Shown here: positions 1-64,000 of the stretch, piece after piece | Layout of the letters: each line of letters begins with the position of its first letter | How positions within the stretch are numbered: position 1 is the stretch's first letter | Source: Lachnospiraceae bacterium MD308 | GTDB taxonomy: Bacteria > Bacillota > Clostridia > Lachnospirales > Lachnospiraceae | DNA length: 64,000 nt | Direction: 5' to 3' | Assembly: GCA_000403475.2 (NCBI GenBank) | Contig: KE159795.1 | Coordinates: 1,643,189-1,707,188, forward strand | Notes under the pieces: model-generated | Told to the model about the DNA's origin: nothing | Database searches by the model: none | The model's input: only the letters and a program-made list of their open reading frames with translations | Program-made: the position numbers and the translations under genes

Positions 1-2
1 AG

Positions 3-650
3 CGGGACCGTTTCATCCTCTCGAAAGGCCACACTGCCCCCGCCCTCTATGCGACCCTCGCAAATGCGGGATATTTTCCAAAAGAAAAACTGATGACCTC
101 CTTTCGCCGGATTGACTCTATGCTGCAGGGCCATCCGGATATGAAAAAGACCCCGGGCGTTGAGATGACCAGCGGCTCCCTCGGTATCGGACTGTCCACC
201 GCCAACGGAATGGCGCTCGGCAACCGCCATCAGGGCATCGATGCAAGAATCTACTGTATGATCGGCGACGGTGAGATCAACGAAGGACAAATCTGGGAAG
301 CCGCTGCCACCGCTTCCCATTACCATCTGGACAATTTAGCAGCCATCACGGATGTAAACGGACTGCAGAATGACGCCGAGACAAAAAAGGTCAAGGACAT
401 GCTGGATATCGCTGAAAAATGGCGGGCTTTCGGCTTTCATACAATCGAAATCAACGGTCATGATTTCCAGGAAATATTCGCAGCCCTCGACGAAGCAAGA
501 GCCCATAAAGGCCAGCCCACAGCTATCATCTCCCATACGGTCAAAGGAAAAGGCGTGTCCTTTATGGAAAATGTCGTTGCCTTCCACGGGAAAACGCCCT
601 CAAAGGAAGAGTACGAAAACGGCATGAAAGAACTGGAAAATGCAATATAG
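3..650 (+). CDS. Transketolase N-terminal subunit, 5' end outside window
   Basis: The reading frame is open from the first codon of the window, so the gene begins upstream and the first internal ATG at 93 is not its start. The opening residues (RDRFILSKGH) are the typical thiamine-diphosphate-domain segment of transketolase, and GDGEINEGQIWEA is the cofactor and Mg2+ binding motif. It ends about 40 residues after the usual SHTVKGKG motif, as in the split clostridial enzyme where N- and C-terminal halves are separate genes. The product would transfer two-carbon units between pentose and hexose phosphates in the cytosol, together with a C-terminal subunit. That partner is not downstream, where a sugar kinase follows after 12 bases, so it must lie upstream or elsewhere. 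Confidence 0.9.
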   Translation, partial: RDRFILSKGHTAPALYATLANAGYFPKEKLMTSFRRIDSMLQGHPDMKKTPGVEMTSGSLGIGLSTANGMALGNRHQGIDARIYCMIGDGEINEGQIWEAAATASHYHLDNLAAITDVNGLQNDAETKKVKDMLDIAEKWRAFGFHTIEINGHDFQEIFAALDEARAHKGQPTAIISHTVKGKGVSFMENVVAFHGKTPSKEEYENGMKELENAI

Positions 651-662
651 GAGGACAGGCAT

Positions 663-2207
663 ATGAGTACACCTATTTTTATCGGCTGCGACATCGGAAC
701 TTCCGGCACAAAAGCCGTGGCGGTGAACTTACAGGGGAAGATCCTCGCCCAGTCCGCCGTCACCTACGATGTCCTAAAGCCCCAGAACAACTGGGCGGAA
801 CAGAACCCGGAGGCGTGGCTTGACGCCGCTGTCTGCACGCTTCGCCAGGTTATCGCCGAATTTTCGGACGATAAATCCATCGCTTCCATATGCATCAGCG
901 CCCTGTATGGAGGCACAGGGGTCATGTGTGATGAACAGATGGAATCCATACGTCCTGTCATTATCTGGATGGACCGCCGCGCCGAGGAAGAAAGCCACGA
1001 GATTCGAGATTCGCTCGGAGAAGACCGTCTCCTTGAAGTGACCGGCAACGGCGTCGACTCCTATTTCGGCTACACAAAGCTTTTGTGGGTAAAGAAGCAC
1101 GAACCGGAAAACTGGGCACAAATCTGCCATATCCTCCCGGTACACAGCTATATCGTCTATAAAATGACCGGCGTACTCTGTACCGATTACTGCTCCGCGG
1201 GAAATGTGGGCGGCATCTATGATTACCGCACCCACGCCTGGTCAGAAGAAATGTGTGAAAAGCTGGGAATCCCCTACGAGGCGCTTCCCCATAATCTCCA
1301 CAATCCGGGCGACATCATCGGCACCCTAAACGGCGAATACCAGAAGAGACTCGGCCTTGCATCTCCTGTTCCTATATGCGCCGGCACCGTTGACTGTATC
1401 GCTGCTATGTTGAGCGCATCCATCGTCCGGCCCGGCGACAATGCCGCAGTTCTCGGCACTTCCCTGAACTGGGGATATATCCACGGCAGGAAGCCCGATG
1501 ACCCGAATCTCGTCTCTATGCCTTACTGCATAGACCCGGAGCACTTAAGCTACACCTACGGCGGCGCTTCCACAGCCGGAGCCCTTCCGAGATGGTTCGC
1601 CTTAAACTTCTGCGGCGATGATTCCGGCAAGTCTTATGACGATTTGGAGCAAATGCTCCGCGAACAGAAGACGCCTCCCGGAAGCGGCGGACTTATCGCC
1701 CTCCCCTACTTTATGGGCGAACGGACGCCTGTCTGGGACGAAAAGGCGACGGGCGTACTCTTCGGCCTGACACTGGCCCACACTAAGGCGCATATTTACC
1801 AGGCAGTTTTAGAATCCGTGGCGTACTCGCTGCTCCACATCATGGAGTCTATGACAAACTCCGATGAGGGAAGCTCCGGTATAGCCATAGAAAGGATTAT
1901 CCTCGTTGGCGGCGGCGCACGCTCTGCCATCTGGAAACAAATCTTCGCGGACGTCACCGGACTTGCAGTCTATACGCCGGCAACAGAGATTGAAGCGCCG
2001 TTAGGAGACGCATTTCTGGCGGCAGTCGGAGCCGGATTTATCACTGATTTCGATTGCATCCATACATGGGTTACTATGAACCCGCCTGTTTTGCCGAATA
2101 AAGAGAACCATGAGCTGTATAAGAAATATTTCGCCATATACAAAAAGCTGTATCCCGCGCTGAAAGAGCTGATGGCAGAGCGGTCGGAACTGTTAAGCAC
2201 ACTATAA
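663..2207 (+). CDS. FGGY-family sugar kinase, xylulokinase-like
   Basis: A 514-residue cytosolic ATP-dependent kinase of the FGGY family. The N-terminal phosphate-binding motif GCDIGTSGTKAV and the C-terminal GGGARSAIWKQI segment are both intact, and the length is normal for xylulokinase or related pentulose/hexulose kinases. A strong ribosome site (AGGAGG) precedes the ATG. The 12-base gap to the transketolase subunit suggests a shared transcript in which the kinase phosphorylates a ketose that enters the pentose phosphate pathway. Exact substrate (D-xylulose, L-xylulose, another ketose) cannot be read from the sequence. Confidence 0.85.
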   Translation: MSTPIFIGCDIGTSGTKAVAVNLQGKILAQSAVTYDVLKPQNNWAEQNPEAWLDAAVCTLRQVIAEFSDDKSIASICISALYGGTGVMCDEQMESIRPVIIWMDRRAEEESHEIRDSLGEDRLLEVTGNGVDSYFGYTKLLWVKKHEPENWAQICHILPVHSYIVYKMTGVLCTDYCSAGNVGGIYDYRTHAWSEEMCEKLGIPYEALPHNLHNPGDIIGTLNGEYQKRLGLASPVPICAGTVDCIAAMLSASIVRPGDNAAVLGTSLNWGYIHGRKPDDPNLVSMPYCIDPEHLSYTYGGASTAGALPRWFALNFCGDDSGKSYDDLEQMLREQKTPPGSGGLIALPYFMGERTPVWDEKATGVLFGLTLAHTKAHIYQAVLESVAYSLLHIMESMTNSDEGSSGIAIERIILVGGGARSAIWKQIFADVTGLAVYTPATEIEAPLGDAFLAAVGAGFITDFDCIHTWVTMNPPVLPNKENHELYKKYFAIYKKLYPALKELMAERSELLSTL

Positions 2208-2239
2208 ACACATTAAAAATAAAAAGGAGAGACAAAGAT

Positions 2240-2932
2240 ATGAAAGTTGATTTCAGCAAAGTTGTGGAACTGAGCCACCGAATGATTCCAAGAGAGGAAC
2301 CCTTCAACCTCCAGACCTGGGTGTATGACGTGGGCATCTTAGGAGAACGCGGGGAACCCCACAGTCCGGGAACCTGGTATGTATCGGGCGACGTAAACTT
2401 CTCAACCCACTGCGGCACCCACGTAGAATTCCCGCTCCATCATGTAGAAGGTGGCATGAACGCTTCTGACTTCCCCCTCACCAGCCTGATTGGAGAGGCC
2501 GTTGTCCTGGACTTTACAGACAAAAAGGCGGGAGACTGCATGTCCCTTGAGGAGTTTAAGGCCTACGATGAGAAAATCAAGGAGGGAGACATCGTCTTTC
2601 TTCACACCGGACTCGACGCAAAGTGGCGCACCAAGGATTGGGAGCCATACCCGTACGTAGCATGCGACGCTATGGAGTGGCTGATCAGGGAAAAGAAAAT
2701 CGTCGCGATCGGCACCGACGCAACCTCCTTAGAGAATTTCAACATCCCGGACCAGCCAAATCACAATCTGGCTTTCAAAAACAATCTGGCAATGGTAGAA
2801 TCACTCACCAATCTGGACAAAATCGAGAACGGCAGAGCCCTTGTATTTATGCTTCCGCTCAAGATTGTCGGAATTGAAGCCTGCCCATGCAGAATCATTG
2901 CCATTAATGACGGTGGGATTATTACCGGGTAA
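2240..2932 (+). CDS. Cyclase-family metal-dependent hydrolase (kynurenine-formamidase-like fold)
   Basis: A 230-residue protein with the signature of the cyclase/arylformamidase family (PF04199): CGTHVEFPLHH corresponds to the HxGTHxDxPxH metal site, with Glu in place of the usual Asp. Family members hydrolyse formamides, cyclic amides or lactones using a divalent metal. It sits 32 bases after the sugar kinase, preceded by AAGGAGAGA, so it is probably the last gene of the same operon, where it might open a sugar lactone. That role is inference. The family and fold call are firm; the substrate is unknown. Confidence 0.8.
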   Translation: MKVDFSKVVELSHRMIPREEPFNLQTWVYDVGILGERGEPHSPGTWYVSGDVNFSTHCGTHVEFPLHHVEGGMNASDFPLTSLIGEAVVLDFTDKKAGDCMSLEEFKAYDEKIKEGDIVFLHTGLDAKWRTKDWEPYPYVACDAMEWLIREKKIVAIGTDATSLENFNIPDQPNHNLAFKNNLAMVESLTNLDKIENGRALVFMLPLKIVGIEACPCRIIAINDGGIITG

Positions 2933-2980
2933 TCCAAAGGACTTCCGGCATTAAGACTAATCTGTGTTTATTATATATTA

Positions 2981-3015
2981 CTGCCCATACAAAGATCAAC
3001 TCTCTGTATGGGCAG
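2981..3015. terminator. Hairpin between convergent genes
   Basis: Perfect 11-bp arms at 2981-2991 and 3005-3015 lie between two convergent stop codons. On the minus strand the stem is followed by an A/T-rich run. It probably ends transcription from both sides, although neither flank has a classical long U-tract. Confidence 0.6.
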
Positions 3016-3030
3016 TGTATGGTAAAATAT

Positions 3031-4701
3031 CTATTTAACGGTAACTTTAACGCCTTTCTTCACGCCGTTCGCCGCCACTGTATATATCGTGCAGGTTCCT
3101 TTTTTCCTGCCTTTGATTACGCCGTTCTTTGACACAGTCGCTATACTTTTGTTTGTCGAATAATAGCGCTGCGGCGCAATATGGCTTTGCGGGAATAACC
3201 GTTTCCGGTTATTTATTTTTACTGTTTTTGCTTTAATCTTCTTTAAAGAACCTTTTTTCAGTGTGAGCTTTGTCTTTTCAATCTTCAGAGACTTGGCGTT
3301 CGTATAGTTTCTCTGGCTGTCTCCGGCGATGTGAAACGCCAGGCTGTTGGCGATAATCTTCTTTTTCCCCTTTACTGTACGGTATGCGCTCACCTGAACT
3401 TTATAACTGTCTTTTTTGTCAATCTTCTTCTTTTCGATTCGGTTTATCACATAGCTGCTCTTCTCATTCCCTTTGACCGTCTCTACGAGCTTCAACTTTC
3501 CGCCGCATATGCCCGCATAGATATCATACCCTTCTGCTGTGCTTACTTTTCCCCAGGTAACCTTGAGCTTTCCGCGGGATATGCCCGCCTTGGCTTTGTT
3601 GTTCAAAGCCGCCATTTTACTAATACTCTCGGATTTCACCGACGGCGTTTTGGGCTTCTCTGGCTCTGCCGGAGTCACAGGCGTCACAGGAGGCTGCGGC
3701 GGATTCGGCGGGTTCGGGTTGCTCGGCTCCTCCGGCTCGTCCGGCTCCTCCGTATCTCCCGGTTCTTCCGGCCCGTCCGGTTCCTCCGGTTCGTCCGGTT
3801 CCTCCGGCTTTTCCTCTAATTGGTCTATAGCTTCACGAATCGCCGCAGCATAGCCGTCCACCTCCGACTGATACCGGAAATCTTTTGTTCCGTCTACTGC
3901 ATCTATCGCTTCTTCTACAAGCTCAAAATTCGTGTAATCGTCTCCGTTTAATTCTTCCGCCTCAGCAATCGCATCATCTACTTCACTGTAATCGGCAGAT
4001 GAAAAGACAACTTCTCCCGACGGGCCGCACTCTATATTGTTATAAGATTCCTTTCCGCCTGAGTATACCTTTCCGCCTATCCCGACTGTCTGGCCGCAGA
4101 TAATCTTTCCGGCGCCTATCTCTGTGCTTCCGTCAATAATCATAATATCATTTTCTGCACGAATACTGCCCTCGCTGACAGCCCCGGAAGAAGTAACTTC
4201 CGAATCCTCGATTCTAAGATCCTGCGTAGAAAAAATCCCCGCTTGATTCGTCGAAACTGCCTTGATTACAGACGACTGAATCCTCAGTCCGGCGCCACAT
4301 ATGCCTTCATTCTCCGTCTCAACCGTAAGCTTGCTGCCCGACGCTCCTTTTATCTTGATTGAATAATCCACACTGACAATTCCTTGCTTGTCCCGGATTA
4401 CATTGCTGCCGACCAGCTTTACCGTCACTCCTGCTTTGTAAATCAGAACCCCGCACTCATACTTATCCTCGTCTAAAGTAATTTCTACGTCTTCAAGGGT
4501 CAGTACCTTCGTAGCTTTATCGTACCGCGCCTTTCCTGCCCCGCATTTCACCGTGTTCCGCGGCGCTGTAAGAATATCCGTACCCTTTACAAGTATCTTT
4601 TCCCCTACTGCATCTGCCGCCGAGACTGTCTCTGGATTTGCGATGGATATAAGACATACTGCAAGCAGCATATATATCCATCTCCATTTTCGTTTCAACA
4701 T
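3031..4701 (-). CDS. Secreted protein with low-complexity linker, FnIII-like and Ig-like domains
   Basis: I chose the ATG at 4701 because it follows GGAGGGCAACAAAG and starts a clean signal peptide (MLKRKWRWIYMLLAVCL) cleaved near VSAA; an upstream in-frame start exists at 4755. The mature N-terminal half is rich in short beta-strand repeats of a right-handed beta-helix or carbohydrate-binding character. It is followed by a Pro/Glu/Asp-rich linker of about 60 residues, a fibronectin-III-like domain, and a bacterial Ig-like (Big_2) domain ending in KGTCTIYTVAANGVKKGVKV. No LPxTG motif is present, so surface attachment, if any, is by another route. Likely a cell-surface or exported adhesin or binding protein. 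Confidence 0.75.
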   Translation of the reverse strand: MLKRKWRWIYMLLAVCLISIANPETVSAADAVGEKILVKGTDILTAPRNTVKCGAGKARYDKATKVLTLEDVEITLDEDKYECGVLIYKAGVTVKLVGSNVIRDKQGIVSVDYSIKIKGASGSKLTVETENEGICGAGLRIQSSVIKAVSTNQAGIFSTQDLRIEDSEVTSSGAVSEGSIRAENDIMIIDGSTEIGAGKIICGQTVGIGGKVYSGGKESYNNIECGPSGEVVFSSADYSEVDDAIAEAEELNGDDYTNFELVEEAIDAVDGTKDFRYQSEVDGYAAAIREAIDQLEEKPEEPDEPEEPDGPEEPGDTEEPDEPEEPSNPNPPNPPQPPVTPVTPAEPEKPKTPSVKSESISKMAALNNKAKAGISRGKLKVTWGKVSTAEGYDIYAGICGGKLKLVETVKGNEKSSYVINRIEKKKIDKKDSYKVQVSAYRTVKGKKKIIANSLAFHIAGDSQRNYTNAKSLKIEKTKLTLKKGSLKKIKAKTVKINNRKRLFPQSHIAPQRYYSTNKSIATVSKNGVIKGRKKGTCTIYTVAANGVKKGVKVTVK

Positions 4702-4863
4702 CTTTGTTGCCCTCCATTTCTCTGTAATATGAATTACTATACCTCCATTATACAAGATTGGCAGGGGATAGCAAGGTCAAATTCCATTTCGGATATATTA
4801 CCGCCGCAGGCGGATTGCTGTTCACAGCCTTGAAGACCGCTCACAGCAATAATGCAGGCGTTC

Positions 4864-5442
4864 TTAATTCAGGCGCCCAGGAAAGTCTACATAACATTTA
4901 TTCTTGTCACAGCTTCCCGAAATCCCCGAAATCTTTCCTTCCATTGTATACTGCCACATATCCATTCCGGATATGGTCGGCTTTTTTCCGTAACGGGCAA
5001 CCCATTTAGAATAACGATTCAGACCGACAAGATAATTCTTCCACCAGCTCTGATTCGCATACACGCCGCACCGATATCCTTTCTTTTCCACAAGCCTTCC
5101 AAATTCCTTTGCAGCCATCTTTGCATACTTTTCACATCCGGGCTGCTCAAGGTCAATATACAGCGGGAACTGTATATTGTGCCCTTTGGCTTTTTTCAGG
5201 ATGAGGTTTGCTTCTTTTCTCACCTTCTTTTTATCCTTCGCCCTGGAATAAATATAAAGCCCATAAGGTATCTTGTATTTTTCACACTGCGCGATATTCC
5301 TGTCACATTGCTTATCCGGCGTGCCTGTACTGTCTGAAACGCGTATGATCGCCCCGCCGATCCCGCTCCTTTTCACTTTTTTCCAGTCAATTTTACCCTG
5401 ATGATGAGATACATCTACTACAATAAATTTCGGTTTTGCCAT
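4864..5442 (-). CDS. GH25-family lysozyme-like protein
   Basis: A 192-residue glycoside hydrolase family 25 catalytic domain. VVDVSHHQGKIDW is the N-terminal strand with the conserved Asp, PLYIDLEQPG carries the DxE catalytic pair, and MDMWQYT is the conserved C-terminal strand. The family hydrolyses the beta-1,4 MurNAc-GlcNAc bond of peptidoglycan. There is no signal peptide and no wall-binding domain, so it is either exported by another route or acts in lysis. It is a single-domain, stand-alone gene about 160 bases upstream (in minus-strand terms) of the secreted Ig-like protein. Confidence 0.88.
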   Translation of the reverse strand: MAKPKFIVVDVSHHQGKIDWKKVKRSGIGGAIIRVSDSTGTPDKQCDRNIAQCEKYKIPYGLYIYSRAKDKKKVRKEANLILKKAKGHNIQFPLYIDLEQPGCEKYAKMAAKEFGRLVEKKGYRCGVYANQSWWKNYLVGLNRYSKWVARYGKKPTISGMDMWQYTMEGKISGISGSCDKNKCYVDFPGRLN

Positions 5443-5530
5443 ACAATCAGTACCGCCTTAGTAATATTCTTATCTATATAAGAATACTCACCCGGCGCTG
5501 TATATGTTCCCTCCAAAGCTTTTCTTAGCG

Positions 5531-6280
5531 TCAATACTGTCCCCGAGAAAAAGACAGCGGCAGCTCCAGTCCATGTCTCTCTAAAAGCTCCCGGTCTGTT
5601 AAAATCTTCTTTGCATCCCCTTCCGCCGCAATCTGCCCTCCTGACAAAAGGATGACTCTCTCACACGTATCATATACAAAATCCAAGTCATGGCTTGCGA
5701 TAATTTTCGCACCCGGCAGTTCATTTAGAATCCGAATTAAATTCCGCCGGTTTTTAGGGTCCAGCGCCACAGACGGCTCATCAAGAAGCATAAGCTTTGC
5801 GCCCACAGCAAGCACCGTGGCAATAGCCGCCAGCTTTTTCTCCCCGCCGGATAGGCGGTAAATCTGCCGGTCTTTTTTTTCCTCCATATGCACCTGCTTA
5901 AGCGCCGACATCGCCGCCGCTTCTACCTCTTCTTCTTTTTTTCCATAATTTCTCGGCGCAAACGCCACATCCTCATATACCGTGGACATAAAAAGCTGAC
6001 TGTCCGAATCCTGGAACACATAGCCAGTCTCAGCGCGGATATCCTTTAGATTCTCCTTTTTCATCTCAAGCCCCGCCACTCGAATCATACCATCCCCAAT
6101 CTCTAAAAGCCCGGTAAGAAGCTTTAGAAACGTAGACTTTCCAGCGCCATTTTCTCCGATCAATCCCACGCTCTCACTGTCGGCAACCTGAAGGCTTATA
6201 TCATTCAGCACATTTCTCTGAAACTTACCATGCGCATTTCCATAGGAAAAAGAAAGCTTCTCAATTTCTAGTATGCTCAT
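5531..6280 (-). CDS. cbiO: Energy-coupling-factor transporter ATPase (CbiO/NikO family)
   Basis: A 249-residue ABC ATPase with Walker A GENGAGKST, signature LSGGEKKLAAIA, Walker B LMLLDEP and switch His in ASHDLDF. The start at 6280 follows AAGGAGACATAAGG and leaves a normal 32-base gap after the T-component gene; the longer in-frame upstream start would overlap that gene. It powers uptake by the adjacent CbiQ and fused CbiMN proteins. Because larB lies immediately upstream in the same run, nickel is the more likely ion than cobalt, but this is contextual. Confidence 0.92.
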   Translation of the reverse strand: MSILEIEKLSFSYGNAHGKFQRNVLNDISLQVADSESVGLIGENGAGKSTFLKLLTGLLEIGDGMIRVAGLEMKKENLKDIRAETGYVFQDSDSQLFMSTVYEDVAFAPRNYGKKEEEVEAAAMSALKQVHMEEKKDRQIYRLSGGEKKLAAIATVLAVGAKLMLLDEPSVALDPKNRRNLIRILNELPGAKIIASHDLDFVYDTCERVILLSGGQIAAEGDAKKILTDRELLERHGLELPLSFSRGQY

Positions 6281-6312
6281 CCTTATGTCTCCTTTTACAC
6301 CCGCGATTCTTC

Positions 6313-7080
6313 TTATCTTACTCTCAAAAACAGCAGCACAGCGCTCCATGCCGCCGCATATACATAATCACTGTACTCCGCCGCTTTCTTACATCTCAAA
6401 TAATAATTTCCGTCATATCCCCGCAGCAGCATACTGTCGTAAACCGTCTGCGCCCTGTCCATGCTGCGCAAAAGAAGCTGCCCGGCAAACGTCCCCCACA
6501 CTTTATAGTTGAGCCCCCTCTGTCCCGGCGCGCGCAGTGTATACGCATCCATCATCCGCTCGGTTTCTTTGAGAAAAACGATAATGTAGCGGTACACAAG
6601 CATCAGAACAGTCACAAACACCTTCGGCACGCGCAGCTTTTGCAGCGCATAACAGATGTCCTCCACAGAAGTTGTCACAATCAAAATATACGAGGCAGAC
6701 ACCGCATAGATTCCTTTAAGCGCCAATGTCACCGCAGATATCATCCCGCCCGTAACGGCGAATCCGCCCAATCGGAACATAATTTCCCTGTCAAAAAACG
6801 GATTCACGATTCCCATCAGGCAGACCAGCGCCAGAATCACCTTCATGCGCTTCAATAACAACTTGAAGGAAATATCCCCAAACACAAACAGAACAATCAG
6901 GTAAACGCCCATCTCAAGCAATCCCGCAAGATTATATTTTCCATATGAAACTGTAAGAACAAGAAAAAAAAGCGTTATAAGCAGCTTCGGCAGGGGATGT
7001 ATCCCCTGCAGCCACCCTGGCTTTTCCGCCTCCATATCCAATTTGTGCAACTCTGAAATCGCGTCACTTATCCTGCTCAT
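6313..7080 (-). CDS. cbiQ: Energy-coupling-factor transporter transmembrane component (CbiQ/NikQ)
   Basis: A 255-residue membrane protein of the T-component family with five or six hydrophobic segments. The cytoplasmic coupling region has the two alanine/arginine-glycine motifs expected to contact the ATPase (AYTLRAPGQRG and SMLLRGYDG). It sits between the fused M/N gene (31 bases away) and the ATPase gene (32 bases), as in cobalt or nickel ECF operons. Confidence 0.92.
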   Translation of the reverse strand: MSRISDAISELHKLDMEAEKPGWLQGIHPLPKLLITLFFLVLTVSYGKYNLAGLLEMGVYLIVLFVFGDISFKLLLKRMKVILALVCLMGIVNPFFDREIMFRLGGFAVTGGMISAVTLALKGIYAVSASYILIVTTSVEDICYALQKLRVPKVFVTVLMLVYRYIIVFLKETERMMDAYTLRAPGQRGLNYKVWGTFAGQLLLRSMDRAQTVYDSMLLRGYDGNYYLRCKKAAEYSDYVYAAAWSAVLLFLRVR

Positions 7081-7111
7081 CTAAAATATTTCCCCACTGT
7101 TACTGTTACTT

Positions 7112-8113
7112 TTACTGCTCCTTGCTGTACTTCGCTTTTTTTATCAGCATACAGACAAAAAAGCACGCTGCAAGTACAATTATACCGCCAACGATCCCGG
7201 AAAAGGAAGTTCCCGCCGCGCTGTCTGTAGATTTGAACGCATAATCCGGCAAAACTGCCGTAATTCCCTGCAGCTTTTCCGCAAACTGATACACGCTGCC
7301 GCTTGCCGCAAGCTCTGTCGTACCAGCCACCTTTTCCATAGACCACTCAAGCCCGTCCGGATATCCGGAGGCAAATAAGGATAGCACGCCCCCGATTAAA
7401 AGTGTGAACACTGCCAGCACAAGAACTGTACCTTTTCTGCTCATACGTCCTTTTGCAGCACCATCTTCCTTCACATAACCATACAAGATCTCCGGGCGCG
7501 CCTCATAGATAAATACAAGCACTGCCGCCGTAATCAGCCCTTCCACAAGTCCAATCGCCAGATGAATAGGCTGCATCATCCCAAAGAATATGGCAAAAGG
7601 CAGCTCTGTAATTCCGGAAATTAATGTCTGTACTGTGACGGAAAACGCCCCTAACTGCAAGCCAACGATACAGCCAATTACCGATGCCGCCGCAATTCTT
7701 CCTTTTGTCATCTTTCTTCCCGTCACCATCCGCCAGATCAGGAATCCCCCTATAAAGCACCCGTAAAAGGCCATGTTCCACACATTGCACCCCAGCGCCA
7801 GCAAACCTCCGTCAGCAAATAATAAACTTTGAATTGCCAGAATCGCTATCATAGTCAAAAAACCCGCGCAGGGACCTAAAACAGCACTGAGCAGCATCCC
7901 TCCGCACAGATGGCCCGACGAGCCTGTTCCCGGAATGGTAAAGTTAATCATCTGGGTTGCAAATACAAACGCTCCCATAACTCCCATCGCCGGCACTTTT
8001 TTGTCCAGATCCTCTAATTTTATTTCTTTTACAGAATATGCAGCCGCAGCCGCAGACACCGCATACATTGTCCCCGCTACCGCTGGTGATACCAGCGCAT
8101 CCGCCATATGCAT
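7112..8113 (-). CDS. cbiM: Fused CbiM-CbiN type metal-specific S component
   Basis: A 333-residue protein beginning MHMADALVSP, the characteristic N-terminal metal-binding hook of CbiM/NikM in which the amino group, His2 and a following backbone bind Ni2+ or Co2+. Multiple membrane spans follow. The C-terminal third contains the PDGLEWSMEKV motif of the CbiN/NikN domain, so M and N are fused in one chain, an arrangement common among nickel transporters. Ribosome site GGAGGAAAGTAATT precedes the ATG. Adjacent larB argues for nickel. The fusion itself is seen; metal choice is inferred. Confidence 0.92.
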   Translation of the reverse strand: MHMADALVSPAVAGTMYAVSAAAAAYSVKEIKLEDLDKKVPAMGVMGAFVFATQMINFTIPGTGSSGHLCGGMLLSAVLGPCAGFLTMIAILAIQSLLFADGGLLALGCNVWNMAFYGCFIGGFLIWRMVTGRKMTKGRIAAASVIGCIVGLQLGAFSVTVQTLISGITELPFAIFFGMMQPIHLAIGLVEGLITAAVLVFIYEARPEILYGYVKEDGAAKGRMSRKGTVLVLAVFTLLIGGVLSLFASGYPDGLEWSMEKVAGTTELAASGSVYQFAEKLQGITAVLPDYAFKSTDSAAGTSFSGIVGGIIVLAACFFVCMLIKKAKYSKEQ

Positions 8114-8184
8114 AATTACTTTCCTCCTTAATCACTTCATATTATTTATATTATCTCACAGCCTGCTTTCCGATCGCAGCTCTT

Positions 8185-8937
8185 TTACTCTGCTTCACGG
8201 ATTGCCAGCCGATTAATCTGCGACGCCATATACCCGGCGCCATATCCATTATCAATATTTACTACCGCAATGCCGTTGGCACAAGAATTAATCATGGTCA
8301 GCAGGGCCGACAGCCCGTTCATGCTCGCCCCGTAACCGACAGATGTAGGAACCGCGAGCACCGGCTTATCCACAAGCCCTCCGATTACACTGGCCAGAGC
8401 GCCTTCCATCCCTGCCACTGCCACCACACAGTTTGCACTCTGTATCGCCTCTACCTTAGAAAGCAGCCGGTGTATCCCGCTCACTCCCACATCATAGATA
8501 CGCTCCACATGGTTTCCGAAGAATTCCGCCGTCTGTGCCGCTTCCTCCGCCACCGGAATGTCCGCCGTTCCTGCCGTACAGACAGTAATCTTACCTTCCC
8601 TCTTTTTACCCTTTTTCTCTATCTTCAATATCCTTGACAACGGGTCGTACTCCGCTTCTTCGAACCTTTCCTGCACCAATACCGCCTGCTCTTTTGAAGC
8701 CCGCGTGCCAAGCACCTCCCCTTCCAAGTCGTAAATCCTCTCGTAAATTCCCAGAAGATGTTCGTCTGCCTTGCCGCTGCAGAAAACCACCTCCGCGAAC
8801 CCGGAGCGAAGCTTTCTATGTGTGTCAAGCCTGGCAAACGAAAGTTCCTCAATGGGCTGCCGCCTGAAAAAACTCTCAGCCTCATCTACAGACATCTGCC
8901 CCGATTTTACCCGTTCTAAAATCTCTCTCGCATCCAT
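8185..8937 (-). CDS. larB: LarB, nickel-pincer cofactor biosynthesis enzyme
   Basis: A 250-residue protein with an N-terminal helical region and a C-terminal AIR-carboxylase (PurE-like) domain (VVAVAGMEGALASVIGGL, PVLAVPTSVGYGAS), matching LarB. LarB carboxylates nicotinic acid adenine dinucleotide and cleaves the phosphoanhydride, the first step in the nickel-pincer nucleotide used by lactate racemase and relatives. A strong ribosome site (TAGGAGGAATATAAG) sets the start. LarC and LarE are not in this window. It is followed 71 bases later by the ECF metal transporter, consistent with a nickel acquisition and cofactor unit. Confidence 0.92.
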   Translation of the reverse strand: MDAREILERVKSGQMSVDEAESFFRRQPIEELSFARLDTHRKLRSGFAEVVFCSGKADEHLLGIYERIYDLEGEVLGTRASKEQAVLVQERFEEAEYDPLSRILKIEKKGKKREGKITVCTAGTADIPVAEEAAQTAEFFGNHVERIYDVGVSGIHRLLSKVEAIQSANCVVAVAGMEGALASVIGGLVDKPVLAVPTSVGYGASMNGLSALLTMINSCANGIAVVNIDNGYGAGYMASQINRLAIREAE

Positions 8938-8955
8938 CGTCTTATATTCCTCCTA

Positions 8956-9096
8956 CTACAATATGTCCGAATTTTTCAACGCATGATTCAACGTGAAAGA
9001 AAGCGCACAAATCCCTCTTCCCGGAATCTGCACGCCTTCTGGCATACTTTCTTCTATCAATACGTTACATAAAACCATTACTCTCTGTGAATACAT
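8956..9096 (-). CDS. Possible small protein between DUF3842 and larB genes
   Basis: After the DUF3842 stop codon at 9147 an open frame continues to a stop at 8956, directly before the larB ribosome site. The first ATG (9096) would give 46 residues with a GGAGG sequence only three bases upstream, which is too close to be ideal. The frame extends further upstream without a clear start. No family is recognised. It may be a small protein or simply spacer. Confidence 0.25.
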   Translation of the reverse strand: MYSQRVMVLCNVLIEESMPEGVQIPGRGICALSFTLNHALKNSDIL

Positions 9097-9146
9097 ATTC
9101 CTCCGGCACTTCTGTACCGTCTCAAGACAGCTTCTGCCGCCTCCGC

Positions 9147-9566
9147 TTAGAATACATATCCTTTCACATATTCCCTGAGCTGCCCCGTAACAGCCTCTAT
9201 CATGTAACTCATGGAAGTGTTCTTCACTCCGACAATCACATTCCCGCACTGGTTCATGGGAATCAAGAGCTTTTTGGCGTTGCTCTGCCCGACTGCCGCC
9301 GCCATCGCCGGAGTAATCTCGCCATGCATAGAATCAGCGATGGCAATCCCCACCGGGCCGATAATCACATCAGACCGCCGGCATCCCACAAGCACCGCAT
9401 TCTCCCCGGTAGCTGCGTAGTCCGCTCCTGCTTTTAGCATATTGGACGTTGCAAGCGAGTTCGTACCTACCGCCCCAACCTCAGCCTGAGGAAATTCTTT
9501 TTTCACGGACGTAACAAGCTGCCTGCCCATACCGCCCCCCTGTGCGTCTATAATTAATATCTTCAT
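9147..9566 (-). CDS. DUF3842 family protein
   Basis: A 139-residue soluble protein starting MKILIIDAQGGGMGRQLV, a glycine-rich nucleotide-binding-like N-terminus, followed by a Rossmann-like alternation of strands and helices, including NAVLVGCRRSDVIIGPVGI. This matches the uncharacterised DUF3842 family. The start at 9566 follows GAAAGAGGTTCTC. It is the first gene of the run DUF3842-larB-ECF transporter, so a role in nickel or nickel-cofactor metabolism is a reasonable guess. No catalytic residue assignment can be made. Confidence 0.75.
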   Translation of the reverse strand: MKILIIDAQGGGMGRQLVTSVKKEFPQAEVGAVGTNSLATSNMLKAGADYAATGENAVLVGCRRSDVIIGPVGIAIADSMHGEITPAMAAAVGQSNAKKLLIPMNQCGNVIVGVKNTSMSYMIEAVTGQLREYVKGYVF

Positions 9567-9587
9567 GAGAACCTCTTTCAATTACGT

Positions 9588-10019
9588 TTACAAATCATCA
9601 ACTGTAATACATTTTATTTCTGAAAATTGCTTAAGTTGCTTATCATTAGTTAAAAACAAATCACATCCTGTCAGAACAGCCGTCGACAACTGTAATGCAT
9701 CCATTGATTTAAAAGCCTTGTACTCGGCCCTTATCTTTGCGGCTTTCTTTGCTATCTCCCCGTCAATCGAAACAATATTAACCCCAAGCGTCCTGATCAA
9801 TTTCTCAAACATGTCAATATAGCATTGCATATTATTTCGATACGGAAAAACAAAATATTCTTCTACAGTAATCACCGATGTGTTAAATGCTACATCCCTA
9901 TCATATGACTCTGCAAAAAAGCTTTTCATTTTTTCAAAATACTGCGGATTATCTTCATTCTTTTCGATGTAATATATAAACGGCGCTGTATCTATGAACA
10001 CTTTTTTATATCCTATCAT
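9588..10019 (-). CDS. PIN-domain toxin (VapC-like)
   Basis: A 143-residue PIN-domain protein. The acidic residues expected of the nuclease site are present: Asp in VFIDTAPFI, Glu in ITVEEYFVF, Asp in SMDALQLS and Asp in FLTNDKQLK. Such proteins are Mg2+-dependent RNases that act on tRNA or rRNA. The gene starts inside the end of the antitoxin gene (14-base overlap), the usual coupling of a type II toxin-antitoxin operon. Confidence 0.88.
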   Translation of the reverse strand: MIGYKKVFIDTAPFIYYIEKNEDNPQYFEKMKSFFAESYDRDVAFNTSVITVEEYFVFPYRNNMQCYIDMFEKLIRTLGVNIVSIDGEIAKKAAKIRAEYKAFKSMDALQLSTAVLTGCDLFLTNDKQLKQFSEIKCITVDDL

Positions 10020-10230
10020 CTTCGCGCATCTCCTTCATATACTCATCGACATGCTTCCCTCTTTCGCTTGGTATCACAAAGCTGTCCCAGTCAATAGGAG
10101 CCTTCTTCTTTTTTGCAGCCGGATATTCCAGCAAAGTAACAATCACTTCCGCACCGTCATACTCACGCATATCCTCATCTTCGATAACCACGGTGTTGCC
10201 TTGTATAATACCTTTAACTGCTGCAAGCAT
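10006..10230 (-). CDS. Antitoxin partner of PIN-domain toxin
   Basis: A 74-residue protein with an N-terminal swapped-hairpin-like beta segment (MLAAVKGIIQGNTVVIEDED) and a charged C-terminal tail (ERGKHVDEYMKEMREDDRI) suited to wrap and block the toxin. It precedes and overlaps the PIN toxin gene. GGGAGGTTGGTCTT before the ATG gives efficient antitoxin translation. Assigned from context and layout rather than a strong family signature. Confidence 0.75.
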   Translation of the reverse strand: MLAAVKGIIQGNTVVIEDEDMREYDGAEVIVTLLEYPAAKKKKAPIDWDSFVIPSERGKHVDEYMKEMREDDRI

Positions 10231-10296
10231 AAGACCAACCTCCCATCTCCGTTTTAACTATCATATCACAACCGTCAGAAATTGAACAGCCAAATT

Positions 10297-11238
10297 TTAA
10301 GCAAAGGTTATCACTGTCCCGGTCTTCCCTTCCAGTGCATCTATAGCTTTATCAAGACTTGTAATAATCGCTTTCTTGTCCGGATATGTACGGGCGAACT
10401 TCATAGCCGCCTCTACCTTCGGCAGCATACTTCCTGGCGCAAACTGGCCTTGCTCAATATACTGAACAGCTTCCTTAAGGCTCATGTGATCCAAATTCTG
10501 TTGATTTTCTTTTCCCCAGTTGATCGCCACCTTCTCTACTTCCGTCAGAATCATCAACACATCCGCATCTACCTGCTCCGCCAAAAGCTCCGCTGCAAAA
10601 TCCTTGTCAATCACTGCCGCAACTCCCTCCAGAGTTCCGTCCATCCTCTCTACCACAGGGATTCCGCCGCCGCCGCAGGAGATGACGATAGAGGAATCCC
10701 ACAGCTTCTTGATTGCCTCAATCTCAACAATTCTTCTGGGAATCGGAGATGCTACCACTCTGCGCCAACCTCTTCCGGCATCCTCTTTCATCGCATAGCC
10801 TTTTTCTTCAGCCAATGCCTGTGCTTCCTCCTCGCTGTAAAATGGTCCGATTGGCTTTGTCGGATTCGCAAATCCGGGATCGTTTTCATCCACCACCATC
10901 TGCGTCGCCACGGTAAGCACCGGACAATTTTTATTGCGCAGGCTCAAAGCATATTTTAATGCCTGCTGGATATGATAACCGATATACCCCTGACTCATAG
11001 CTCCGCACACATCAAAAGGCATCGCCGGCGTTACCTCCTTTGCCGATTCCGAAGCAAGAAGAATCCGCCCAACCTGCGGGCCGTTGCCGTGTACAATAGC
11101 AACTTCATAGCCCTGGCTGCTGATATCTGCAATTTTTTCACACGTACTTTTTACTACCTCTAACTGCCCTGCCGCTGTCGGCGCACTATTTTTTGACTGC
11201 AGCGCATTTCCCCCAAGGGCAATTACTATCTTTTCCAT
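10297..11238 (-). CDS. arcC: Carbamate kinase
   Basis: A 313-residue enzyme with the family signatures IVIALGGNALQ near the N-terminus, GNGPQVG, and the C-terminal GSMLPKVEAAMKFA. It makes ATP from ADP and carbamoyl phosphate, the last step of the arginine deiminase pathway. The start at 11238 follows AAGGAGAGGTGACAGTT; the longer frame upstream has no ribosome site. It is separated from arcA and the carbamoyltransferase gene by a divergent AraC-type regulator, so it has its own promoter. Confidence 0.95.
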   Translation of the reverse strand: MEKIVIALGGNALQSKNSAPTAAGQLEVVKSTCEKIADISSQGYEVAIVHGNGPQVGRILLASESAKEVTPAMPFDVCGAMSQGYIGYHIQQALKYALSLRNKNCPVLTVATQMVVDENDPGFANPTKPIGPFYSEEEAQALAEEKGYAMKEDAGRGWRRVVASPIPRRIVEIEAIKKLWDSSIVISCGGGGIPVVERMDGTLEGVAAVIDKDFAAELLAEQVDADVLMILTEVEKVAINWGKENQQNLDHMSLKEAVQYIEQGQFAPGSMLPKVEAAMKFARTYPDKKAIITSLDKAIDALEGKTGTVITFA

Positions 11239-11266
11239 AACTGTCACCTCTCCTTTTATTTTCCTG

Positions 11267-11295
11267 TTGTATCTCTCGCTCAAAAACTTTATAAT
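11267..11295 (+). promoter_or_regulatory. Sigma-A-type promoter for the AraC regulator
   Basis: TTGTAT at 11267-11272, a 17-base spacer and a perfect TATAAT at 11290-11295, 31 bases upstream of the regulator start. It overlaps the 5' leader of the divergent carbamate kinase gene, so the regulator could control both. Confidence 0.7.
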
Positions 11296-11326
11296 TAAAT
11301 TTATCAATTACCCGGAGGTTCCACGA

Positions 11327-12583
11327 ATGACAAAACTTGTACCAATCCAAAGCATCTATTGTTCCAAAGAGGACGAGACGAGGTTATGCAGCTTCGACAT
11401 CGAAGTCATATCCGCCCCGACAACGCCTCTTATCCATCCGATGTCCAGATTATGGTTAATTAATGAAGGCGAAGGCACTCTCCTTTTAAACGATAAAAAA
11501 TACCCGCTTGTAAAAGGAACCCTCGTCTCTGTACTTCCATGGCAGATTACTGATATTGTTGAAGTGAAATCTCCGCTTCAATTTTTTGTTATGGCTTATT
11601 ATTTTGATAATATTAATGAGATTATCAAGACATTTTATAATCCGGACAGCGTGAATCTGTCCGTGTCGCAATCCATGTCCCGCTGTCCTGTCGTTACCTT
11701 CGATACGCGGGAGCACATAAAGATGCAGCAGCTATTTCTCCAGATTAAGGACGAACTGCGCACCCTGTCGCGCCTCGATTCCTCAGACGCCGAATCCGTC
11801 TCGGAGTCTCTGGGCCTTTGCAAGCTTTACATTACTAATAAACTGATTGAAATTATCGTTTCCTTTATCCGTTCCTGTCACACCTTGCCGACGCAGGACG
11901 CCTCCACGGAAGCCAGCGAAATCTTTCAATATCTTTATACACATTTGAATGAAAAAATTACGCTGTCCATGCTGTCACAGCAGTTTTACATGAGCGAATC
12001 TGCGATCAGCTCATATATCAAGCGGACAACCGGGCTGTCCTTTTTTGACCTGCTGAATGAAATGAGGGTGGGTAAAACAATTAATTATCTGCTTTACACA
12101 GATTTTACTCTGGAAGAACTGGCTGAGATCCTCGGCTTTGTTGACAGCGCCCACATCAGCAAGGTATTTTTAGCACGAATCGGCATGAAAGCCAATGATT
12201 TCCGAAAAACCTATCAGTCCATCGGAGACAAATGCCGAATTAAAGACCGGAAGGTTTTCTATACGATTGTTTCCTATATATATAGAAACTATGCCGAAGA
12301 CTTACAGCCCAAAAATGTAAGTGAACATTTCCACATATCACCAAAGGAATTAAACCGTATCCTTCTGTTCCAGGTGGAGATGAATTTCAGTGATTATCTG
12401 AATTATACCCGAATCAACCGCGCCTGTGAGCTCCTCCTGACAACCGACAAGAGCATCCTTACCATCGCCCTTGAGGTCGGCTATAACACAGAAAAAACGC
12501 TTACACGGAATTTTCTGCGCTTCCGCTCTATGACCCCGGGCAAATTCCGGCGCTCTGTCGAATTGCAGGAAAACGGTATCTGA
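11327..12583 (+). CDS. AraC-family regulator with two tandem HTH domains
   Basis: A 418-residue transcription factor. Residues 1-120 look like a cupin sensor domain. Two separate AraC-type DNA-binding domains follow: one around residues 190-290 (SMLSQQFYMSESAISSYIKR and ELAEILGFVDSAHISKVF) and one around 315-410 (VSEHFHISPKELNRILL and ALEVGYNTEKTLTRNF). Most AraC proteins have a single such domain, so the duplication is unusual. The start at 11327 follows CCCGGAGG. It lies between carbamate kinase and the cyclodeaminase gene; its stop codon is only four bases from that of the convergent gene. Likely regulator of the surrounding arginine catabolism genes. Confidence 0.88.
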   Translation: MTKLVPIQSIYCSKEDETRLCSFDIEVISAPTTPLIHPMSRLWLINEGEGTLLLNDKKYPLVKGTLVSVLPWQITDIVEVKSPLQFFVMAYYFDNINEIIKTFYNPDSVNLSVSQSMSRCPVVTFDTREHIKMQQLFLQIKDELRTLSRLDSSDAESVSESLGLCKLYITNKLIEIIVSFIRSCHTLPTQDASTEASEIFQYLYTHLNEKITLSMLSQQFYMSESAISSYIKRTTGLSFFDLLNEMRVGKTINYLLYTDFTLEELAEILGFVDSAHISKVFLARIGMKANDFRKTYQSIGDKCRIKDRKVFYTIVSYIYRNYAEDLQPKNVSEHFHISPKELNRILLFQVEMNFSDYLNYTRINRACELLLTTDKSILTIALEVGYNTEKTLTRNFLRFRSMTPGKFRRSVELQENGI

Positions 12584-12587
12584 ATCT

Positions 12588-13691
12588 TTACTTAATCACT
12601 CCAAGACCCTTCGCAACCAGTGTGATGAAATCCTGCACATTGGTCACTATGGTTGTTGCGCTAAGGCTTCCTCTGTCTAACAGTTTATTTACGACAAACT
12701 CGTCGGCATCAACTGTGTAAAGATATACCGGGCGCACAGTTCCATCCTCAAGCACGCGGAAAGACGGAGTCATATTGCCGGTAGCGATGGTATGAAGCAT
12801 AGTCGCAAGGCAGATAACCGTTGTAGCCCCGCGCACCTGCTCACGCATAGTATCTGCCGCTTTGTATACATCCCCGATTACTTCCGGCAGCGGTCCGTCG
12901 TCGCGGATCGAGCCTGCCAGCACGATTGGGATATCATTTCTCACACAACTGCAGATGATGCCGTCGTCCAGGTTATAATCCTTCACAAACTGCGGGATAG
13001 AGCCGCTTCTTCTTACCTTGTTGCACACGTCCAGATGGTTGTAGTGTCCGTTAGGCTGGGATTTCTGAGTATAGATATCCTGTCCCAGTGCAGTATGAAG
13101 GAGCGCTCCCTCCAAGTCATGAGTCGCCAGTGCATTTCCAGCCAGAAGAGCCTGTCCGTAACCATTGTCAAACAGCGCGGACATGGCCGCCCTCGCGTCT
13201 GCATCAAAGGCAAATGCCGGTCCCATAACCCATACCACTTTTCCTCCATGCTCTTTTTCATATCTTAAAAGCTCAAATAATTTATCGTAGTCACGGGCGT
13301 AGGATGTCTCACGGCTTCTCCCCTGACGGAATACAAACTGGTCGTCAATCCCTTCACTGTCGTCCTCAAAACCGTGACAGTGCATATAGATACCGTCCTC
13401 ACATTTCTCCGTTCTGCCCAGCATGACTTTATCGCCTTTTTTTAAGTTTCTTGCTTCTACCACTGCAAGATGTCCGTCGTCACAGAGGACTACACAGGAG
13501 TCCATGCGGCTTTCTTCCGCCAGCTTCCACTCCCCGTTTATCTTAAAATATTCCGGATACATAGATGTGCTGTGATAGTTATCCGGCGCTACGCCGTCCT
13601 TCTCAGACGCTTGATATACTGCATCCGGCGCGTTGACAAATCTTTCCTCGGTAAAATCCGGATGATGATATTTCGGCATTTCAAATGACAT
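12588..13691 (-). CDS. TIGR00300-type ornithine cyclodeaminase (LOR/SDH-like domain)
   Basis: A 367-residue protein whose C-terminal two thirds match the family represented by TIGR00300 and the C-terminal domain of cyanobacterial AgrE/ArgZ: LLAGNALATHDLEGALLHT, RRSGSIPQFV, VLAGSIRDDGPLPEVIGD and ATMLHTIATGNM. These enzymes convert ornithine to proline and ammonia. I recall the family being annotated as nickel-pincer-nucleotide dependent; if right, the adjacent larB/nickel genes make sense. It follows arginine deiminase and ornithine carbamoyltransferase on one strand, so ornithine from arginine could be split between carbamoyl transfer and proline formation. Confidence 0.8.
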   Translation of the reverse strand: MSFEMPKYHHPDFTEERFVNAPDAVYQASEKDGVAPDNYHSTSMYPEYFKINGEWKLAEESRMDSCVVLCDDGHLAVVEARNLKKGDKVMLGRTEKCEDGIYMHCHGFEDDSEGIDDQFVFRQGRSRETSYARDYDKLFELLRYEKEHGGKVVWVMGPAFAFDADARAAMSALFDNGYGQALLAGNALATHDLEGALLHTALGQDIYTQKSQPNGHYNHLDVCNKVRRSGSIPQFVKDYNLDDGIICSCVRNDIPIVLAGSIRDDGPLPEVIGDVYKAADTMREQVRGATTVICLATMLHTIATGNMTPSFRVLEDGTVRPVYLYTVDADEFVVNKLLDRGSLSATTIVTNVQDFITLVAKGLGVIK

Positions 13692-13724
13692 ACTAAAGTT
13701 CCCCCTTTACTGCATTTTGCTCTT

Positions 13725-14717
13725 TTACTTCAACGTCGCATATACAACAGCCTTGATGGTGTGCATGCGGTTCTCTGCCTCGTCAAATACAACAGACTGC
13801 TTCGACTCAAATACTTCGTCAGTAACTTCCATCTCTTTAAGCCCGAATTTTTCTGCAATCTGTGCTCCAATTACTGTGTTTGTATCGTGGAAGGACGGCA
13901 GGCAGTGCATAAAGATTGCACTATCCTTAGCAAGCTTCATTACGTCGGAATTTACCTGGTATTTCTTGAGCAGGTTGATTCTTGTCTCCCATACCTCGTC
14001 CGGCTCGCCCATAGATACCCAGATATCTGTGTAGATTACGTCTGCTCCTGTTGCTCCTTCTTCTACGCTCTCTGTAAGACGTACTTCGCATCCGTTCTCC
14101 GCTGCAATTTCTCTTGCAGTATTTACCAATGACTCCTCCGGGAACAGCTCCTTCGGCGCACATGCAGTGAAATTAAGTCCCATCTTAGCGCAGGCAATCA
14201 TCAGGGAATTACCCATATTATTTCTTGCATCGCCAAAATACGTAAAGTTAAGCCCTGCTAATCTTCCGAAATTCTCCTCGATAGTCAGAAGGTCTGCAAG
14301 CATCTGTGTTGGATGAAACTGATCTGTAAGTCCGTTCCACACCGGAACTCCTGCATATTCTGCAAGCTGCTCTACCAGCTCCTGGCTAAATCCCCTGTAC
14401 TCGATTCCGTCGTACATTCTGCCAAGTACTCTCGCCGTATCAGCGATACTCTCCTTCTTACCCATCTGGCTGCTGCCCGGGTCAAGGTAGGTAACACCCA
14501 TTCCCAGATCCATGCCTGCCACTTCAAAAGAGCAGCGTGTTCTTGTAGATGTCTTTTCAAACAATAATACGATATTCTTTCCCTCAAGATATTTGTGCGG
14601 TACGCCTGCACGTTTCATATCCTTGAAATTCTTTGCAAGGTCAAGGAGATAACGCATCTCCTTTGATGAATAGTCTAAAAGTTTTAAATAATTTCTTCCT
14701 CTGATATTTGTTGCCAT
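13725..14717 (-). CDS. arcB: Ornithine carbamoyltransferase
   Basis: A 330-residue carbamoyltransferase with the carbamoyl-phosphate motif [20 protein letters not shown], and HCLPSFHD, the ornithine-specific C-terminal motif. In this neighbourhood it would work in the catabolic direction, phosphorolysing citrulline to ornithine and carbamoyl phosphate. The start at 14717 follows AAAGGAGATTAAAATC; a longer frame begins upstream but has no ribosome site. It lies 87 bases after arcA and 33 before the cyclodeaminase gene, so the three are probably co-transcribed. Confidence 0.95.
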
Positions 14718-14804
14718 GATTTTAATCTCCTTTTCATTAAATAATATTGTTAATGCCAAAAGGCATTTTGACTGACTAAAGTCTGCGTCCGCTAACAGAC
14801 ACAA

Positions 14805-16040
14805 CTACCGGCTCTCAACAGCATCCCGCTCCAGCGGCATACTCATGCACCGCGGGCCTCCCCGGCCTCTTGACAACTCCGAGCTTGCCATCTCAAGAAC
14901 GCGGATTCCATTCTCCCTCAATATCTGGTTCGTCACGTAATTGCGGTCATATACGACCACTTTTCCCGGCTCAATACACAACGTGTTCGACCCATCATTC
15001 CACTGCTCACGCTCGGATGCGATGGCGTCTTTACCTCCGCACCGGATCAGTGTGACCTTATCAAGCTTCAAGTGCTCTGCCAGAACCTCTGCCAATGAGG
15101 AACGCATCTCTGTCACCTTAAGCTCGCCCTTCTGGTCTCCCTTTTTCAGCTCGAAGATTCTTAAGGTTCCAAGAATCCCCGGATGGATAGTAAATTTGTC
15201 ATAATCCACCTGCGTACATACCGTATCCAGATGCATAAATGCCCGGATTGCCGGGATATCAAGAGCAAGAATCGTCTCAATCTCCGCGCTGTCATCCTCA
15301 AATATCCGCTGCGCTAAAAGCTCGATTGCCTCCGCTGTCGTCCTCTGGGAAATCCCAATTGCAAGCACTTTATTGCTTAAATTCAGGATATCGCCGCCCT
15401 CGATAGAATAGGGCAGTTCTCTTGTATAGTAGAACGGCGTCTTTCCCGCAAAATCCGGATGATTTTCCAGCACATATTTCCCGAAAAGCGTCTCACGCCT
15501 CCTCGTCCTGGAATACATGCAGTTCAGGCTCACACCGTTGCCGATGCATGCAAATGGATCTCTCGTAAAATACAGGTTCGGAATCGGGTCCATAATGAAC
15601 TGACTGTCTGTCTTGACCAGATTCACCAACGGCCGGTTCATCTTAACCTCCAGCTCTCCTACTCTGACGCCGGACATCAGCTTAAGCACCAGCTCTTTCT
15701 CGTCCCTTATCTCCATAAGATAGGAAGCAAGGTACTCCTTCATCTTCTCATCCGCTACTTCTCCCTCGGCAATAAACTGCTCTACAAACTGCCGCTTTAA
15801 CTCTTCATTCCCCCTAAGCACGTCAGCAGTCAAATCCTCCAGATATACGACCTCTACACCTTCCCCTCGCATGATGCCTGCAAACAGGTCATGCTCGTTC
15901 TGTGCCGTCCTCAGATAAGGAATATCATCAAAAAGCAGCCGCTCCAAATCCCCCGGAACCAGATGTTCCAGCTCCTTCCCCGGTCTGTGGAGCATGACTT
16001 TCTTCAATTTTCCAATCTCACTCTTTACTTGGATTGCCAT
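14805..16040 (-). CDS. arcA: Arginine deiminase
   Basis: A 411-residue enzyme of normal length. The Cys nucleophile lies in GRGGPRCMSMPL near the C-terminus, and YFTRDPFACIG, EGGDILNL and FMHLDTVCTQ supply the other active-site segments. It hydrolyses arginine to citrulline and ammonia, opening the deiminase pathway. It is the first gene of the arcA-arcB-cyclodeaminase run and has a dedicated promoter with a dyad operator about 80 bases upstream. Confidence 0.96.
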   Translation of the reverse strand: MAIQVKSEIGKLKKVMLHRPGKELEHLVPGDLERLLFDDIPYLRTAQNEHDLFAGIMRGEGVEVVYLEDLTADVLRGNEELKRQFVEQFIAEGEVADEKMKEYLASYLMEIRDEKELVLKLMSGVRVGELEVKMNRPLVNLVKTDSQFIMDPIPNLYFTRDPFACIGNGVSLNCMYSRTRRRETLFGKYVLENHPDFAGKTPFYYTRELPYSIEGGDILNLSNKVLAIGISQRTTAEAIELLAQRIFEDDSAEIETILALDIPAIRAFMHLDTVCTQVDYDKFTIHPGILGTLRIFELKKGDQKGELKVTEMRSSLAEVLAEHLKLDKVTLIRCGGKDAIASEREQWNDGSNTLCIEPGKVVVYDRNYVTNQILRENGIRVLEMASSELSRGRGGPRCMSMPLERDAVESR

Positions 16041-16093
16041 GTCTTACCTCCTCAATTTCCATTAGCGCTCATTTGCTTTTTTATCTGTTATCT

Positions 16094-16128
16094 ATTATAC
16101 CTTCTTTCCTGGTTTTTGTCGGACAAAA
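16094..16128 (-). promoter_or_regulatory. arcA promoter with perfect dyad operator
   Basis: On the minus strand a perfect TATAAT (16094-16099) lies 54 bases before the arcA start. Fourteen bases upstream of it is a perfect dyad, TTTTGTC-G-GACAAAA, at 16114-16128, overlapping the -35 position. No good -35 hexamer is present, which fits an activator-dependent promoter. The rest of the 16041-16277 gap is A/T-rich with no other gene. Confidence 0.6.
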
Positions 16129-16277
16129 CCTAAAAAAATACAAGTATTTTAAATGTTTCTTTTAAGCATATACGACATTAAAACCTGATTATTCCCAGTC
16201 TTATACACCGATTATTACTTATAAAAAAGAGTTAAAATACAATGAAAAAGCCGGTAAACGTCCAAACTGGCTTTTCA

Positions 16278-17051
16278 CTACCTCCATTTTTCCGAATGGT
16301 ATATGTATATTTCTTCTAATTCATCAAGAATTGTCTTTTTATCTTTCCCTACAATTCCTAACTGTTTAACATTAATATCCTCCATTCTCATCTTTTGGAT
16401 AAATGTTTTTATATCCTCAAACACCCCAAAGGGCGTTTGAACCCGTTGGGTTATATCTAATAATTCCGTTAGCCTGAATACATCATTTTTGTGCTTTCTA
16501 ATATTCTTACTGTCAACATGCTCTCCGGCCTCTTTTCTATCTGATAAATCCAGCCATGCCTTTGCTTTAAATGGAATCAGATAAGCTGTATCTAAAATTG
16601 CAATCCCTTCAACCATAGTTTTTCCCTGCTTCATAAATTCATAATACTCATCATTTAAAAGAATTGCTGATAAGCTTGATATATCATCATCGATCGGTAA
16701 TGGTGTCAAAACAGCATCTTCCGGCAAAATAATTTTATCTAGTCTCCTGCTAAACAACTCAATCATGACAGGATAGTCCTCTGAAATCGGATGCGTAAAT
16801 CTATAAAATTGCGGAACTCCCATACTTTTATTGCAATGTTGATATCCGGCTTTTTTAACATATTCCCAAAATTTTTTTCCGAACTTCGCATCAACCGCTT
16901 CCACAATTATAACAAGATCAATATCTTTCGTTGCACGAAAATCCATTCCGGCTTCTGTCATTAACACATCACACGCCGTTCCTCCGATTATTGTATATTG
17001 CTCTTCATTTCCTTTGAACCATTCCCGGAAGCTTTCAATTCCTGCTACCAT
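16278..17051 (-). CDS. Nucleotidyltransferase-fold toxin-like protein (AbiEii-like)
   Basis: A 257-residue protein with the nucleotidyltransferase core: a GG(T) turn (TIIGGTACDVLM) followed by the metal-binding DxD pair in TKDIDLVI and a later acidic strand (PVMIELFSR). This resembles AbiEii/MenT-type toxins, which modify tRNA or transfer nucleotides to protect against phage. It starts within the last 17 bases of the upstream regulator gene, the coupling seen in type IV toxin-antitoxin pairs. Function as a toxin is inferred from fold and arrangement. Confidence 0.7.
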   Translation of the reverse strand: MVAGIESFREWFKGNEEQYTIIGGTACDVLMTEAGMDFRATKDIDLVIIVEAVDAKFGKKFWEYVKKAGYQHCNKSMGVPQFYRFTHPISEDYPVMIELFSRRLDKIILPEDAVLTPLPIDDDISSLSAILLNDEYYEFMKQGKTMVEGIAILDTAYLIPFKAKAWLDLSDRKEAGEHVDSKNIRKHKNDVFRLTELLDITQRVQTPFGVFEDIKTFIQKMRMEDINVKQLGIVGKDKKTILDELEEIYIYHSEKWR

Positions 17052-17994
17052 CTATCTTCCTCCACAATGTATCTAACATTTCTTCTACTGCTTCTTCCAC
17101 ACGCTCATCATCTATGTTCCTAAATGACAATGCCAGAGAAAGCGGATCAACTGTATTTCCTTTTGCAAGATGCTCTGGGCTGTATCTCCATAATTCAACT
17201 GCCACCTGTGTCTCAGAGTTTTGCAGGCGATTTGTCAATACATGATTCCACTTCGCAATACTATCAGCAGCATACACTCTCACTGACGCCGGATTTAACA
17301 TGGAATATTCCGCCAATGCCAAATCTCCGCTTTTCAGCAAAACATTTTGAAGTTCTTCTTTCGGTATATAAACACATCTTTTCACAGGGCTGATCATTAC
17401 TTCACTGGCCGATTCAAACAATTCCCTTGGTGTCTGTTCCGAAAAAATGATTTTTTGCACTCCTTGTTTTTTTGTCCTGATGAGACCCATCTTCTCTAAC
17501 TGTTTTGAAGCTCTTGATATGGAGGTTGCAGTCAGTCTTAAAGCCTTTGCTGCCTTACTTGATGTCATCTCTCCGGTTCCTTGATAAATGAAATACAATA
17601 ACAACATCTGTGCAGAGGGTAATATCTCTTTTCGCTCACTTTTTTCCGCGTCACATCTCTTCTGCAAAAAAATTCCCATGAACGGCAAATAAATCTGCTT
17701 ATTTTCCACAACAAATGAAATTCTTTCTTTAATAAAGTTCTCCCTCTGATAGAACGTCATTTGTTTCAGCACAAATACAACCGGAATAGATTCTATCTTT
17801 TTTATTTGTTTTATATGTTTTTTTACTGCCGAAATTGGTTCTAAATCCACCTTTACATATAAGAAAAACACTGGTAGTTCATCAAGCAATACTTTTTTTA
17901 CTTCATACCTGGAAATGAGATAGTTTGGCAAACATTTATACACATTCTCCACGTAATCCACCTGCACTCCCAATACTCTTTTCAGATATTCCAT
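17035..17994 (-). CDS. Winged-helix regulator/antitoxin partner of nucleotidyltransferase
   Basis: A 319-residue protein with a winged-helix segment around residues 137-175 (MTSSKAAKALRLTATSIS, then KQLEKMGLIRTKKQG). The N-terminal part is a mixed alpha/beta region with no recognised family, and the C-terminal part is of unknown fold. It overlaps the nucleotidyltransferase gene by 17 bases. The layout, DNA-binding protein first and nucleotidyltransferase second, mirrors AbiEi/AbiEii operons, so it is probably the cognate antitoxin and autorepressor. Transcription presumably starts in the A/T-rich gap before 17994. Confidence 0.6.
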   Translation of the reverse strand: MEYLKRVLGVQVDYVENVYKCLPNYLISRYEVKKVLLDELPVFFLYVKVDLEPISAVKKHIKQIKKIESIPVVFVLKQMTFYQRENFIKERISFVVENKQIYLPFMGIFLQKRCDAEKSERKEILPSAQMLLLYFIYQGTGEMTSSKAAKALRLTATSISRASKQLEKMGLIRTKKQGVQKIIFSEQTPRELFESASEVMISPVKRCVYIPKEELQNVLLKSGDLALAEYSMLNPASVRVYAADSIAKWNHVLTNRLQNSETQVAVELWRYSPEHLAKGNTVDPLSLALSFRNIDDERVEEAVEEMLDTLWRKIDGSRN

Positions 17995-18075
17995 GGTTTT
18001 TTCTCCGATTTTAACTTTGTTTTTATATCATAACCTTTTTAATGTTTTATTTCAATATTTAAGTTATAATTGTCG

Positions 18076-19458
18076 TCAAATTTTAATCCACTTCCCGCTT
18101 TTAAGCCTTAATATACAGAGCACCATACGCACCATGCAGTCAACTCCAATGATCATCCATACACTGACAATCCCTGTATGGAACACATTTACCGCCGCCC
18201 ACACCATACCTACCCGAAGCCCCCACATCCCGATAAGGCTTACAAGAAAGGAAAAGGTCACGTCCCCTGCTCCGCGGAATATCCCGCTGGATATGACGAA
18301 GAACGCGAAGAAAATCTCTGTCACCGCCGCCACAAACAAAGTCTTTGTCCCAAGCGCCACCACTCCTGCATCGCTGCTGAAAAGCTCCATGATGGCATGT
18401 GCCCCCAATGCTACCGGAACACAGAAAAGCTCAATAAGCACCACGCCCCAGAAACAGATATATTTCATATAGTTCCTGGTCAAATCTTTGCGCCCCGCTC
18501 CAATCGCCTGTCCAATCAGCGCCGTCGCCGTGTAGGACATCCCGTAGGCCGGCATATACAATATGCCCTCTATCTGCGTAGTGAGATAATGGGCCGAGAG
18601 CGCCACCGTCCCCAAAGATGCAAGAATCGAAGTCAGAAGCACCTGTCCGAAATTCAGCGTCCAGCGCTCTAACAGCACCGGAATCCCGATTTTTCTTAAA
18701 GTCAGCAGCGTATTCCTGCTGACCGCATACTCTTTCTTCGAAAAAGGCAAATCGAACGCCGACGCCCTCTTTTGCATGGCAAAAAGCAGCATAAACGCCA
18801 GAAAAACCTGCGATACGCAGGTTGCCAGTGCCGCGCCCCTAACTCCCATTCCGGCGCCCCAGATATGAATTCCCGTCCCGCCAATCATCACGTCGCGCTC
18901 CGGATAGATCAGCAGAAAATTGCCGATAATATTCCCCACATTCGCAACAATACTGAGTATGAGCGGGAGTCTTGTGTTTCCCGTAGACCGGTAATTCGAT
19001 GACAGCACAACAGCAAGCGCCTGGGGAACCATACCGTATCCGATAATCCGAAGATACACTCTGGCGTGAGGTATCACATCCTCCTCTGCCCCCATCCACA
19101 CCGGAAGCATCCGGTGCAGACACAAAATCAGCGTAAAAAGAAACAGCCCGGTGCACACTGCGCAAGTGACGGACTGTAATCCAAGGCTCTTCGTCTTTTC
19201 CGGATTCTTCTCACCTACGGAGCGGGCTATCATATAGGAAAAGCCTGTGCTCACCGCACCCATCAGTCCATTCGTCACCCAGATTAAGGAGACATTTACT
19301 GCAACGGATGCGGTGGCAACCGCCCCCAGCGATCCTACCATCGCCGTATCCACCAGCGATGCCATGCAGGCAAGAAGCTGCTCTAACATCGCCGGCCATG
19401 CTATCATTATAATCGTTTTTGAAATCTCTGTATCAAATGTAATTCGAGATCGCTCCAT
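18076..19458 (-). CDS. MATE-family multidrug/metabolite efflux transporter
   Basis: A 460-residue integral membrane protein with about twelve hydrophobic spans and MATE features: paired N- and C-lobe repeats beginning near MIAWPAMLEQLLACMASLVD and IPVLLERWTLNFGQV. It exports cationic compounds or metabolites using Na+ or H+. The start overlaps the stop of the AGCS symporter gene by one base, so it is translationally coupled and belongs to the operon that begins near 27.9 kb. Confidence 0.9.
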   Translation of the reverse strand: MERSRITFDTEISKTIIMIAWPAMLEQLLACMASLVDTAMVGSLGAVATASVAVNVSLIWVTNGLMGAVSTGFSYMIARSVGEKNPEKTKSLGLQSVTCAVCTGLFLFTLILCLHRMLPVWMGAEEDVIPHARVYLRIIGYGMVPQALAVVLSSNYRSTGNTRLPLILSIVANVGNIIGNFLLIYPERDVMIGGTGIHIWGAGMGVRGAALATCVSQVFLAFMLLFAMQKRASAFDLPFSKKEYAVSRNTLLTLRKIGIPVLLERWTLNFGQVLLTSILASLGTVALSAHYLTTQIEGILYMPAYGMSYTATALIGQAIGAGRKDLTRNYMKYICFWGVVLIELFCVPVALGAHAIMELFSSDAGVVALGTKTLFVAAVTEIFFAFFVISSGIFRGAGDVTFSFLVSLIGMWGLRVGMVWAAVNVFHTGIVSVWMIIGVDCMVRMVLCILRLKSGKWIKI

Positions 19459-20999
19459 TATTTTTGTTCTCTACTCCATACTTCGCTTTCTATACCTATA
19501 TCCGCCGCAACAAACCGCTTTCCGCCGCCTGTTTTGTAATTCTGGTAAGCCTTCATCACAATATTTCTTCCAACAATCAGCGTCGGGATATTGATGAATA
19601 TAAGTATAACATTAATCAGGTCAGAAACATACCACAAATTGTCAAGCTGCAGCCCTGCCAGCACAGTAATTGTCCCCAAAGGCACGAAAAACAATGCGCC
19701 CATAGCTCTCGAAAAGAAGATAAAGCCTTTACTCTTAGATATCTTATTTGCCGCTATCTCTGTATAAGTCAAATCGCAGAGCAACGTAGTAAATGCAAAT
19801 AACCCAAAGGCAACAACTACAAAAATAAACACGACTGTATCAAGAGCTCCCTCACCCGGAACCAGCGCTTTTATTGATGTCAGGAATGTCCCGATCTTAT
19901 CGAGCTTCATAGTCTCCCAATCCACCCCCGGATTCTCCCAGATTGCTCCGGCCGTAACCACGAATCCTGCGAGAGAACAGATGACAATCGTATCCACGAA
20001 CACGCCGAGCGCCTGCACAAAGCCCTGCTCACACGGATGATTGGCGTCTGCAATTGACGCAGCCTGTGTGGACGTTCCCATACCCGCTTCATTGGAGAGA
20101 AGACCGCGCTTTAAGCCCTGCGCCAGGGCCGCGCCGAATGCTCCTCCGAAAATCGCCTGCGGCTTAAACGCCCCCACAAATACTGCTGAAAAGAATGCCG
20201 GGACTTTGTTCAGGTTCAGGATGATCAAAAGTCCCACAATCACGATATATCCCATCGCCATTACCGGCACCACTTTATCAGAAAACTTTACAACACTCTT
20301 GATTCCGCCAAAGGTAATGATTGCAATAATTGCTACAATCGCGATGGCAATCACATAATAGAGCGGTTCCGTAACCTCTGTGGTACGCCCTGTAACCTCA
20401 TTTGCAATAGAACTTGCAGCCGTAAATACATGGAAAGTATGTACCGGGATACTGAGCATATTATAAAGCAGATACAGTATGCACATACCTGTGCCAATCC
20501 AAATCTTGTTTTTCCAGATTTTCTGTATATAGAAGGTAAATCCGCCTACGTACTCATTTCCCTTTTTCTCTTTAAATATCTGCGCCAGTGTCGCCTCTCC
20601 GAACGCCGTAGCCATGCCCATAAATGCAGACACCCACATCCAGAATATAGCGCCCGGCCCTCCGATCGTCACCGCTCCTGTTACGCCCACAATATTGCCG
20701 GCTCCCACACGGCCGCCCATACTGATGAGAAATGCCGCCAACTGCGAGGTACCTACCGTCGTCTCCTTCTTCTGGGTCAGCATCTTAATACTTGTCCCAA
20801 ATTCTTTCACCTGAACAAAGCCAAACTTAATTGTAAAGAACAAGCTGCCCCCTAGCAGTAACAAAATCGCTACCGAGAAATTTCCCAAAATCGGAATATT
20901 GGCATACCACTCAAAATTTGTGGGAAAATCCCAGAGAAAATCTGCTACCGGGACAGCTCCCGCAAAAAGTTGGTTTACCATATCAAATAAATGCGTCAT
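19458..20999 (-). CDS. AGCS-family sodium:amino acid symporter
   Basis: A 513-residue membrane protein of the alanine/glycine:cation symporter family, with the signature GGRVGAGNIVGVTGAV and the conserved GLLSNEAGMGTSTQAA segment. It imports small amino acids such as alanine or glycine with Na+. It is placed 40 bases after the racemase-family gene and overlaps the MATE gene. In this operon it probably brings in the pathway substrate or an amino acid derivative; the precise solute is unknown. Confidence 0.93.
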   Translation of the reverse strand: MTHLFDMVNQLFAGAVPVADFLWDFPTNFEWYANIPILGNFSVAILLLLGGSLFFTIKFGFVQVKEFGTSIKMLTQKKETTVGTSQLAAFLISMGGRVGAGNIVGVTGAVTIGGPGAIFWMWVSAFMGMATAFGEATLAQIFKEKKGNEYVGGFTFYIQKIWKNKIWIGTGMCILYLLYNMLSIPVHTFHVFTAASSIANEVTGRTTEVTEPLYYVIAIAIVAIIAIITFGGIKSVVKFSDKVVPVMAMGYIVIVGLLIILNLNKVPAFFSAVFVGAFKPQAIFGGAFGAALAQGLKRGLLSNEAGMGTSTQAASIADANHPCEQGFVQALGVFVDTIVICSLAGFVVTAGAIWENPGVDWETMKLDKIGTFLTSIKALVPGEGALDTVVFIFVVVAFGLFAFTTLLCDLTYTEIAANKISKSKGFIFFSRAMGALFFVPLGTITVLAGLQLDNLWYVSDLINVILIFINIPTLIVGRNIVMKAYQNYKTGGGKRFVAADIGIESEVWSREQK

Positions 21000-21039
21000 A
21001 ATTTACCTCCTTGTAAAGAGTCTATCGTTAAGTTAACAG

Positions 21040-21759
21040 TTACAGTTCCACATGGCTGTTGTTCTCGAACACCGGATACACTGCCGTTATATGCGAAAGT
21101 CCTGTCCTTACGCACATTTCCGCATACGCAACCGCCACAAAAGCAGGATCGATCACTTTAAGCGGCAGCTCCTTTTCTATCTGCCTGCCGTATCCTGCCA
21201 TGCCAAGGCATCCCAGTATAATCCCGTCCGAACGGTCCTCCTCCACAGCCTTTTTACACACTGCCTTCAGATACTCCTCTGTCGCCTTCGGGTTGCTTCT
21301 AAGCTCTCCGATGGGAATGTCAAGCGCTCTTACAGATGCCATCTTCTCCCGCGCGATTCCGTTTCTCATAAGCCTCCGGTAAGTCCTGGGGATATTGATA
21401 CTTTCTGACGTCAGCACAGTAAAGCGATTGCACAGCATAGAAGCCGACGCAAGAGATGTCTCCCCCGGCCCGATGACGGGAATCCGCACATTTTCCCGAA
21501 TCGCGTCAATCCCCACATCGCTGAAACAGTAGATAACAATCGCATCAAAACCATCCTTTTCTGCCTTAATGCTCTCCTTCACCATCTCCGCTGCCGCAAA
21601 TGCTTCATCTGTATTACAGTCCAGCTCATCCGGCCCTTTCTTTATGCAGTCAACCGATATCTCCGCATCGGAAGAAAGCGCCGCAGCAAGCATCTCCTCG
21701 CGGGCATCCATCGTCTCCCGGCTCATGGCCTTGTCAGACATAATTACTTTAATTCTCAT
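21040..21759 (-). CDS. Asp/Glu/hydantoin racemase family protein
   Basis: A 239-residue protein with the two-domain racemase fold. The catalytic cysteines are plausibly in VIYCFSDVG (first half) and IILGCLGMAGYG (second half), as in hydantoin and aspartate racemases. The start at 21759 follows AGAAAGGAGAAGAAG; the upstream in-frame starts lack a site. Together with the two PuuE/NodB-like hydrolases downstream of the same promoter, a hydantoin or N-carbamoyl-type substrate is possible but not proven. Confidence 0.78.
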   Translation of the reverse strand: MRIKVIMSDKAMSRETMDAREEMLAAALSSDAEISVDCIKKGPDELDCNTDEAFAAAEMVKESIKAEKDGFDAIVIYCFSDVGIDAIRENVRIPVIGPGETSLASASMLCNRFTVLTSESINIPRTYRRLMRNGIAREKMASVRALDIPIGELRSNPKATEEYLKAVCKKAVEEDRSDGIILGCLGMAGYGRQIEKELPLKVIDPAFVAVAYAEMCVRTGLSHITAVYPVFENNSHVEL

Positions 21760-21876
21760 CTTCTTCTCCTTTCTGGTCATCCTTTTTCCTGACTTACATA
21801 TCACAACAGACATAGTATTTTCACTTCTTTTACGATGCAAAATACTATGTCTGTATATAAAATATACAATCCGAGA

Positions 21877-23433
21877 CTATCCTTGATCCGGCGCAGTTAC
21901 CTGACCATTCTTCTTAACAGACATCTTATGCAGCACATAGATTACCGGCACAAGCACTACTCCGCCGATCAGCAGCATCGGCGTCGGAACCCAGCCTGCA
22001 ATCAGGAACAGGATGCCTGCAACCACACCTGCGGTCACCGCATAAGGCATCTGCGTCTCAAAGTGGTCGATATGGTCACATGCCGCCCCGATGGATGCCA
22101 GGATTGTCGTATCAGAGATCGGTGAGCAGTGGTCTCCCACAACCGAACCACTGATAATCGCTGCACTGATTACCGGCAGAGACACGCCAAGGCTTATTGC
22201 CATCGGCATACCGATTGGGAACAAGATCGCCATAGTTCCCCAGGAAGTACCTGTCGCAAAGGACATCACCGCGCCCATCAAAAACAGGATGAATGCAAGT
22301 ACGCCCGGATTCAGGAAGCCCTGCGTAATCTTAACAAGGTAATCCGCCGTTCCCATCGTTCCGTTAACACCGGATAAAGACCATGCCAGCGTCAGCACTA
22401 CACACATGAACATCATGTTCGCCCATCCGCCTTCAACAATCTTCATACACTCGCCAAAAGTGTAGATTTTATTCTTCACACACAGAATAATCAGTACGAT
22501 AAGTCCGCTTAAGAAACCAGATGCAATAGCCGTTCTGATATCGCTTCCTGCAACTTTCGTATGCCACAGTCCCAATTTTGTCAGATAAGCAAAGATTACA
22601 ACTAAGAGAACCACCAAAGGAATTACCATCGTGCTCACCTTTGCCTTCTCCGGGTCAAAGTTAAGCCCGCCTTTGTTCTCACCGCGCATCGGCGCTCCGC
22701 CTTCGCGTATCGTCTGCCCGGTCTTCATCGCTCTGTTCTGTGCCTTTAACATCGGGCCGTAATCCCATGATGTAACAGCCATAAATCCAGCCATAAGAAG
22801 CGTCAGGATTGAGTAAAAGTTAAACGGGATACACTGGGTAAATATCTCAAATCCGTTCGTATTCGTAACTGCCGCATTCTGAAGCTCTGTATCAATCAGG
22901 CCCTGTGTATACACACCCCACCCGATGATCGGAATCAACGCACAGATCGGTGTCGTCGTACAGTCCAGTATATAGGCGAACTTCTCTCTGGAAACACGGA
23001 GCTTTTCTGCCAGCGCCTCAAAGATCGGCCCAACAATCAGAGAGTTTCCGGAATCCGTAAACCATACGACCAACCCGCCAATCCAGATTCCTGTCTCACA
23101 TTTTTTACGTGAATTCACCCACTCAGTTACCTTGTTCGTAAATGCATAGGCTCCTCCGGATTTTGTCAGCAATGCCACAAATCCTCCAATAATCGTCATC
23201 ATAATCAAGCCCTGTACATTTACCTCATCTACCAGCGCACCGAAAATGTAATCGTGAATCATCGTAGTAAATCCTGTCAGCGGATTAAAACCGCTGATAA
23301 TCGTCGAACTTACAAATACCGTTACAAACAATGATACAATAATATTTTTTGTCAGCAATGCCAGCGCGATCGCCAACACAGGGGGGACTAATGAAAGTAT
23401 TCCATAATTAACAACTGTTTCCACAGCATCCAT
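21877..23433 (-). CDS. NhaC-family Na+/H+ antiporter or metabolite exchanger
   Basis: A 518-residue membrane protein with ten to twelve hydrophobic spans. ATGTSWGTMAILFPIGMPMA and SGSVVGDHCSPISDTTI match the NhaC superfamily core. Members exchange Na+ for H+, and some exchange organic acids (for example malate/lactate antiporters). Its place in an operon with malic enzyme and a fumarate-releasing lyase makes an organic-anion or Na+-recycling role credible. It lies 29 bases after the lyase gene. Confidence 0.88.
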   Translation of the reverse strand: MDAVETVVNYGILSLVPPVLAIALALLTKNIIVSLFVTVFVSSTIISGFNPLTGFTTMIHDYIFGALVDEVNVQGLIMMTIIGGFVALLTKSGGAYAFTNKVTEWVNSRKKCETGIWIGGLVVWFTDSGNSLIVGPIFEALAEKLRVSREKFAYILDCTTTPICALIPIIGWGVYTQGLIDTELQNAAVTNTNGFEIFTQCIPFNFYSILTLLMAGFMAVTSWDYGPMLKAQNRAMKTGQTIREGGAPMRGENKGGLNFDPEKAKVSTMVIPLVVLLVVIFAYLTKLGLWHTKVAGSDIRTAIASGFLSGLIVLIILCVKNKIYTFGECMKIVEGGWANMMFMCVVLTLAWSLSGVNGTMGTADYLVKITQGFLNPGVLAFILFLMGAVMSFATGTSWGTMAILFPIGMPMAISLGVSLPVISAAIISGSVVGDHCSPISDTTILASIGAACDHIDHFETQMPYAVTAGVVAGILFLIAGWVPTPMLLIGGVVLVPVIYVLHKMSVKKNGQVTAPDQG

Positions 23434-23462
23434 ATTTTCTTCCTCCTTATTTTCGCTTTACT

Positions 23463-24845
23463 CTAAAAGCCGTTAAGCCATTCCTTCTCTTTCGCAATCT
23501 GTCTTCTTACCTCGGACGGAGCCGTACCGCCGTAAGAAACTCTCGCCTCCACGCACGCCGGGATACTGATATCGCCCAGCGTCTCTTTTGTCACGCGGCT
23601 GTCGATTTCCTGAAGCTGTGCGTCTGTCAGGTCTTCAAAATCGCAGTTATTGTTCTCGCACGCCTTTACCATACGTCCAACGATAGAGTGTGCCTCCCTG
23701 AACGGGATTCCCTGTTTCGCAAAATGCTCCGCGATATCTGTCGCATTTAAGAAACCTTTTCCAAGCTGCTTCTGGATCTGATCCATGCGGAACTCGGTAT
23801 TCTCAAGCATCTTTGCAAATATAGTGATGCTTGCCTTCCATGTATCAATCGCGTCAAACAGGCTCTCCTTATCCTCCTGGAAATCCTTGTTATAAGCCAG
23901 GGCGGTTCCTTTCATAACTGTCAAAAGCTGCATCAAGTCACCGTATACACGTCCCACCTTTCCTCTGAGAAGCTCTGCCATATCCGGATTTTTCTTCTGC
24001 GGCATGATACTGCTTCCCGTACAGAAGCTATCATCAATAGCAATGTAGGAGAATTCCGAAGTATTCCACCAGGTAAACTCCTCCGCCCATCTTGATAAGT
24101 GCATCATAGAGATTGCGGCATCGCTCAGGAACTCAAGGCTGTAATCCCGGTCGCTGACGCTGTCCATCGCATTTTCTGTCGGAGCTGTAAAGCCCAGAAT
24201 CTCCGCGGTCCTGTGGCGGTTCGTCGGCAGAGTAGTGCCTGCCAGCGCACATGCGCCAAGCGGACAGTAATTCATCCGGTCGTAAGTATCTTTAAGTCTC
24301 TGCAAATCCCGCTTAAACATCTGGAAATATGCCATAAACACGAATCCAATCGTAATCGGCTGTGCATGCTGAAGATGTGTAAATCCAATTGTAATCTCAT
24401 CCGCATATTTTTCTGCCTTTTCCAGAATTACGGACTCCAGGTAGCGCAGACGATCCATGATTTCCTTAATCTCTCTTCTCACATAGAGCCTTCCGTCCAC
24501 CTGACACTGGTCGTTCCGGCTTCTTGCCGTGTGAAGCTTCTTCCCCACATCGCCGATCCTCTTAATCAGCCTGCTCTCGATACCCATGTGGATATCCTCA
24601 TCATCCACGTTAAATGTAATCTTTCCGCTCTCGATGTCCCCCCGGATATCCTCAAGCCCTGCGATAATCGCATCCTTTTCCTCCATAGAGACGATTCCCT
24701 GCTCGCCCAGCATCGTCACATGTGCGATACTTCCGTCGATATCATCGTTGTACATTCTCTGGTCGAATCCGATGGACGCATTGAACTGCTTTACAATATC
24801 ATCCATCTCTTTCTCGAACCGTCCTCCCCATAAACTTCCTGCCAT
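23463..24845 (-). CDS. argH: Argininosuccinate lyase family protein
   Basis: A 460-residue member of the fumarase/aspartase superfamily. SSIMPQKKNPDMAELLRGK is the superfamily signature with the catalytic serine, and KLHTARSRNDQ and FTHLQHAQP match argininosuccinate lyase. The start at 24845 follows GAAAGGAGAATGAG. Argininosuccinate lyase releases fumarate and arginine. Its position among NodB-like hydrolases, a racemase-family enzyme and malic enzyme is unusual for biosynthetic argH, so it may cleave a different N-succinyl compound; fumarate would then pass to malate and pyruvate. Confidence 0.85.
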   Translation of the reverse strand: MAGSLWGGRFEKEMDDIVKQFNASIGFDQRMYNDDIDGSIAHVTMLGEQGIVSMEEKDAIIAGLEDIRGDIESGKITFNVDDEDIHMGIESRLIKRIGDVGKKLHTARSRNDQCQVDGRLYVRREIKEIMDRLRYLESVILEKAEKYADEITIGFTHLQHAQPITIGFVFMAYFQMFKRDLQRLKDTYDRMNYCPLGACALAGTTLPTNRHRTAEILGFTAPTENAMDSVSDRDYSLEFLSDAAISMMHLSRWAEEFTWWNTSEFSYIAIDDSFCTGSSIMPQKKNPDMAELLRGKVGRVYGDLMQLLTVMKGTALAYNKDFQEDKESLFDAIDTWKASITIFAKMLENTEFRMDQIQKQLGKGFLNATDIAEHFAKQGIPFREAHSIVGRMVKACENNNCDFEDLTDAQLQEIDSRVTKETLGDISIPACVEARVSYGGTAPSEVRRQIAKEKEWLNGF

Positions 24846-24868
24846 TTTCTCATTCTCCTTTCTTTTTG

Positions 24869-25711
24869 TTATTCTACTCTGTTTTTTATACAATAATCAT
24901 AGAGTTCCCTGCCTGTAGCAAACCATACGCCCTCATGTCCGGTCATAAACTGCAGGAATTCCTTCAGCAGTGCTGTCCGCCCCGGGCTTCCCGTCGTCTG
25001 CGGGTCAAGCTGCATCGTATAGCAGAGATTATGATAATAGTGTCCGGTAAATTCATCCTTCCAGTTCGAAAGAACATTGCTGTAATTGGCGATACGCCCC
25101 TGGCCGGCGGGGAATGCCGGGCGGTAATTGAAAGCAAAATACGGAAGGTCGAAGTTCGCCCACTGCATCGGAATCTGCAGCATCTCGTCCCCGTTTTCAT
25201 TGACCTTCATAAAATACGGCCTGTCATCGTCAAAAAGGTCACTGGAATATACCATTCCCTCTTTTCTGGCGATATTCAGCGTCTCCAGCATCAAATCGCC
25301 CATGGGCGCCCGAAATCCTTCCGGTTTCTTTCCGCAGGCATTCTCAATCGCTTCTACTGCTTTGCGGATGCGCTCTTGCTGCTCCTCATAGTCAAAAAAA
25401 GAAAAATTCTCATATTCATATCCGTGGCAGGCAACCTCATGCCCTCTGTCCACCACTTCTCTGACAGCTTCCGGATAAGTTTCCGCAGTCCTTCCCGGTA
25501 CAAAGAAAGTTGCTTTTATATGAAATTCATCGAGCAAATCAAGGAGCCTTGGCAGCCCGTGGGTCATTCCATACTGCCCAAGAGAAAGCGTCTTCGGCAT
25601 GTCCGCCGCTTTTTTGTCCAAAGACAGCCAGAAAAACTCTGCCGAGAGATTCACCGTTATAAATGCCGCACACTTTTTGCCTTCCGGCAGTTTCATTCCT
25701 TTTGCATACAT
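24869..25711 (-). CDS. PuuE/NodB-like polysaccharide deacetylase-family hydrolase lacking metal ligands
   Basis: A 280-residue NodB-fold protein. The start at 25711 follows AGAGGGGAGGTATAAAGCG and lies four bases after the stop of its paralogue. The usual first-motif acidic pair is absent (AFITVNLSAEFFW), and the second motif is ACHGYEYEN, lacking the second metal-binding His. The same losses occur in PuuE-type metal-independent allantoinases, so this is probably an amide- or ring-hydrolysing enzyme rather than a sugar deacetylase. Paired with a paralogue that keeps the metal site. Confidence 0.75.
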   Translation of the reverse strand: MYAKGMKLPEGKKCAAFITVNLSAEFFWLSLDKKAADMPKTLSLGQYGMTHGLPRLLDLLDEFHIKATFFVPGRTAETYPEAVREVVDRGHEVACHGYEYENFSFFDYEEQQERIRKAVEAIENACGKKPEGFRAPMGDLMLETLNIARKEGMVYSSDLFDDDRPYFMKVNENGDEMLQIPMQWANFDLPYFAFNYRPAFPAGQGRIANYSNVLSNWKDEFTGHYYHNLCYTMQLDPQTTGSPGRTALLKEFLQFMTGHEGVWFATGRELYDYCIKNRVE

Positions 25712-25715
25712 CGCT

Positions 25716-26603
25716 TTATACCTCCCCTCTCTCAACATTTTCATCATTCGTCCGGTTCTTCCTCGGATATGCCTTCTTCCAGTACTCTGCAATCTCGCTG
25801 CCGGTCGCCACCCACACATCCTTGTGAGAAGTCACTTCCTTAAGAACCTCCTCCAGCACAAGATTCCTTCCCGGCGCCCCGGATATCTGGGGATGCATCA
25901 AGAATGAGATACAAAGACCCATGTCGTAATATCCCCGGAATTCCCGGATATCATTGTCCTGCACATTCCGGTAACAGCTAATCCGGTCAAGGCCGGACGG
26001 TTCTGCCGGGTATACGCTGTACGCCTGCGCTACATAATCATCCAGCTCCCATTTTGACGGAATCTCAACCAAGTCTGATTCTTCTCCGTCAAGAACCGTG
26101 TAATACGGCTTGTCGTCACCGCGCATGGAGCTTGAATAGGAGAAGCCCATCTCTGATAAGATATACGGCGTGCGCACATGCCAGTCTCCCGACGGGGTAC
26201 GAAAGCCTGCCGGCTCTTTCCCCGTAATCTCCTTGATGATCCGCTGGGTTTTTTCAATAATCTCTCGCTGCTCCTCCACCGTTTTCTCCACGAAACGTTC
26301 ATGGGTGTACCCATGGTTTCCAATCTCATGCCCTGCATCCGCAATCCTGCGGATTACGTCCGGGTTGTGCTCCGCCACGAAGCCCGGCACGTAAAATGTA
26401 GCTTTCACCCCGTACTTGTCCATCAAGTCCAGTATCATGTCCACGCAGCGGTTTGGTCCGTACTGCCCGATTGACCGGGCACGAATCAGTTTCTCTGCGT
26501 TAGGTTCATCCGACGACATATTGCGCCAGATTACATCCCCGTCCAGGTCAAAGCTGAACATGACCGCACTTTTTTTGCCTTCCGGCCACTTTACTTTTTC
26601 CAT
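25716..26603 (-). CDS. NodB-fold hydrolase with intact metal site
   Basis: A 295-residue NodB-fold protein paralogous to the next gene in the operon. It keeps the acidic motif (MFSFDLDGD) and the HxxxH metal ligands (GNHGYTHERF), then the FRTPSGDWHVRTP arginine motif. There is no signal peptide, so the substrate is cytosolic, unlike wall or chitin deacetylases. It probably hydrolyses a small-molecule amide. Followed four bases later by the metal-ligand-deficient paralogue, hinting at a heteromeric enzyme or sequential steps. Confidence 0.78.
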   Translation of the reverse strand: MEKVKWPEGKKSAVMFSFDLDGDVIWRNMSSDEPNAEKLIRARSIGQYGPNRCVDMILDLMDKYGVKATFYVPGFVAEHNPDVIRRIADAGHEIGNHGYTHERFVEKTVEEQREIIEKTQRIIKEITGKEPAGFRTPSGDWHVRTPYILSEMGFSYSSSMRGDDKPYYTVLDGEESDLVEIPSKWELDDYVAQAYSVYPAEPSGLDRISCYRNVQDNDIREFRGYYDMGLCISFLMHPQISGAPGRNLVLEEVLKEVTSHKDVWVATGSEIAEYWKKAYPRKNRTNDENVERGEV

Positions 26604-26680
26604 CTCTTATATGCTCCTTTCTATTCTTGCCTCTTTATTTTTCTATATTATCTCTCCTTGCTTTCCGCATTCTTTCCTGT

Positions 26681-27856
26681 CTATATTCTGGCAACCTTCG
26701 TATCCCTTGCCGCCTGTGCAACTGCTTTCGCAACTGCCCCTCCAACCCGACGGTCAAATGCCGCCGGTATGATGTAATCTGCATGAAGCTCCTTTGGCGT
26801 TATCAATTCTGCCAATGCCTTTGCCGCCGCCATCTTCATCTCTTCATTAATCTTACTTGCCCTCACATCGAAAGCTCCCCGGAAAATCCCCGGAAACGCC
26901 AGCACATTATTAATCTGGTTCGGGAAATCGCTCCTTCCGGTTGCCACAACTGCTGCTCCCCCGGCCTTGGCATCCTCTGGAAATATCTCCGGAGTCGGGT
27001 TCGCACAGGCAAAGATAACTGCATTCTGCGCCATCGTCTTTACCATCTCCGCAGTCAGGACACCCGGGGAAGATACACCGATAAAAATATCCGCACCTTT
27101 GATAACTGTCTCAAGCTTACCTTCCTGCTTCTTAAGGTTGGTGACCTTCGCCATCTCTTCCTTCACCGGGTTCATACCCGCCTGTCTTCCTTCATAAATG
27201 GCTCCTGTCCGGTCGCACATAGTAATATCCGGGAATCCATAATTCAAAAGAAGCTTTGTAATAGATGTTGCGGCCGCACCTGCCCCGTTTACAACAATCC
27301 TCACTTCCTCTTTCTTCTTCCCTACAACCTTCAATGCGTTGATTAACCCTGCCAACGTAATCACTGCCGTACCATGCTGGTCATCATGAAAAACAGGTAT
27401 ATCGCAAAGCTCCTTTAGCCGCTCTTCAATCTCAAAACACCTCGGCGCCGCAATATCCTCCAGATTAATCCCGCCAAAGCTCCCGGAGATAAGATAAATC
27501 GTCCGCACAATCTCGTCCACATCTTTTGATTTGATACAAAGCGGAAATGCATCCACATCTCCAAACTCTTTGAACAGCACACATTTCCCTTCCATAACCG
27601 GCATCCCTGCCTCCGGGCCGATATCGCCGAGTCCCAACACTGCTGTGCCGTCGGTAACTACCAGACACATGTTGTGCCTTCTGGTCAATTCATAAGATTT
27701 CTCCACATCCTTCTGAATCTCCAAGCAAGGTTTGGCAACTCCTGGGGTGTAAGCCAGAGACAGATCCTTTTCACTGCTCACACTCACCGTTGACACAACC
27801 TCAAGTTTTCCTTTCTTCTCGTAATGAAACGCCAGGCTTTCTTCTGCAATTCCCAT
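26681..27856 (-). CDS. NAD(P)-dependent malic enzyme
   Basis: A 391-residue short-form malic enzyme. SLAYTPGVAKPC is the N-terminal signature, FHDDQHGTAVITLAG carries the metal and catalytic region, and VVNGAGAAATSITK is the dinucleotide-binding loop. It decarboxylates malate to pyruvate. As first gene after the promoter it suggests that the pathway yields a four-carbon acid, in line with the fumarate-producing lyase further along the operon. Cofactor preference cannot be assigned with confidence. Confidence 0.93.
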   Translation of the reverse strand: MGIAEESLAFHYEKKGKLEVVSTVSVSSEKDLSLAYTPGVAKPCLEIQKDVEKSYELTRRHNMCLVVTDGTAVLGLGDIGPEAGMPVMEGKCVLFKEFGDVDAFPLCIKSKDVDEIVRTIYLISGSFGGINLEDIAAPRCFEIEERLKELCDIPVFHDDQHGTAVITLAGLINALKVVGKKKEEVRIVVNGAGAAATSITKLLLNYGFPDITMCDRTGAIYEGRQAGMNPVKEEMAKVTNLKKQEGKLETVIKGADIFIGVSSPGVLTAEMVKTMAQNAVIFACANPTPEIFPEDAKAGGAAVVATGRSDFPNQINNVLAFPGIFRGAFDVRASKINEEMKMAAAKALAELITPKELHADYIIPAAFDRRVGGAVAKAVAQAARDTKVARI

Positions 27857-27890
27857 GTTGCCACCTTACCTCTCTTTTATTGACTTAGTC

Positions 27891-27936
27891 ACTTAGTCTC
27901 TAAGTTATTTATAAACCTCACCTTACATCCCGTCAA
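27891..27936 (-). promoter_or_regulatory. Promoter and GntR/FadR-type operator of the catabolic operon
   Basis: On the minus strand, TTGACG (27931-27936) and TATAAA (27908-27913) are separated by 17 bases. Just downstream, at 27891-27905, is a perfect dyad ACTTAG-TCT-CTAAGT (plus-strand reading), with an extra half-site next to it. The size and shape are those of FadR-subfamily operators. Its position between -10 and the malic enzyme start implies repression by the FadR-type protein encoded immediately upstream. Confidence 0.7.
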
Positions 27937-28003
27937 TACAGTTTGTCACTTTCGACTGTCAGATACAAAATTTTCGTATTTTTTTGTCCATTATGCACAT
28001 ATC

Positions 28004-28693
28004 CTATTTTAAGCTGTCAATGGAAGACTGAAGATGTTCATACATTAACTTCCCCGCCTTATCCTTCTCTCTCTTCCGGATTGCCCCGATAATCTGCCGA
28101 TGTGACTCCAACTCTTCCTCGCCGGAAACTTCCTCTAAAATATCCGAAAATTTCCCGTACATCATATCAAAGATTGCATTCAGAACAATCTCCAAAGTCT
28201 GCGTCATAAAGACACTGCCTGTCTTCGCAGCATATAATTTGTGCAGCTCAAACTCGCCCTTTGTCTTTCCAGTCTCAATAAACCGTTTCTCAAGCACTTT
28301 GTATGCATTTTCCAGCTCATCAATATCCTTCTCCGACGCATTGCGGATAATCATCTCCACGCCTTTCACTTCCAGAAGCTGGCGCACCTCATAGGCCTCC
28401 ATCATAGAACACCGCTCAAGATTTTTGCTGAGACTTTCTGTGCTTTCTCTTAAATGTGACTGTTTTCTCAAAAACCTTCCTTTGCCCTGATGCGAAACAA
28501 TAACTCCCCTGCTCTCCAACACACGAAAAGCCTCCCGAAGCACATTCCGACTGACGTCAAGCTGTTCCATAAGCTCCCGCTCCGGCGGCAGCTTATCCCC
28601 GGGCCTTAAATGCTCCTCATCAATAATCTGGTATAAATCCCTGACTACCTCTTCATATAGCAGCGTCCTTGCCGCCCTGTTTTCAATCCCCAT
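28004..28693 (-). CDS. FadR/GntR-family transcriptional regulator
   Basis: A 229-residue regulator with an N-terminal winged helix (LRPGDKLPPERELMEQLDVS, then LREAFRVLESRGVI) and an all-helical FCD ligand-binding domain. It lies upstream of and in the same direction as the malic enzyme operon and very likely binds the dyad at 27891-27905. FadR-subfamily proteins commonly sense organic acids or amino acid derivatives. The 250-base gap upstream of it (28694-28943) shows no gene. Confidence 0.92.
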   Translation of the reverse strand: MGIENRAARTLLYEEVVRDLYQIIDEEHLRPGDKLPPERELMEQLDVSRNVLREAFRVLESRGVIVSHQGKGRFLRKQSHLRESTESLSKNLERCSMMEAYEVRQLLEVKGVEMIIRNASEKDIDELENAYKVLEKRFIETGKTKGEFELHKLYAAKTGSVFMTQTLEIVLNAIFDMMYGKFSDILEEVSGEEELESHRQIIGAIRKREKDKAGKLMYEHLQSSIDSLK

Positions 28694-28943
28694 TTCCTAT
28701 CTCCAAATATCTCTCAAATCAAACCCCTGATGCCGTATATAATTATACACAAAAAACTCCCGAATCTCAACCGAGACCCAGAAGTTTCCTTGAATTCAAT
28801 CTTTAAAAGCATGGTGTGTTGTATCAATTAAATACAAACGTTTTCTGCTTATTTGTCCTTTTAATAAATATTGGCCAAAACATATTGGAGGATGATTTAA
28901 TAAGGCTTTACATCTTTTTTATTTATGAAGGCTACCGGAGAAC

Positions 28944-29963
28944 CTATGGATGCACAAGTATCTTCATGCATTTCTTCGACTGCATCACCGCAAAAGCCGC
29001 CTCCATATCCTCAAGCGGAAAATGATGGGTGATCAAGGGCTCTACTTTCACCCTTCCGTCCTCCACAAAATTCAGGCACTCCTCAAATTCCTGCCTTGTA
29101 TAGCAGATGGTTCCGTAAATCTTTATCTCGCTCCGCACCACTTTCCCAAGGTCAACTTCGGGCAGGCTGTGGTAAAGCCCTGTAACCGCGTATGTACCGC
29201 CCTTTTTCAGCATGTTCATGGCAGCAGCCGGCACGCCCGGCACACCGACGCAGTCCTGCACATAATCTGCCATCCTGCCTCCGGTAATCTCCCGCACCCG
29301 CTCCACCGGGTCTTCTATAGACGCATTGATTACCTCGTCAGCGCCCAACTCTTTCGCAATCTTAAGCCTTTCTTTATCCACATCCGTTCCCACGCAGATT
29401 ACCTGCTTTGCTCCCCTGAGCTTAATGAGCTGCACCGCATAAAGCCCAATCGGCCCCGGCCCGTACACCACGCACACATCCTTTGAAGTGATGGAAGACA
29501 TTTTCACCGTCCGGTACGCGGAGGCAATCGGGTCTACCGATGCTCCCTGGTCGTAGGTTGTCTCATCCCGCATCTTGCGGCAGACCTTTGCCGGAACCCG
29601 CACATATTCTGCAAATGCGCCGTCCACGTGGATTCCCGTCTCCACCAGATTATCACAGAGCACTTCCTTTCCTTCAATGCACATATCGCAATCCCCGCAC
29701 CCGATAACGATACAAGGGGTCACCCTGTCGCCCACTTTTAAGTTTTTCACGCGGCTCCCTGTTTCCACCACATCCCCAGCGAACTCGTGCCCCGGAATCA
29801 GCGGCCAGGGCACTTCCCTCGTTCCCGCTAAGATAGGGCCGTCCGTTCCGCAGATTCCCACAGTTCTGACCTTTATAATCACATCATCTTCTCTGAGTAC
29901 CGGATACGATACATCCTTAATCGCAAAACCGGGGCCGCCATGCTCTTTCACAACTGCTAACAT
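28944..29963 (-). CDS. Zinc-dependent alcohol dehydrogenase (sorbitol/threonine dehydrogenase-like)
   Basis: A 339-residue medium-chain dehydrogenase. GICGTDG supplies the first catalytic zinc ligand, PGHEFAGDV the second, GCGDCDMCIEGKEVLC the structural zinc cysteines, and GPGPIGLYAVQL the NAD(P)-binding loop. The start at 29963 follows AAGGAGCAAAAGAGAA. Likely substrates are polyols, threonine or acyclic diols. It appears to be a single-gene unit. Confidence 0.9.
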   Translation of the reverse strand: MLAVVKEHGGPGFAIKDVSYPVLREDDVIIKVRTVGICGTDGPILAGTREVPWPLIPGHEFAGDVVETGSRVKNLKVGDRVTPCIVIGCGDCDMCIEGKEVLCDNLVETGIHVDGAFAEYVRVPAKVCRKMRDETTYDQGASVDPIASAYRTVKMSSITSKDVCVVYGPGPIGLYAVQLIKLRGAKQVICVGTDVDKERLKIAKELGADEVINASIEDPVERVREITGGRMADYVQDCVGVPGVPAAAMNMLKKGGTYAVTGLYHSLPEVDLGKVVRSEIKIYGTICYTRQEFEECLNFVEDGRVKVEPLITHHFPLEDMEAAFAVMQSKKCMKILVHP

Positions 29964-30062
29964 TTCTCTTTTGCTCCTTAAATCAATTATTTTTCTTTTT
30001 AAATGTTTCAAGGCATATTCCATATATGTCTTGTCTTTACTTTTGCAAATAACGGTATGATT

Positions 30063-31454
30063 CTATTTCACTTTCCAATGCCCAAAACGCTTTCCGCCTT
30101 CACGAGTAATCCTTCCTTGTTCAGAAAGTTGTTTCATCGTACGCTGTACCGATGCGATAGATTTCCCTGTACTAGCCGCTATTTGTTTTTGATTAAGTTT
30201 ATTATTTTCAGTCAAGAGATGAATTATTTGATTTCCCAAAACATCTTCTAAAACATCAGCTAAAACATCATTTTGATGTTTTGGATTTTCTGCACTTTTC
30301 CTTTCGCTTTCTTTCTCCCATATCTCCCGAAGATTTCTGTAAAATATAACCACAAAATCATCTTTTTCTGTTCTAAATTCTACCTTACATCCAGCCTTAT
30401 CACACAAATCCTTAATGCGTTTAAGTCCAGTAGCAAATGTCTCCATATCCTTTGAATAATAGAGGACACCTGTAATTAACTTATTTCTGCGAATTGCTTT
30501 TTTATTGCCATCTAAAAATTCCTCCGGCGTATGACCTTTAGGAAATCCACCTGTTGTATGAATTTCAATCCTGTCTTTAAAAACATCAATCTCATTACAC
30601 TGATTGTTATTATACACTCTGTGCCCATAAGAATTAATAACCGCTTCCCGGATAGCTTCTACCGGAATTTCCGGTGTTTCTACTCGCTCAAGACCTATTA
30701 TGTCCGCTTTCCAGTCTATCGCATCAATGATATATTGCTCACATACTTTGCTTAACCCTATAATAGAACCTTTATCCTCTCGACGTATATCTGTAAAAGT
30801 TACTTTCACATTTGTAGCAAACTTTGCCATCTGAACATCATTTGTCGTACACAAACAAAATAAAGCAGCTCCTGCATTTAAAAGATGTATGCCATCTTTA
30901 GCGAAAAGATCCAACTTTTCAAAAACCACAACTGGATCGTCTGAATCAAATTCAATTCTGCCAACAGCTTTCGCTTTCGTCAAATACGACTTAAATGCTC
31001 CCATGTCAATATCTTCTATTGTATACTCGGACATCTGTTTTTCCCAACTGCAGTTCTCTCCACCCCTGGCTAACAGCATCTCCGAATACATTTCCTGTGA
31101 CATAACAAGATCTTCATCTGCTTGTCTGATACGCGCAACATTATGAGCAAGATAAGGTTGCTGATCTCCAGAAAACTTTACATATACCGTCTTCTTTCCA
31201 CCTCCAAATGTCTTAATCGTGATTTCCGGGAAAATAGACGGCGTAATATGATTCTTAATCGCCTGACTTACTTTACGCAAAGTTTCATCGTTTATCACTT
31301 GCCCCAATACATCACCATTATTTCTGACACCAAAATACAATTCACCGGAACCATGTTTATTCAAAATAGCAACGATAGACGTGATGGCTTCCTTTAATTC
31401 TCCGGTTGTTTTCTTGTATTCTATTCGCTCTGTCTCTATCCCAATATTTTCCAC
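30063..31454 (-). CDS. AlbA_2 (Schlafen-like) ATP-binding/HTH regulator
   Basis: A 463-residue protein. The N-terminal AlbA_2 domain is seen in ERIEYKKTTGELKEAITS and GSGELYFGVRNNGDVLGQ. A middle region has the GHKL-like HATPase_c_4 layout (EAIREAVINSYGHRVY and RIEIHTTGGFPKG). The C-terminal segment is a winged helix (LNQKQIAASTGKSIASVQRTM, GRITREGG). Family members act as regulators or in phage defence; no target is visible here. Confidence 0.82.
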   Translation of the reverse strand: MENIGIETERIEYKKTTGELKEAITSIVAILNKHGSGELYFGVRNNGDVLGQVINDETLRKVSQAIKNHITPSIFPEITIKTFGGGKKTVYVKFSGDQQPYLAHNVARIRQADEDLVMSQEMYSEMLLARGGENCSWEKQMSEYTIEDIDMGAFKSYLTKAKAVGRIEFDSDDPVVVFEKLDLFAKDGIHLLNAGAALFCLCTTNDVQMAKFATNVKVTFTDIRREDKGSIIGLSKVCEQYIIDAIDWKADIIGLERVETPEIPVEAIREAVINSYGHRVYNNNQCNEIDVFKDRIEIHTTGGFPKGHTPEEFLDGNKKAIRRNKLITGVLYYSKDMETFATGLKRIKDLCDKAGCKVEFRTEKDDFVVIFYRNLREIWEKESERKSAENPKHQNDVLADVLEDVLGNQIIHLLTENNKLNQKQIAASTGKSIASVQRTMKQLSEQGRITREGGKRFGHWKVK

Positions 31455-31476
31455 AAAAACACCTGCCTCTACACTT

Positions 31477-31590
31477 TTATTCTCCGTTTCCTTCGCTGTA
31501 CTCTATAATTTCAGCAATTTCAAAATCAAAGGCGTTCTCCTCCTCTGTTGCCTCATGATTCGGATTACTCAAAAGCGTATCCAGTTTTTC
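31477..31590 (-). pseudogene. Short open remnant with coding character
   Basis: Minus-strand frame of 37 codons ending at 31477 with a codon-like acidic composition (NHEATEEENAFDFEIAEIIE) but no start codon and a stop just before it. It looks like the tail of an eroded gene between the AlbA_2 gene and gcvPB. No family is recognised. Confidence 0.2.
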
Positions 31591-31623
31591 TCACGCAATC
31601 CGCAGCCTCTGCAGACATTCTAC

Positions 31624-33171
31624 TTACAACTTCTTATACGCCCTCCAAGTCGTCGCAAATTTACTCCACTCCGTCAGGCATTCCTCCTTGATCCTTGCTC
31701 CCAGCGCCGCCTTATAAGGCGCGCCCTTCACAAGCTCCGGCTCGTTATATGCCTCTTCGGCAATGGCCGCAAACGCCGCCGCGTACTCATCCATATCGTC
31801 TTTCGAGTACGTCTCCACAGGCTCCGGCGTAAACGGCTCCGGCAGCACCCTTGGATGATGGCTTGTAAAATAATCCTGGAAACCGTAATCTACGATTCTC
31901 CGGCAGATATCATCCGTGGTCACTCCCGTATCCTCCGTAAGCTCCTGCCAGCTAAGACGCGCCTGCTCCATCCGGAAACGCCCCTCTGCAAATGGCATGG
32001 AAAGCCCCTTAATCTCCAAAAGCTTTTTGATCAGATAATTATTATTTAATATAGAAAGCTCCGCAATCTGTTTCATGCCGTCCGCCCCAAGCGTCCGGAT
32101 ATAGGCATACGCCCGTATGAGCACTGACGGCACGCCGTAAAACATCCGCAGTTTCCCGATGCTTTCCGGCCTGTCACTATCCAGATAATACTTCTCCCCG
32201 TCATATTCCACCGTTGGGGCCGCAACATATTTTGCCAGTTTCTCCGACACGCACTGCGCCCCGGCTCCCGGCCCCTGGCAGCCATGAGGTGAGGAGAATG
32301 ACTTGTGCAGGTTATAGTGACACATGTCAAACCCAGCGTCCTTCGCCCGGGTCAGACCGAACACACCGTTCAGGTTCGCCTGGTCATAGACGCAAAGCCC
32401 CCCGGCCTCGTGGACGATATCCACAAACTGGCGGATTCGGTCATTGTAAATCCCCGTATCCTCCGGGTTGGTGATCATAAGCGCCGCCGTCCGCTCCGAC
32501 ACCGCCGCCTTAAGCGCCTCGATATCCGGCAGGCCGTTCTCGTCAGGGTACAATGTGATCACCTTGTAGCCCAGCGTCGCCGCCGTACCCGGGTTCGCCG
32601 GGTGGGATAGGATCGTCGTAATGATCTCATCCCGTTTTTCCGCCTCGCCCTTCTCCTCGAAGTACGCCCGTATCGTCTGCACATTTGCGAAAATCGCCTG
32701 GCTGCCGCCGGACGGCTGCAGGCTTACCTTGTCCATGCCGGAAATGGCTTTCAGATATTGCTCATCCTTATACATGATCTCCAGCATTCCCTGCACCGTG
32801 CTCTCGTCCTGAAGGGGGTGCAGCTCCTGGAACTTCTCTGCGCGCACAAACTGCTCGTGAATCTTCGGGCTGTACTTCATCGTACACGTGCCAAGCCCGA
32901 TGTCTATGTTAATGTCCGTTCCGATCGTCTCCTGAGAAAGCCTCATATAATGCCGCAATACCTGCATCTGGGAAAGTTCCGGCAGTTTCGGCGCTTTCTT
33001 CCTCTTAAGCCCCGCCGGAACAAGCTCCGACGCTCCCCCGCTTACTTTCCTCACCTCGTCGGAGGCCTGCGGAATCAGCACGCCTCTTTCGCCCGGATTC
33101 CCCATTTCCATAATAAATGGCTCATCCCAGCGCGCCTGATGAAAATCCCTGTTCTTTTTCACATATCCCAT
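31624..33171 (-). CDS. gcvPB: Glycine dehydrogenase (decarboxylating) subunit 2
   Basis: A 515-residue PLP enzyme, the C-terminal half of P-protein. HYNLHKSFSSPHGCQGPGAG contains the PLP-binding lysine. Together with subunit 1 it decarboxylates glycine and passes aminomethyl to lipoylated GcvH. It overlaps the end of subunit 1 by 13 bases. GcvT and GcvH are not in the window. Confidence 0.96.
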   Translation of the reverse strand: MGYVKKNRDFHQARWDEPFIMEMGNPGERGVLIPQASDEVRKVSGGASELVPAGLKRKKAPKLPELSQMQVLRHYMRLSQETIGTDINIDIGLGTCTMKYSPKIHEQFVRAEKFQELHPLQDESTVQGMLEIMYKDEQYLKAISGMDKVSLQPSGGSQAIFANVQTIRAYFEEKGEAEKRDEIITTILSHPANPGTAATLGYKVITLYPDENGLPDIEALKAAVSERTAALMITNPEDTGIYNDRIRQFVDIVHEAGGLCVYDQANLNGVFGLTRAKDAGFDMCHYNLHKSFSSPHGCQGPGAGAQCVSEKLAKYVAAPTVEYDGEKYYLDSDRPESIGKLRMFYGVPSVLIRAYAYIRTLGADGMKQIAELSILNNNYLIKKLLEIKGLSMPFAEGRFRMEQARLSWQELTEDTGVTTDDICRRIVDYGFQDYFTSHHPRVLPEPFTPEPVETYSKDDMDEYAAAFAAIAEEAYNEPELVKGAPYKAALGARIKEECLTEWSKFATTWRAYKKL

Positions 33172-34646
33172 GCCTGCACCTCCTTCGAAACCTGCGAATC
33201 TTTGTCCGAAACATCAGACTTCCCGGCCGCAATCTGCCGGATCGCATCAATAAGCGCATCCATCTGTGCCTGAGTTGTCAGCTCTGACACGCAGTAAAGC
33301 CCGCATACCCCAAGCCACGGAAATTCCCGGCTCACATCCTTGCCTCCGAAAATCCCGTATTCCAATAATTTTTTATTTATGTCAGCAACGCTCTTTCCGG
33401 TTTCCGAAAAATCAACAAGCACCTCCTGAAAATTGCTGCCGCCAAAGGGATTTGCCCGCACACCTTCAATCTCATTCAGCCGTACGGTAAGATACTTAAG
33501 GTTCTGGATAATCGCCTCCCCAAGCTCGTACATCCCCTGAGGCCCCATGCTTGCAAGATACACGCCCGCCGTGATGCCCCAAAGCCCTGTCTCCGTACCG
33601 AAATATTCATTGGCCTTCTCGCGGCTCCCGTGGGAACAGCGGTAATTCATAGCCCTGCCCCAGCCGTAAGTGTCCTCTTTGTCCGTCTTTGCGATGCCGT
33701 ACATATAAGTCGGGAACTGCTCCATATATTCCAGCTTTTGATGGCTGGCGATAAATCCCGCCTGCCCGCCGCCGTACTGCATATGCATCCCCAGCGGCTG
33801 GATGTCGCCGCACACGATATCCGCCCCAAGGTTCATCGGACTTTCCATGATGCCAAGCGCAGAGACCTGGGGCTGGGCGATGCAGACAGCGCCGTACCGG
33901 TGCGCCAGCCTGGCGATTTCTTCCGCCTGGGTCTCAAAAAATCCAAGGTAAGACGGATTTTCGTAAAATACCGCCGCCACATTTCCCTCTTTAAGCCGCC
34001 CTTCAAGCTCTTTCAGATCCATCAGCCCGGACTCTTCGTCATGCCCTGCCTTTACAATCTCCGATACATTCCTGCAATAAGAAACCGTCTGGCTGTAAAT
34101 CTCCGGATTCATCGTATCCGGCACCAAAATTACATTTTTCTCCTTCTCTCCATTTTTCCCCGAAGAATCCTGCAAGCGAACCGCCATGCGGAAAGCCGAG
34201 CACACCGACTGGCCCGCGTCATAGGTCGTATAGCTCACTACGTCTGCGTCCAAAAGCTCTCCCATCATGCTGGCATACTCGAAAATCGCCTGCATTTTCC
34301 CATGGTCTGAGTAAGTATCGCCGCAGTAAGCCGTCAAAAATTCTCCTCTCATGTTAATCTCGTCGCACACCGCCGGAACCTGGTGCTTATAGCACCCCGC
34401 CCCCAGAAAACTTGTATACTCCTCCGTCGAGATATTTTTGTTCAAAAGCCCTGTCATATGCCTTTTCAGCTCATACTCGCTGCGTATCGGCTCCGGCAGG
34501 TCAAGCCTTTCCTTATAGAGCAGCTCCTCCGGGATAATGCTGCCGTAAATTTCCTTCACATCCTTCACTCCCAGCTCGTCAAGCAGCTGCTGCCTGATTT
34601 CCGGAACGCTGTTCGGCATATAAGGATGCACAAAAGATTTCTCCAT
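33159..34646 (-). CDS. gcvPA: Glycine dehydrogenase (decarboxylating) subunit 1
   Basis: A 495-residue N-terminal half of P-protein. EYTSFLGAGCYKHQVPAV is characteristic, and GADIVCGDIQPLGMHMQYGG is the degenerate PLP region of this non-catalytic half. It forms the alpha2beta2 enzyme with GcvPB. The ATP-NAD kinase gene precedes it by 51 bases on the same strand. No glycine riboswitch is visible upstream. Confidence 0.96.
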   Translation of the reverse strand: MEKSFVHPYMPNSVPEIRQQLLDELGVKDVKEIYGSIIPEELLYKERLDLPEPIRSEYELKRHMTGLLNKNISTEEYTSFLGAGCYKHQVPAVCDEINMRGEFLTAYCGDTYSDHGKMQAIFEYASMMGELLDADVVSYTTYDAGQSVCSAFRMAVRLQDSSGKNGEKEKNVILVPDTMNPEIYSQTVSYCRNVSEIVKAGHDEESGLMDLKELEGRLKEGNVAAVFYENPSYLGFFETQAEEIARLAHRYGAVCIAQPQVSALGIMESPMNLGADIVCGDIQPLGMHMQYGGGQAGFIASHQKLEYMEQFPTYMYGIAKTDKEDTYGWGRAMNYRCSHGSREKANEYFGTETGLWGITAGVYLASMGPQGMYELGEAIIQNLKYLTVRLNEIEGVRANPFGGSNFQEVLVDFSETGKSVADINKKLLEYGIFGGKDVSREFPWLGVCGLYCVSELTTQAQMDALIDAIRQIAAGKSDVSDKDSQVSKEVQAWDM

Positions 34647-34697
34647 GGTTTCCTTCCTCCTCTACTTTTAATATCTATATCTGTTCGGAAAATATGC

Positions 34698-35834
34698 TTA
34701 GTCCGACACCTTCATCACCGTATATTGGCCGTATCCGGTAATCACGCGCATGTACCCGGCAAGATACCGGTTCACTTCCTCATCCCCTGTATCTGCATAC
34801 AGGGTTTTTCCGAAAAGCGCAAGCATCTTCTCCTCGGCCGCCGCCACTATGATATTCTCCCTCCCCACGCGCCTTATGACCTCCGCGCTGATCTGCTGGT
34901 TGCCCCGTCCGAAAATATACCCCTGTCCGCCGATGACCGTGACAAGAATCTTCGCTTTGCCGTACTCTGAGACCGCCTTAAGAATCTCCCGCTCCGTACA
35001 GTCCGCCCCAATCACCCGGCCGCCATACACAAGGTCAACGCCCAGCAAAGTGCCGGGCAGATTCATCCGATTCATAATGTGCGCTGTCGTAGAACCGCCG
35101 CCGATTATATAAAGAACGTCGTCCTCCCATATATCCGCCATATATGCAGAAAGGCTCTCCGCGCCGTCCTGCCCGCCCGCTCTGCTGCCGCTTTTTAAAT
35201 TCTGCATCAGCCGGACATCATCAGGAATCTTCAGATACCCGTAAAGCCTTGACTGCACCCTTCCCCGGCGGAACTGCTCCTCGTCAATATCCATCACTTC
35301 CGCCTCTTTCGTCCTGCGAACCTTCCCCTGCATATATCTCAACGCCAGCTCACCCGCCCTCCTCGGGTTCAGCGCGAACACTCCTGAGTGGATCTTGCAC
35401 CCCGCGGGAATCCCAAGCACCGCTGCCGATTCTCCCACTGCATCCAGAATATCGCGCGCTGTGCCGTCGCCCCCCGCAAAGAGAATCAGATCAACTCCAA
35501 GCCCGCAGAACATTTTCGCCGCCCGAGCAGTATCTTCCGGCGATGTGGCTGTTCCTGCTCCTTTGTCACACGTTTCTATGCCATCTATCACTTTGCAGTT
35601 AAGTCCTGCCGCCCTGCAGACACTCTCCCCCATATCTCCCGGGCAGGTATAGATCTCCGCCAGCTCCTCCCCTGCCCTTAAAACCCGCATAGCTATAAGC
35701 GCTTTCTCCCCGCTCTCAAAAACACCCCCAAGCTCTAATGCTCTTTTTTGCGTCTCCGCCCCGTCAGACCCCTTAAGTCCGACCCTTCCGCCGATTCCCG
35801 CCACCGGGTTCACGATAAAACCGATTCTCTTCAT
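34698..35834 (-). CDS. ATP-NAD/AcoX-type kinase family protein
   Basis: A 378-residue protein with IGFIVNPVAGIGG at the N-terminus and the kinase motif FAGGDGTARDILDAV, followed by LGIPAGCKIHSGVFALNP, as in the ATP-NAD kinase-like family. It is larger than housekeeping NadK. It may phosphorylate NAD or a related nucleotide. Being first before gcvPA/gcvPB, it may be co-transcribed with them, a linkage of unknown meaning. Confidence 0.85.
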   Translation of the reverse strand: MKRIGFIVNPVAGIGGRVGLKGSDGAETQKRALELGGVFESGEKALIAMRVLRAGEELAEIYTCPGDMGESVCRAAGLNCKVIDGIETCDKGAGTATSPEDTARAAKMFCGLGVDLILFAGGDGTARDILDAVGESAAVLGIPAGCKIHSGVFALNPRRAGELALRYMQGKVRRTKEAEVMDIDEEQFRRGRVQSRLYGYLKIPDDVRLMQNLKSGSRAGGQDGAESLSAYMADIWEDDVLYIIGGGSTTAHIMNRMNLPGTLLGVDLVYGGRVIGADCTEREILKAVSEYGKAKILVTVIGGQGYIFGRGNQQISAEVIRRVGRENIIVAAAEEKMLALFGKTLYADTGDEEVNRYLAGYMRVITGYGQYTVMKVSD

Positions 35835-36265
35835 ACTGCCTCCAGGCGCGGCTGTTTCGCCGCCTCATTTCCTATCTCCATCTTACACGGAGAATCTTTG
35901 GATTTCAATTACTTTTTCTTAAGCTATCCTTAATAAAATACCGTTTTCTTTTAGAAAATTAACATACTTTGGACACATTTACTCTTTATAATGAATGTCA
36001 GATAGTTGATAAGCAACTTATCACTATCTCCCCCTCATAAAAGTGTATACGAAATATCGTACAGCACTTTACTCTCATTCCTTTTAGATAACTATAACAA
36101 CGATGGAAACCCCGCATACCGAAAGGCTGCGGGGGTTTCGCTGTCCCGTAATGATATTTTACGATTCAGCAATTATAGTTGCGGGTAACTTCGGTTATCT
36201 GCCTTTTACATTACAACTGGGGCAGGCGGACTTCGTCCGCCAAAATATACAAAGGAGGTTCCCGC
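35835..36265 (+). promoter_or_regulatory. Long 5' region with TATAAT, dyad and hairpins
   Basis: No gene in this 431-base stretch. A TATAAT lies at 35987-35992. A dyad at 36001-36028, with a perfect core TGATAAG-CAA-CTTATCA, sits where transcription would begin and may be an operator. A GC-rich terminator-like hairpin at 36106-36139 and a second perfect hairpin (GGCGGAC-TTC-GTCCGCC, 36225-36241) lie before the AAAGGAGG of the next gene, so leader control by attenuation is possible. Confidence 0.45.
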
Positions 36266-37114
36266 ATGTATTACTCACAGGCACAATGGCTCTTATTTTT
36301 CTTTTTATATTGCTTTCTAGGCTGGGTATGGGAGTGCCTATACGTCTCCGCCATAAAGCGGCAGTGGATTAACCGCGGGTTTTTATACGGCCCCCTGATT
36401 CCAATCTACGGATTTGGAGCGATCACTGTTCTGTGGATTACCCTGCCGGTGCGGGACAGCGTCCCGCTCATCTTCCTGTTTGGGATGACCGGCGCAACAA
36501 TCTTAGAATACTTTACCGGTGCGGCGATGGAGCGAATCTTCCATGTCAGATACTGGGACTACAGCAACCACCACCTTAACCTGAACGGTCATATCTGCCT
36601 GTTTTGCTCCCTTGGATGGGGCGTTTTTTCAGTACTCATGGTAAAAGTGCTGCACCTTCCTTTTGAAAATGCCGTACTTAAGATTCCAGAAATGCCTGCA
36701 AACCTTGCAAGCACAACCCTTGTTGCCATTTTCGCCGCAGACACTACGAAATCCGTACAGTCCGCCCTTGATTTACGTGAACTTCTGCAAGAACTTACAG
36801 AGCGCAGCACAGTGCTCTCTTCCCTGGAAGAAAGGCTGGAAAATGTATCGGAAAACATAGCCTATAATTCCGAAAGACTCCACGAGCACATACATGAAAT
36901 TGAATCAGAGCTCAGAGAAAACCGAGAAATATTATCCCAAAAAAGAGAGAGGCTTAGGTGCTCTTACAAAAAGGCGCTGCATGAACGCCTGAAAGAGCGC
37001 AAAGTTAAAACCGCGCTTAACATTATCCGCCGGAACCCCTCCGCCATCTCTCCGAAATTTAAAGAAAGTTTCCATGAACTAAAGGAACTCTTTGAATCAC
37101 AATATAAAAATTAG
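36266..37114 (+). CDS. Putative ABC-transporter type IV membrane protein (PF06541-like) with coiled-coil tail
   Basis: A 282-residue protein. The start at 36266 follows AAAGGAGGTTCCCGC. The N-terminal half has about five membrane spans and contains FFLYCFLGWVWECLYVS, WINRGFLYGPLIPIYG and GHICLFCSLGWG, matching the PF06541 family of unknown function. The last 110 residues are a charged coiled coil, probably cytoplasmic. Despite the family name, no ATPase partner is adjacent. Confidence 0.75.
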   Translation: MYYSQAQWLLFFFLYCFLGWVWECLYVSAIKRQWINRGFLYGPLIPIYGFGAITVLWITLPVRDSVPLIFLFGMTGATILEYFTGAAMERIFHVRYWDYSNHHLNLNGHICLFCSLGWGVFSVLMVKVLHLPFENAVLKIPEMPANLASTTLVAIFAADTTKSVQSALDLRELLQELTERSTVLSSLEERLENVSENIAYNSERLHEHIHEIESELRENREILSQKRERLRCSYKKALHERLKERKVKTALNIIRRNPSAISPKFKESFHELKELFESQYKN

Positions 37115-37119
37115 GAAAT

Positions 37120-37950
37120 TTATAGCTTTAAAGCATTTTTCGGACATACTTCCACGCATTTCATGCACAAAATGCATTCTGTTGCATTTTCCTTCTTTCG
37201 GGAATTGCTCGGAACTTTAACATCCATGGGACATACCCTCTCACATTTTCCGCAGGAGATGCATTTCTTCTCATCTACTTTAATACGGAAAATAGAAAAG
37301 TAGCTCATAGGCTTCAAAAAAAGTGTAATCGGGCAAATGTATTTGCAAAAGGCTCTATTGTCTCTGCATTTATAGGCTAAGGCAACACCAACGGCATAGT
37401 AGATAATATTTCCAATAATGAAGCTTTGCCGCATAATTTCCCCTTTGTCCGGGACTTGAATAATAAAAAGCAGGCTGACAAATATAAGCGAAGCCCCAAA
37501 AACAAAATACCGGACAAATCCCCAGCGCCTGCGGGGAGCGGACGGCGTCTTAAATGGAAGCAAATCTAAAACCATAGCAGTCCAGCAGGCATGGCCGCAC
37601 CACCCGCGTCCAAATAACAGCGGGCCCAAAATTTTTGCAATGACATAATGAATCGCAGCGGCTTCAAATACTCCAAGGAAAAGATAATACCAAAAACCCT
37701 CTATCTGCATATTTTCCCGGCAAAGCACGCCCAGATACACAAGCATATACAATCCAACTGCAAACTGCACTGCATTTCGGGCATATTTTTTCTTTTGCCC
37801 GTATAACACTAACCCACTTGCAATAGCTGTGCCAATATAGGAAAAATTGAAAAAGTAAAATATATTATCCAGTGTGAATGCCAGCGTTACCGCAATCATC
37901 TCAAAAACGAGCCACATAATAAGCGGCGGCAAATATTTCTTAAACTTCAT
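37120..37950 (-). CDS. Membrane-anchored polyferredoxin (NapH-like)
   Basis: A 276-residue protein with several membrane spans, a GRGWCGHACWTAM motif typical of NapH/RnfE-type electron-transfer proteins, and two C-terminal 4Fe-4S clusters (CISCGKCERVCP and CILCMKCVEVCP). It likely moves electrons to or from a membrane redox pool. Its partner is unknown; it converges with the PF06541 gene with a five-base gap between stop codons. Confidence 0.85.
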   Translation of the reverse strand: MKFKKYLPPLIMWLVFEMIAVTLAFTLDNIFYFFNFSYIGTAIASGLVLYGQKKKYARNAVQFAVGLYMLVYLGVLCRENMQIEGFWYYLFLGVFEAAAIHYVIAKILGPLLFGRGWCGHACWTAMVLDLLPFKTPSAPRRRWGFVRYFVFGASLIFVSLLFIIQVPDKGEIMRQSFIIGNIIYYAVGVALAYKCRDNRAFCKYICPITLFLKPMSYFSIFRIKVDEKKCISCGKCERVCPMDVKVPSNSRKKENATECILCMKCVEVCPKNALKL

Positions 37951-37985
37951 AGACTTTTCCTGCCATTTAAGGGAAAAATAGATTA

Positions 37986-39743
37986 TTATTTTTCCTGATA
38001 GTTCCTACCCAAGAATTTCTTTTCTTTTGTAAACACGGCCACCTGATGCTCACCAACGTCCATCTGAATTAGCTTCCGCTGTTCCTCATTTTCAATTTTA
38101 TCCCGATTCAGTGTGAGAATGTATTGAAAATCTTGATACTGTTCTTCCTGCTTATAAATATAATTCAAACATTGGACAAGCGTATCCTGATCCACATCAA
38201 AAATGTTATCATGTACCAAAAACAACGGATGCCTGTCTCTGGTATACTTATTAAATAGTAATGCCATATCATAAATGAACACTTTTGTTCTATCTACACT
38301 ATGACTGCCATCATCATAAATACGCAACGTCAATTCAACCGGCGTTTTTCTTCGTGCCTTATCAATTGTCTGGATGCTAAACGAGCATTCCTTGTTCCCC
38401 ATGATGGATTCATGGATTTCCAAAATGGTATCAATAAAGCTATCAATGATTTCCTTATTCTGTTCAATCTCACTATCAATTTCCATAAGCTGCTGATTTT
38501 TTTTCAGATTCAGCATTCTTTTCTTCTTCTCATTCTTTTCGTATTGCTCAAACAAAAATTTCGTATGTGAAATAGAATCTTTCTTTGCTTCGTAAATCTT
38601 TAAACTCACTTTGAGATTCTTGAGGACTCCCTTTTTATCGATCACTTTCAACTTCTCTGAATACTCATCATCCAGCATTCGAATCTGTTCTGCAATGCTT
38701 TTCAATTGACTTTCCAGTTCTTTTGCCTTTCGGTTTACCAACGTCTTTTGGAATTCCTCTATCTTGTTCTTAAACCCTACTACTTCATTTAAAGATTTCA
38801 CAACCGCATATCCTAGTTGGCTTTTAAATTGATTATAGACCAATTCAATTTCCCTGTCATCAATCTGCTCCGGCTTCGGCAATCTTCTAATTTTTTCATA
38901 ATCATATCGCAAAGTCTTTTGACGTTTACGCAGTTGATCCAGCAAGTCCTCCAGTTCAATAAGTTCTGCCTCCATAGAACCAAAAGTCTCATTCGTTTTA
39001 AAACTTTCAATCGCATCTTCTAATTTTTGCAGCTCATCTTCCAACGCATTCAATTCCGCTTTGACATCTGAGATTTTCTTCTTTCCTTCTTGCGTCAGTT
39101 CTTTTTTATCTTTCGCAAGGACAGTATTGACTACCTCAATTTCCCTAATGGTCTCTAGTGTATTTTTATATGCTTCTAAAGAGAACCCCAGCAAAAACAA
39201 GTGTGCGCTAAAATCATCCGGAATCTTTTTTGTCAAATCATGGCATTTGATGATATCTGTGAATTCCGAACGCTCATCCCGCATCAAAATTGAAAACAAA
39301 TTTCTGAAACTAGGTACTTTCTTCCCATTTAACCTCGTGAAAATAATTCCGGTCAGATATTCTCTTGCATCCTGAATTTTATCAAAAGATACTGTTTTGC
39401 CTTCTCTGATAATCACAGGTTGGTCCGCTTGTTTCCGATTTCTTTTTATAGTAACAGCTTCATCCCCTATATCCAGATCCAATATTACATTTTCATCTAA
39501 TGGAAACACATCTTTTGGTATTTTGGCAATTCTAGATTTATCATAATCATTCAGGAAACCAAAATTCAAAAACTCAATGCTCATAGACTTTCCAACACCA
39601 TTCGTCTTCCGGCCTTTTACAGAGCTATCATCATACTTCTCGCCTAATATAATATTGACTCCATCATGAAAAGAAAGCTCTTCAAAAAAATTATTTTCTG
39701 AATAAAGCCGATTGAGGCGAATACGGTTTATTTCTTTACCCAT
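37986..39743 (-). CDS. ABC-three-component system ATPase (DUF2326-type, SMC-like)
   Basis: A 585-residue coiled-coil ATPase. Walker A is GRKTNGVGKS, long heptad regions occupy roughly residues 200-420, and Walker B is HPLFLVHDNIFD. It matches the DUF2326/SMC-like ATPases of ABC-three-component conflict systems. It overlaps the small middle component by 16 bases. Such systems are thought to act in phage or plasmid defence, with the ATPase licensing an effector. The effector gene here is broken, so the system is probably inactive. Confidence 0.8.
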   Translation of the reverse strand: MGKEINRIRLNRLYSENNFFEELSFHDGVNIILGEKYDDSSVKGRKTNGVGKSMSIEFLNFGFLNDYDKSRIAKIPKDVFPLDENVILDLDIGDEAVTIKRNRKQADQPVIIREGKTVSFDKIQDAREYLTGIIFTRLNGKKVPSFRNLFSILMRDERSEFTDIIKCHDLTKKIPDDFSAHLFLLGFSLEAYKNTLETIREIEVVNTVLAKDKKELTQEGKKKISDVKAELNALEDELQKLEDAIESFKTNETFGSMEAELIELEDLLDQLRKRQKTLRYDYEKIRRLPKPEQIDDREIELVYNQFKSQLGYAVVKSLNEVVGFKNKIEEFQKTLVNRKAKELESQLKSIAEQIRMLDDEYSEKLKVIDKKGVLKNLKVSLKIYEAKKDSISHTKFLFEQYEKNEKKKRMLNLKKNQQLMEIDSEIEQNKEIIDSFIDTILEIHESIMGNKECSFSIQTIDKARRKTPVELTLRIYDDGSHSVDRTKVFIYDMALLFNKYTRDRHPLFLVHDNIFDVDQDTLVQCLNYIYKQEEQYQDFQYILTLNRDKIENEEQRKLIQMDVGEHQVAVFTKEKKFLGRNYQEK

Positions 39744-39958
39744 ATATTCGCCTCCTCAAATTCGACAATATTAACAGAATACAAAAAGGAAAGACCCAAA
39801 ATCAACTGTCTGCTGCTAGTTATCCCTGCTTTTTTCAGTACCTTTGATACATCATAGATGGAAATCTTTTCTACCTCTTGCTTTCGTATCTCTTTGAGTA
39901 TGAGATAGCCGATATACATTGCGGAAGATTTCAGTGCATTGCTACTTGCCAGCATCAT
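39728..39958 (-). CDS. ABC-three-component system middle component
   Basis: A 76-residue winged-helix-like protein (IYDVSKVLKKAGITSSRQL). The start at 39958 follows AAAGGAGTGAGT; an upstream in-frame ATG at 39985 has no site and would overlap the effector remnant more. It lies between the effector and ATPase genes and overlaps both, the standard order for ABC-3C operons. Confidence 0.72.
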   Translation of the reverse strand: MMLASSNALKSSAMYIGYLILKEIRKQEVEKISIYDVSKVLKKAGITSSRQLILGLSFLYSVNIVEFEEANIWVKK

Positions 39959-40516
39959 ACTCACTCCTTTCATTTGGAAATACACTACATTTAATCATTT
40001 CATTGACAAGATAAAACTTAATGGCAGAACGGTCATATTTTTTGCCATTGGAACTTAATTTTTTCTCAAAATATGTAACCAGTTTATTTAACGCGGCAAT
40101 CGGATTAAAATGTCTCTTGTTTTCTCAAATGTAAACATTCCCTGTGTATCAAAATTGGAAGAATATTTTTTCTTCTGTGTCAAAATCAACACAACCAATC
40201 TATCGTATGACTGATACGCTTTTCTTTTGTTAAATTCCTCTATCGTATGCTTAATTTTTGTACTACTATTATCTGATGTGACTTGAACTGCTATCCGATT
40301 CTTATGATCTGCCAAATCAATGGCTGGGGAATTTTTCTCCAAATAATTCACATTTTTCAATTCATATCCATAGATAAGATTCAACAATCCAGGAAAGAAA
40401 TCTTCTGCAACAATATTGATGTCATAGAGATTTACAGCGTTCAAGATAGACACTTCCCTACTTAACAATGCTAAACTCTCAGCTACATTCTTTAAATGAA
40501 CCTCTTTGTTCATCAT
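39942..40516 (-). pseudogene. Truncated and frameshifted SMEK-type ABC-3C effector
   Basis: Residues 1-135 from the ATG at 40516 form a SMEK domain (LSREVSILNAVNLYDINIVA, DLADHKNRIAVQVTSDNS). The frame then stops at 40088. In another frame the DNA directly continues with a second conserved block (FNPIAALNKLVTYFEKKL and DRSAIKFYLVNEMIKCSVF), which runs to 39942 and overlaps the middle-component start, exactly where an ABC-3C C-terminal domain should end. The total length, 575 bases, is not a multiple of three, and the central part usual between these blocks is missing. An internal deletion with frame loss is the simplest reading. Confidence 0.75.
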
Positions 40517-40595
40517 GCATCTCCACTCTCCTCATTTGTTGCTTGCTTCATTCTACCATACTTTTTTCTAGATTACTATTGATTTTTCCTGAAAG

Positions 40596-41366
40596 CTATA
40601 TCCTCCCCATATTCCTCAATATCCTCTGATAAAACTCCTTCTGTTCCCCGTCCTTTTTCAGCACATCCATAATCTGCCCGTCCTTCAGCAGTATAATCTT
40701 TTTACAGTAGCTCGCCACTTTCGGGTCATGAGTCACTAAGAGAATCGTCTTTTTCATCTCTTTATTGATATGCGCCAAAGATTTGATCACAACTCTTGAT
40801 GAGTTAGAATCCAGATTCCCGGTAGGCTCATCGGCAAGGATAAGCTCCGGATCAGCCGCCATGGCGCGGCAGATAGCAGTCCTTTGTTTTTCGCCGCCGG
40901 ACAGTTCATACGGTTTTTTATCCAAGAGTTTTCGGATGCCGAATTGGGCTGCTATCGTCCTAGCGGTCTGGCGGCTTTTGTTCGCGTCCTCCTCATTTAA
41001 CGTCAGGGGCAGCATGATATTTTCCTCCACCGTCAGACTGTCCATCAGGTAAAAGTCCTGAAAGATAAACGCCAGCTCTTCCCGGCGGACCTTCGCAAGC
41101 TTATCCCCGTAAAACCTCGTAGTCGGCTCCCCTTTGTAAAGGACTTCTCCGCCATTCGGCTTATCTATCATCCCAAGCGTCTTCAAAAGCGTCGTCTTCC
41201 CGCAGCCGGAACTTCCCATAATCCCGATAAATTCTCCCGTTCCCACCGTAAATGAAAGCCCCTTCAACACCTGGCAGGCAATTTTTTCTCCCTCGGAATT
41301 GACGGTATAATAATTCCGGACAAGCTCCTTTACCTCTAAAATTCTGCGCGCACGTTTCTTTTCCAT
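40596..41366 (-). CDS. ABC transporter ATPase of the MacB/BceA type
   Basis: A 256-residue ATPase with Walker A GSSGCGKTT, signature LSGGEKQRTAICRA and Walker B LILADEPTGNLDS, diagnostic of the FtsE/MacB/BceA class that works with FtsX-like permeases. The start at 41366 follows AGGGAGGTCAGGCG and lies 14 bases after the permease stop. With the permease it probably removes or senses antimicrobial peptides at the membrane. Confidence 0.92.
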   Translation of the reverse strand: MEKKRARRILEVKELVRNYYTVNSEGEKIACQVLKGLSFTVGTGEFIGIMGSSGCGKTTLLKTLGMIDKPNGGEVLYKGEPTTRFYGDKLAKVRREELAFIFQDFYLMDSLTVEENIMLPLTLNEEDANKSRQTARTIAAQFGIRKLLDKKPYELSGGEKQRTAICRAMAADPELILADEPTGNLDSNSSRVVIKSLAHINKEMKKTILLVTHDPKVASYCKKIILLKDGQIMDVLKKDGEQKEFYQRILRNMGRI

Positions 41367-41380
41367 CGCCTGACCTCCCT

Positions 41381-43366
41381 CTACTCTCCGTTCTTTTCTA
41401 TCTTTATTAACATCCTCAGCGTAAATACTGCCGATGCGGTCACAAGTATCAGTACCGCCGCTCCGGCTATTCCAAGCATTTCCCACAGATAGCGCAGGTT
41501 CCAGCCCGCTCCCATATGCTTTTCCGACACATCCCCCGCTATAAAGATTAAAGCCGTAGGAACGCCTCCGATAAATGCGGCTATGGGTGCAAGCAGCATC
41601 TCTTTTTTAATACACGCCCTGCGCTTTGCCTCCTCCATTCCCGCCAAAGTCAAAAACTGATACTTCCATCTCATATCCGCGTAATCATATTTTCCTTTAA
41701 TCCACAAAATGAAAACGATACAGAGCATAAGGATAAGAATATTGATTCCGGCAGAAGAAAGCCTTAGAATCTGAGTCCGGTGATTCTGCCCCATCTCCAC
41801 TGTTTTTTCATAGATGATATTATTGCCTTTCCTATAATCCAGCTCATTCACCTGGGAATGTTCCTGTGCATAAGCATATATTTCCTCATAAAGACTTTTG
41901 TACTTATCCCCGGCGAAATCCTTTGGAACGTGTATCATCACTGCCAGATCAGCACCCTCCGCCGTGTCTTTAACCTGCTCATAATATTCATCAGAAAAGA
42001 CGATCACCTGCTCCCAGACATCGCCATGCCAGTCTTCTATTCCCCGAGACTGGTACACCCCCGTCATCACCCGGTTCGTCTCCCCCGCAAGCCGGTATTC
42101 TTTCTTAAACTCCTCCCCGGCGATAAGCCCGGCAAGGCTCATTATCCAGAGATTCCTTCTCGCACTTCCAATATAAAGCCCCGGGCGGCCCGCTCCGTAG
42201 TCAATCCCCAAAAGGTTCCTTTCCTCCCGGTTCCTCTGATAAACAACATAAATCTGCTTTCCTGAAAGCTCTACTCTTTCCTTTGTCCAGTTCTCGTAAT
42301 CCGACGCGCTGATTCCCATATGCTCCCCAAGATCCGGTGTCGTCACCCGTATACAGGGCTGTGTTTTAATCTTCACGCCGTAGGCCGCGGCAAGCCCGTC
42401 AAGAAATTTCTCATCCCCGGCATTTGCCATCCACACAATATCATACGGCCAGGAAGACTCCGGCAGGACAGGCACATGGTCGCAGATTTTTATCCCGAAA
42501 TTAAACAGATTAATGAAAATCAGCACCGCCATAACTACAGAAAGATTCATATTATAATAGAAACGGTGATACCACTGATCCATCCACAAAACCCTTTTAT
42601 GGTAATCCCTGCGCTTTCTCACCTTTCTGAGCCATCTGCCGCAAAGGGCCGTCATAAGGCAAAGAAGCGCCACGCTTACAAGCGTTGACGGAATCGCCTT
42701 ATTCACCTTCCCCCAGTAGGAGAACAAAAACGCAAAAGGCAGGACGGCAAATGCACTTCCTATAATCAGCGGCACGACAGATGGACGGTAATTTTTCCCG
42801 CTCCTTTTTCCCATGGACAGCACCGCCTCCATGCCAAGGCAGGAGATCAGCTCATCACAGATTACGAATATCAGCCCAAACATTACCATTCCCACAATCA
42901 CCGTAAGCCGCAGGGGAATCAGATTTCTCGTTACCGCAAGGGCGTTGTCATGGAGAAGATGCCGCAGGAGGGGCAGCAGCGGTATGCTCAAAACCGCCCC
43001 GACAGCAGCTCCGCCCGTCAGGGAACAGAGAATGACCGCTCCATATTCGCAGCCGATAAAGCGGAACTTATGCTTTCTCTTCATGCCCAGGATGTCAAAC
43101 ATGGCATATTCATAAGAACGTTTCCGTATATAGGCAATCGTCATTAACACCATCAGCACCCCTAATATGACGTAGGTCAGTATGAATACCCCAAGATTCG
43201 TATATACTGCCGTAGCGCTGCCTCTCGACCCGGTTGTAAGCTGAATCAGGCTGTCTGAGATAAATGATGTAATATAAATAATGGATATGACAAATATCCC
43301 GCAGGAGACGATAATCCCGAAATCTCCCCTGCTCTTTCTAAGGCTTTTAAAAAACAGCTTTTTCAT
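41381..43366 (-). CDS. FtsX-like ABC permease (BceB-like)
   Basis: A 661-residue permease with an N-terminal span, a three-span FtsX block (residues 55-160), further spans around 195-280, a large extracytoplasmic region (about 300-530) and a C-terminal three-span FtsX block. This layout resembles BceB/VraG-type peptide-detoxification permeases, though the order of spans is not an exact match. It pairs with the ATPase gene. Given the upstream terminator hairpin at 43404-43432, its transcription may depend on read-through. Confidence 0.82.
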   Translation of the reverse strand: MKKLFFKSLRKSRGDFGIIVSCGIFVISIIYITSFISDSLIQLTTGSRGSATAVYTNLGVFILTYVILGVLMVLMTIAYIRKRSYEYAMFDILGMKRKHKFRFIGCEYGAVILCSLTGGAAVGAVLSIPLLPLLRHLLHDNALAVTRNLIPLRLTVIVGMVMFGLIFVICDELISCLGMEAVLSMGKRSGKNYRPSVVPLIIGSAFAVLPFAFLFSYWGKVNKAIPSTLVSVALLCLMTALCGRWLRKVRKRRDYHKRVLWMDQWYHRFYYNMNLSVVMAVLIFINLFNFGIKICDHVPVLPESSWPYDIVWMANAGDEKFLDGLAAAYGVKIKTQPCIRVTTPDLGEHMGISASDYENWTKERVELSGKQIYVVYQRNREERNLLGIDYGAGRPGLYIGSARRNLWIMSLAGLIAGEEFKKEYRLAGETNRVMTGVYQSRGIEDWHGDVWEQVIVFSDEYYEQVKDTAEGADLAVMIHVPKDFAGDKYKSLYEEIYAYAQEHSQVNELDYRKGNNIIYEKTVEMGQNHRTQILRLSSAGINILILMLCIVFILWIKGKYDYADMRWKYQFLTLAGMEEAKRRACIKKEMLLAPIAAFIGGVPTALIFIAGDVSEKHMGAGWNLRYLWEMLGIAGAAVLILVTASAVFTLRMLIKIEKNGE

Positions 43367-43403
43367 AGTTCCCCGCCTCTTTCCCCATTTGCTGTATAGT
43401 GAA

Positions 43404-43432
43404 AAAAACTGGCACTCGACGCACCAGTTTTT
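43404..43432 (-). terminator. Intrinsic terminator between small membrane protein and permease genes
   Basis: Perfect 9-bp arms (43404-43412 and 43424-43432). On the minus strand the stem is followed by a run of T. It lies between the stop of the 142-residue gene and the permease start, so it may act as an attenuator within the operon. Confidence 0.65.
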
Positions 43433-43442
43433 ATATCAACAC

Positions 43443-43871
43443 CTATATATATAAGAAAAACAATGCTGCCGCTATAAATGTTACTACCCATATTACTTTT
43501 GCTATCATTATGATGATGGCATATTTCTCCGTGATAAAAGGCTCCTTTCTGCAAAGCTTAAGTATCAGGTATATGAACTCAACTGCCACCGCCAAAACGA
43601 TGCATACCACCATCATCGGCAGACAATATATCAGCAGCCTATCCATAAGCTCACTTTTTCCCACCAACGGTATCGCCTGCTCCAGCGCAGCCTCAGCCCC
43701 TATCTCGAACGCCCTGGCAATCCAGAACGCTACATAAGCAAGAATTACTGCGTTTAACGGAAAATCAACCCAAATCGCGCGTTCCATAAAACTCTTTTTG
43801 CACTTCTTCCTGCCCTGGTTCTCGTCGTAAATTCGCTCCTCGTTTAATGACATCTGTTTTGCATTCGACAT
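43443..43871 (-). CDS. Small four-span membrane protein, paralogue of 44723-45109
   Basis: A 142-residue protein with a basic N-terminal tail and about four membrane spans; DUF2975-like in shape but not confidently assigned. SFMERAIWVD and EPFITEKYAIIIMIAKV are shared, with small changes, with the product of 44723-45109 (SFMDYAIWID, EPYITERFSVIGIIGKV), so the two are paralogues. The start at 43871 follows AAAGGAGCG. It is the first gene after three stacked promoter elements and before the BceAB-like ABC genes, which suggests a role as immunity or sensor protein. Confidence 0.6.
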   Translation of the reverse strand: MSNAKQMSLNEERIYDENQGRKKCKKSFMERAIWVDFPLNAVILAYVAFWIARAFEIGAEAALEQAIPLVGKSELMDRLLIYCLPMMVVCIVLAVAVEFIYLILKLCRKEPFITEKYAIIIMIAKVIWVVTFIAAALFFLYI

Positions 43872-43951
43872 AATATTCGCTCCTTTCTTTTCTTTGTTCC
43901 CCGATATATATTTATTTCCTTTGTATATCGTCAATCGATATGTTTGTAATT

Positions 43952-43980
43952 ATAATACATCGATACCCGATATAAGTCAA
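43952..43980 (-). promoter_or_regulatory. Sigma-A promoter P3 with padR-like operator
   Basis: Minus strand TTGACT (43975-43980), a 17-base spacer, and TATTAT (43952-43957). The spacer is a dyad of the form TATATCG-N5-CGATG and matches the spacer of the padR gene promoter at 13 of 17 positions. Another ATCGAT-type half-site pair lies downstream around 43926-43940. Likely bound by the PadR-family protein encoded at 57485-57832. Confidence 0.6.
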
Positions 43981-44016
43981 TACCCAATTTGCGAAAATCA
44001 GATAACCCTTTATAAA

Positions 44017-44047
44017 ATATAATCAGTTGAACAGCCAAAACGTGACA
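44017..44047 (-). promoter_or_regulatory. P2, copy of the TGTCACG-N17-TTATAT motif
   Basis: Minus strand TGTCACG at 44041-44047 and ATTATAT at 44017-44023 with exactly 17 bases between. The same two boxes and spacing occur before three other genes at 48.2, 50.9 and 55.3 kb. The architecture fits an ECF-sigma promoter; the ECF sigma gene at 51702-52265 is the obvious candidate. Confidence 0.6.
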
Positions 44048-44079
44048 CCAAATTCATATTTTTTTATTTTTCTGATTTT

Positions 44080-44110
44080 ACTGTACACCTTAAAGCGGCT
44101 TGAAGGTCAA
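44080..44110 (-). promoter_or_regulatory. P1, MerR-type promoter
   Basis: Minus strand TTGACC (44105-44110), a 19-base spacer and TACAGT (44080-44085). The spacer contains a near-perfect dyad (CCTTCAAG-CCG-CTTTAAGG). Bases 44090-44110 are identical, over 21 bases on the opposite strand, to 55397-55417 in the merR promoter. The long spacer with a central dyad is diagnostic of MerR activation. Confidence 0.75.
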
Positions 44111-44126
44111 GGAGTTTTTGAAATTT

Positions 44127-44414
44127 CTATTTTGACATCCCGTTGCGTTTCTTTGCTCTTGATGTGACAACAAGAATTATAAGAGATATGATCTGCACAG
44201 CAAACAAGTATTTTGCATAATCCGGGTATCTGTGTGCCCCTGACCATTCAGCCGCGCTAAATAAGTCTTTACTAAAATACATCGCATACAGCTGCGCCGT
44301 TTTTACCAGCAACCACGCCGTCACTACAAAAAATACTACTAAAGATGTTTTCTGAAGAACGGAACATATCCTCAAATTATTCTTTTCTGCTGTTATCTTC
44401 TTTACATCTGACAT
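44127..44414 (-). CDS. Small two- to three-span membrane protein
   Basis: A 95-residue protein beginning MSDVKKITAEKNN with a strong ribosome site (CAGGAGGGAAAGCATT). It has hydrophobic segments around residues 25-45 and 70-88 and a basic C-terminus. No family is recognised. The frame is open upstream into an ABC-transporter remnant, but the internal ribosome site makes 44414 the real start. It may be another accessory or immunity protein of the peptide island. Confidence 0.55.
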   Translation of the reverse strand: MSDVKKITAEKNNLRICSVLQKTSLVVFFVVTAWLLVKTAQLYAMYFSKDLFSAAEWSGAHRYPDYAKYLFAVQIISLIILVVTSRAKKRNGMSK

Positions 44415-44417
44415 AAT

Positions 44418-44600
44418 GCTTTCCCTCCTGGACTTTATATTTTGTTCTTTACTATATATTTCCTTATCATTTCCTTGCTCACGCATTCCTTCCATATACA
44501 ACCGGTAATACTGTCTGCCCTTTTCCAAAAGTTCATCATGGCCGCCCGTCTCTGTTATCAATCCATCCTGTATAACAACAAGAAAGGTGCAGTCTGAAAA
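44418..44600 (-). pseudogene. C-terminal remnant of an ABC exporter
   Basis: The frame encodes FLVVIQDGLITETGGHDELL followed by EKGRQYYRLYMEGM, closely matching the end of the intact exporter at 48301-50127 (MVIQNGVITETGSHKELL, EKGGQYYQMYMED). Everything upstream (Walker motifs and membrane domain) is missing, cut close to the 35-bp repeat at 44631. It shows that a second exporter once stood here and was lost by recombination. Confidence 0.75.
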
Positions 44601-44630
44601 AATGAGACCAACTTTTATATTTGCACAATG

Positions 44631-44665
44631 ATTGCAAACAGGGAGCGAATTCACCCTCCGCTCCC
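44631..44665. repeat. 35-bp direct repeat, copy 1 (truncated terminator)
   Basis: Identical over 35 bases and in the same orientation to 56620-56654, where it forms the terminator after the merR gene. Here the right arm of the hairpin is cut after CGCTCCC, so the copy breaks inside the stem and lies directly next to the ABC remnant, marking a recombination junction. Confidence 0.85.
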
Positions 44666-44722
44666 AGACATTAAAACCCTTACTGGAGAGTCCGCCCTAC
44701 TCATGGAAATTTATCTGAAAAA

Positions 44723-45109
44723 TTAAAATACCAATAATGATGCTGCCACAAATCCTAATGAAATAACTTTCCCGATAATACCTATAACAGAAAATCTTTC
44801 TGTAATGTATGGTTCATTTCCCCTGAACTTTAAACTCACATAGATAAACTCTATTACCATAAGAAATATAGCATCAAAAGCAATCACCGGCAGACAGATT
44901 ATAAGCATCTCATTCTCTGTTGTATTCATGTTGTTCAAAACATTTTGCAGGAAAATATCAATTCCCGTATGAAATACTCTCACAGCCAGCATTACAACAT
45001 ATCCAAATATAGCTATGTTTATCGGCAGATCAATCCAGATCGCATAATCCATAAAACTCCTTTTCTGTTTTTCATTCCTCAAAATACCCTCTCCCTTCAT
45101 ATAGAACAT
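44723..45109 (-). CDS. Small four-span membrane protein, paralogue of 43443-43871
   Basis: Up to 128 residues with about four membrane spans; related to the product of 43443-43871 over its whole length. The ATG at 45109 has no clear ribosome site, whereas an in-frame TTG at 45082 follows AAGGGAGAGG, so the true start is uncertain. It is directly downstream of the RiPP precursor gene on the same strand, which suggests an immunity function for the peptide. Confidence 0.6.
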   Translation of the reverse strand: MFYMKGEGILRNEKQKRSFMDYAIWIDLPINIAIFGYVVMLAVRVFHTGIDIFLQNVLNNMNTTENEMLIICLPVIAFDAIFLMVIEFIYVSLKFRGNEPYITERFSVIGIIGKVISLGFVAASLLVF

Positions 45110-45149
45110 AATATAAAAAGCTTGTGAATACTCCTTTACATTTTATAAT

Positions 45150-45371
45150 TTATAATTTTCCGCCTCCAGTAGGCTCTCTGTTAAATGCTGCATGAGAATT
45201 ATATTTATTATAATATGAGCTTCCTTTGTTTGCTTTCTTATTATTCTTACACTTGCATAATACTACTGCTCCTGCTTTGCAAAGAACCGAGCAGGTCAAA
45301 GTACAACCGCCATCTTGTGGCTCAATCAAACTTCCATCTGAAAAATCCATTTTTTTACCTAATTCTGACAT
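45150..45371 (-). CDS. Cysteine-rich RiPP precursor peptide (CLI_3235-like)
   Basis: A 73-residue peptide. The N-terminal part (MSELGKKMDFSDGSLI) resembles the leader of CLI_3235-type precursors, ending in a GG before a cysteine cluster (GGCTLTCSVLCKAGAVVLCK, one more Cys shortly after). The C-terminal tail is Asn/Lys/Tyr-rich. The ribosome site AAAGGAGGAGAAACA is strong. It overlaps the ACP-like gene by 13 bases and is the last core gene after the radical SAM enzyme, TIGR04066 and ACP-like genes. The five clustered cysteines are the likely sites of thioether (sactionine-type) crosslinks; this is inferred from the maturase class. Confidence 0.82.
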   Translation of the reverse strand: MSELGKKMDFSDGSLIEPQDGGCTLTCSVLCKAGAVVLCKCKNNKKANKGSSYYNKYNSHAAFNREPTGGGKL

Positions 45372-45643
45372 TGTTTCTCCTCCTTTGAATATTCACAAGC
45401 TTTTTTTACGAGTTTTACGATGCTGATAAATGTTGCAAATTGTTTGTTTATCAAATCTTTTTCACAGAATTTTATTCTAAATGTATTTTGCAAATCCATA
45501 TATACTAAAAACAAATCTCTTGGATTAGTATTAATTTCAGCCCCAAACAACTTTTTACCTCTTAATTTTTCGTTATTTTGGAAATCCAGTCCTGTACGCT
45601 CAAAAAAGATCTTATAGACTTTTCCCATTATATTTTCTTCCAT
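45359..45643 (-). CDS. Peptide-maturation acyl-carrier-related protein (TIGR04069-like)
   Basis: A 94-residue protein, MEENIMGKVYKIFFERTG onward, matching in size and position the acyl-carrier-related proteins of CcpM peptide loci. The start at 45643 follows TAGGAGG with an eight-base gap. No obvious phosphopantetheine DSL serine motif is seen, so a carrier role is uncertain. It lies between the TIGR04066 gene and the precursor. Confidence 0.7.
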   Translation of the reverse strand: MEENIMGKVYKIFFERTGLDFQNNEKLRGKKLFGAEINTNPRDLFLVYMDLQNTFRIKFCEKDLINKQFATFISIVKLVKKACEYSKEEKQCQN

Positions 45644-45655
45644 GTAACACACCTC

Positions 45656-46726
45656 CTATATCGAATCTACGCTGCCATACGATTTAAGCTTATTTAATAT
45701 CGCGCTAATCAACTTTGATACTTGTTCCTTCTCTAAATCATATATATTTTCTTTCGAAGGGTTCTCTTTCATATCATTCTTATTAACTGTCAAATAAGTA
45801 CACTTCTGTTCAAGCTCTGTATCTGACAATTGCATACGCCTGTTAGTCCTGCAAAAAACATCTACAGGTACGCCAAATCTATTTTTAACCATTTCTGAAA
45901 TAAAGTGTAAATCTGATTCTAAATACAAGTCATATGGCAGCAGCATTCCTACTACATCTGGTTTTACAGCATAAAAATAATCTCTCGCCAAATATCCAAA
46001 TCCTGCGACATAATTTTCAGATACCGCACACATTTCCCCTGGAACACCAATGATAATTAATTCTGGTCTTTCTGTTTCTTCCAGTTCTTTTACATATCTG
46101 TTAAACATCAATGTTTTTTCTTTATCTGAAACATTATCATCAACCATAAACCATGGAACATCAAAAAAACCAAATTCTTTTGAAACATCCTTTGTTCCAA
46201 TCTGAATAAAGGATACATTTCTCTTTTTCAATTCTTTTCTGACCATAAGTTGGAAATCAAACTCACACAAATCTCCATATAAGCTGCAAATATATACAAT
46301 AGGAGTATTGATCGGCTTCAAAAACTCTCCATTTTTCTTTTTATCCATTTTTGTTTCGTATGACCTGTAAAACTTAATTGGCAAATCAGCTATATAATCT
46401 TTCGCCATATCATTAAGGTTTTTACTAAGAATAATCTTCTTTTCTTTTTCACATGCCAATTTAATAAATGGCAAATATTCTGTTTTGAAATCAAGATGCG
46501 TTGAAAAATCCACAAACCAAATTACTTCCGACGCATAATCATCAATAGCTTTTTCAAAATCATAAACTAACGGTATTTTATTATTATTAACCCAATACTC
46601 ATGCTGCCCTTTGTCCCATCCTTTAAGTCCAACCAAACATATTGGATTCAACTCCTGAAGTAATTCATTATGCTCGACAATAAACTCACTTTCTCTTCCA
46701 AATGGATAAATCATAGCCTTTTTCAT
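45656..46726 (-). CDS. Peptide maturation system protein, TIGR04066-like
   Basis: A 356-residue soluble protein beginning MKKAMIYPFGRESEFIV with alternating strands and helices (two Rossmann-like halves, PLVYDFEKAIDDYASEVIWF and ELIIIGVPGEMCAVSENYV). It matches the accessory family found with CcpM-type radical SAM maturases. Biochemical role unknown. The start at 46726 follows TAGGAGGAGTGGCT, twelve bases after the radical SAM stop. Confidence 0.75.
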   Translation of the reverse strand: MKKAMIYPFGRESEFIVEHNELLQELNPICLVGLKGWDKGQHEYWVNNNKIPLVYDFEKAIDDYASEVIWFVDFSTHLDFKTEYLPFIKLACEKEKKIILSKNLNDMAKDYIADLPIKFYRSYETKMDKKKNGEFLKPINTPIVYICSLYGDLCEFDFQLMVRKELKKRNVSFIQIGTKDVSKEFGFFDVPWFMVDDNVSDKEKTLMFNRYVKELEETERPELIIIGVPGEMCAVSENYVAGFGYLARDYFYAVKPDVVGMLLPYDLYLESDLHFISEMVKNRFGVPVDVFCRTNRRMQLSDTELEQKCTYLTVNKNDMKENPSKENIYDLEKEQVSKLISAILNKLKSYGSVDSI

Positions 46727-46737
46727 AGCCACTCCTC

Positions 46738-48159
46738 CTAATACTGAAAACCATATTCCTTTAACACGCAATAATCCTTAAATTTATCCTCCACACTCTC
46801 TCTAATATCTGAACATCTGTGCAAAATAGACTGTTTAGGATCGTTATAAGACAAATCAATATCTGCAACACAAATATGGCAATAATTATATGCCCAACAT
46901 TCGTGACATGCTTCCTCAGTGAGCCTTTCAATATTTAAAATTTTCTCGGCCTTACACAAATCAATTCCGTCTTCAATATTTCCCATTTTCGTATAATCTT
47001 CATTTTCACAGACCCTTTCGCACGGATAGAAATTTCCATCAACATTCATAAATAACCTAAAGCTGCCTGGAATACAAGGACCTGCATGATGACTTTTTCT
47101 AGGTAATTTTCTTGAACCTCCTAAATTCTTCTGATAACGTATATCTTCCAACTCTGTCGCTTCTGCCATTTCCAATGGCGGCATCCTATTCTCTGATATC
47201 TCACCTGCTTTTGTCAATAACATAAGAAAATACTCATACCGTTGTTCTTCAATAAACTGCTCTGAAACTCCTTTTTTGTCCTTTGAGTTTACTGGGTTAA
47301 TAATACCAGAAATAAAATAACTGTTTTTCAGCAACGCATCACCTGTTATAAAATCTGAGATACAACTATATCCCCTTTCTGGATTCAAGACCGTATTAAA
47401 GGTGACGTTTTCATTAAAAAATTGAGGAAACTGTTCTTTTATCATCCGCACATTTTCCATTAAATTCTCAAATGATCCTTGATTAGTTACAAATTTACGA
47501 CTTAAATCATGCACTTCTTTCGGACCGTCCAAACTGAACATCAAATGCAGATCATATTTTTCAAATACTTTCACCATTTCTTTGGTCAACACTGTCCCAT
47601 TTGTCGTAAGATTAAAATATATTTTTTTACCTTTGCATCTTTCTTTCGTATATTTCATACATTTATGGATCAGTTCAAATTCCAGCAACGGTTCCCCTCC
47701 ATAAAAACCCAAATGAACTCTGTTGCTATCCCCTGAATGTTCCGCCAGAAAATCAATACCTTTTTTTGCCATTTCAAAAGACATACGCTTATTACTGTGT
47801 GTCCTGTTATAATAACTGCCAGAAAATACACAATACTCACATCTCAAATTACAGTTCTGAGTTACCTGTAAAATAAGGGAAGTAACTTTAGTATCAAGAT
47901 AGCTGGATAAAAATTGTGTTTCTGGATGCTCTGTTTCCTCTACTCTTGTTGCCTTTAGGAATCCCTTTTCTTTCAGATTTAAAATGTATTCTTTTGCTCC
48001 GGTATCCGTAATTTTCTCCAATTCATGTTCGTCCGGATTATGTTCCAAACATCGATATACATTTTCTGGAATATGAAGAATCTTATCCGTATTGACATCA
48101 TACAGATAACACTTATTTCCTGCTGTAAACGTGTGTATAAATGGTCTTTTCTGTTCCAT
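46738..48159 (-). CDS. ccpM: Radical SAM peptide maturase (CcpM-like, SPASM)
   Basis: A 473-residue enzyme. Residues 1-95 are a RiPP-recognition-like N-terminal region. QNCNLRCEYCVFSGSYY holds the CxxxCxxC iron-sulfur motif. The C-terminal SPASM domain has its cysteines in AGPCIPGSF, FYPCERVCEN and ACHECWAYNYCHICVAD. It would install radical-based crosslinks (likely Cys thioethers) in the precursor encoded at 45150. Its own promoter of the TGTCACG-N17 class lies 58 bases upstream. Confidence 0.88.
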   Translation of the reverse strand: MEQKRPFIHTFTAGNKCYLYDVNTDKILHIPENVYRCLEHNPDEHELEKITDTGAKEYILNLKEKGFLKATRVEETEHPETQFLSSYLDTKVTSLILQVTQNCNLRCEYCVFSGSYYNRTHSNKRMSFEMAKKGIDFLAEHSGDSNRVHLGFYGGEPLLEFELIHKCMKYTKERCKGKKIYFNLTTNGTVLTKEMVKVFEKYDLHLMFSLDGPKEVHDLSRKFVTNQGSFENLMENVRMIKEQFPQFFNENVTFNTVLNPERGYSCISDFITGDALLKNSYFISGIINPVNSKDKKGVSEQFIEEQRYEYFLMLLTKAGEISENRMPPLEMAEATELEDIRYQKNLGGSRKLPRKSHHAGPCIPGSFRLFMNVDGNFYPCERVCENEDYTKMGNIEDGIDLCKAEKILNIERLTEEACHECWAYNYCHICVADIDLSYNDPKQSILHRCSDIRESVEDKFKDYCVLKEYGFQY

Positions 48160-48216
48160 ATCAGTAATTTTCCTTTCCGCATTTTACGTTTTCTCTTACG
48201 TTTTGCTCTTTACTAT

Positions 48217-48247
48217 ATATAAGCCTGCGACTTTACAGAACGTGACA
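48217..48247 (-). promoter_or_regulatory. Promoter of the radical SAM operon (TGTCACG-N17-CTTATAT)
   Basis: Minus strand TGTCACG (48241-48247) and CTTATAT (48217-48223), 17-base spacer. The gap between the exporter stop (48301) and the maturase start (48159) holds only this element, so maturation genes are transcribed separately from the exporter. Confidence 0.65.
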
Positions 48248-48300
48248 CCCGCAGCAAAATCTTTTATTATTTTTTATACCGTCTTTCATTCACGCTTTTC

Positions 48301-50127
48301 TTATGCGCAATCAACTGCACACTGTACTCCAACACTCTCCTGCACACTCGTGTCCTCCATATACATCTGATAATACTGTCCACCTTTTTCCAACAATTCT
48401 TTATGACTCCCAGTCTCAGTTATCACACCATTTTGTATAACCATAATCTTATCCGCAAGCTCGTTAACATAATTAATCTTATGTGATACGTAAATCCCAA
48501 TTTTATGTTTTTTTGCTTTCTTGAAAAGCTGGATAATCTCTCTCTGCCTAAATACATCCAACGACGCATCAGGTTCATCAAAAATATATACATCCGCATC
48601 TTTAATAAGTGCCCTTGCTATAGCCAACCGCTGCCATTCCCCGATAGAAAACTGCTGTCCGCCAAACCAATTCCCGATCACCTCGTCCAAGCCTTCTTCA
48701 CTTTTTGACTTGTGATCGAGATTTACTGATTTAAGCATACAGTGAATCTCTTCATCATTGCCAAGCTGATCAATATCACCAAACGCTACATTTTCCCTTA
48801 ATGATGTCTCATATTTCATGTAGTCCTGAAAAACTACGCCGATTTTTTTCTGATAGCTTTCTGTATCTATTTCTTTCAGGTTCATGTCATTAATAAATAT
48901 TTCCCCCTCATATTCTCGGTACAAACCTAACAGAAGCTTTGTCAGCGTAGACTTTCCCGAACCATTTTCGCCTATTAACGCTACTGATTCTCCCGGTCTG
49001 ATAAAAAAACTTGCATTCTTTAGCGCATATTTTCCATTGCTGTATTTGAATGATACATTACGGAATTCAATACACCGGACAGCCGGAACATCTTTTCTAT
49101 GAATATCTTCTATTTCCGGCAGATCCAAATATTCAAATAGTAAGTTAATATACATCGACTGTTCAACAAGATTATTAATTCCTGAAAAAATACCCTCAAC
49201 AGAACTTTTAATGTTATCTGTACAATCAATATAAGCTGTTACATCACCGAGCAGAATCCGTCCAACAAATCCCCCAAAAATTGTATAAATATAGATTCCT
49301 CCGGTTATCACCCAATCTGCAACATCAAAACATGTTCCAAGCAAAACGTTTTTTCCGTACATTTTATTTTCCTGAGAAATAATTTTATTTTGGATGGTCT
49401 CATATTTGTCTAGCAGGAATTTTCCAATTCCCAAAATTTTTATCTCTTTATATGCCTTACCTGTCATCGTCAGAAAATTAATGTACCACTTCTGTCGTTC
49501 AAGAATTGTTCTTCCTATCCTCATCTCATAGATTTCTTTATCTATAAGGAATGTGGCTGCACTTCTTCCTATAGGTATGATCAGGATAACCGCCACAAGC
49601 CGCCAGTTAAATCTAAAAAGGACATATGCCATGCTTGCGATTGATATTATCTGCTGCAGGATATCAAATACTGAGACTACATAATTCAGGATATCTCCTC
49701 CGTTTTGATTCTGTGCCCGGTTGATAATGTCATAAGTATCTGAATCTTCAAAATCACTTAATGATAAATTAATCGCTTTTTTCATCATCTTCATGTTAAA
49801 CATTTTTGAAAATCTCATGCCGAACTGATAATTATATTTTGAATACAGCATATCCAATGCTGCGCTTACTACATGCAACCCCACAAAGCACAAAATATAA
49901 CTCAGTATAACCTCAAAACCTTCTTCCTGGCTCTGAACGAGATTAATTACTTTCTGCATTACTACAATAAAAGAAATCGGGAACACTCCCTGCAGCACTT
50001 TAAAAAACAGGCTTACTCCCAAATAGGATTTACTAAAACCCGTAACCAGTCCAAACGAATTAATACTACTTTTCCACAAAAACTGATTAAATATTTTATC
50101 TTTTATTTTCTTTATCGAATGTCTCAT
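48301..50127 (-). CDS. ABC exporter for the modified peptide
   Basis: A 608-residue half-transporter: six-span membrane domain followed by an ATPase with Walker A GENGSGKST, signature FSIGEWQRLAIAR (unusual SIGEW in place of SGGQ) and Walker B VYIFDEPDASLD. There is no C39 peptidase domain, so leader removal needs another protease. The start at 50127 follows TTGGAGGAAATATTT; the upstream frame to 50238 lacks a site. Lies upstream of the radical SAM gene, as in related loci. Confidence 0.88.
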   Translation of the reverse strand: MRHSIKKIKDKIFNQFLWKSSINSFGLVTGFSKSYLGVSLFFKVLQGVFPISFIVVMQKVINLVQSQEEGFEVILSYILCFVGLHVVSAALDMLYSKYNYQFGMRFSKMFNMKMMKKAINLSLSDFEDSDTYDIINRAQNQNGGDILNYVVSVFDILQQIISIASMAYVLFRFNWRLVAVILIIPIGRSAATFLIDKEIYEMRIGRTILERQKWYINFLTMTGKAYKEIKILGIGKFLLDKYETIQNKIISQENKMYGKNVLLGTCFDVADWVITGGIYIYTIFGGFVGRILLGDVTAYIDCTDNIKSSVEGIFSGINNLVEQSMYINLLFEYLDLPEIEDIHRKDVPAVRCIEFRNVSFKYSNGKYALKNASFFIRPGESVALIGENGSGKSTLTKLLLGLYREYEGEIFINDMNLKEIDTESYQKKIGVVFQDYMKYETSLRENVAFGDIDQLGNDEEIHCMLKSVNLDHKSKSEEGLDEVIGNWFGGQQFSIGEWQRLAIARALIKDADVYIFDEPDASLDVFRQREIIQLFKKAKKHKIGIYVSHKINYVNELADKIMVIQNGVITETGSHKELLEKGGQYYQMYMEDTSVQESVGVQCAVDCA

Positions 50128-50244
50128 AAATATTTCCTCCAATCTTCCTTGATTACAACGATTTACAAGATCTTGTTTTGTACAGTTACAGTGTATACTA
50201 AGAGTCTCTGCCTTATCAAAGAATTGTCTCCAATGCATAAAAAA

Positions 50245-50288
50245 GAACCCTGAATGTATGTCATGCTATACATTCAAGTCCCTTTTTA
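50245..50288. terminator. Imperfect hairpin related to the 50378-50425 terminator
   Basis: Arms resemble the perfect palindrome 130 bases away (GAACCCTGAATGTAT against ATACATTCAAGTCCC) but carry mismatches. It looks like a decayed duplicate of that terminator and lies just before the exporter gene. Confidence 0.5.
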
Positions 50289-50377
50289 ATATTCTATCCT
50301 GTAACCTATATATCGGGGTATTTAAACTACGGAACATATAAAATCATAAGAACTCTCAAATAATTACCCCAACACGC

Positions 50378-50425
50378 AAAAAGAACCTGAATGTATGGTT
50401 CTAACCATACATTCAGGTTCTTTTT
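50378..50425. terminator. Perfect bidirectional terminator
   Basis: Two perfect 23-base arms at 50378-50400 and 50403-50425, bounded by A5 and T5 runs. It lies 17 bases after the stop of the secreted-protein gene and separates it from the exporter. The stretch 50128-50441 holds no gene, only the two related hairpins and A/T-rich DNA. Confidence 0.85.
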
Positions 50426-50441
50426 GCTTTCCACGTTTTTA

Positions 50442-50858
50442 TTAATAACTTTTCGTAGCACTGTATCTTGTATCCGATTCTGTCCCACTTTTTCCAACCA
50501 CTTTTACACGATAATTTACTCCTTTTGAAGCTGTCGCACTTCCACCTGCTGAACATTCTTTTTGACCGGAACTTTTCCATGTTTTTATATTCGTCCAACC
50601 TGCGCTTGTCTTTTTCTGTAATGTAGTTGTTACGCTACATTCTTTCCCTGCCCGCCCTTCAACTTTTCCATAGCACTTTGCTTTTCCTCCGGAAAAAACA
50701 AGAGTAACCCGAACTTTAAAAGAATTTTCATATAGAGGCATTATTTCCTCTCCATATTCGCGCACTATTCCTTCACTTGCTTCCACTGGTATGCTATATA
50801 TCAACATACTGCTCAATCCAATTGCTGCCAATAAAACCTTTACACTCTGTACTTTCAT
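50442..50858 (-). CDS. Small secreted protein of unknown function
   Basis: A 138-residue protein with a signal peptide (MKVQSVKVLLAAIGLSSML, cleaved near VEASEG). The mature part is rich in beta-strand, Thr, Ser and Lys, with three cysteines (KAKCYGK, GKECSVT, QKECSAGG) and repeated Gly/Lys turns. No family is recognised; the fold may be a small beta-sandwich. It sits next to the sigma/anti-sigma genes and has its own TGTCACG-N17 promoter, so it is probably produced along with the modified peptide. Confidence 0.65.
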   Translation of the reverse strand: MKVQSVKVLLAAIGLSSMLIYSIPVEASEGIVREYGEEIMPLYENSFKVRVTLVFSGGKAKCYGKVEGRAGKECSVTTTLQKKTSAGWTNIKTWKSSGQKECSAGGSATASKGVNYRVKVVGKSGTESDTRYSATKSY

Positions 50859-50893
50859 GTCTTACCTCCTGGTTTAAAATATACTTTTATAAT

Positions 50894-50924
50894 ATATAAG
50901 TCTCCAAAATAGCAAAACGTGACA
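50894..50924 (-). promoter_or_regulatory. Promoter of the secreted-protein gene (TGTCACG-N17-CTTATAT)
   Basis: Minus strand TGTCACG (50918-50924), 17-base spacer, CTTATAT (50894-50900), 36 bases before the gene start. Third copy of the island-wide motif. Confidence 0.65.
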
Positions 50925-50953
50925 AAGAACTTTATATTTTTTTACATAAAAAA

Positions 50954-51709
50954 CTAATCATCTTCAAATACTGATTCCAGACAATCAATCAACACTTCAA
51001 CATCATCATATCCTCCTATGGTATAAACAAATCCTTCCTTTTGCAATATAATACCATGATAATTTTTTTCATCTGTAAATAAGTATGCCTCATCATTCCC
51101 AACTTTAATCCTCTTTGCCGGAGTACCATCTGATGTAATGGACACTTCATAAAGCTCCGTCAAATCCTGTGAGTACCATAAATTCTGATCTTTTGAGTTT
51201 ATAAAACCCTGTGAAAAAATAGGTAGCTCCAACTCCGGATTCTTCATAACGTCCTCTTCCGAAAACAACGTATACCCTTCCGGAACTTTTTTTAACCTTC
51301 GCGGATAATTTTCCATATCTGCTTCTACTGCTCCGGCTCTTATTTCCTGTTCAATCTCTTCAAAACTCACCTCCGTATGATCCGAAAATATCCGCTCAAT
51401 CATCTGATATACTTTTTCCCTCAATGGCTCTACCGCCAGTACCGTCATAGACCCCATCATCATAACGACTACCGCAACAAACGCAATGCGGATTCTCAGG
51501 CTCATCCCATTGCTTCTGTATTTTGCAGGCTTCACCTTAGCCTTCCCGCAATTGCCTCTGACTAATTCCCGTATCCTTCTCTCATGCTCTTTAGAAAACT
51601 CATGCTCCTCTTCCTGCGCCGCGCATTTTTCTAAGACCGCACATTCTATCTTCATCGCTTTCGCTGCCGCTTCCTTTAGCAGCTCATCCGTCAATATAAT
51701 CTTACTCAT
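50954..51709 (-). CDS. Anti-sigma factor (DUF4367-type)
   Basis: A 251-residue protein: cytoplasmic N-terminal helical region, a single membrane span (IRIAFVAVVVMMMGSMTVLA, about residues 80-100) and an extracytoplasmic DUF4367-like domain (YTLFSEEDVMKNPELELPI, GIILQKEGFVYTIGG). It overlaps the sigma gene by eight bases. It probably holds the ECF sigma factor at the membrane until an envelope signal arrives. Confidence 0.82.
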   Translation of the reverse strand: MSKIILTDELLKEAAAKAMKIECAVLEKCAAQEEEHEFSKEHERRIRELVRGNCGKAKVKPAKYRSNGMSLRIRIAFVAVVVMMMGSMTVLAVEPLREKVYQMIERIFSDHTEVSFEEIEQEIRAGAVEADMENYPRRLKKVPEGYTLFSEEDVMKNPELELPIFSQGFINSKDQNLWYSQDLTELYEVSITSDGTPAKRIKVGNDEAYLFTDEKNYHGIILQKEGFVYTIGGYDDVEVLIDCLESVFEDD

Positions 51710-52265
51710 AAATATCACTCTTTTCTTTTAATTTGCCTTCCAGCAATTTGCGTCCACGTCTTGCAATCTGCCTTGCGTTGCTCTCGGTTATATCCAATAC
51801 TTTCCCGATATCCGCATAAGACATCTCGTTGCAATAATGCAGATATATCACTGTCCTGCATCTTTCCGGCAACTCCAACAGGCAATGCGCTATCATGTCG
51901 GACAATTCATTTTGCAGAACATGTGATTCCACATCCTGTACCTCTTCCGTTAAATCCGCCAAAAGATTATAGTCCTCTGATATCCTGTCCTTTCTGTTCT
52001 TATTTTTATTATATATCTTGATTGCTTTATTCCTCACTACTACAAACAGATATCCCCATGTTTCATCTGAATAGACATCCCGGATGATATCCAGCTTTCC
52101 AAGAATTACTTCAAATGCATCCTGTACAGCATCTTCTGCATCATCACTATTATGGACGACCCCATAGGCAGCCGAATACATCCGCTGTCTGTAATGCTGA
52201 TATATCTGCTCAAATTTCCTCTTATCTTCTGACCCCTCAAGTTCACTCAGATATAGCTTTACCAT
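51702..52265 (-). CDS. ECF-type RNA polymerase sigma factor
   Basis: A 187-residue sigma factor with region 2 (YSAAYGVVHNSDDAEDAVQ) and region 4 (RCRTVIYLHYCNEMSYADIG followed by ESNARQIARRGRKLL). Paired with a transmembrane anti-sigma factor. It is the best candidate to read the four TGTCACG-N17-(C/A)TTATAT promoters of the island. The short gap before it (52266-52330) contains an A/T-rich imperfect dyad. Confidence 0.9.
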   Translation of the reverse strand: MVKLYLSELEGSEDKRKFEQIYQHYRQRMYSAAYGVVHNSDDAEDAVQDAFEVILGKLDIIRDVYSDETWGYLFVVVRNKAIKIYNKNKNRKDRISEDYNLLADLTEEVQDVESHVLQNELSDMIAHCLLELPERCRTVIYLHYCNEMSYADIGKVLDITESNARQIARRGRKLLEGKLKEKSDIYE

Positions 52266-52330
52266 CTTTCGTTCCTCTTTTTACATAGTTTATATTGTAA
52301 TCCTAAACTATTATGTAAAAAAAGGCAATC

Positions 52331-52486
52331 TTATTTTTCGTTCACTCTTTTCAGGTCATTGAGCAATGCCGCCAAATTCTCAGGTTTTGGCACTTTATAT
52401 ATAAAGATCGGACTGCTTTTCCCTACACTTTTTTCAGCATAATATAATGCTGCTGACTCTAAATGATTATATCCTTTCTCTTTCAT
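52331..52486 (-). CDS. agrD: AgrD-like autoinducer precursor without cysteine
   Basis: A 51-residue peptide that overlaps the end of agrB by 20 bases, with AGGGG ahead of the ATG. It has an amphipathic N-terminal helix (HLESAALYYAEKSVGK), a short core (SSPIFIY) and a C-terminal K(V)PKPENLAALLNDLK recognition segment like AgrD. Cyclic lactone autoinducers usually close on Cys; here only Ser is available, so the product would be an ester (lactone) rather than a thiolactone. Identification rests on position and overall layout. Confidence 0.65.
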   Translation of the reverse strand: MKEKGYNHLESAALYYAEKSVGKSSPIFIYKVPKPENLAALLNDLKRVNEK

Positions 52487-53051
52487 CTCTTTTAACCCCT
52501 TTCTTATTTATAAGTGTAACTCCCTGCAGCACTACCACACTCAGCGCCGCAATCCTCCAATATTCTCCGGATACATATCCAATTGCCAATATAAATGCTG
52601 CCAGTAAAACACTTTTTATCTTTTGCATCTGCTCCTGTTTTTCTCTTTCTGCACATCTGTAGTACTCATCCTCTGGAGCGAACTCCAGATATAACAACAA
52701 TGCTGCAGCGGCAACGGCTATATATGTTGTTTCTGATATTTGTAATATCATCGGCACTCCTACGCTAATCGCAAGAATTCCCCCTGTCAGCGTAAAACAT
52801 CCTAAATTCGTCTTCGCATGTTTTCCTCCAGATGTCTTCCTCAACGCTCCAAAAGCAGTCATAACCGCCGCGACCTCCATCCCTTTTCCTAAAGCAAAGC
52901 CAACAGCCAGATAAGCAAAAGATTTTAACAAAGAATCAAAAATCAGTTCCAACCCGTAGACAATGACTTTTTTTTCGCTTTCTGAATACTGCTTTTTCTT
53001 ATCCATCTTCCGCATAACCTGTACACTTGCAGTCTGTATGATTCCTTCCAT
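52467..53051 (-). CDS. agrB: AgrB-like accessory protease
   Basis: A 194-residue polytopic membrane protein of the AgrB family. ALRKTSGGKHAKTNLGCFTL contains the catalytic His (GGKHAK) and Cys (GCF). It processes and cyclises AgrD. RBS AAAGGAGGAATTAA. Its own promoter with tandem LytTR-type repeats lies upstream, so agrBD is a transcript separate from the two-component genes. Confidence 0.9.
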   Translation of the reverse strand: MEGIIQTASVQVMRKMDKKKQYSESEKKVIVYGLELIFDSLLKSFAYLAVGFALGKGMEVAAVMTAFGALRKTSGGKHAKTNLGCFTLTGGILAISVGVPMILQISETTYIAVAAAALLLYLEFAPEDEYYRCAEREKQEQMQKIKSVLLAAFILAIGYVSGEYWRIAALSVVVLQGVTLINKKGVKRDERERI

Positions 53052-53086
53052 TTAATTCCTCCTTTTGTGTTTTTATCTTGTTCTCG

Positions 53087-53157
53087 ATTGTAATCAATCT
53101 TGTTCCAGTTACACAACAAAAAGGCACAAATGTAAAGAAAAGAGGCATAAATGTAAA
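53087..53157 (-). promoter_or_regulatory. agrBD promoter with tandem LytTR-type sites
   Basis: On the minus strand TTGTGT (53111-53116) and TACAAT (53087-53092) have an 18-base spacer. Immediately upstream, two near-identical 14-base elements (GGCACAAATGTAAA at 53123-53136 and GGCATAAATGTAAA at 53144-53157, plus-strand reading) repeat with a 21-base period, two helical turns, as expected for a dimeric AgrA/LytTR regulator. Likely positive autoregulation by the LytTR protein at 54495. Confidence 0.7.
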
Positions 53158-53169
53158 ATTATGCCTCTT
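53140..53169 (-). terminator. Hairpin after the histidine kinase gene
   Basis: 11-base arms 53140-53150 and 53159-53169, followed on the minus strand by T-rich sequence. It overlaps one of the LytTR-type repeats, so the same bases may end the kinase transcript and bind the regulator. Confidence 0.55.
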
Positions 53170-53174
53170 TTTCA

Positions 53175-54482
53175 TCAGTTTGCGTACGGTATTTCTATTT
53201 TTTGTATTACCAATCCATCTTCCACACTTATTACGTGTATAAGCTCTTCTCTCTCTTTCAGGATATTTTTCACCCAGTATAATCCCATTCCCCTTCCGAC
53301 TCCTTTTGTAGATACCCCCTTCTGGAATATTTTAGACAGATTAGGGTACTGCCGGCAGGAATTGGCAACTTTAAATATTGCTCCTTCTTCTGTACTGGAT
53401 GCCTCGATAATGAGCTTTTTTAATTCGGTTTCTTCTGCCGCTTCTATCGCGTTATCTATAAAGATTCCCAAAATTCTATTAATTATCTGTATTTCTGGAT
53501 ATTTTACCTCTAGCCCATCTTCTATCTTTATCTCTGGTTCTATGTCTTTACTAAGTGCCCTCAGAATCTTCTCATATAAAACCCCTTTTATCTCCATTGG
53601 CTGTATATTACGAAGACTTTTCCAGATGTGCAAATCTTTATAGTAATCTGTCTCTTTTGTCCAGGTTAATTTCTGATAGTATACTTTGAGCTGCTCCATC
53701 TCTCCTTCGCGGATATATCCAGCCATCTCTGCAATTATGTTTTTGTAATCATGTTTAAATGCTCTCAGCTCATCTATCATTTGTTCCATACTTAAGACAT
53801 AATTTTCTGTTATTTCTTTCTGATGCCCCTCTGCTTTTCTCTGTTCAGCCGATCGGATACTTGAAGCACATAAAACAATCAATAGGCTGCTTATCAGCAT
53901 ACAAATAAAAAAGAGAATACAGTTAAGACCTAATCCCCGTACATTGTACCCCGCTTTTTCCCCCATTGATATCGTAAACAAGAAAATAAGCAAGTATAAT
54001 ACCCCATTAGCAAACATTCCATAACGAATCGCCGGAGCGACACTGCTGATATGGCCCGAAAAATTCAGTTTTTCATATAGGATATAACGCAGCCCTCTTA
54101 AAATCAGCCACAGGAATACAGTATATACCGCCCAAAACACTTCCCCATAATGATCTACAAAGTCAACTAATGGAATCCCAAGTAACGCCACTATCCCCCA
54201 AAAGAACATATTATTGCACAGTATATTGATCAGATATCCGACCGCTGCCATAAATCCATTCTCCAACCGATATTCTTCTGTCAACAAAAACAGCAAAATC
54301 AACAGCCCAATTACCATAGGAATGCCCATAATCTGTCCAAAGGTATTCCCCAAAAATGCCATCGCAAATACATATGCCGCTATAATCGCCACTCTCTGGC
54401 GCTTCATCCTGTAAGGAATCAACATCGTTGTTGACATCACAACCATCAAAGAGGTAAATACACATGAAATCAGAAGTTTCAT
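53175..54482 (-). CDS. AgrC-like sensor histidine kinase (GHKL)
   Basis: A 435-residue protein with six to seven N-terminal membrane spans, a phosphoacceptor motif FKHDYKN around residue 243, and a GHKL ATPase (N-box FIDNAIEAAEE, G-box KGVGRGMGLYW). This is the AgrC architecture for sensing cyclic peptides. It lies 12 bases after the LytTR regulator gene. Confidence 0.92.
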   Translation of the reverse strand: MKLLISCVFTSLMVVMSTTMLIPYRMKRQRVAIIAAYVFAMAFLGNTFGQIMGIPMVIGLLILLFLLTEEYRLENGFMAAVGYLINILCNNMFFWGIVALLGIPLVDFVDHYGEVFWAVYTVFLWLILRGLRYILYEKLNFSGHISSVAPAIRYGMFANGVLYLLIFLFTISMGEKAGYNVRGLGLNCILFFICMLISSLLIVLCASSIRSAEQRKAEGHQKEITENYVLSMEQMIDELRAFKHDYKNIIAEMAGYIREGEMEQLKVYYQKLTWTKETDYYKDLHIWKSLRNIQPMEIKGVLYEKILRALSKDIEPEIKIEDGLEVKYPEIQIINRILGIFIDNAIEAAEETELKKLIIEASSTEEGAIFKVANSCRQYPNLSKIFQKGVSTKGVGRGMGLYWVKNILKEREELIHVISVEDGLVIQKIEIPYAN

Positions 54483-54494
54483 ATTCTTCCCTCC

Positions 54495-55277
54495 CTACTG
54501 TACGACTAATCCATAATGACCGTCTCCCTGCATCAATTTACACAAGCTTCCAATCTCACGGTATGGTACTTCTAATTCATATCCACATTCAAGAAAAATC
54601 TTTCGTCCCTTTTTATCTATCTCTCTGATTTTTTGTTTCTGGACAATACAAGACTTGCTAATAAAAATAAAAGCTTCATCCAGCATCTCGCTTATATTTT
54701 TTAATGACTGGCGAAGTGTTAGTTTTTTATAAGAAAGGTAAATCTCTATCTGGTGGCTTCCTTTTACTGCCTGTATAAATAAGATATCATCCTTATTAAC
54801 CTCCAGCACTCTACTTCCAGCAGATATTGAGATACTATTTTGTTTCTTTTCTTTCATAAGTTCAATTTTACCAAAGATATTCTCCATCCTTACTTTCATT
54901 TCATTACCCATTCTATCTGAAAGAAAATATTCCGGTTTTTTGATAATATAGTCTAGCGGCTCCAGTTTATATTCAAAAGCTCTGAACGCCAAATCTTCCT
55001 GCGAAGTCAAAAATACAATATAGATATCTCTGTCCTGTTTTTTTAATTTTCTCGCCAACCCAAAACCATCCATAGTATAGCCATTTAATTCGACATCAAG
55101 AAAAAATAGTGCCGTATTTTCCTCATTCTTTATAAAATCATTAATTGTGAAAAGCGGATTATTCCTTGCTGATACAATCTCAGCCTGTATGTGGTTTTCC
55201 TTCAAAAATGACTCGATGACTTTTTTAAAGTAATTGAGCTGAGACAGTTCATCTTCACAAAGATATATGTCAATCAT
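54495..55277 (-). CDS. LytTR response regulator (AgrA-like)
   Basis: A 260-residue regulator with a receiver domain (acidic pair CEDE near the N-terminus, phospho-Asp 61 in LFFLDVELNG, Lys in the KKPEYF segment) and a C-terminal LytTR DNA-binding domain (GSRVLEVNKDDILFIQAV, HQIEIYLSYKKLTLRQSL). It is first in the pair with the kinase and is preceded by a TGTCACG-N17 promoter. Likely activates agrBD through the repeats at 53123-53157. Confidence 0.93.
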   Translation of the reverse strand: MIDIYLCEDELSQLNYFKKVIESFLKENHIQAEIVSARNNPLFTINDFIKNEENTALFFLDVELNGYTMDGFGLARKLKKQDRDIYIVFLTSQEDLAFRAFEYKLEPLDYIIKKPEYFLSDRMGNEMKVRMENIFGKIELMKEKKQNSISISAGSRVLEVNKDDILFIQAVKGSHQIEIYLSYKKLTLRQSLKNISEMLDEAFIFISKSCIVQKQKIREIDKKGRKIFLECGYELEVPYREIGSLCKLMQGDGHYGLVVQ

Positions 55278-55329
55278 TCTGTTTCCTCCTCTCTACCTAA
55301 TCTAATACTAAAATATCTGTTTCTATAAA

Positions 55330-55360
55330 ATATAAGCCTCTGAAGGCAATATCCGTGACA
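55330..55360 (-). promoter_or_regulatory. Promoter of the agr two-component genes (TGTCACG-N17-CTTATAT)
   Basis: Minus strand TGTCACG (55354-55360), 17-base spacer, CTTATAT (55330-55336). Fourth copy of the motif, in the divergent gap with the merR promoter. Confidence 0.65.
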
Positions 55361-55396
55361 ATATTTTTATTATTTTATAAAATTTCTAAAAAAGTA

Positions 55397-55427
55397 TTGA
55401 CCTTCAAGCCGCTTTAACCCTTATAAT
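55397..55427 (+). promoter_or_regulatory. MerR-type autoregulated promoter
   Basis: TTGACC (55397-55402), 19-base spacer, perfect TATAAT (55422-55427), 34 bases before the merR start. Its first 21 bases are identical to the P1 element at 44090-44110 (opposite strand), and the A-rich stretch just upstream is also similar. Confidence 0.8.
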
Positions 55428-55460
55428 CAGGGTATCAAACATCAAAGGAGGGCATTTATC

Positions 55461-56609
55461 ATGACGATTAAAGATGTAGAAAACAAACTTGGCATCACCA
55501 AAGCAAATATCAGGTATTATGAAAATGAAGGACTTATCTCCCCAAAAAGAAATGATACAAATAACTATCGGGAATATTCCGAACAGGACATCGAACAGCT
55601 TGAACGGATTAAAGTATTAAGAGTCCTCGGAGTTCCTATCTCTGACATCCGGGAGCTGAAAGACGGAAAGCTGAATCTTGACGCCGTTATGGAAAATCGT
55701 CTCAAACTGCTGCATGAGGAAGAGCAGAACCTTGAGGCAGTCAGGCGTGTATGCGAAAACCTGCGCCAGTGCCATCTTCCTTTTGATTCTGTATCAGAGT
55801 CAATACTGGAAGAGGATGAGGCTTCCTGGGGCGAACAGCTTGCGAAGGTTTTGAAGGAAGATATTACAAAAGAAATCCTGACACCGAAACAGTTTAACAA
55901 AAATCTGGCGCTGATGCTGTCTTATGGATATTGTATATGTGCCGTCGTCTCATTTCTCCTCGGAGATTGGATATACTCTTCTGCCGACGGCATCTATTTT
56001 CCCGAAAAACTTATGGATTCTCCGGGAATGATGGAAAAAGTATTTCCATTTGCCTCTACAATGGGAACCTTCTTTTTCCTTCCGGTTATTTTATGCATCA
56101 TTTGTTATGCAGGGATGTATTTTACCAAAAACACAACTATATTAATGGTAATCTTCCATATAAATGCCATCAATCTGGCTCCATTACTTATAGCCGCCTA
56201 CACTTTTGCAAGAGGTTTTATCTTCCTCTGGAAGAAAGACACTTCTATAAGCGGACAGCATTTTGGACTTTTCTGGCTTATGACCGCAGCATATGTGATT
56301 ATACTGTTCTTGTTATCCCGGACGTGGAAACACTTCTTTACCAAAGCGCGGTACGTAATCGCTGCAGCTCTGGGATATACCGCAGTCATGACACTCATCG
56401 GCGGTACGCTTAGCGGGATGTGGATAGCATTTTTCATCGGCTTCTTCCTGTTTACTATGTACATTGGCCTGAACTGGTTCCATGCTTACCATGATGCTAA
56501 TAATAACAACAGATACTTCGCCGTAACGGAAGGCTTAAGGATTATGAATATCTTCGGTGCTGCATTCGATATGAGAGGAAAGACAAGCCCTACCTGGGTA
56601 CAAAGATAA
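55461..56609 (+). CDS. MerR-family regulator fused to a multi-spanning membrane domain
   Basis: A 382-residue protein. Residues 1-75 are a MerR winged helix (ITKANIRYYENEGLISPKRN, then YREYSEQDIEQLERI). Residues 80-110 form the dimerisation coiled coil. After about residue 150 come six to seven hydrophobic spans (for example YGYCICAVVSFLLGDWIY, LPVILCIICYAGMYF, LFWLMTAAYVIILFLL). A one-component membrane sensor of this form could detect a membrane-active compound and act on DNA directly. Start follows AAAGGAGGGCATTTATC. Shared operator at 44.1 kb marks the BceAB-like operon as its target. Confidence 0.85.
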   Translation: MTIKDVENKLGITKANIRYYENEGLISPKRNDTNNYREYSEQDIEQLERIKVLRVLGVPISDIRELKDGKLNLDAVMENRLKLLHEEEQNLEAVRRVCENLRQCHLPFDSVSESILEEDEASWGEQLAKVLKEDITKEILTPKQFNKNLALMLSYGYCICAVVSFLLGDWIYSSADGIYFPEKLMDSPGMMEKVFPFASTMGTFFFLPVILCIICYAGMYFTKNTTILMVIFHINAINLAPLLIAAYTFARGFIFLWKKDTSISGQHFGLFWLMTAAYVIILFLLSRTWKHFFTKARYVIAAALGYTAVMTLIGGTLSGMWIAFFIGFFLFTMYIGLNWFHAYHDANNNNRYFAVTEGLRIMNIFGAAFDMRGKTSPTWVQR

Positions 56610-56619
56610 TTATCGAATT

Positions 56620-56658
56620 ATTGCAAACAGGGAGCGAATTCACCCTCCGCTCCCTGTT
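56620..56658 (+). terminator. merR terminator carrying the 35-bp repeat, copy 2
   Basis: Perfect 11-base arms (56626-56636 and 56648-56658) just after the merR stop at 56609. Bases 56620-56654 are repeated exactly at 44631-44665. Confidence 0.8.
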
Positions 56659-56712
56659 ATCTTACTTTCATCATATTTATGTTCTGTACCGCCTTTTCTA
56701 TCTGCTGTCTTG

Positions 56713-57495
56713 TCACACCCGGGCCACCACCGGCTTCGGCCCCTCAAACATCACGATTACAACAGGAGTTCCCGGCTGAATCTCTTCTTCATTGGTCTTT
56801 ATCTTTATCTGTTTGCCGCGAAACGTTCCTTTACCCTTGTAAGTGATTACCGTATCTGCCACTCCAATCTCCCAGAGAAGTTCCATCTCCCTTTTATTAT
56901 TCAACGTCTGGATATAACTTCTTAACACAATCTGCGCCGCCGCCGCTATTATGCTTATCCATACGCCCCGCTCCATACTGTGCGCCATCAACGCCACTCC
57001 GACGGCCAGTATAAATCCGCTGTTGTTCATGGCTCCGGCACCTGCGCCGCCCCAGTCTTTTCCATGCACATAGTAAAGCTCCAGGTCATTGTGCTTCTCC
57101 CATGCGCTTAACAGGAAACCATATACAAGGAGCGCTCTCCCGATATACTCCGGTATAATTACAGGCACTCCGGCTGCACTTATATCTACAACTCCCATAC
57201 CTCTTTCCAGCACCCATCTCGTCAACAGAGTCAGGACGCAGCATGCTAAAAACCATATAGCCATATTAAGGTCAAGCACGTCTCTGTAAATCCGGTTCAT
57301 CTCCCGCCCCGCCTCTCCGGGGTCACCCATCTGCCTTACAGCCTCTTCTTCCGCTTCCTCCTCACTCATGCCGGATTCCATGAGCGCCTCCTTGCAGTCC
57401 TCGATATGATCCTGGTACTCTCTCATAATCTCTTTTCTTATCCTGGAACTTTCGATGCGCTTTGTCAATGCCTGCAAATATTTATCAGCCTTCAT
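56713..57495 (-). CDS. Permease-prefix-domain membrane protein with NfeD-like tail
   Basis: A 260-residue protein. Residues 1-70 form a DUF1700/permease-prefix helical domain (YLQALTKRIESSRIRKEIMR, EEEAVRQMGDPGEAG). Membrane spans follow around 75-200, and the C-terminal 50 residues look like a small OB-fold of NfeD type (VADTVITYKGKGTFRGK). It overlaps the padR gene by 11 bases, the usual PadR-linked arrangement. Function is unknown; such proteins are implicated in envelope stress or transporter control. Confidence 0.7.
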   Translation of the reverse strand: MKADKYLQALTKRIESSRIRKEIMREYQDHIEDCKEALMESGMSEEEAEEEAVRQMGDPGEAGREMNRIYRDVLDLNMAIWFLACCVLTLLTRWVLERGMGVVDISAAGVPVIIPEYIGRALLVYGFLLSAWEKHNDLELYYVHGKDWGGAGAGAMNNSGFILAVGVALMAHSMERGVWISIIAAAAQIVLRSYIQTLNNKREMELLWEIGVADTVITYKGKGTFRGKQIKIKTNEEEIQPGTPVVIVMFEGPKPVVARV

Positions 57496-57832
57496 AATTC
57501 ACACCACCTATCATCGTGCCTACTGCTTCTGCGTATGTGTTCCACTCCTCTATCATCTTGTCAAGGTATTTGCGCCCACTTGGCGTAATCTGGTAATACT
57601 TGCGAAGCTTGCCGTTAGCCTCCTTATCGTATCCCTTCAGATACCCACCCTGCACCAGACTGTGAAGCAATGGGTAGAGCGTCCCTACCTTAAGCTCAAA
57701 TACATTGTTGGAACGTTTGGATAAAGTGCTTATCATCTCGTATCCATACATATCCTTTTCCGACAAAAGCTTTAAAAGCAGCATGGATGTATTACCAGAA
57801 ACAAGATTCCTACTTACTGTCATATTACTCAC
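57485..57832 (-). CDS. PadR-family transcriptional regulator
   Basis: A 115-residue PadR winged helix (MLLLKLLSEKDMYGYEMIST, VGTLYPLLHSLVQGGYLKGY and YYQITPSGRKYLDKM). Such repressors often control transporters for peptides and drugs. Its promoter contains a TATATCG-N5-CGATG operator inside the spacer. A similar operator is found at 43958-43974 upstream of the BceAB-like operon. Confidence 0.92.
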   Translation of the reverse strand: MSNMTVSRNLVSGNTSMLLLKLLSEKDMYGYEMISTLSKRSNNVFELKVGTLYPLLHSLVQGGYLKGYDKEANGKLRKYYQITPSGRKYLDKMIEEWNTYAEAVGTMIGGVNYEG

Positions 57833-57882
57833 CTCGCTTTTTATTGTTATATTTTCGATATATATCGGCTTTCGTTATATTC

Positions 57883-57911
57883 ATATTACATCGGCAATCG
57901 ATATATGTCAA
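57883..57911 (-). promoter_or_regulatory. padR promoter with internal operator
   Basis: Minus strand TTGACA (57906-57911), 17-base spacer, TAATAT (57883-57888). The spacer holds the dyad TATATCG-N5-CGATG. A further palindrome CGATATATATCG lies downstream near 57856-57868. Fits negative autoregulation. Confidence 0.65.
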
Positions 57912-57964
57912 CACTTTTTTTCTTTCTCAACAAAAAATCACCATCCCCGATGCCTTAATACATC

Positions 57965-57983
57965 AAAAACAGTGATTTCACTG
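57965..57983 (-). terminator. Terminator of tRNA-Lys
   Basis: CAGTGA-TT-TCACTG at 57970-57983 followed by five T on the minus strand, starting at the tRNA 3' end. Confidence 0.75.
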
Positions 57984-58054
57984 CGCGATCAGGGGCTCGA
58001 ACCCTGGACACCCTGATTAAGAGTCAGGTGCTCTACCAACTGAGCTAATCGCGC
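57982..58054 (-). tRNA. tRNA-Lys (anticodon CTT)
   Basis: 73 nucleotides forming a complete cloverleaf: acceptor stem GCGCGAT/ATCGCGC, D-arm GCTC/GAGC, anticodon arm CCTGA/TCAGG with loop CTCTTAA, variable loop GTGTC, T-arm CAGGG-TTCGAGC-CCCTG, discriminator A. CCA is not encoded. Confidence 0.97.
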
Positions 58055-58164
58055 TTAATTCTTAATTTTCTTTTATTATTTCCTTAACGCAAGTGCTATT
58101 ATATAACAGAATTCCTGTCATTGCAAGTGTTTTTTTTAATTTATTTTATTTTTTTCGAGTTTTG

Positions 58165-58275
58165 CTGCACAACAATTGGCACTCACTCCTGCATCATGCT
58201 CTTACGGAATGCGCAGCAAGTGCGCATTCCTGGCTTCTCTATAACCCTGACTATGATATATTGGGCGCCCGCCAA
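58165..58275. repeat. Degenerate relative of the 60.8-kb inverted-repeat element
   Basis: The gap between tRNA-Lys and the aminotransferase remnant contains a hairpin (GGAATGCGC at 58206-58214, GCGCATTCC at 58222-58230) followed by CCCTGACTATGATATATTGG, close to CCCTGACCATAGATATTTGG in the 60792-61068 element. It looks like half of a related element without its terminal repeats. Confidence 0.45.
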
Positions 58276-59238
58276 TTATTTTTTCAGCATTTGCAACCTC
58301 CGGCATGCCTCTTCCACTGTGTCTTCATCAAATGCATAACATGCCCTGAACCACCCTGGCCGTTCACACCCAAAAAGTCCTCCCGGGGAGATATTAAGCA
58401 TTAATTCGTTATATATCTTATCCCACAAAACCTGCTCCGCAGAAAATTCCTGTTTTTCCATATATTCTGACAAATCCGCCATCACAAAGATTCCAGCCTG
58501 CGCTTTCATCATGGGTATTCCCATCTCGGCAAGCCCCCGGCTGAATATCCGGTACGCTTTTCCAAGGCGCTTTCTTGACAGCTCCATAATCTCACCCAAT
58601 TCCGGTTCCTTCAAAAGAGCGGTCAACAATGACTGCGTGTGCGAAGAAACACTGGAATAATATGTAATTGATGCAAATCCCTGTATGATATCCGGATTAA
58701 AGGAAAAACACATGCCCGTCCGGAAGCCGGACAGTACGAAATCTTTTGCAAAGCTGCTTGTCACATGCACTCTATGCCGGTATGCGTCAGGAACCAGCCT
58801 CATAGTGCTTACAAAATGAGCTTCCGGATCAAATACTGTCTGCGCATAGATTTCATCAGAAATCACATCCAGGTCATGCTCCATCGCGAAATCAAGCAGA
58901 CTGCGAATCGCCTCCTCTTTATAAACAGTTCCGATGGGATTGTTCGGTGACGAGAATAATACGGCACGCACTCTTTTTCCTTCTCCCGTAACTCTCTCAT
59001 ACGCCTGTTCAAAGGCATCTCTGGAGAGTGTCTCATCACATGGCACCCCCAATGCAAGAACGCCTGCCCGTTCGTTGATGTCATCCACAAAACTAGAATA
59101 ATACGGGGCAGGTATTAAAAACACATCCCCTGGTTCTGCCAAAAGTGTTGCCAATGTCTCCAGCGCAACCGTACAGCCTGCACAAATTTTTGACTTTCCG
59201 GCACCAAAAAAGACAAGGCTTGAATTCATGAAATTCAT
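58276..59238 (-). pseudogene. 5'-truncated class I/II aminotransferase
   Basis: The 320-residue frame begins within the cofactor domain (KSKICAGCTVALETLATLLA) and contains SSPNNPIGTVY, the Asp of DVISDEIYAQ, and the PLP lysine in TSSFAKDFVLSGFRTG. ACC-synthase-like members of this family normally have about 100 additional N-terminal residues including part of the active site; none is found in any upstream frame before the next gene at 59285. The encoded protein is probably inactive. A repeat element remnant lies on its 3' side. Confidence 0.65.
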
Positions 59239-59284
59239 GCCCTGTCCGGAATCACTTTGCTGTATATTATTTCAGACGTCTCCG

Positions 59285-60538
59285 CTACAGATATCTTAAA
59301 AGATCCTCCGCCGTCAGCTCCATGCAATAGGATTTGGCGAGTATATCTTCATAAAATTTCTGAAACGCATCCCGCATTTTCGGGTAGGTGGAGATATGAT
59401 AATTTGCGTTTGCTCTGTTTTTTGAATTCTCTATATTCAAAGAATACGTATCTAAGAAAATGGAAGGCGCCTTTCTTAACTCCTCGCTAAGAACTACGGT
59501 ATCCCTGATCAGATACATCTTGAATTCAGGATTAGATTTCATAACCTCACTCAAGTATCTCAGATGTTTATAGACTTGTTCCTGGGTAAGCTGTTGAAAG
59601 CGGTTTCCTACGCTTACTTTACCGTCTGCCAGATATTTATTCAACATAGACGAATAGATCACAAGATCAATCTGTGAGCGGCAAGTCCGCTTTTCAAAGA
59701 CATTCTTTAATTTCTCCAGATATCTGCCATATGCTTTATTTTCCGCTTTCTCAACAAATACATCCATAACGTCCGCCGGGAATAACATCGCTGGAGATTC
59801 GTTAAAAAACAACCACTGTCTGCGGTCGGAATAAGAGTCAAGCTGTACGTTCGTTTTCTGCAGGCTCTCCGGCTTGGCAGAATCCAAAAGCTTCTCTGCG
59901 GAATCTGTTATCTGGCTGCATATATCTGCGAATTTTTTAATTACCTGCTCCTGCATGGAAAAGACCGCGGCAATCTCCCCCTCAAGAACCCACAGCATCT
60001 GTAAGCAAAATAAATAGTTAACAACGAAAAGCTGCGGTGTGTCCGGTCTCCGGCGAACAATCGTTATCTCAACAAAACCCAGACTGCCAATGATTTTCAA
60101 GATTGCTGTTGTATAAAAATAATAGTTTTTTGTAAGCTCCTCCGTATTAAGCGCAAGTTTAATCTGTACATGCTCTGCGCCCATATCATGAATCTCCTCT
60201 ATAATTCTATGAAATTCTTTTCCGTATAGATGGAACAAATCAAACGTCGCCGTTATGGATATATTGTGCCCGCCAAGCTCCATCGCCTGGCGGCAGGCAG
60301 CACGCGTCAACTGTGCCAGCTCCTTGTGGCTGTTCAAAAATGACATCTGACCATTCTGGAAACTTTGAAAAAGCCTGGCGCTGCCTGCACAGTCATAGGC
60401 TGATTTGAGTTCTGTATATACCTTCTCTTTCTCTATCCCTCTCCCCGAATTTCTGTCAGCTCCCTTAGACAGAAAATCCGCAATCTGACCGATGATCCGA
60501 TCGGCATTCCTGGCCGACGGCAGCTTGCTGCCATTCAT
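59285..60538 (-). CDS. HTH-domain regulator-like protein with damaged 5' end
   Basis: The ATG at 60538 falls inside a helix-turn-helix: upstream in the same frame the DNA reads GRASELANALGYDPTYISKW before joining MNGSKLPSARNADRI. Continuing upstream, the HTH reading moves to another frame at a run of five T near 60600-60604; one more T would join it to AAELEKLNNLTF. No start codon is seen beyond that. So the gene is probably frameshifted, or starts at a non-standard codon. The remaining 400 residues are helical with no recognised domain; the family is unknown. Confidence 0.5.
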   Translation of the reverse strand: MNGSKLPSARNADRIIGQIADFLSKGADRNSGRGIEKEKVYTELKSAYDCAGSARLFQSFQNGQMSFLNSHKELAQLTRAACRQAMELGGHNISITATFDLFHLYGKEFHRIIEEIHDMGAEHVQIKLALNTEELTKNYYFYTTAILKIIGSLGFVEITIVRRRPDTPQLFVVNYLFCLQMLWVLEGEIAAVFSMQEQVIKKFADICSQITDSAEKLLDSAKPESLQKTNVQLDSYSDRRQWLFFNESPAMLFPADVMDVFVEKAENKAYGRYLEKLKNVFEKRTCRSQIDLVIYSSMLNKYLADGKVSVGNRFQQLTQEQVYKHLRYLSEVMKSNPEFKMYLIRDTVVLSEELRKAPSIFLDTYSLNIENSKNRANANYHISTYPKMRDAFQKFYEDILAKSYCMELTAEDLLRYL

Positions 60539-60791
60539 CCATTTACTGATGTACGTTGGGTCATATCCAAGCGCATTGGCAAGCTCACTCGCACGCCCTA
60601 AAAAGTCAAGTTATTCAACTTTTCTAATTCAGCCGCTATAAAAGTTAGCGAAAGTTAAATTTCTACTTTCACTACAAAAAACAATGCCAAAAACCGCACA
60701 AAATAAAGGTTTTTGACATTGTATATACTGTTGCAAAACATTGATTTCCAATTAGTGAAAGTTAGCGAAAGTTAAATTATGCCCAATATGG
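60539..60791. other. Regulatory gap with 21-bp direct repeats
   Basis: No complete gene here besides the HTH remnant. A 21-base sequence is repeated exactly at 60641-60661 and 60758-60778; each copy is itself made of 10-base units (GAAAGTTAGC, GAAAGTTAAA). The A/T-rich DNA between may hold the promoter of the HTH gene. Such spaced repeats look like sites for a cooperative DNA-binding protein. Confidence 0.45.
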
Positions 60792-61068
60792 TACCCTCAG
60801 TAAACAAAGGAACACACGGTCGGAGAAGAACCAATTTTTGCTCCTGCTGCGTTGCTTTCCTTCCGCGTACGTCCAGTACGCGTCAGTCAAGCGCCTTGCA
60901 GGAACAAAAATTGGTTTCTTTCCGACTCTACGACCCTGACCATAGATATTTGGGCGATTTTCAAGGCGGACGATTGAGGCGTACTGGACGTACGCCGATT
61001 GAGGACAACGCAGAAAATCACCCAAATATCATGGTTCAGGGCGTGTATTCCTTTGTTCACTGAGGGTA
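60792..61068. mobile_element. 277-bp terminal-inverted-repeat element (MITE-like)
   Basis: The ends are 21-base inverted repeats (60792-60812 and 61048-61068, starting TACCCTCAGT) with one mismatch. Inside are two long hairpins: one with arms about 60819-60847 and 60898-60925, and one with arms about 60932-60962 and 61013-61042. Each is capped by a small palindrome around the sequence GTACGTCCAGTAC or its relative. There is no transposase. It lies in the 3' end of the AlbA_2 gene, supplying its last 60 codons. Confidence 0.75.
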
Positions 61069-62545
61069 TATATTTTTTATATCTCGGTGCCGTTTCCGGA
61101 TCAACTGCCTTAATAAGCCCTGCATCTATTGTATTTTGAATCAAGCGCGATGCTTTTGCCATTTCTTGATCCGATAATCCAAACAATTTTCTGATATCCC
61201 CATTAGAAACAGCTGCATAATTGACATAAGCCAAACAAGCCTGCATATAACAGGTTCGAACACGGTCTTCTTTTGTTGTCATTTCAAATGGAACCTTTGC
61301 AAACAATACAGCTTTTGTAAATTGATTATTCTGACTCTCAATTCTTGGCGCAAGCAATTCATTTTTTCCAGTAGTTTCTATAATCTTGTCATAACCACTG
61401 CCTCGCTCCTCACAAATTCCACATTTATGCATAAATCCGGCAATGTTTTCATTTCGTGATACCGGAACTGTATCTACAATACGCTCTATTGCTACCAGCG
61501 GAGCACCCGCATTAGAAAACTCTATTCGATTTTTGAACACTTCCACCATAGGATTTGTGCCACGTTGCTGCAAGTCCTGGTGAATCATAGCATTTGCTAA
61601 TAATTCACGAATTGCTATTTCCGGAAAGCTAATAACAGATTTCCTTGTTGCTTCCACTATCACTTCTTCTTGTGGAATAATTGTCATTATATATTGAACA
61701 ATATCCTCGTGTGCAAATGCATAACCACCCGAAAATTCTTTTTCCCTGATTGCATCCAGTCTAGAATTCTCTTTATACCATATAACACGCACCGAACGGC
61801 GATGAAGATTATCAAACTTTTTTAAATCCTTCGCAATCATCAACGCTCCCATATTGGTAATGTCCCAATTCCCGGCATCATTTTTAATGATAAACTTTTC
61901 ATTCTGTAAATCATCCAGAACTTTATCCCTGTTACGCGGAATCGGCATTTCCATCTTATCATAGTACTTGGGATAATCCAATAGCACAACCAATTCGTCT
62001 TCCGTGGCATTACTCTTTGCCAGACGAAGCTCATATGGTGTCGTTTCAAACGCCTGCCATAATTCCCTTTCTTTATCAGGATATTCCTTTAAATTTTTCT
62101 TATTCGTACCAACTCGAATATATTCCACTCCCGCAAACTGAACCGGTTGTTTCTCAGCACATGGAATTTCAATCATTACAACATTTTTTCCATCCATAGG
62201 AATCTCATAAAATTTAAAATTGATTCTGGGTGAAACCATGCGTGAAAGCCATGCCTCCAACTCTTCATTTCCTTTTTTCATTTTCCGAAATTGAAATTCT
62301 GTACCGATTATTTCATGTGCATCATCATGAATACCCCAGACAAGATATCCCTTTGTCTTACCACACAGTGCAGCAGAATTACTCAATGCCGAAATATATT
62401 CCCCTATCAACTGCGGCTCCTTATTATTGCATTTAAACTCTACCCATTCCGTTTCAGTTGGCAGTTTTACAAGCTCCTGTACAAGGCTTTGCAAATATTC
62501 TATTCCCCTGCTAAACGATTCCAATGTTGATACACTTCTCTCCAT
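60887..62545 (-). CDS. AlbA_2 (Schlafen-like) ATP-binding protein with 3' end replaced by a repeat element
   Basis: About 550 residues from the ATG at 62545 (the frame opens earlier, at 62587). TEWVEFKCNNKEPQLIGEYI and KGYLVWGIHDDAHEIIG form the AlbA_2 domain, IAIRELLANAMIHQDLQ and RIEFSNAGAP the GHKL-like domain, and a winged helix follows (DIRKLFGLSDQEMAKASRLI). After RYKKYIPS the frame runs into the 277-bp element, adding about 60 foreign residues. It may still function since the conserved domains are complete. The start overlaps the end of the upstream YyaL-like gene by 35 bases. Confidence 0.78.
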   Translation of the reverse strand: MERSVSTLESFSRGIEYLQSLVQELVKLPTETEWVEFKCNNKEPQLIGEYISALSNSAALCGKTKGYLVWGIHDDAHEIIGTEFQFRKMKKGNEELEAWLSRMVSPRINFKFYEIPMDGKNVVMIEIPCAEKQPVQFAGVEYIRVGTNKKNLKEYPDKERELWQAFETTPYELRLAKSNATEDELVVLLDYPKYYDKMEMPIPRNRDKVLDDLQNEKFIIKNDAGNWDITNMGALMIAKDLKKFDNLHRRSVRVIWYKENSRLDAIREKEFSGGYAFAHEDIVQYIMTIIPQEEVIVEATRKSVISFPEIAIRELLANAMIHQDLQQRGTNPMVEVFKNRIEFSNAGAPLVAIERIVDTVPVSRNENIAGFMHKCGICEERGSGYDKIIETTGKNELLAPRIESQNNQFTKAVLFAKVPFEMTTKEDRVRTCYMQACLAYVNYAAVSNGDIRKLFGLSDQEMAKASRLIQNTIDAGLIKAVDPETAPRYKKYIPSVNKGIHALNHDIWVIFCVVLNRRTSSTPQSSALKIAQISMVRVVESERNQFLFLQGA

Positions 62546-63998
62546 CACACACTTTTTTCGGCGGATGCATATACAAAAGCTCTGCAATCAGAAACATACA
62601 GCATCCGGCGGGATAATGCTCTGCCGCCCCGGACATAAAGGCAAGCTGCCGCTTTGCCGCCTCTTCGTATTCTTCCTTCCCCGTAATCTCAGCCAGCCGC
62701 ACAAGGCAATACGCCATCACAGAGTTTCCGCTGGGCAAAGAATTATCATAGACCTCCTTCGGCCTTGTGATCAGACGCCCGTTTTCCAATCCGTACAAAA
62801 AATATCCCCCATTTCTGTCATCCGCGAACTGACGGGCAGCCTCATTACAGATTTCCTTCGCCCTTTCAAGGTACATTTCCTGAAATCCCGAGTCATACAG
62901 GCTGATAAGCGCCGCCGTGTAGCAGGCATACTCGTCTAAAAATCCTTTCACTTGTCCCCTCCCGCCCCGGCAGCTTACGTAGAGGATATTGCCGTCAGTA
63001 AGATTTCCCTCTATATATTCCTGGGTTCTCTTCGCCGCCTGTAGATATTCCTTCTTCCCAGACACCTGATATAAGATGCACAAACCGCAGATTGCAAGCG
63101 AATTCCACGAGGTCAGCACTTTATCGTCGAGATGCAGCCTTGCACGAGATTTTCGGTAATCGTACAATAACCTTTTCTCTTCTGAGAAATTATCGCAGAT
63201 GTCCTCTCCACTAAGCAGGTTCAGAATATTCTTCCCTTCGAAATTCCCCTTTTTCGTCACGCCAAAATATTTACAGAATTTTTCTCCCCGTTCTTTTCCA
63301 ATGACATTTATTATCTCGTCATATCCCCACACATAAAACTTCCCTTCCTCCCCCTCGCTGTCTGCATCCTGGGCGGAGTAAAATTCTCCCGCAGGCCCGC
63401 TCATCTCCCGCATCATATACAAAGCCGTCCTCTCTGCAGTGTCTAAAAACTCACCGTCGCCCGCTTCCTTATAAGCTATGGCATAAGCGGCAACTAACAG
63501 CGCATTGTCATACAACATTTTTTCAAAATGAGGAACAAGGAAATATGCATCTGTAGAATACCGGGAAAATCCATACCCAATCTGGTCGAAAAGCCCTCCC
63601 CGCCTCATCTTGTCAAGCGTCGCCCTTACCATTTTGAAAATCTTTTCTTCCTTATATATATTGTCTGACGAAGTCCGCCCGCGCCGTAAGCGCATATTCT
63701 GCGAAATCCCCTGTGGGTATATCTTTGCGTACAAAGTAAGGAATATCAGATTATAAGGCATAGGAAATTTAGGCGCATCCCCAAATCCGCCGTTTGCCTC
63801 GTCATAGCTCCCTGAAAGCAGCTCTGCCGCTCTTTCAGGCAAGGACGTGTCTATTCCCTCGCACAGCTCTTCCTCCGACACATCTATAAGATGCGCCAGA
63901 ATCTTTTCTGCCGACTGTACCAGCGCGTCTTTATCCTGCTGCCATCTGTCAGCTATGGCAAGCAAAAGGTCTTTTAAGCCGGTCATGCCTCTTATGGT
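62511..63998 (-). CDS. YyaL/DUF255-family (SSP411-like) protein, 5' end outside window
   Basis: The frame is open to the window edge, so the ATG at 63986 is probably internal. The visible 490 residues are the alpha/alpha-toroid part of the family: GGFGDAPKFPMPYNLIFL, GGLFDQIGYGFSRYSTD, PHFEKMLYDNALL, SAQDADSEGEEGKFYVW, VLTSWNSLAICGL. The N-terminal thioredoxin-like domain should lie outside. The biochemical function of the family is not settled. Family assignment is firm. Confidence 0.9.
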   Translation of the reverse strand, partial: TIRGMTGLKDLLLAIADRWQQDKDALVQSAEKILAHLIDVSEEELCEGIDTSLPERAAELLSGSYDEANGGFGDAPKFPMPYNLIFLTLYAKIYPQGISQNMRLRRGRTSSDNIYKEEKIFKMVRATLDKMRRGGLFDQIGYGFSRYSTDAYFLVPHFEKMLYDNALLVAAYAIAYKEAGDGEFLDTAERTALYMMREMSGPAGEFYSAQDADSEGEEGKFYVWGYDEIINVIGKERGEKFCKYFGVTKKGNFEGKNILNLLSGEDICDNFSEEKRLLYDYRKSRARLHLDDKVLTSWNSLAICGLCILYQVSGKKEYLQAAKRTQEYIEGNLTDGNILYVSCRGGRGQVKGFLDEYACYTAALISLYDSGFQEMYLERAKEICNEAARQFADDRNGGYFLYGLENGRLITRPKEVYDNSLPSGNSVMAYCLVRLAEITGKEEYEEAAKRQLAFMSGAAEHYPAGCCMFLIAELLYMHPPKKVCDGEKCINIGIV

Positions 63999-64000
63999 CA

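Follow-up and report, generated by a model that had tools for sequence, protein, structure and literature searches.

Control of self-protection by more than one regulator has been described in producers of antimicrobial peptides. One such case is the subtilin system of B. subtilis ATCC6633, in which a dual control governs both biosynthesis and immunity, and the spaIFEG genes depend on SpaRK as well as on AbrB/SigH (PMC8991943). A link between a PadR protein and bacteriocin tolerance has also been described, and the PadR proteins known to repress resistance to peptides or drugs include LmrR and bcPadR1, the genes of the latter responding to a bacteriocin; for PadR proteins, an ATGT/ACAT inverted motif with an 8-10 nt spacer has been reported (PMC3506622). 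Promoters of the MerR family possess a spacer of 19-20 bp and are activated by DNA distortion (PMC9909328). In this work, we analyzed a stretch of 64,000 nucleotides from Lachnospiraceae bacterium MD308 (hereafter the window), in which three promoters of different kinds lie directly before an operon encoding a BceAB-like transporter. This operon probably protects the gut bacterium against a peptide antibiotic which it makes itself. As with spaIFEG, a producer's presumed immunity transporter is placed under more than one regulator, and an alternative sigma factor is part of the predicted circuit; unlike the subtilin case, where SigH acts through spaRK, three separate promoters directly precede one operon here (PMC8991943). 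No such arrangement of three kinds was found in the accessible portions of the open-licence literature on multi-promoter immunity operons or on immunity operons with PadR, MerR or ECF control, nor is it described in the corresponding portions dealing with membrane-bound MerR proteins, PadR operators and the ECF/DUF4367 pair. The individual parts all belong to known types; what is new is their unusual combination before one transporter operon. The way in which a producer of a peptide adjusts its own protection could be studied in this locus as a natural example: the inputs which would converge on one transporter are linked to production (ECF), sensed at the membrane (MerR) and relieved from repression (PadR).

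The transporter operon and its surroundings

The operon is read from the minus strand. Its first gene (43443-43871) encodes a 142-aa membrane protein with three predicted transmembrane (TM) segments, related to the 128-aa protein encoded at 44723-45109, and is followed by the genes of a BceB-like permease of 661 aa (41381-43366) and a BceA/LolD-like ATPase (40596-41369; TIGR03608, 214 bits, under the cut-off of 254.85). The best solved relative of the permease is BceB (7tcg, E 8.5e-9), and hydropathy gives 10 predicted TM segments with a large loop after the seventh, so that the target is indeed BceAB-like, as originally predicted. In this topology and sequence relation, the system resembles BceAB detoxification transporters (7tcg); it differs from them in the lack of BceRS-type two-component genes among the three genes of the operon, in the position of the permease gene before the ATPase gene, and in the extra small membrane protein.

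Six relatives of the permease at 24-40% identity (L173-L178) were compared, five of them with upstream sequence (L176 is without it). A MerR promoter (up to three mismatches) is found upstream of the permease in none of these five, and PadR palindromes (two mismatches) occur in two of them, at least 2.7 kb upstream of the permease; calling the arrangement unusual, as had been done at the outset, is therefore fair. In two of the relatives, L174 and L175, which are BceB-like permease operons of Lachnospiraceae, a gene for an ECF sigma factor (25% identity) lies a short way upstream and in the same orientation.

Upstream of the operon lies a peptide cluster, and this genomic place suggests that the operon confers immunity to the cluster's own peptide. 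The cluster comprises a CcpM radical-SAM maturase (TIGR04068, 584 bits; cut-off 500), its TIGR04066 partner (231 bits; cut-off 200), a TIGR04069-like protein (57 bits, under the cut-off of 70), an ABC exporter (48301-50238) and a Cys-containing candidate precursor of 73 aa (45150-45371), for which no NCBIfam match was found at E 0.1. Beyond these genes follow an ECF sigma factor with a DUF4367 protein, AgrB and an AgrD-like ORF, a GHKL kinase, a LytTR regulator, MerR and then PadR with its HAAS neighbor. Each candidate regulator (MerR, ECF sigma and PadR) is encoded within 14 kb of the promoters. Some further features of the cluster may be mentioned. A 22-nt inverted repeat (91%; 45112-45133 and 45387-45408) flanks the candidate precursor gene, and a frame at 44415-44654, just ahead of the gene of a 95-aa membrane protein, looks by eye like the C terminus of the ABC exporter. 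An Agr-type quorum system which looks complete occupies 52331-55277, within the radical-SAM peptide cluster; its AgrD-like ORF is 51 aa long.

Three promoters before one operon

The original prediction placed three promoter types within 160 bases, and rechecking of the coordinates confirmed all of them on the minus strand, at 44110-44080 (P1), 44047-44017 (P2) and 43980-43952 (P3). From the DNA sequence, this stack is predicted to consist of working switches. Patterns were searched in the 4.46-Mb genome of the strain itself and, for co-occurrence, in six genomes of one genus (its own and G001-G005, of which G004 is 77% complete), with the reversed patterns as control. The full promoter-plus-operator patterns gave no control match in the six genomes. 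Looser patterns are not rare, and the weight of evidence therefore lies with the exact or full patterns and with their placement. The locus holds two of the three MerR promoters of the genome, both of its PadR promoters and all four exact boxes of the P2 type; random placement of 3 MerR, 6 box and 2 PadR sites would give about 2e-7 such triples inside a 160-base stretch. There is good support for the three promoter types, for the BceAB-like target and for assigning MerR and PadR to their promoters.

P1 (44080-44110) is a MerR-type promoter, TTGACC-N19-TACAGT, identified by its pattern and by alignment with a promoter of the relative G005. Its 19-bp spacer is within the 19-20 bp required of the type and contains a perfect palindrome, CCTTNAAG/CTTNAAGG, at 44106-44088, with the sequence CCTTCAAGCCGCTTTAAGG. 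Elsewhere in the window, this palindrome (up to two mismatches) occurs only at 55401-55419, with two mismatches, inside the promoter of merR itself (TTGACC-N19-TATAAT; 55397-55427, plus strand), a match which bears out the nomination of MerR as candidate regulator of the first promoter. The MerR regulator (55461-56609, plus strand) carries a C-terminal membrane domain with six predicted TM segments, according to domain search and hydropathy, and a membrane signal is therefore likely. No Pfam model covers this membrane domain, the sole PADLOC match is the DNA-binding end of the protein, and the AlphaFold model has a mean pLDDT of 47.8. With up to one mismatch, the full MerR promoter pattern occurs at 10 sites in the six genomes (six at merR, two before genes of a free-standing copy of the membrane domain, P1, and one before an unrelated lipoprotein gene). 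The bare palindrome is not enriched in the genome (13 at up to one mismatch vs 20 in the control); in the window, six copies at up to three mismatches compare with 2.05 expected, a number reached by 7 of 100 shuffles. The locus thus shares with MerR-family promoters the 19-bp spacer, the palindrome in the spacer and the same promoter type at merR; it differs from them in a regulator with six predicted TM segments and without a known ligand domain, as well as in the stacking with two other promoters (PMC9909328). In the main text of a survey of membrane-bound regulators, the string "merr" appears only within an author's name (PMC10269533).

P2 (44017-44047) is an exact match to the box TGTCACG-N18-TTATAT and is probably an ECF-sigma promoter. 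The exact box occurs four times in the whole 4.46-Mb genome, always in the window and in a gap upstream of a gene: besides P2, before the CcpM radical-SAM gene (48217-48247), before the gene of a 138-aa, probably secreted protein (50894-50924), and before the Agr-type response-regulator gene (55330-55360). TGTCACG strings number eight in the window, vs 3.53 expected (1 of 100 shuffles reaches eight); four of them have TTATAT at the fixed distance, and one of the others lies inside the CcpM gene (46902). At up to two mismatches, the box shows no excess in the genome (122 vs 152 in the control). A refined form, TGTCACRT-N17-TTATAY, gave 11 exact sites in three of the six genomes with no control match, nine of the 11 before genes of this system; this form misses the box before the response-regulator gene of the window, which reads TGTCACGG. 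Half of the six boxes of the refined form in the strain's own genome are outside the locus; one of its boxes (C3:425146) is an orphan, and another (C1:1266763), inside a 100-aa ORF, looks like a chance match.

P3 (43952-43980) is a sigmaA-type promoter by pattern, TTGACT-N17-TATTAT, with a PadR-type operator in its spacer (operator 1, 43957-43973; one mismatch to ATATCG-N5-CGATAT). An exact copy, operator 2 (43925-43941), follows operator 1 at a distance of 32 bp. It is located downstream of the starts expected for all three promoters, which the -10 elements put at an estimated 44073 (P1), 44010 (P2) and 43945 (P3). The PadR regulator (57485-57832, minus strand; PF03551, 79.3 bits) adjoins a protein in which domain search finds a HAAS domain, its probable partner (56713-57495, minus strand). 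The padR promoter, TTGACA-N17-TAATAT (57911-57883, minus strand), has two operators of its own (57888-57904 and 57862-57878, 26 bp apart; whole region 57862-57911). These and the P3 pair are the only PadR palindromes of the window at up to one mismatch, and the assignment of PadR to the third promoter, proposed beforehand, is borne out by this palindrome pair at padR itself. The spacing of operators (sites at up to two mismatches) is 32 bp at three of three transporter promoters and 26 bp at six of six padR promoters; three second padR copies have one operator site each. The PadR promoter pattern (up to one mismatch) yields seven sites in the six genomes and none in the control, namely one padR promoter per genome and P3. 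The bare palindrome is less selective, with 17 sites in the genome at up to one mismatch vs 11 in the control, and seven in the window at up to two mismatches vs 3.44 expected (5 of 100 shuffles reach seven). The operators read ATATCG-N5-CGATAT or ATATCG-N5-CGATGT and do not follow the ATGT/ACAT motif reported for PadR proteins. Like bcPadR1 and LmrR, the PadR protein shows apparent autoregulation and a resistance target; unlike them, it has paired ATATCG-N5-CGATAT operators with two fixed spacings and a HAAS neighbor, and its target is shared with MerR-type and box promoters (PMC3506622).

The reader of the P2 box

Two proteins of the locus are candidates for the recognition of the box. The ECF sigma factor (51702-52265, minus strand) has regions 2 and 4 according to Pfam, and the DUF4367 protein encoded next to it (50954-51718, minus strand; Pfam, one predicted TM segment by hydropathy) is probably its anti-sigma factor. 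The Agr-type LytTR response regulator is encoded at 54495-55277. Many ECF factors recognize a CGTC-like -10 element, from which the -10 of the box (TTATAT) differs, and LytTR proteins have paired repeats as targets.

The distribution of the box among the six genomes points to the ECF sigma factor as its likely reader. Exact boxes occur in three of the six, and these are the same three which hold the ECF factor at 42-100% identity (the match in G004 spans residues 91-180 only, at a contig end). G005, with an ECF factor 47% identical, has one exact box and, in front of its anti-sigma/ECF genes, one with a single mismatch. Exact boxes are absent from G002 and G003, where the ECF matches are at 30-33% identity. 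In a wider set, ECF homologs at E 1e-28 were found in three of 395 genomes, with at most eight candidates scored per genome and the partial ECF of G004 falling below the line. A further genome, G202, has an ECF factor 32-33% identical and only a TGTCACATTTT element with a different -10, one small gene after an anti-sigma-like gene. At up to one mismatch, no box was found in the CcpM loci of five other genera (L122-L126) or in L118 of the genus. The ECF gene of the window has no box directly upstream; on its upstream side, a box is found only farther away, ahead of the response-regulator genes. An inverted repeat seen by eye at about 52275-52325, directly upstream of the ECF gene, is a possible operator of another regulator.

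Alternatively, the box could be the site of the LytTR response regulator, which would make P2 a quorum-sensing promoter. The cluster contains AgrB, the AgrD-like ORF, the GHKL kinase and the LytTR regulator, and response-regulator genes follow three of the 12 boxes aligned: one in the window, one in G004 and one at a paralog in the strain's own genome, whose 19-kb locus contains no ECF homolog. Even so, we regard this assignment as rather unlikely, as box presence across the genomes does not track the response regulator. G005 has boxes and no response-regulator homolog above 27% identity (20 of 20 candidates scored). The reverse holds for G001, which has the regulator (76%) and the kinase (68%) but no exact box, and no ECF factor at E 1e-10 (26 of 26 candidates scored). 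Four exact boxes are retained in G004 despite an internal deletion in its regulator and a fragmentary kinase. Among 29 regulator loci, most of them with regulators at 23-33% identity, only those of G004 and of the own-genome paralog show boxes (up to one mismatch); a search for loci related by the response regulator gave no relatives. Moreover, a two-block motif of fixed spacing resembles a sigma promoter more than the paired repeats of LytTR proteins. The Agr/LytTR regulator was favored at first as owner of the box and was dropped because intact boxes track the ECF gene better across the six genomes. Thus, the original view that the ECF sigma reads the box stands in so far as this factor is, from sequence, the better of two candidates.

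A putative three-input promoter array

We consider it likely that the 160 bases form a three-input promoter array for the operon of the 142-aa protein, permease and ATPase, with binding, starts, signals and the immunity role all predicted. P1 would be switched on by the membrane-embedded MerR once its membrane domain senses stress or the peptide. P2 would be read by the ECF sigma after release from the membrane anti-sigma; since the same box precedes the genes of the maturase, the 138-aa protein and the quorum regulator, the transporter might rise together with peptide production. P3 would be held down by PadR on the two operators, and released through PadR and its HAAS neighbor. Because operator 2 is just past the expected start, PadR bound to it could in addition impede transcription coming from P1 and P2, as a putative roadblock. 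The finely graded control of immunity to which the original prediction pointed is hypothetical.

Promoter order in relatives and the free-standing membrane domain

A search of 84,980 species gave only two operons above 40% identity, those of G005 and G004. Relatives carry two or all three promoter types in the same order. The comparison of the intergenic region proposed with the original prediction shows that the order is kept in G005, but that a gene splits the stack there: a MerR promoter and a box precede the gene of MemDom, which is the membrane domain of MerR without the DNA-binding part, and are followed by a PadR promoter, the operon (142-aa homolog 50%, permease 74% and ATPase 84% identical) and padR with its own operator pair. 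A merR gene with its own MerR promoter is found near the G005 operon. In G004, the order is box, PadR promoter and operon (47, 68 and 84%), and its locus has no MerR promoter at up to two mismatches. In G001, a MerR promoter and a box with a spacer shorter by 2 nt lie before MemDom, and padR with an operator pair follows. In local alignments, the first half of the window promoter matches the MemDom promoter of G005 with a score of 113 (the best of 300 single-base shuffles reaches 39), and the second half matches the operon promoter of G005 with a score of 108 (best of 300 single-base shuffles, 41). From the order in G005, G004 and G001, the stack looks like two neighboring promoters brought together. 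Relatives with two or three of these inputs represent natural variants.

This history raises the question of whether P1 and P2 still serve the operon. They could be leftovers, with little output, of a neighboring promoter whose gene, MemDom, was lost, so that only P3 would matter. The G005 order, in which P3 alone directly precedes the operon, is consistent with this, as is the -10 of P1 (TACAGT), which is weaker than that of the MemDom promoters (TATAAA). Such a loss of function is nonetheless unlikely: both the P1 and P2 motifs are intact, no terminator-like site is seen on the minus strand between P1/P2 and the operon, and G004 also keeps a box directly before P3 and the operon.

Chance resemblance, in which an AT-rich gap yields promoter-like matches without regulators, is very hard to credit and was rejected: a general sigma-70 scan of 42500-46000 does give 18 sites vs 11.1 expected (sd 3.2), so that single promoter matches mean little, and loose box and MerR patterns are no higher than genome controls, but the full patterns have no control match in six genomes, the MerR and PadR patterns also occur in the promoters of merR and padR themselves, and relatives show the same promoter order and the same operator spacing.

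A remnant of MemDom was not found between P2 and P3 (score 21; 200 single-base shuffles, mean 19 and maximum 28). MemDom may have been lost here or gained in G005; G004 is also without it at this place. A tentative extension of the mechanism, possible though doubtful, is that the membrane MerR senses the peptide or its target in the membrane and directly activates the BceAB-like transporter, that MemDom, under the same MerR-type and box promoters, acts as a feedback decoy in relatives, and that its loss joined the three promoters in this strain and so converted a feedback circuit of two genes into the three-input switch. The MemDom copy of G005 (L151) has no Pfam or NCBIfam match. The locus draws attention to MerR proteins whose sensor domain has several TM segments, and to copies of this domain which stand alone under MerR-type promoters; the copies at L115:14015-14800 and L151:10389-11174 are 52-53% identical to the MerR membrane domain. 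The one MerR-type promoter of the strain's own genome outside the locus, L129:5629-5659 (C1:653628), lies before the gene of a 740-aa lipoprotein, and its downstream letters are like those of a MemDom promoter.
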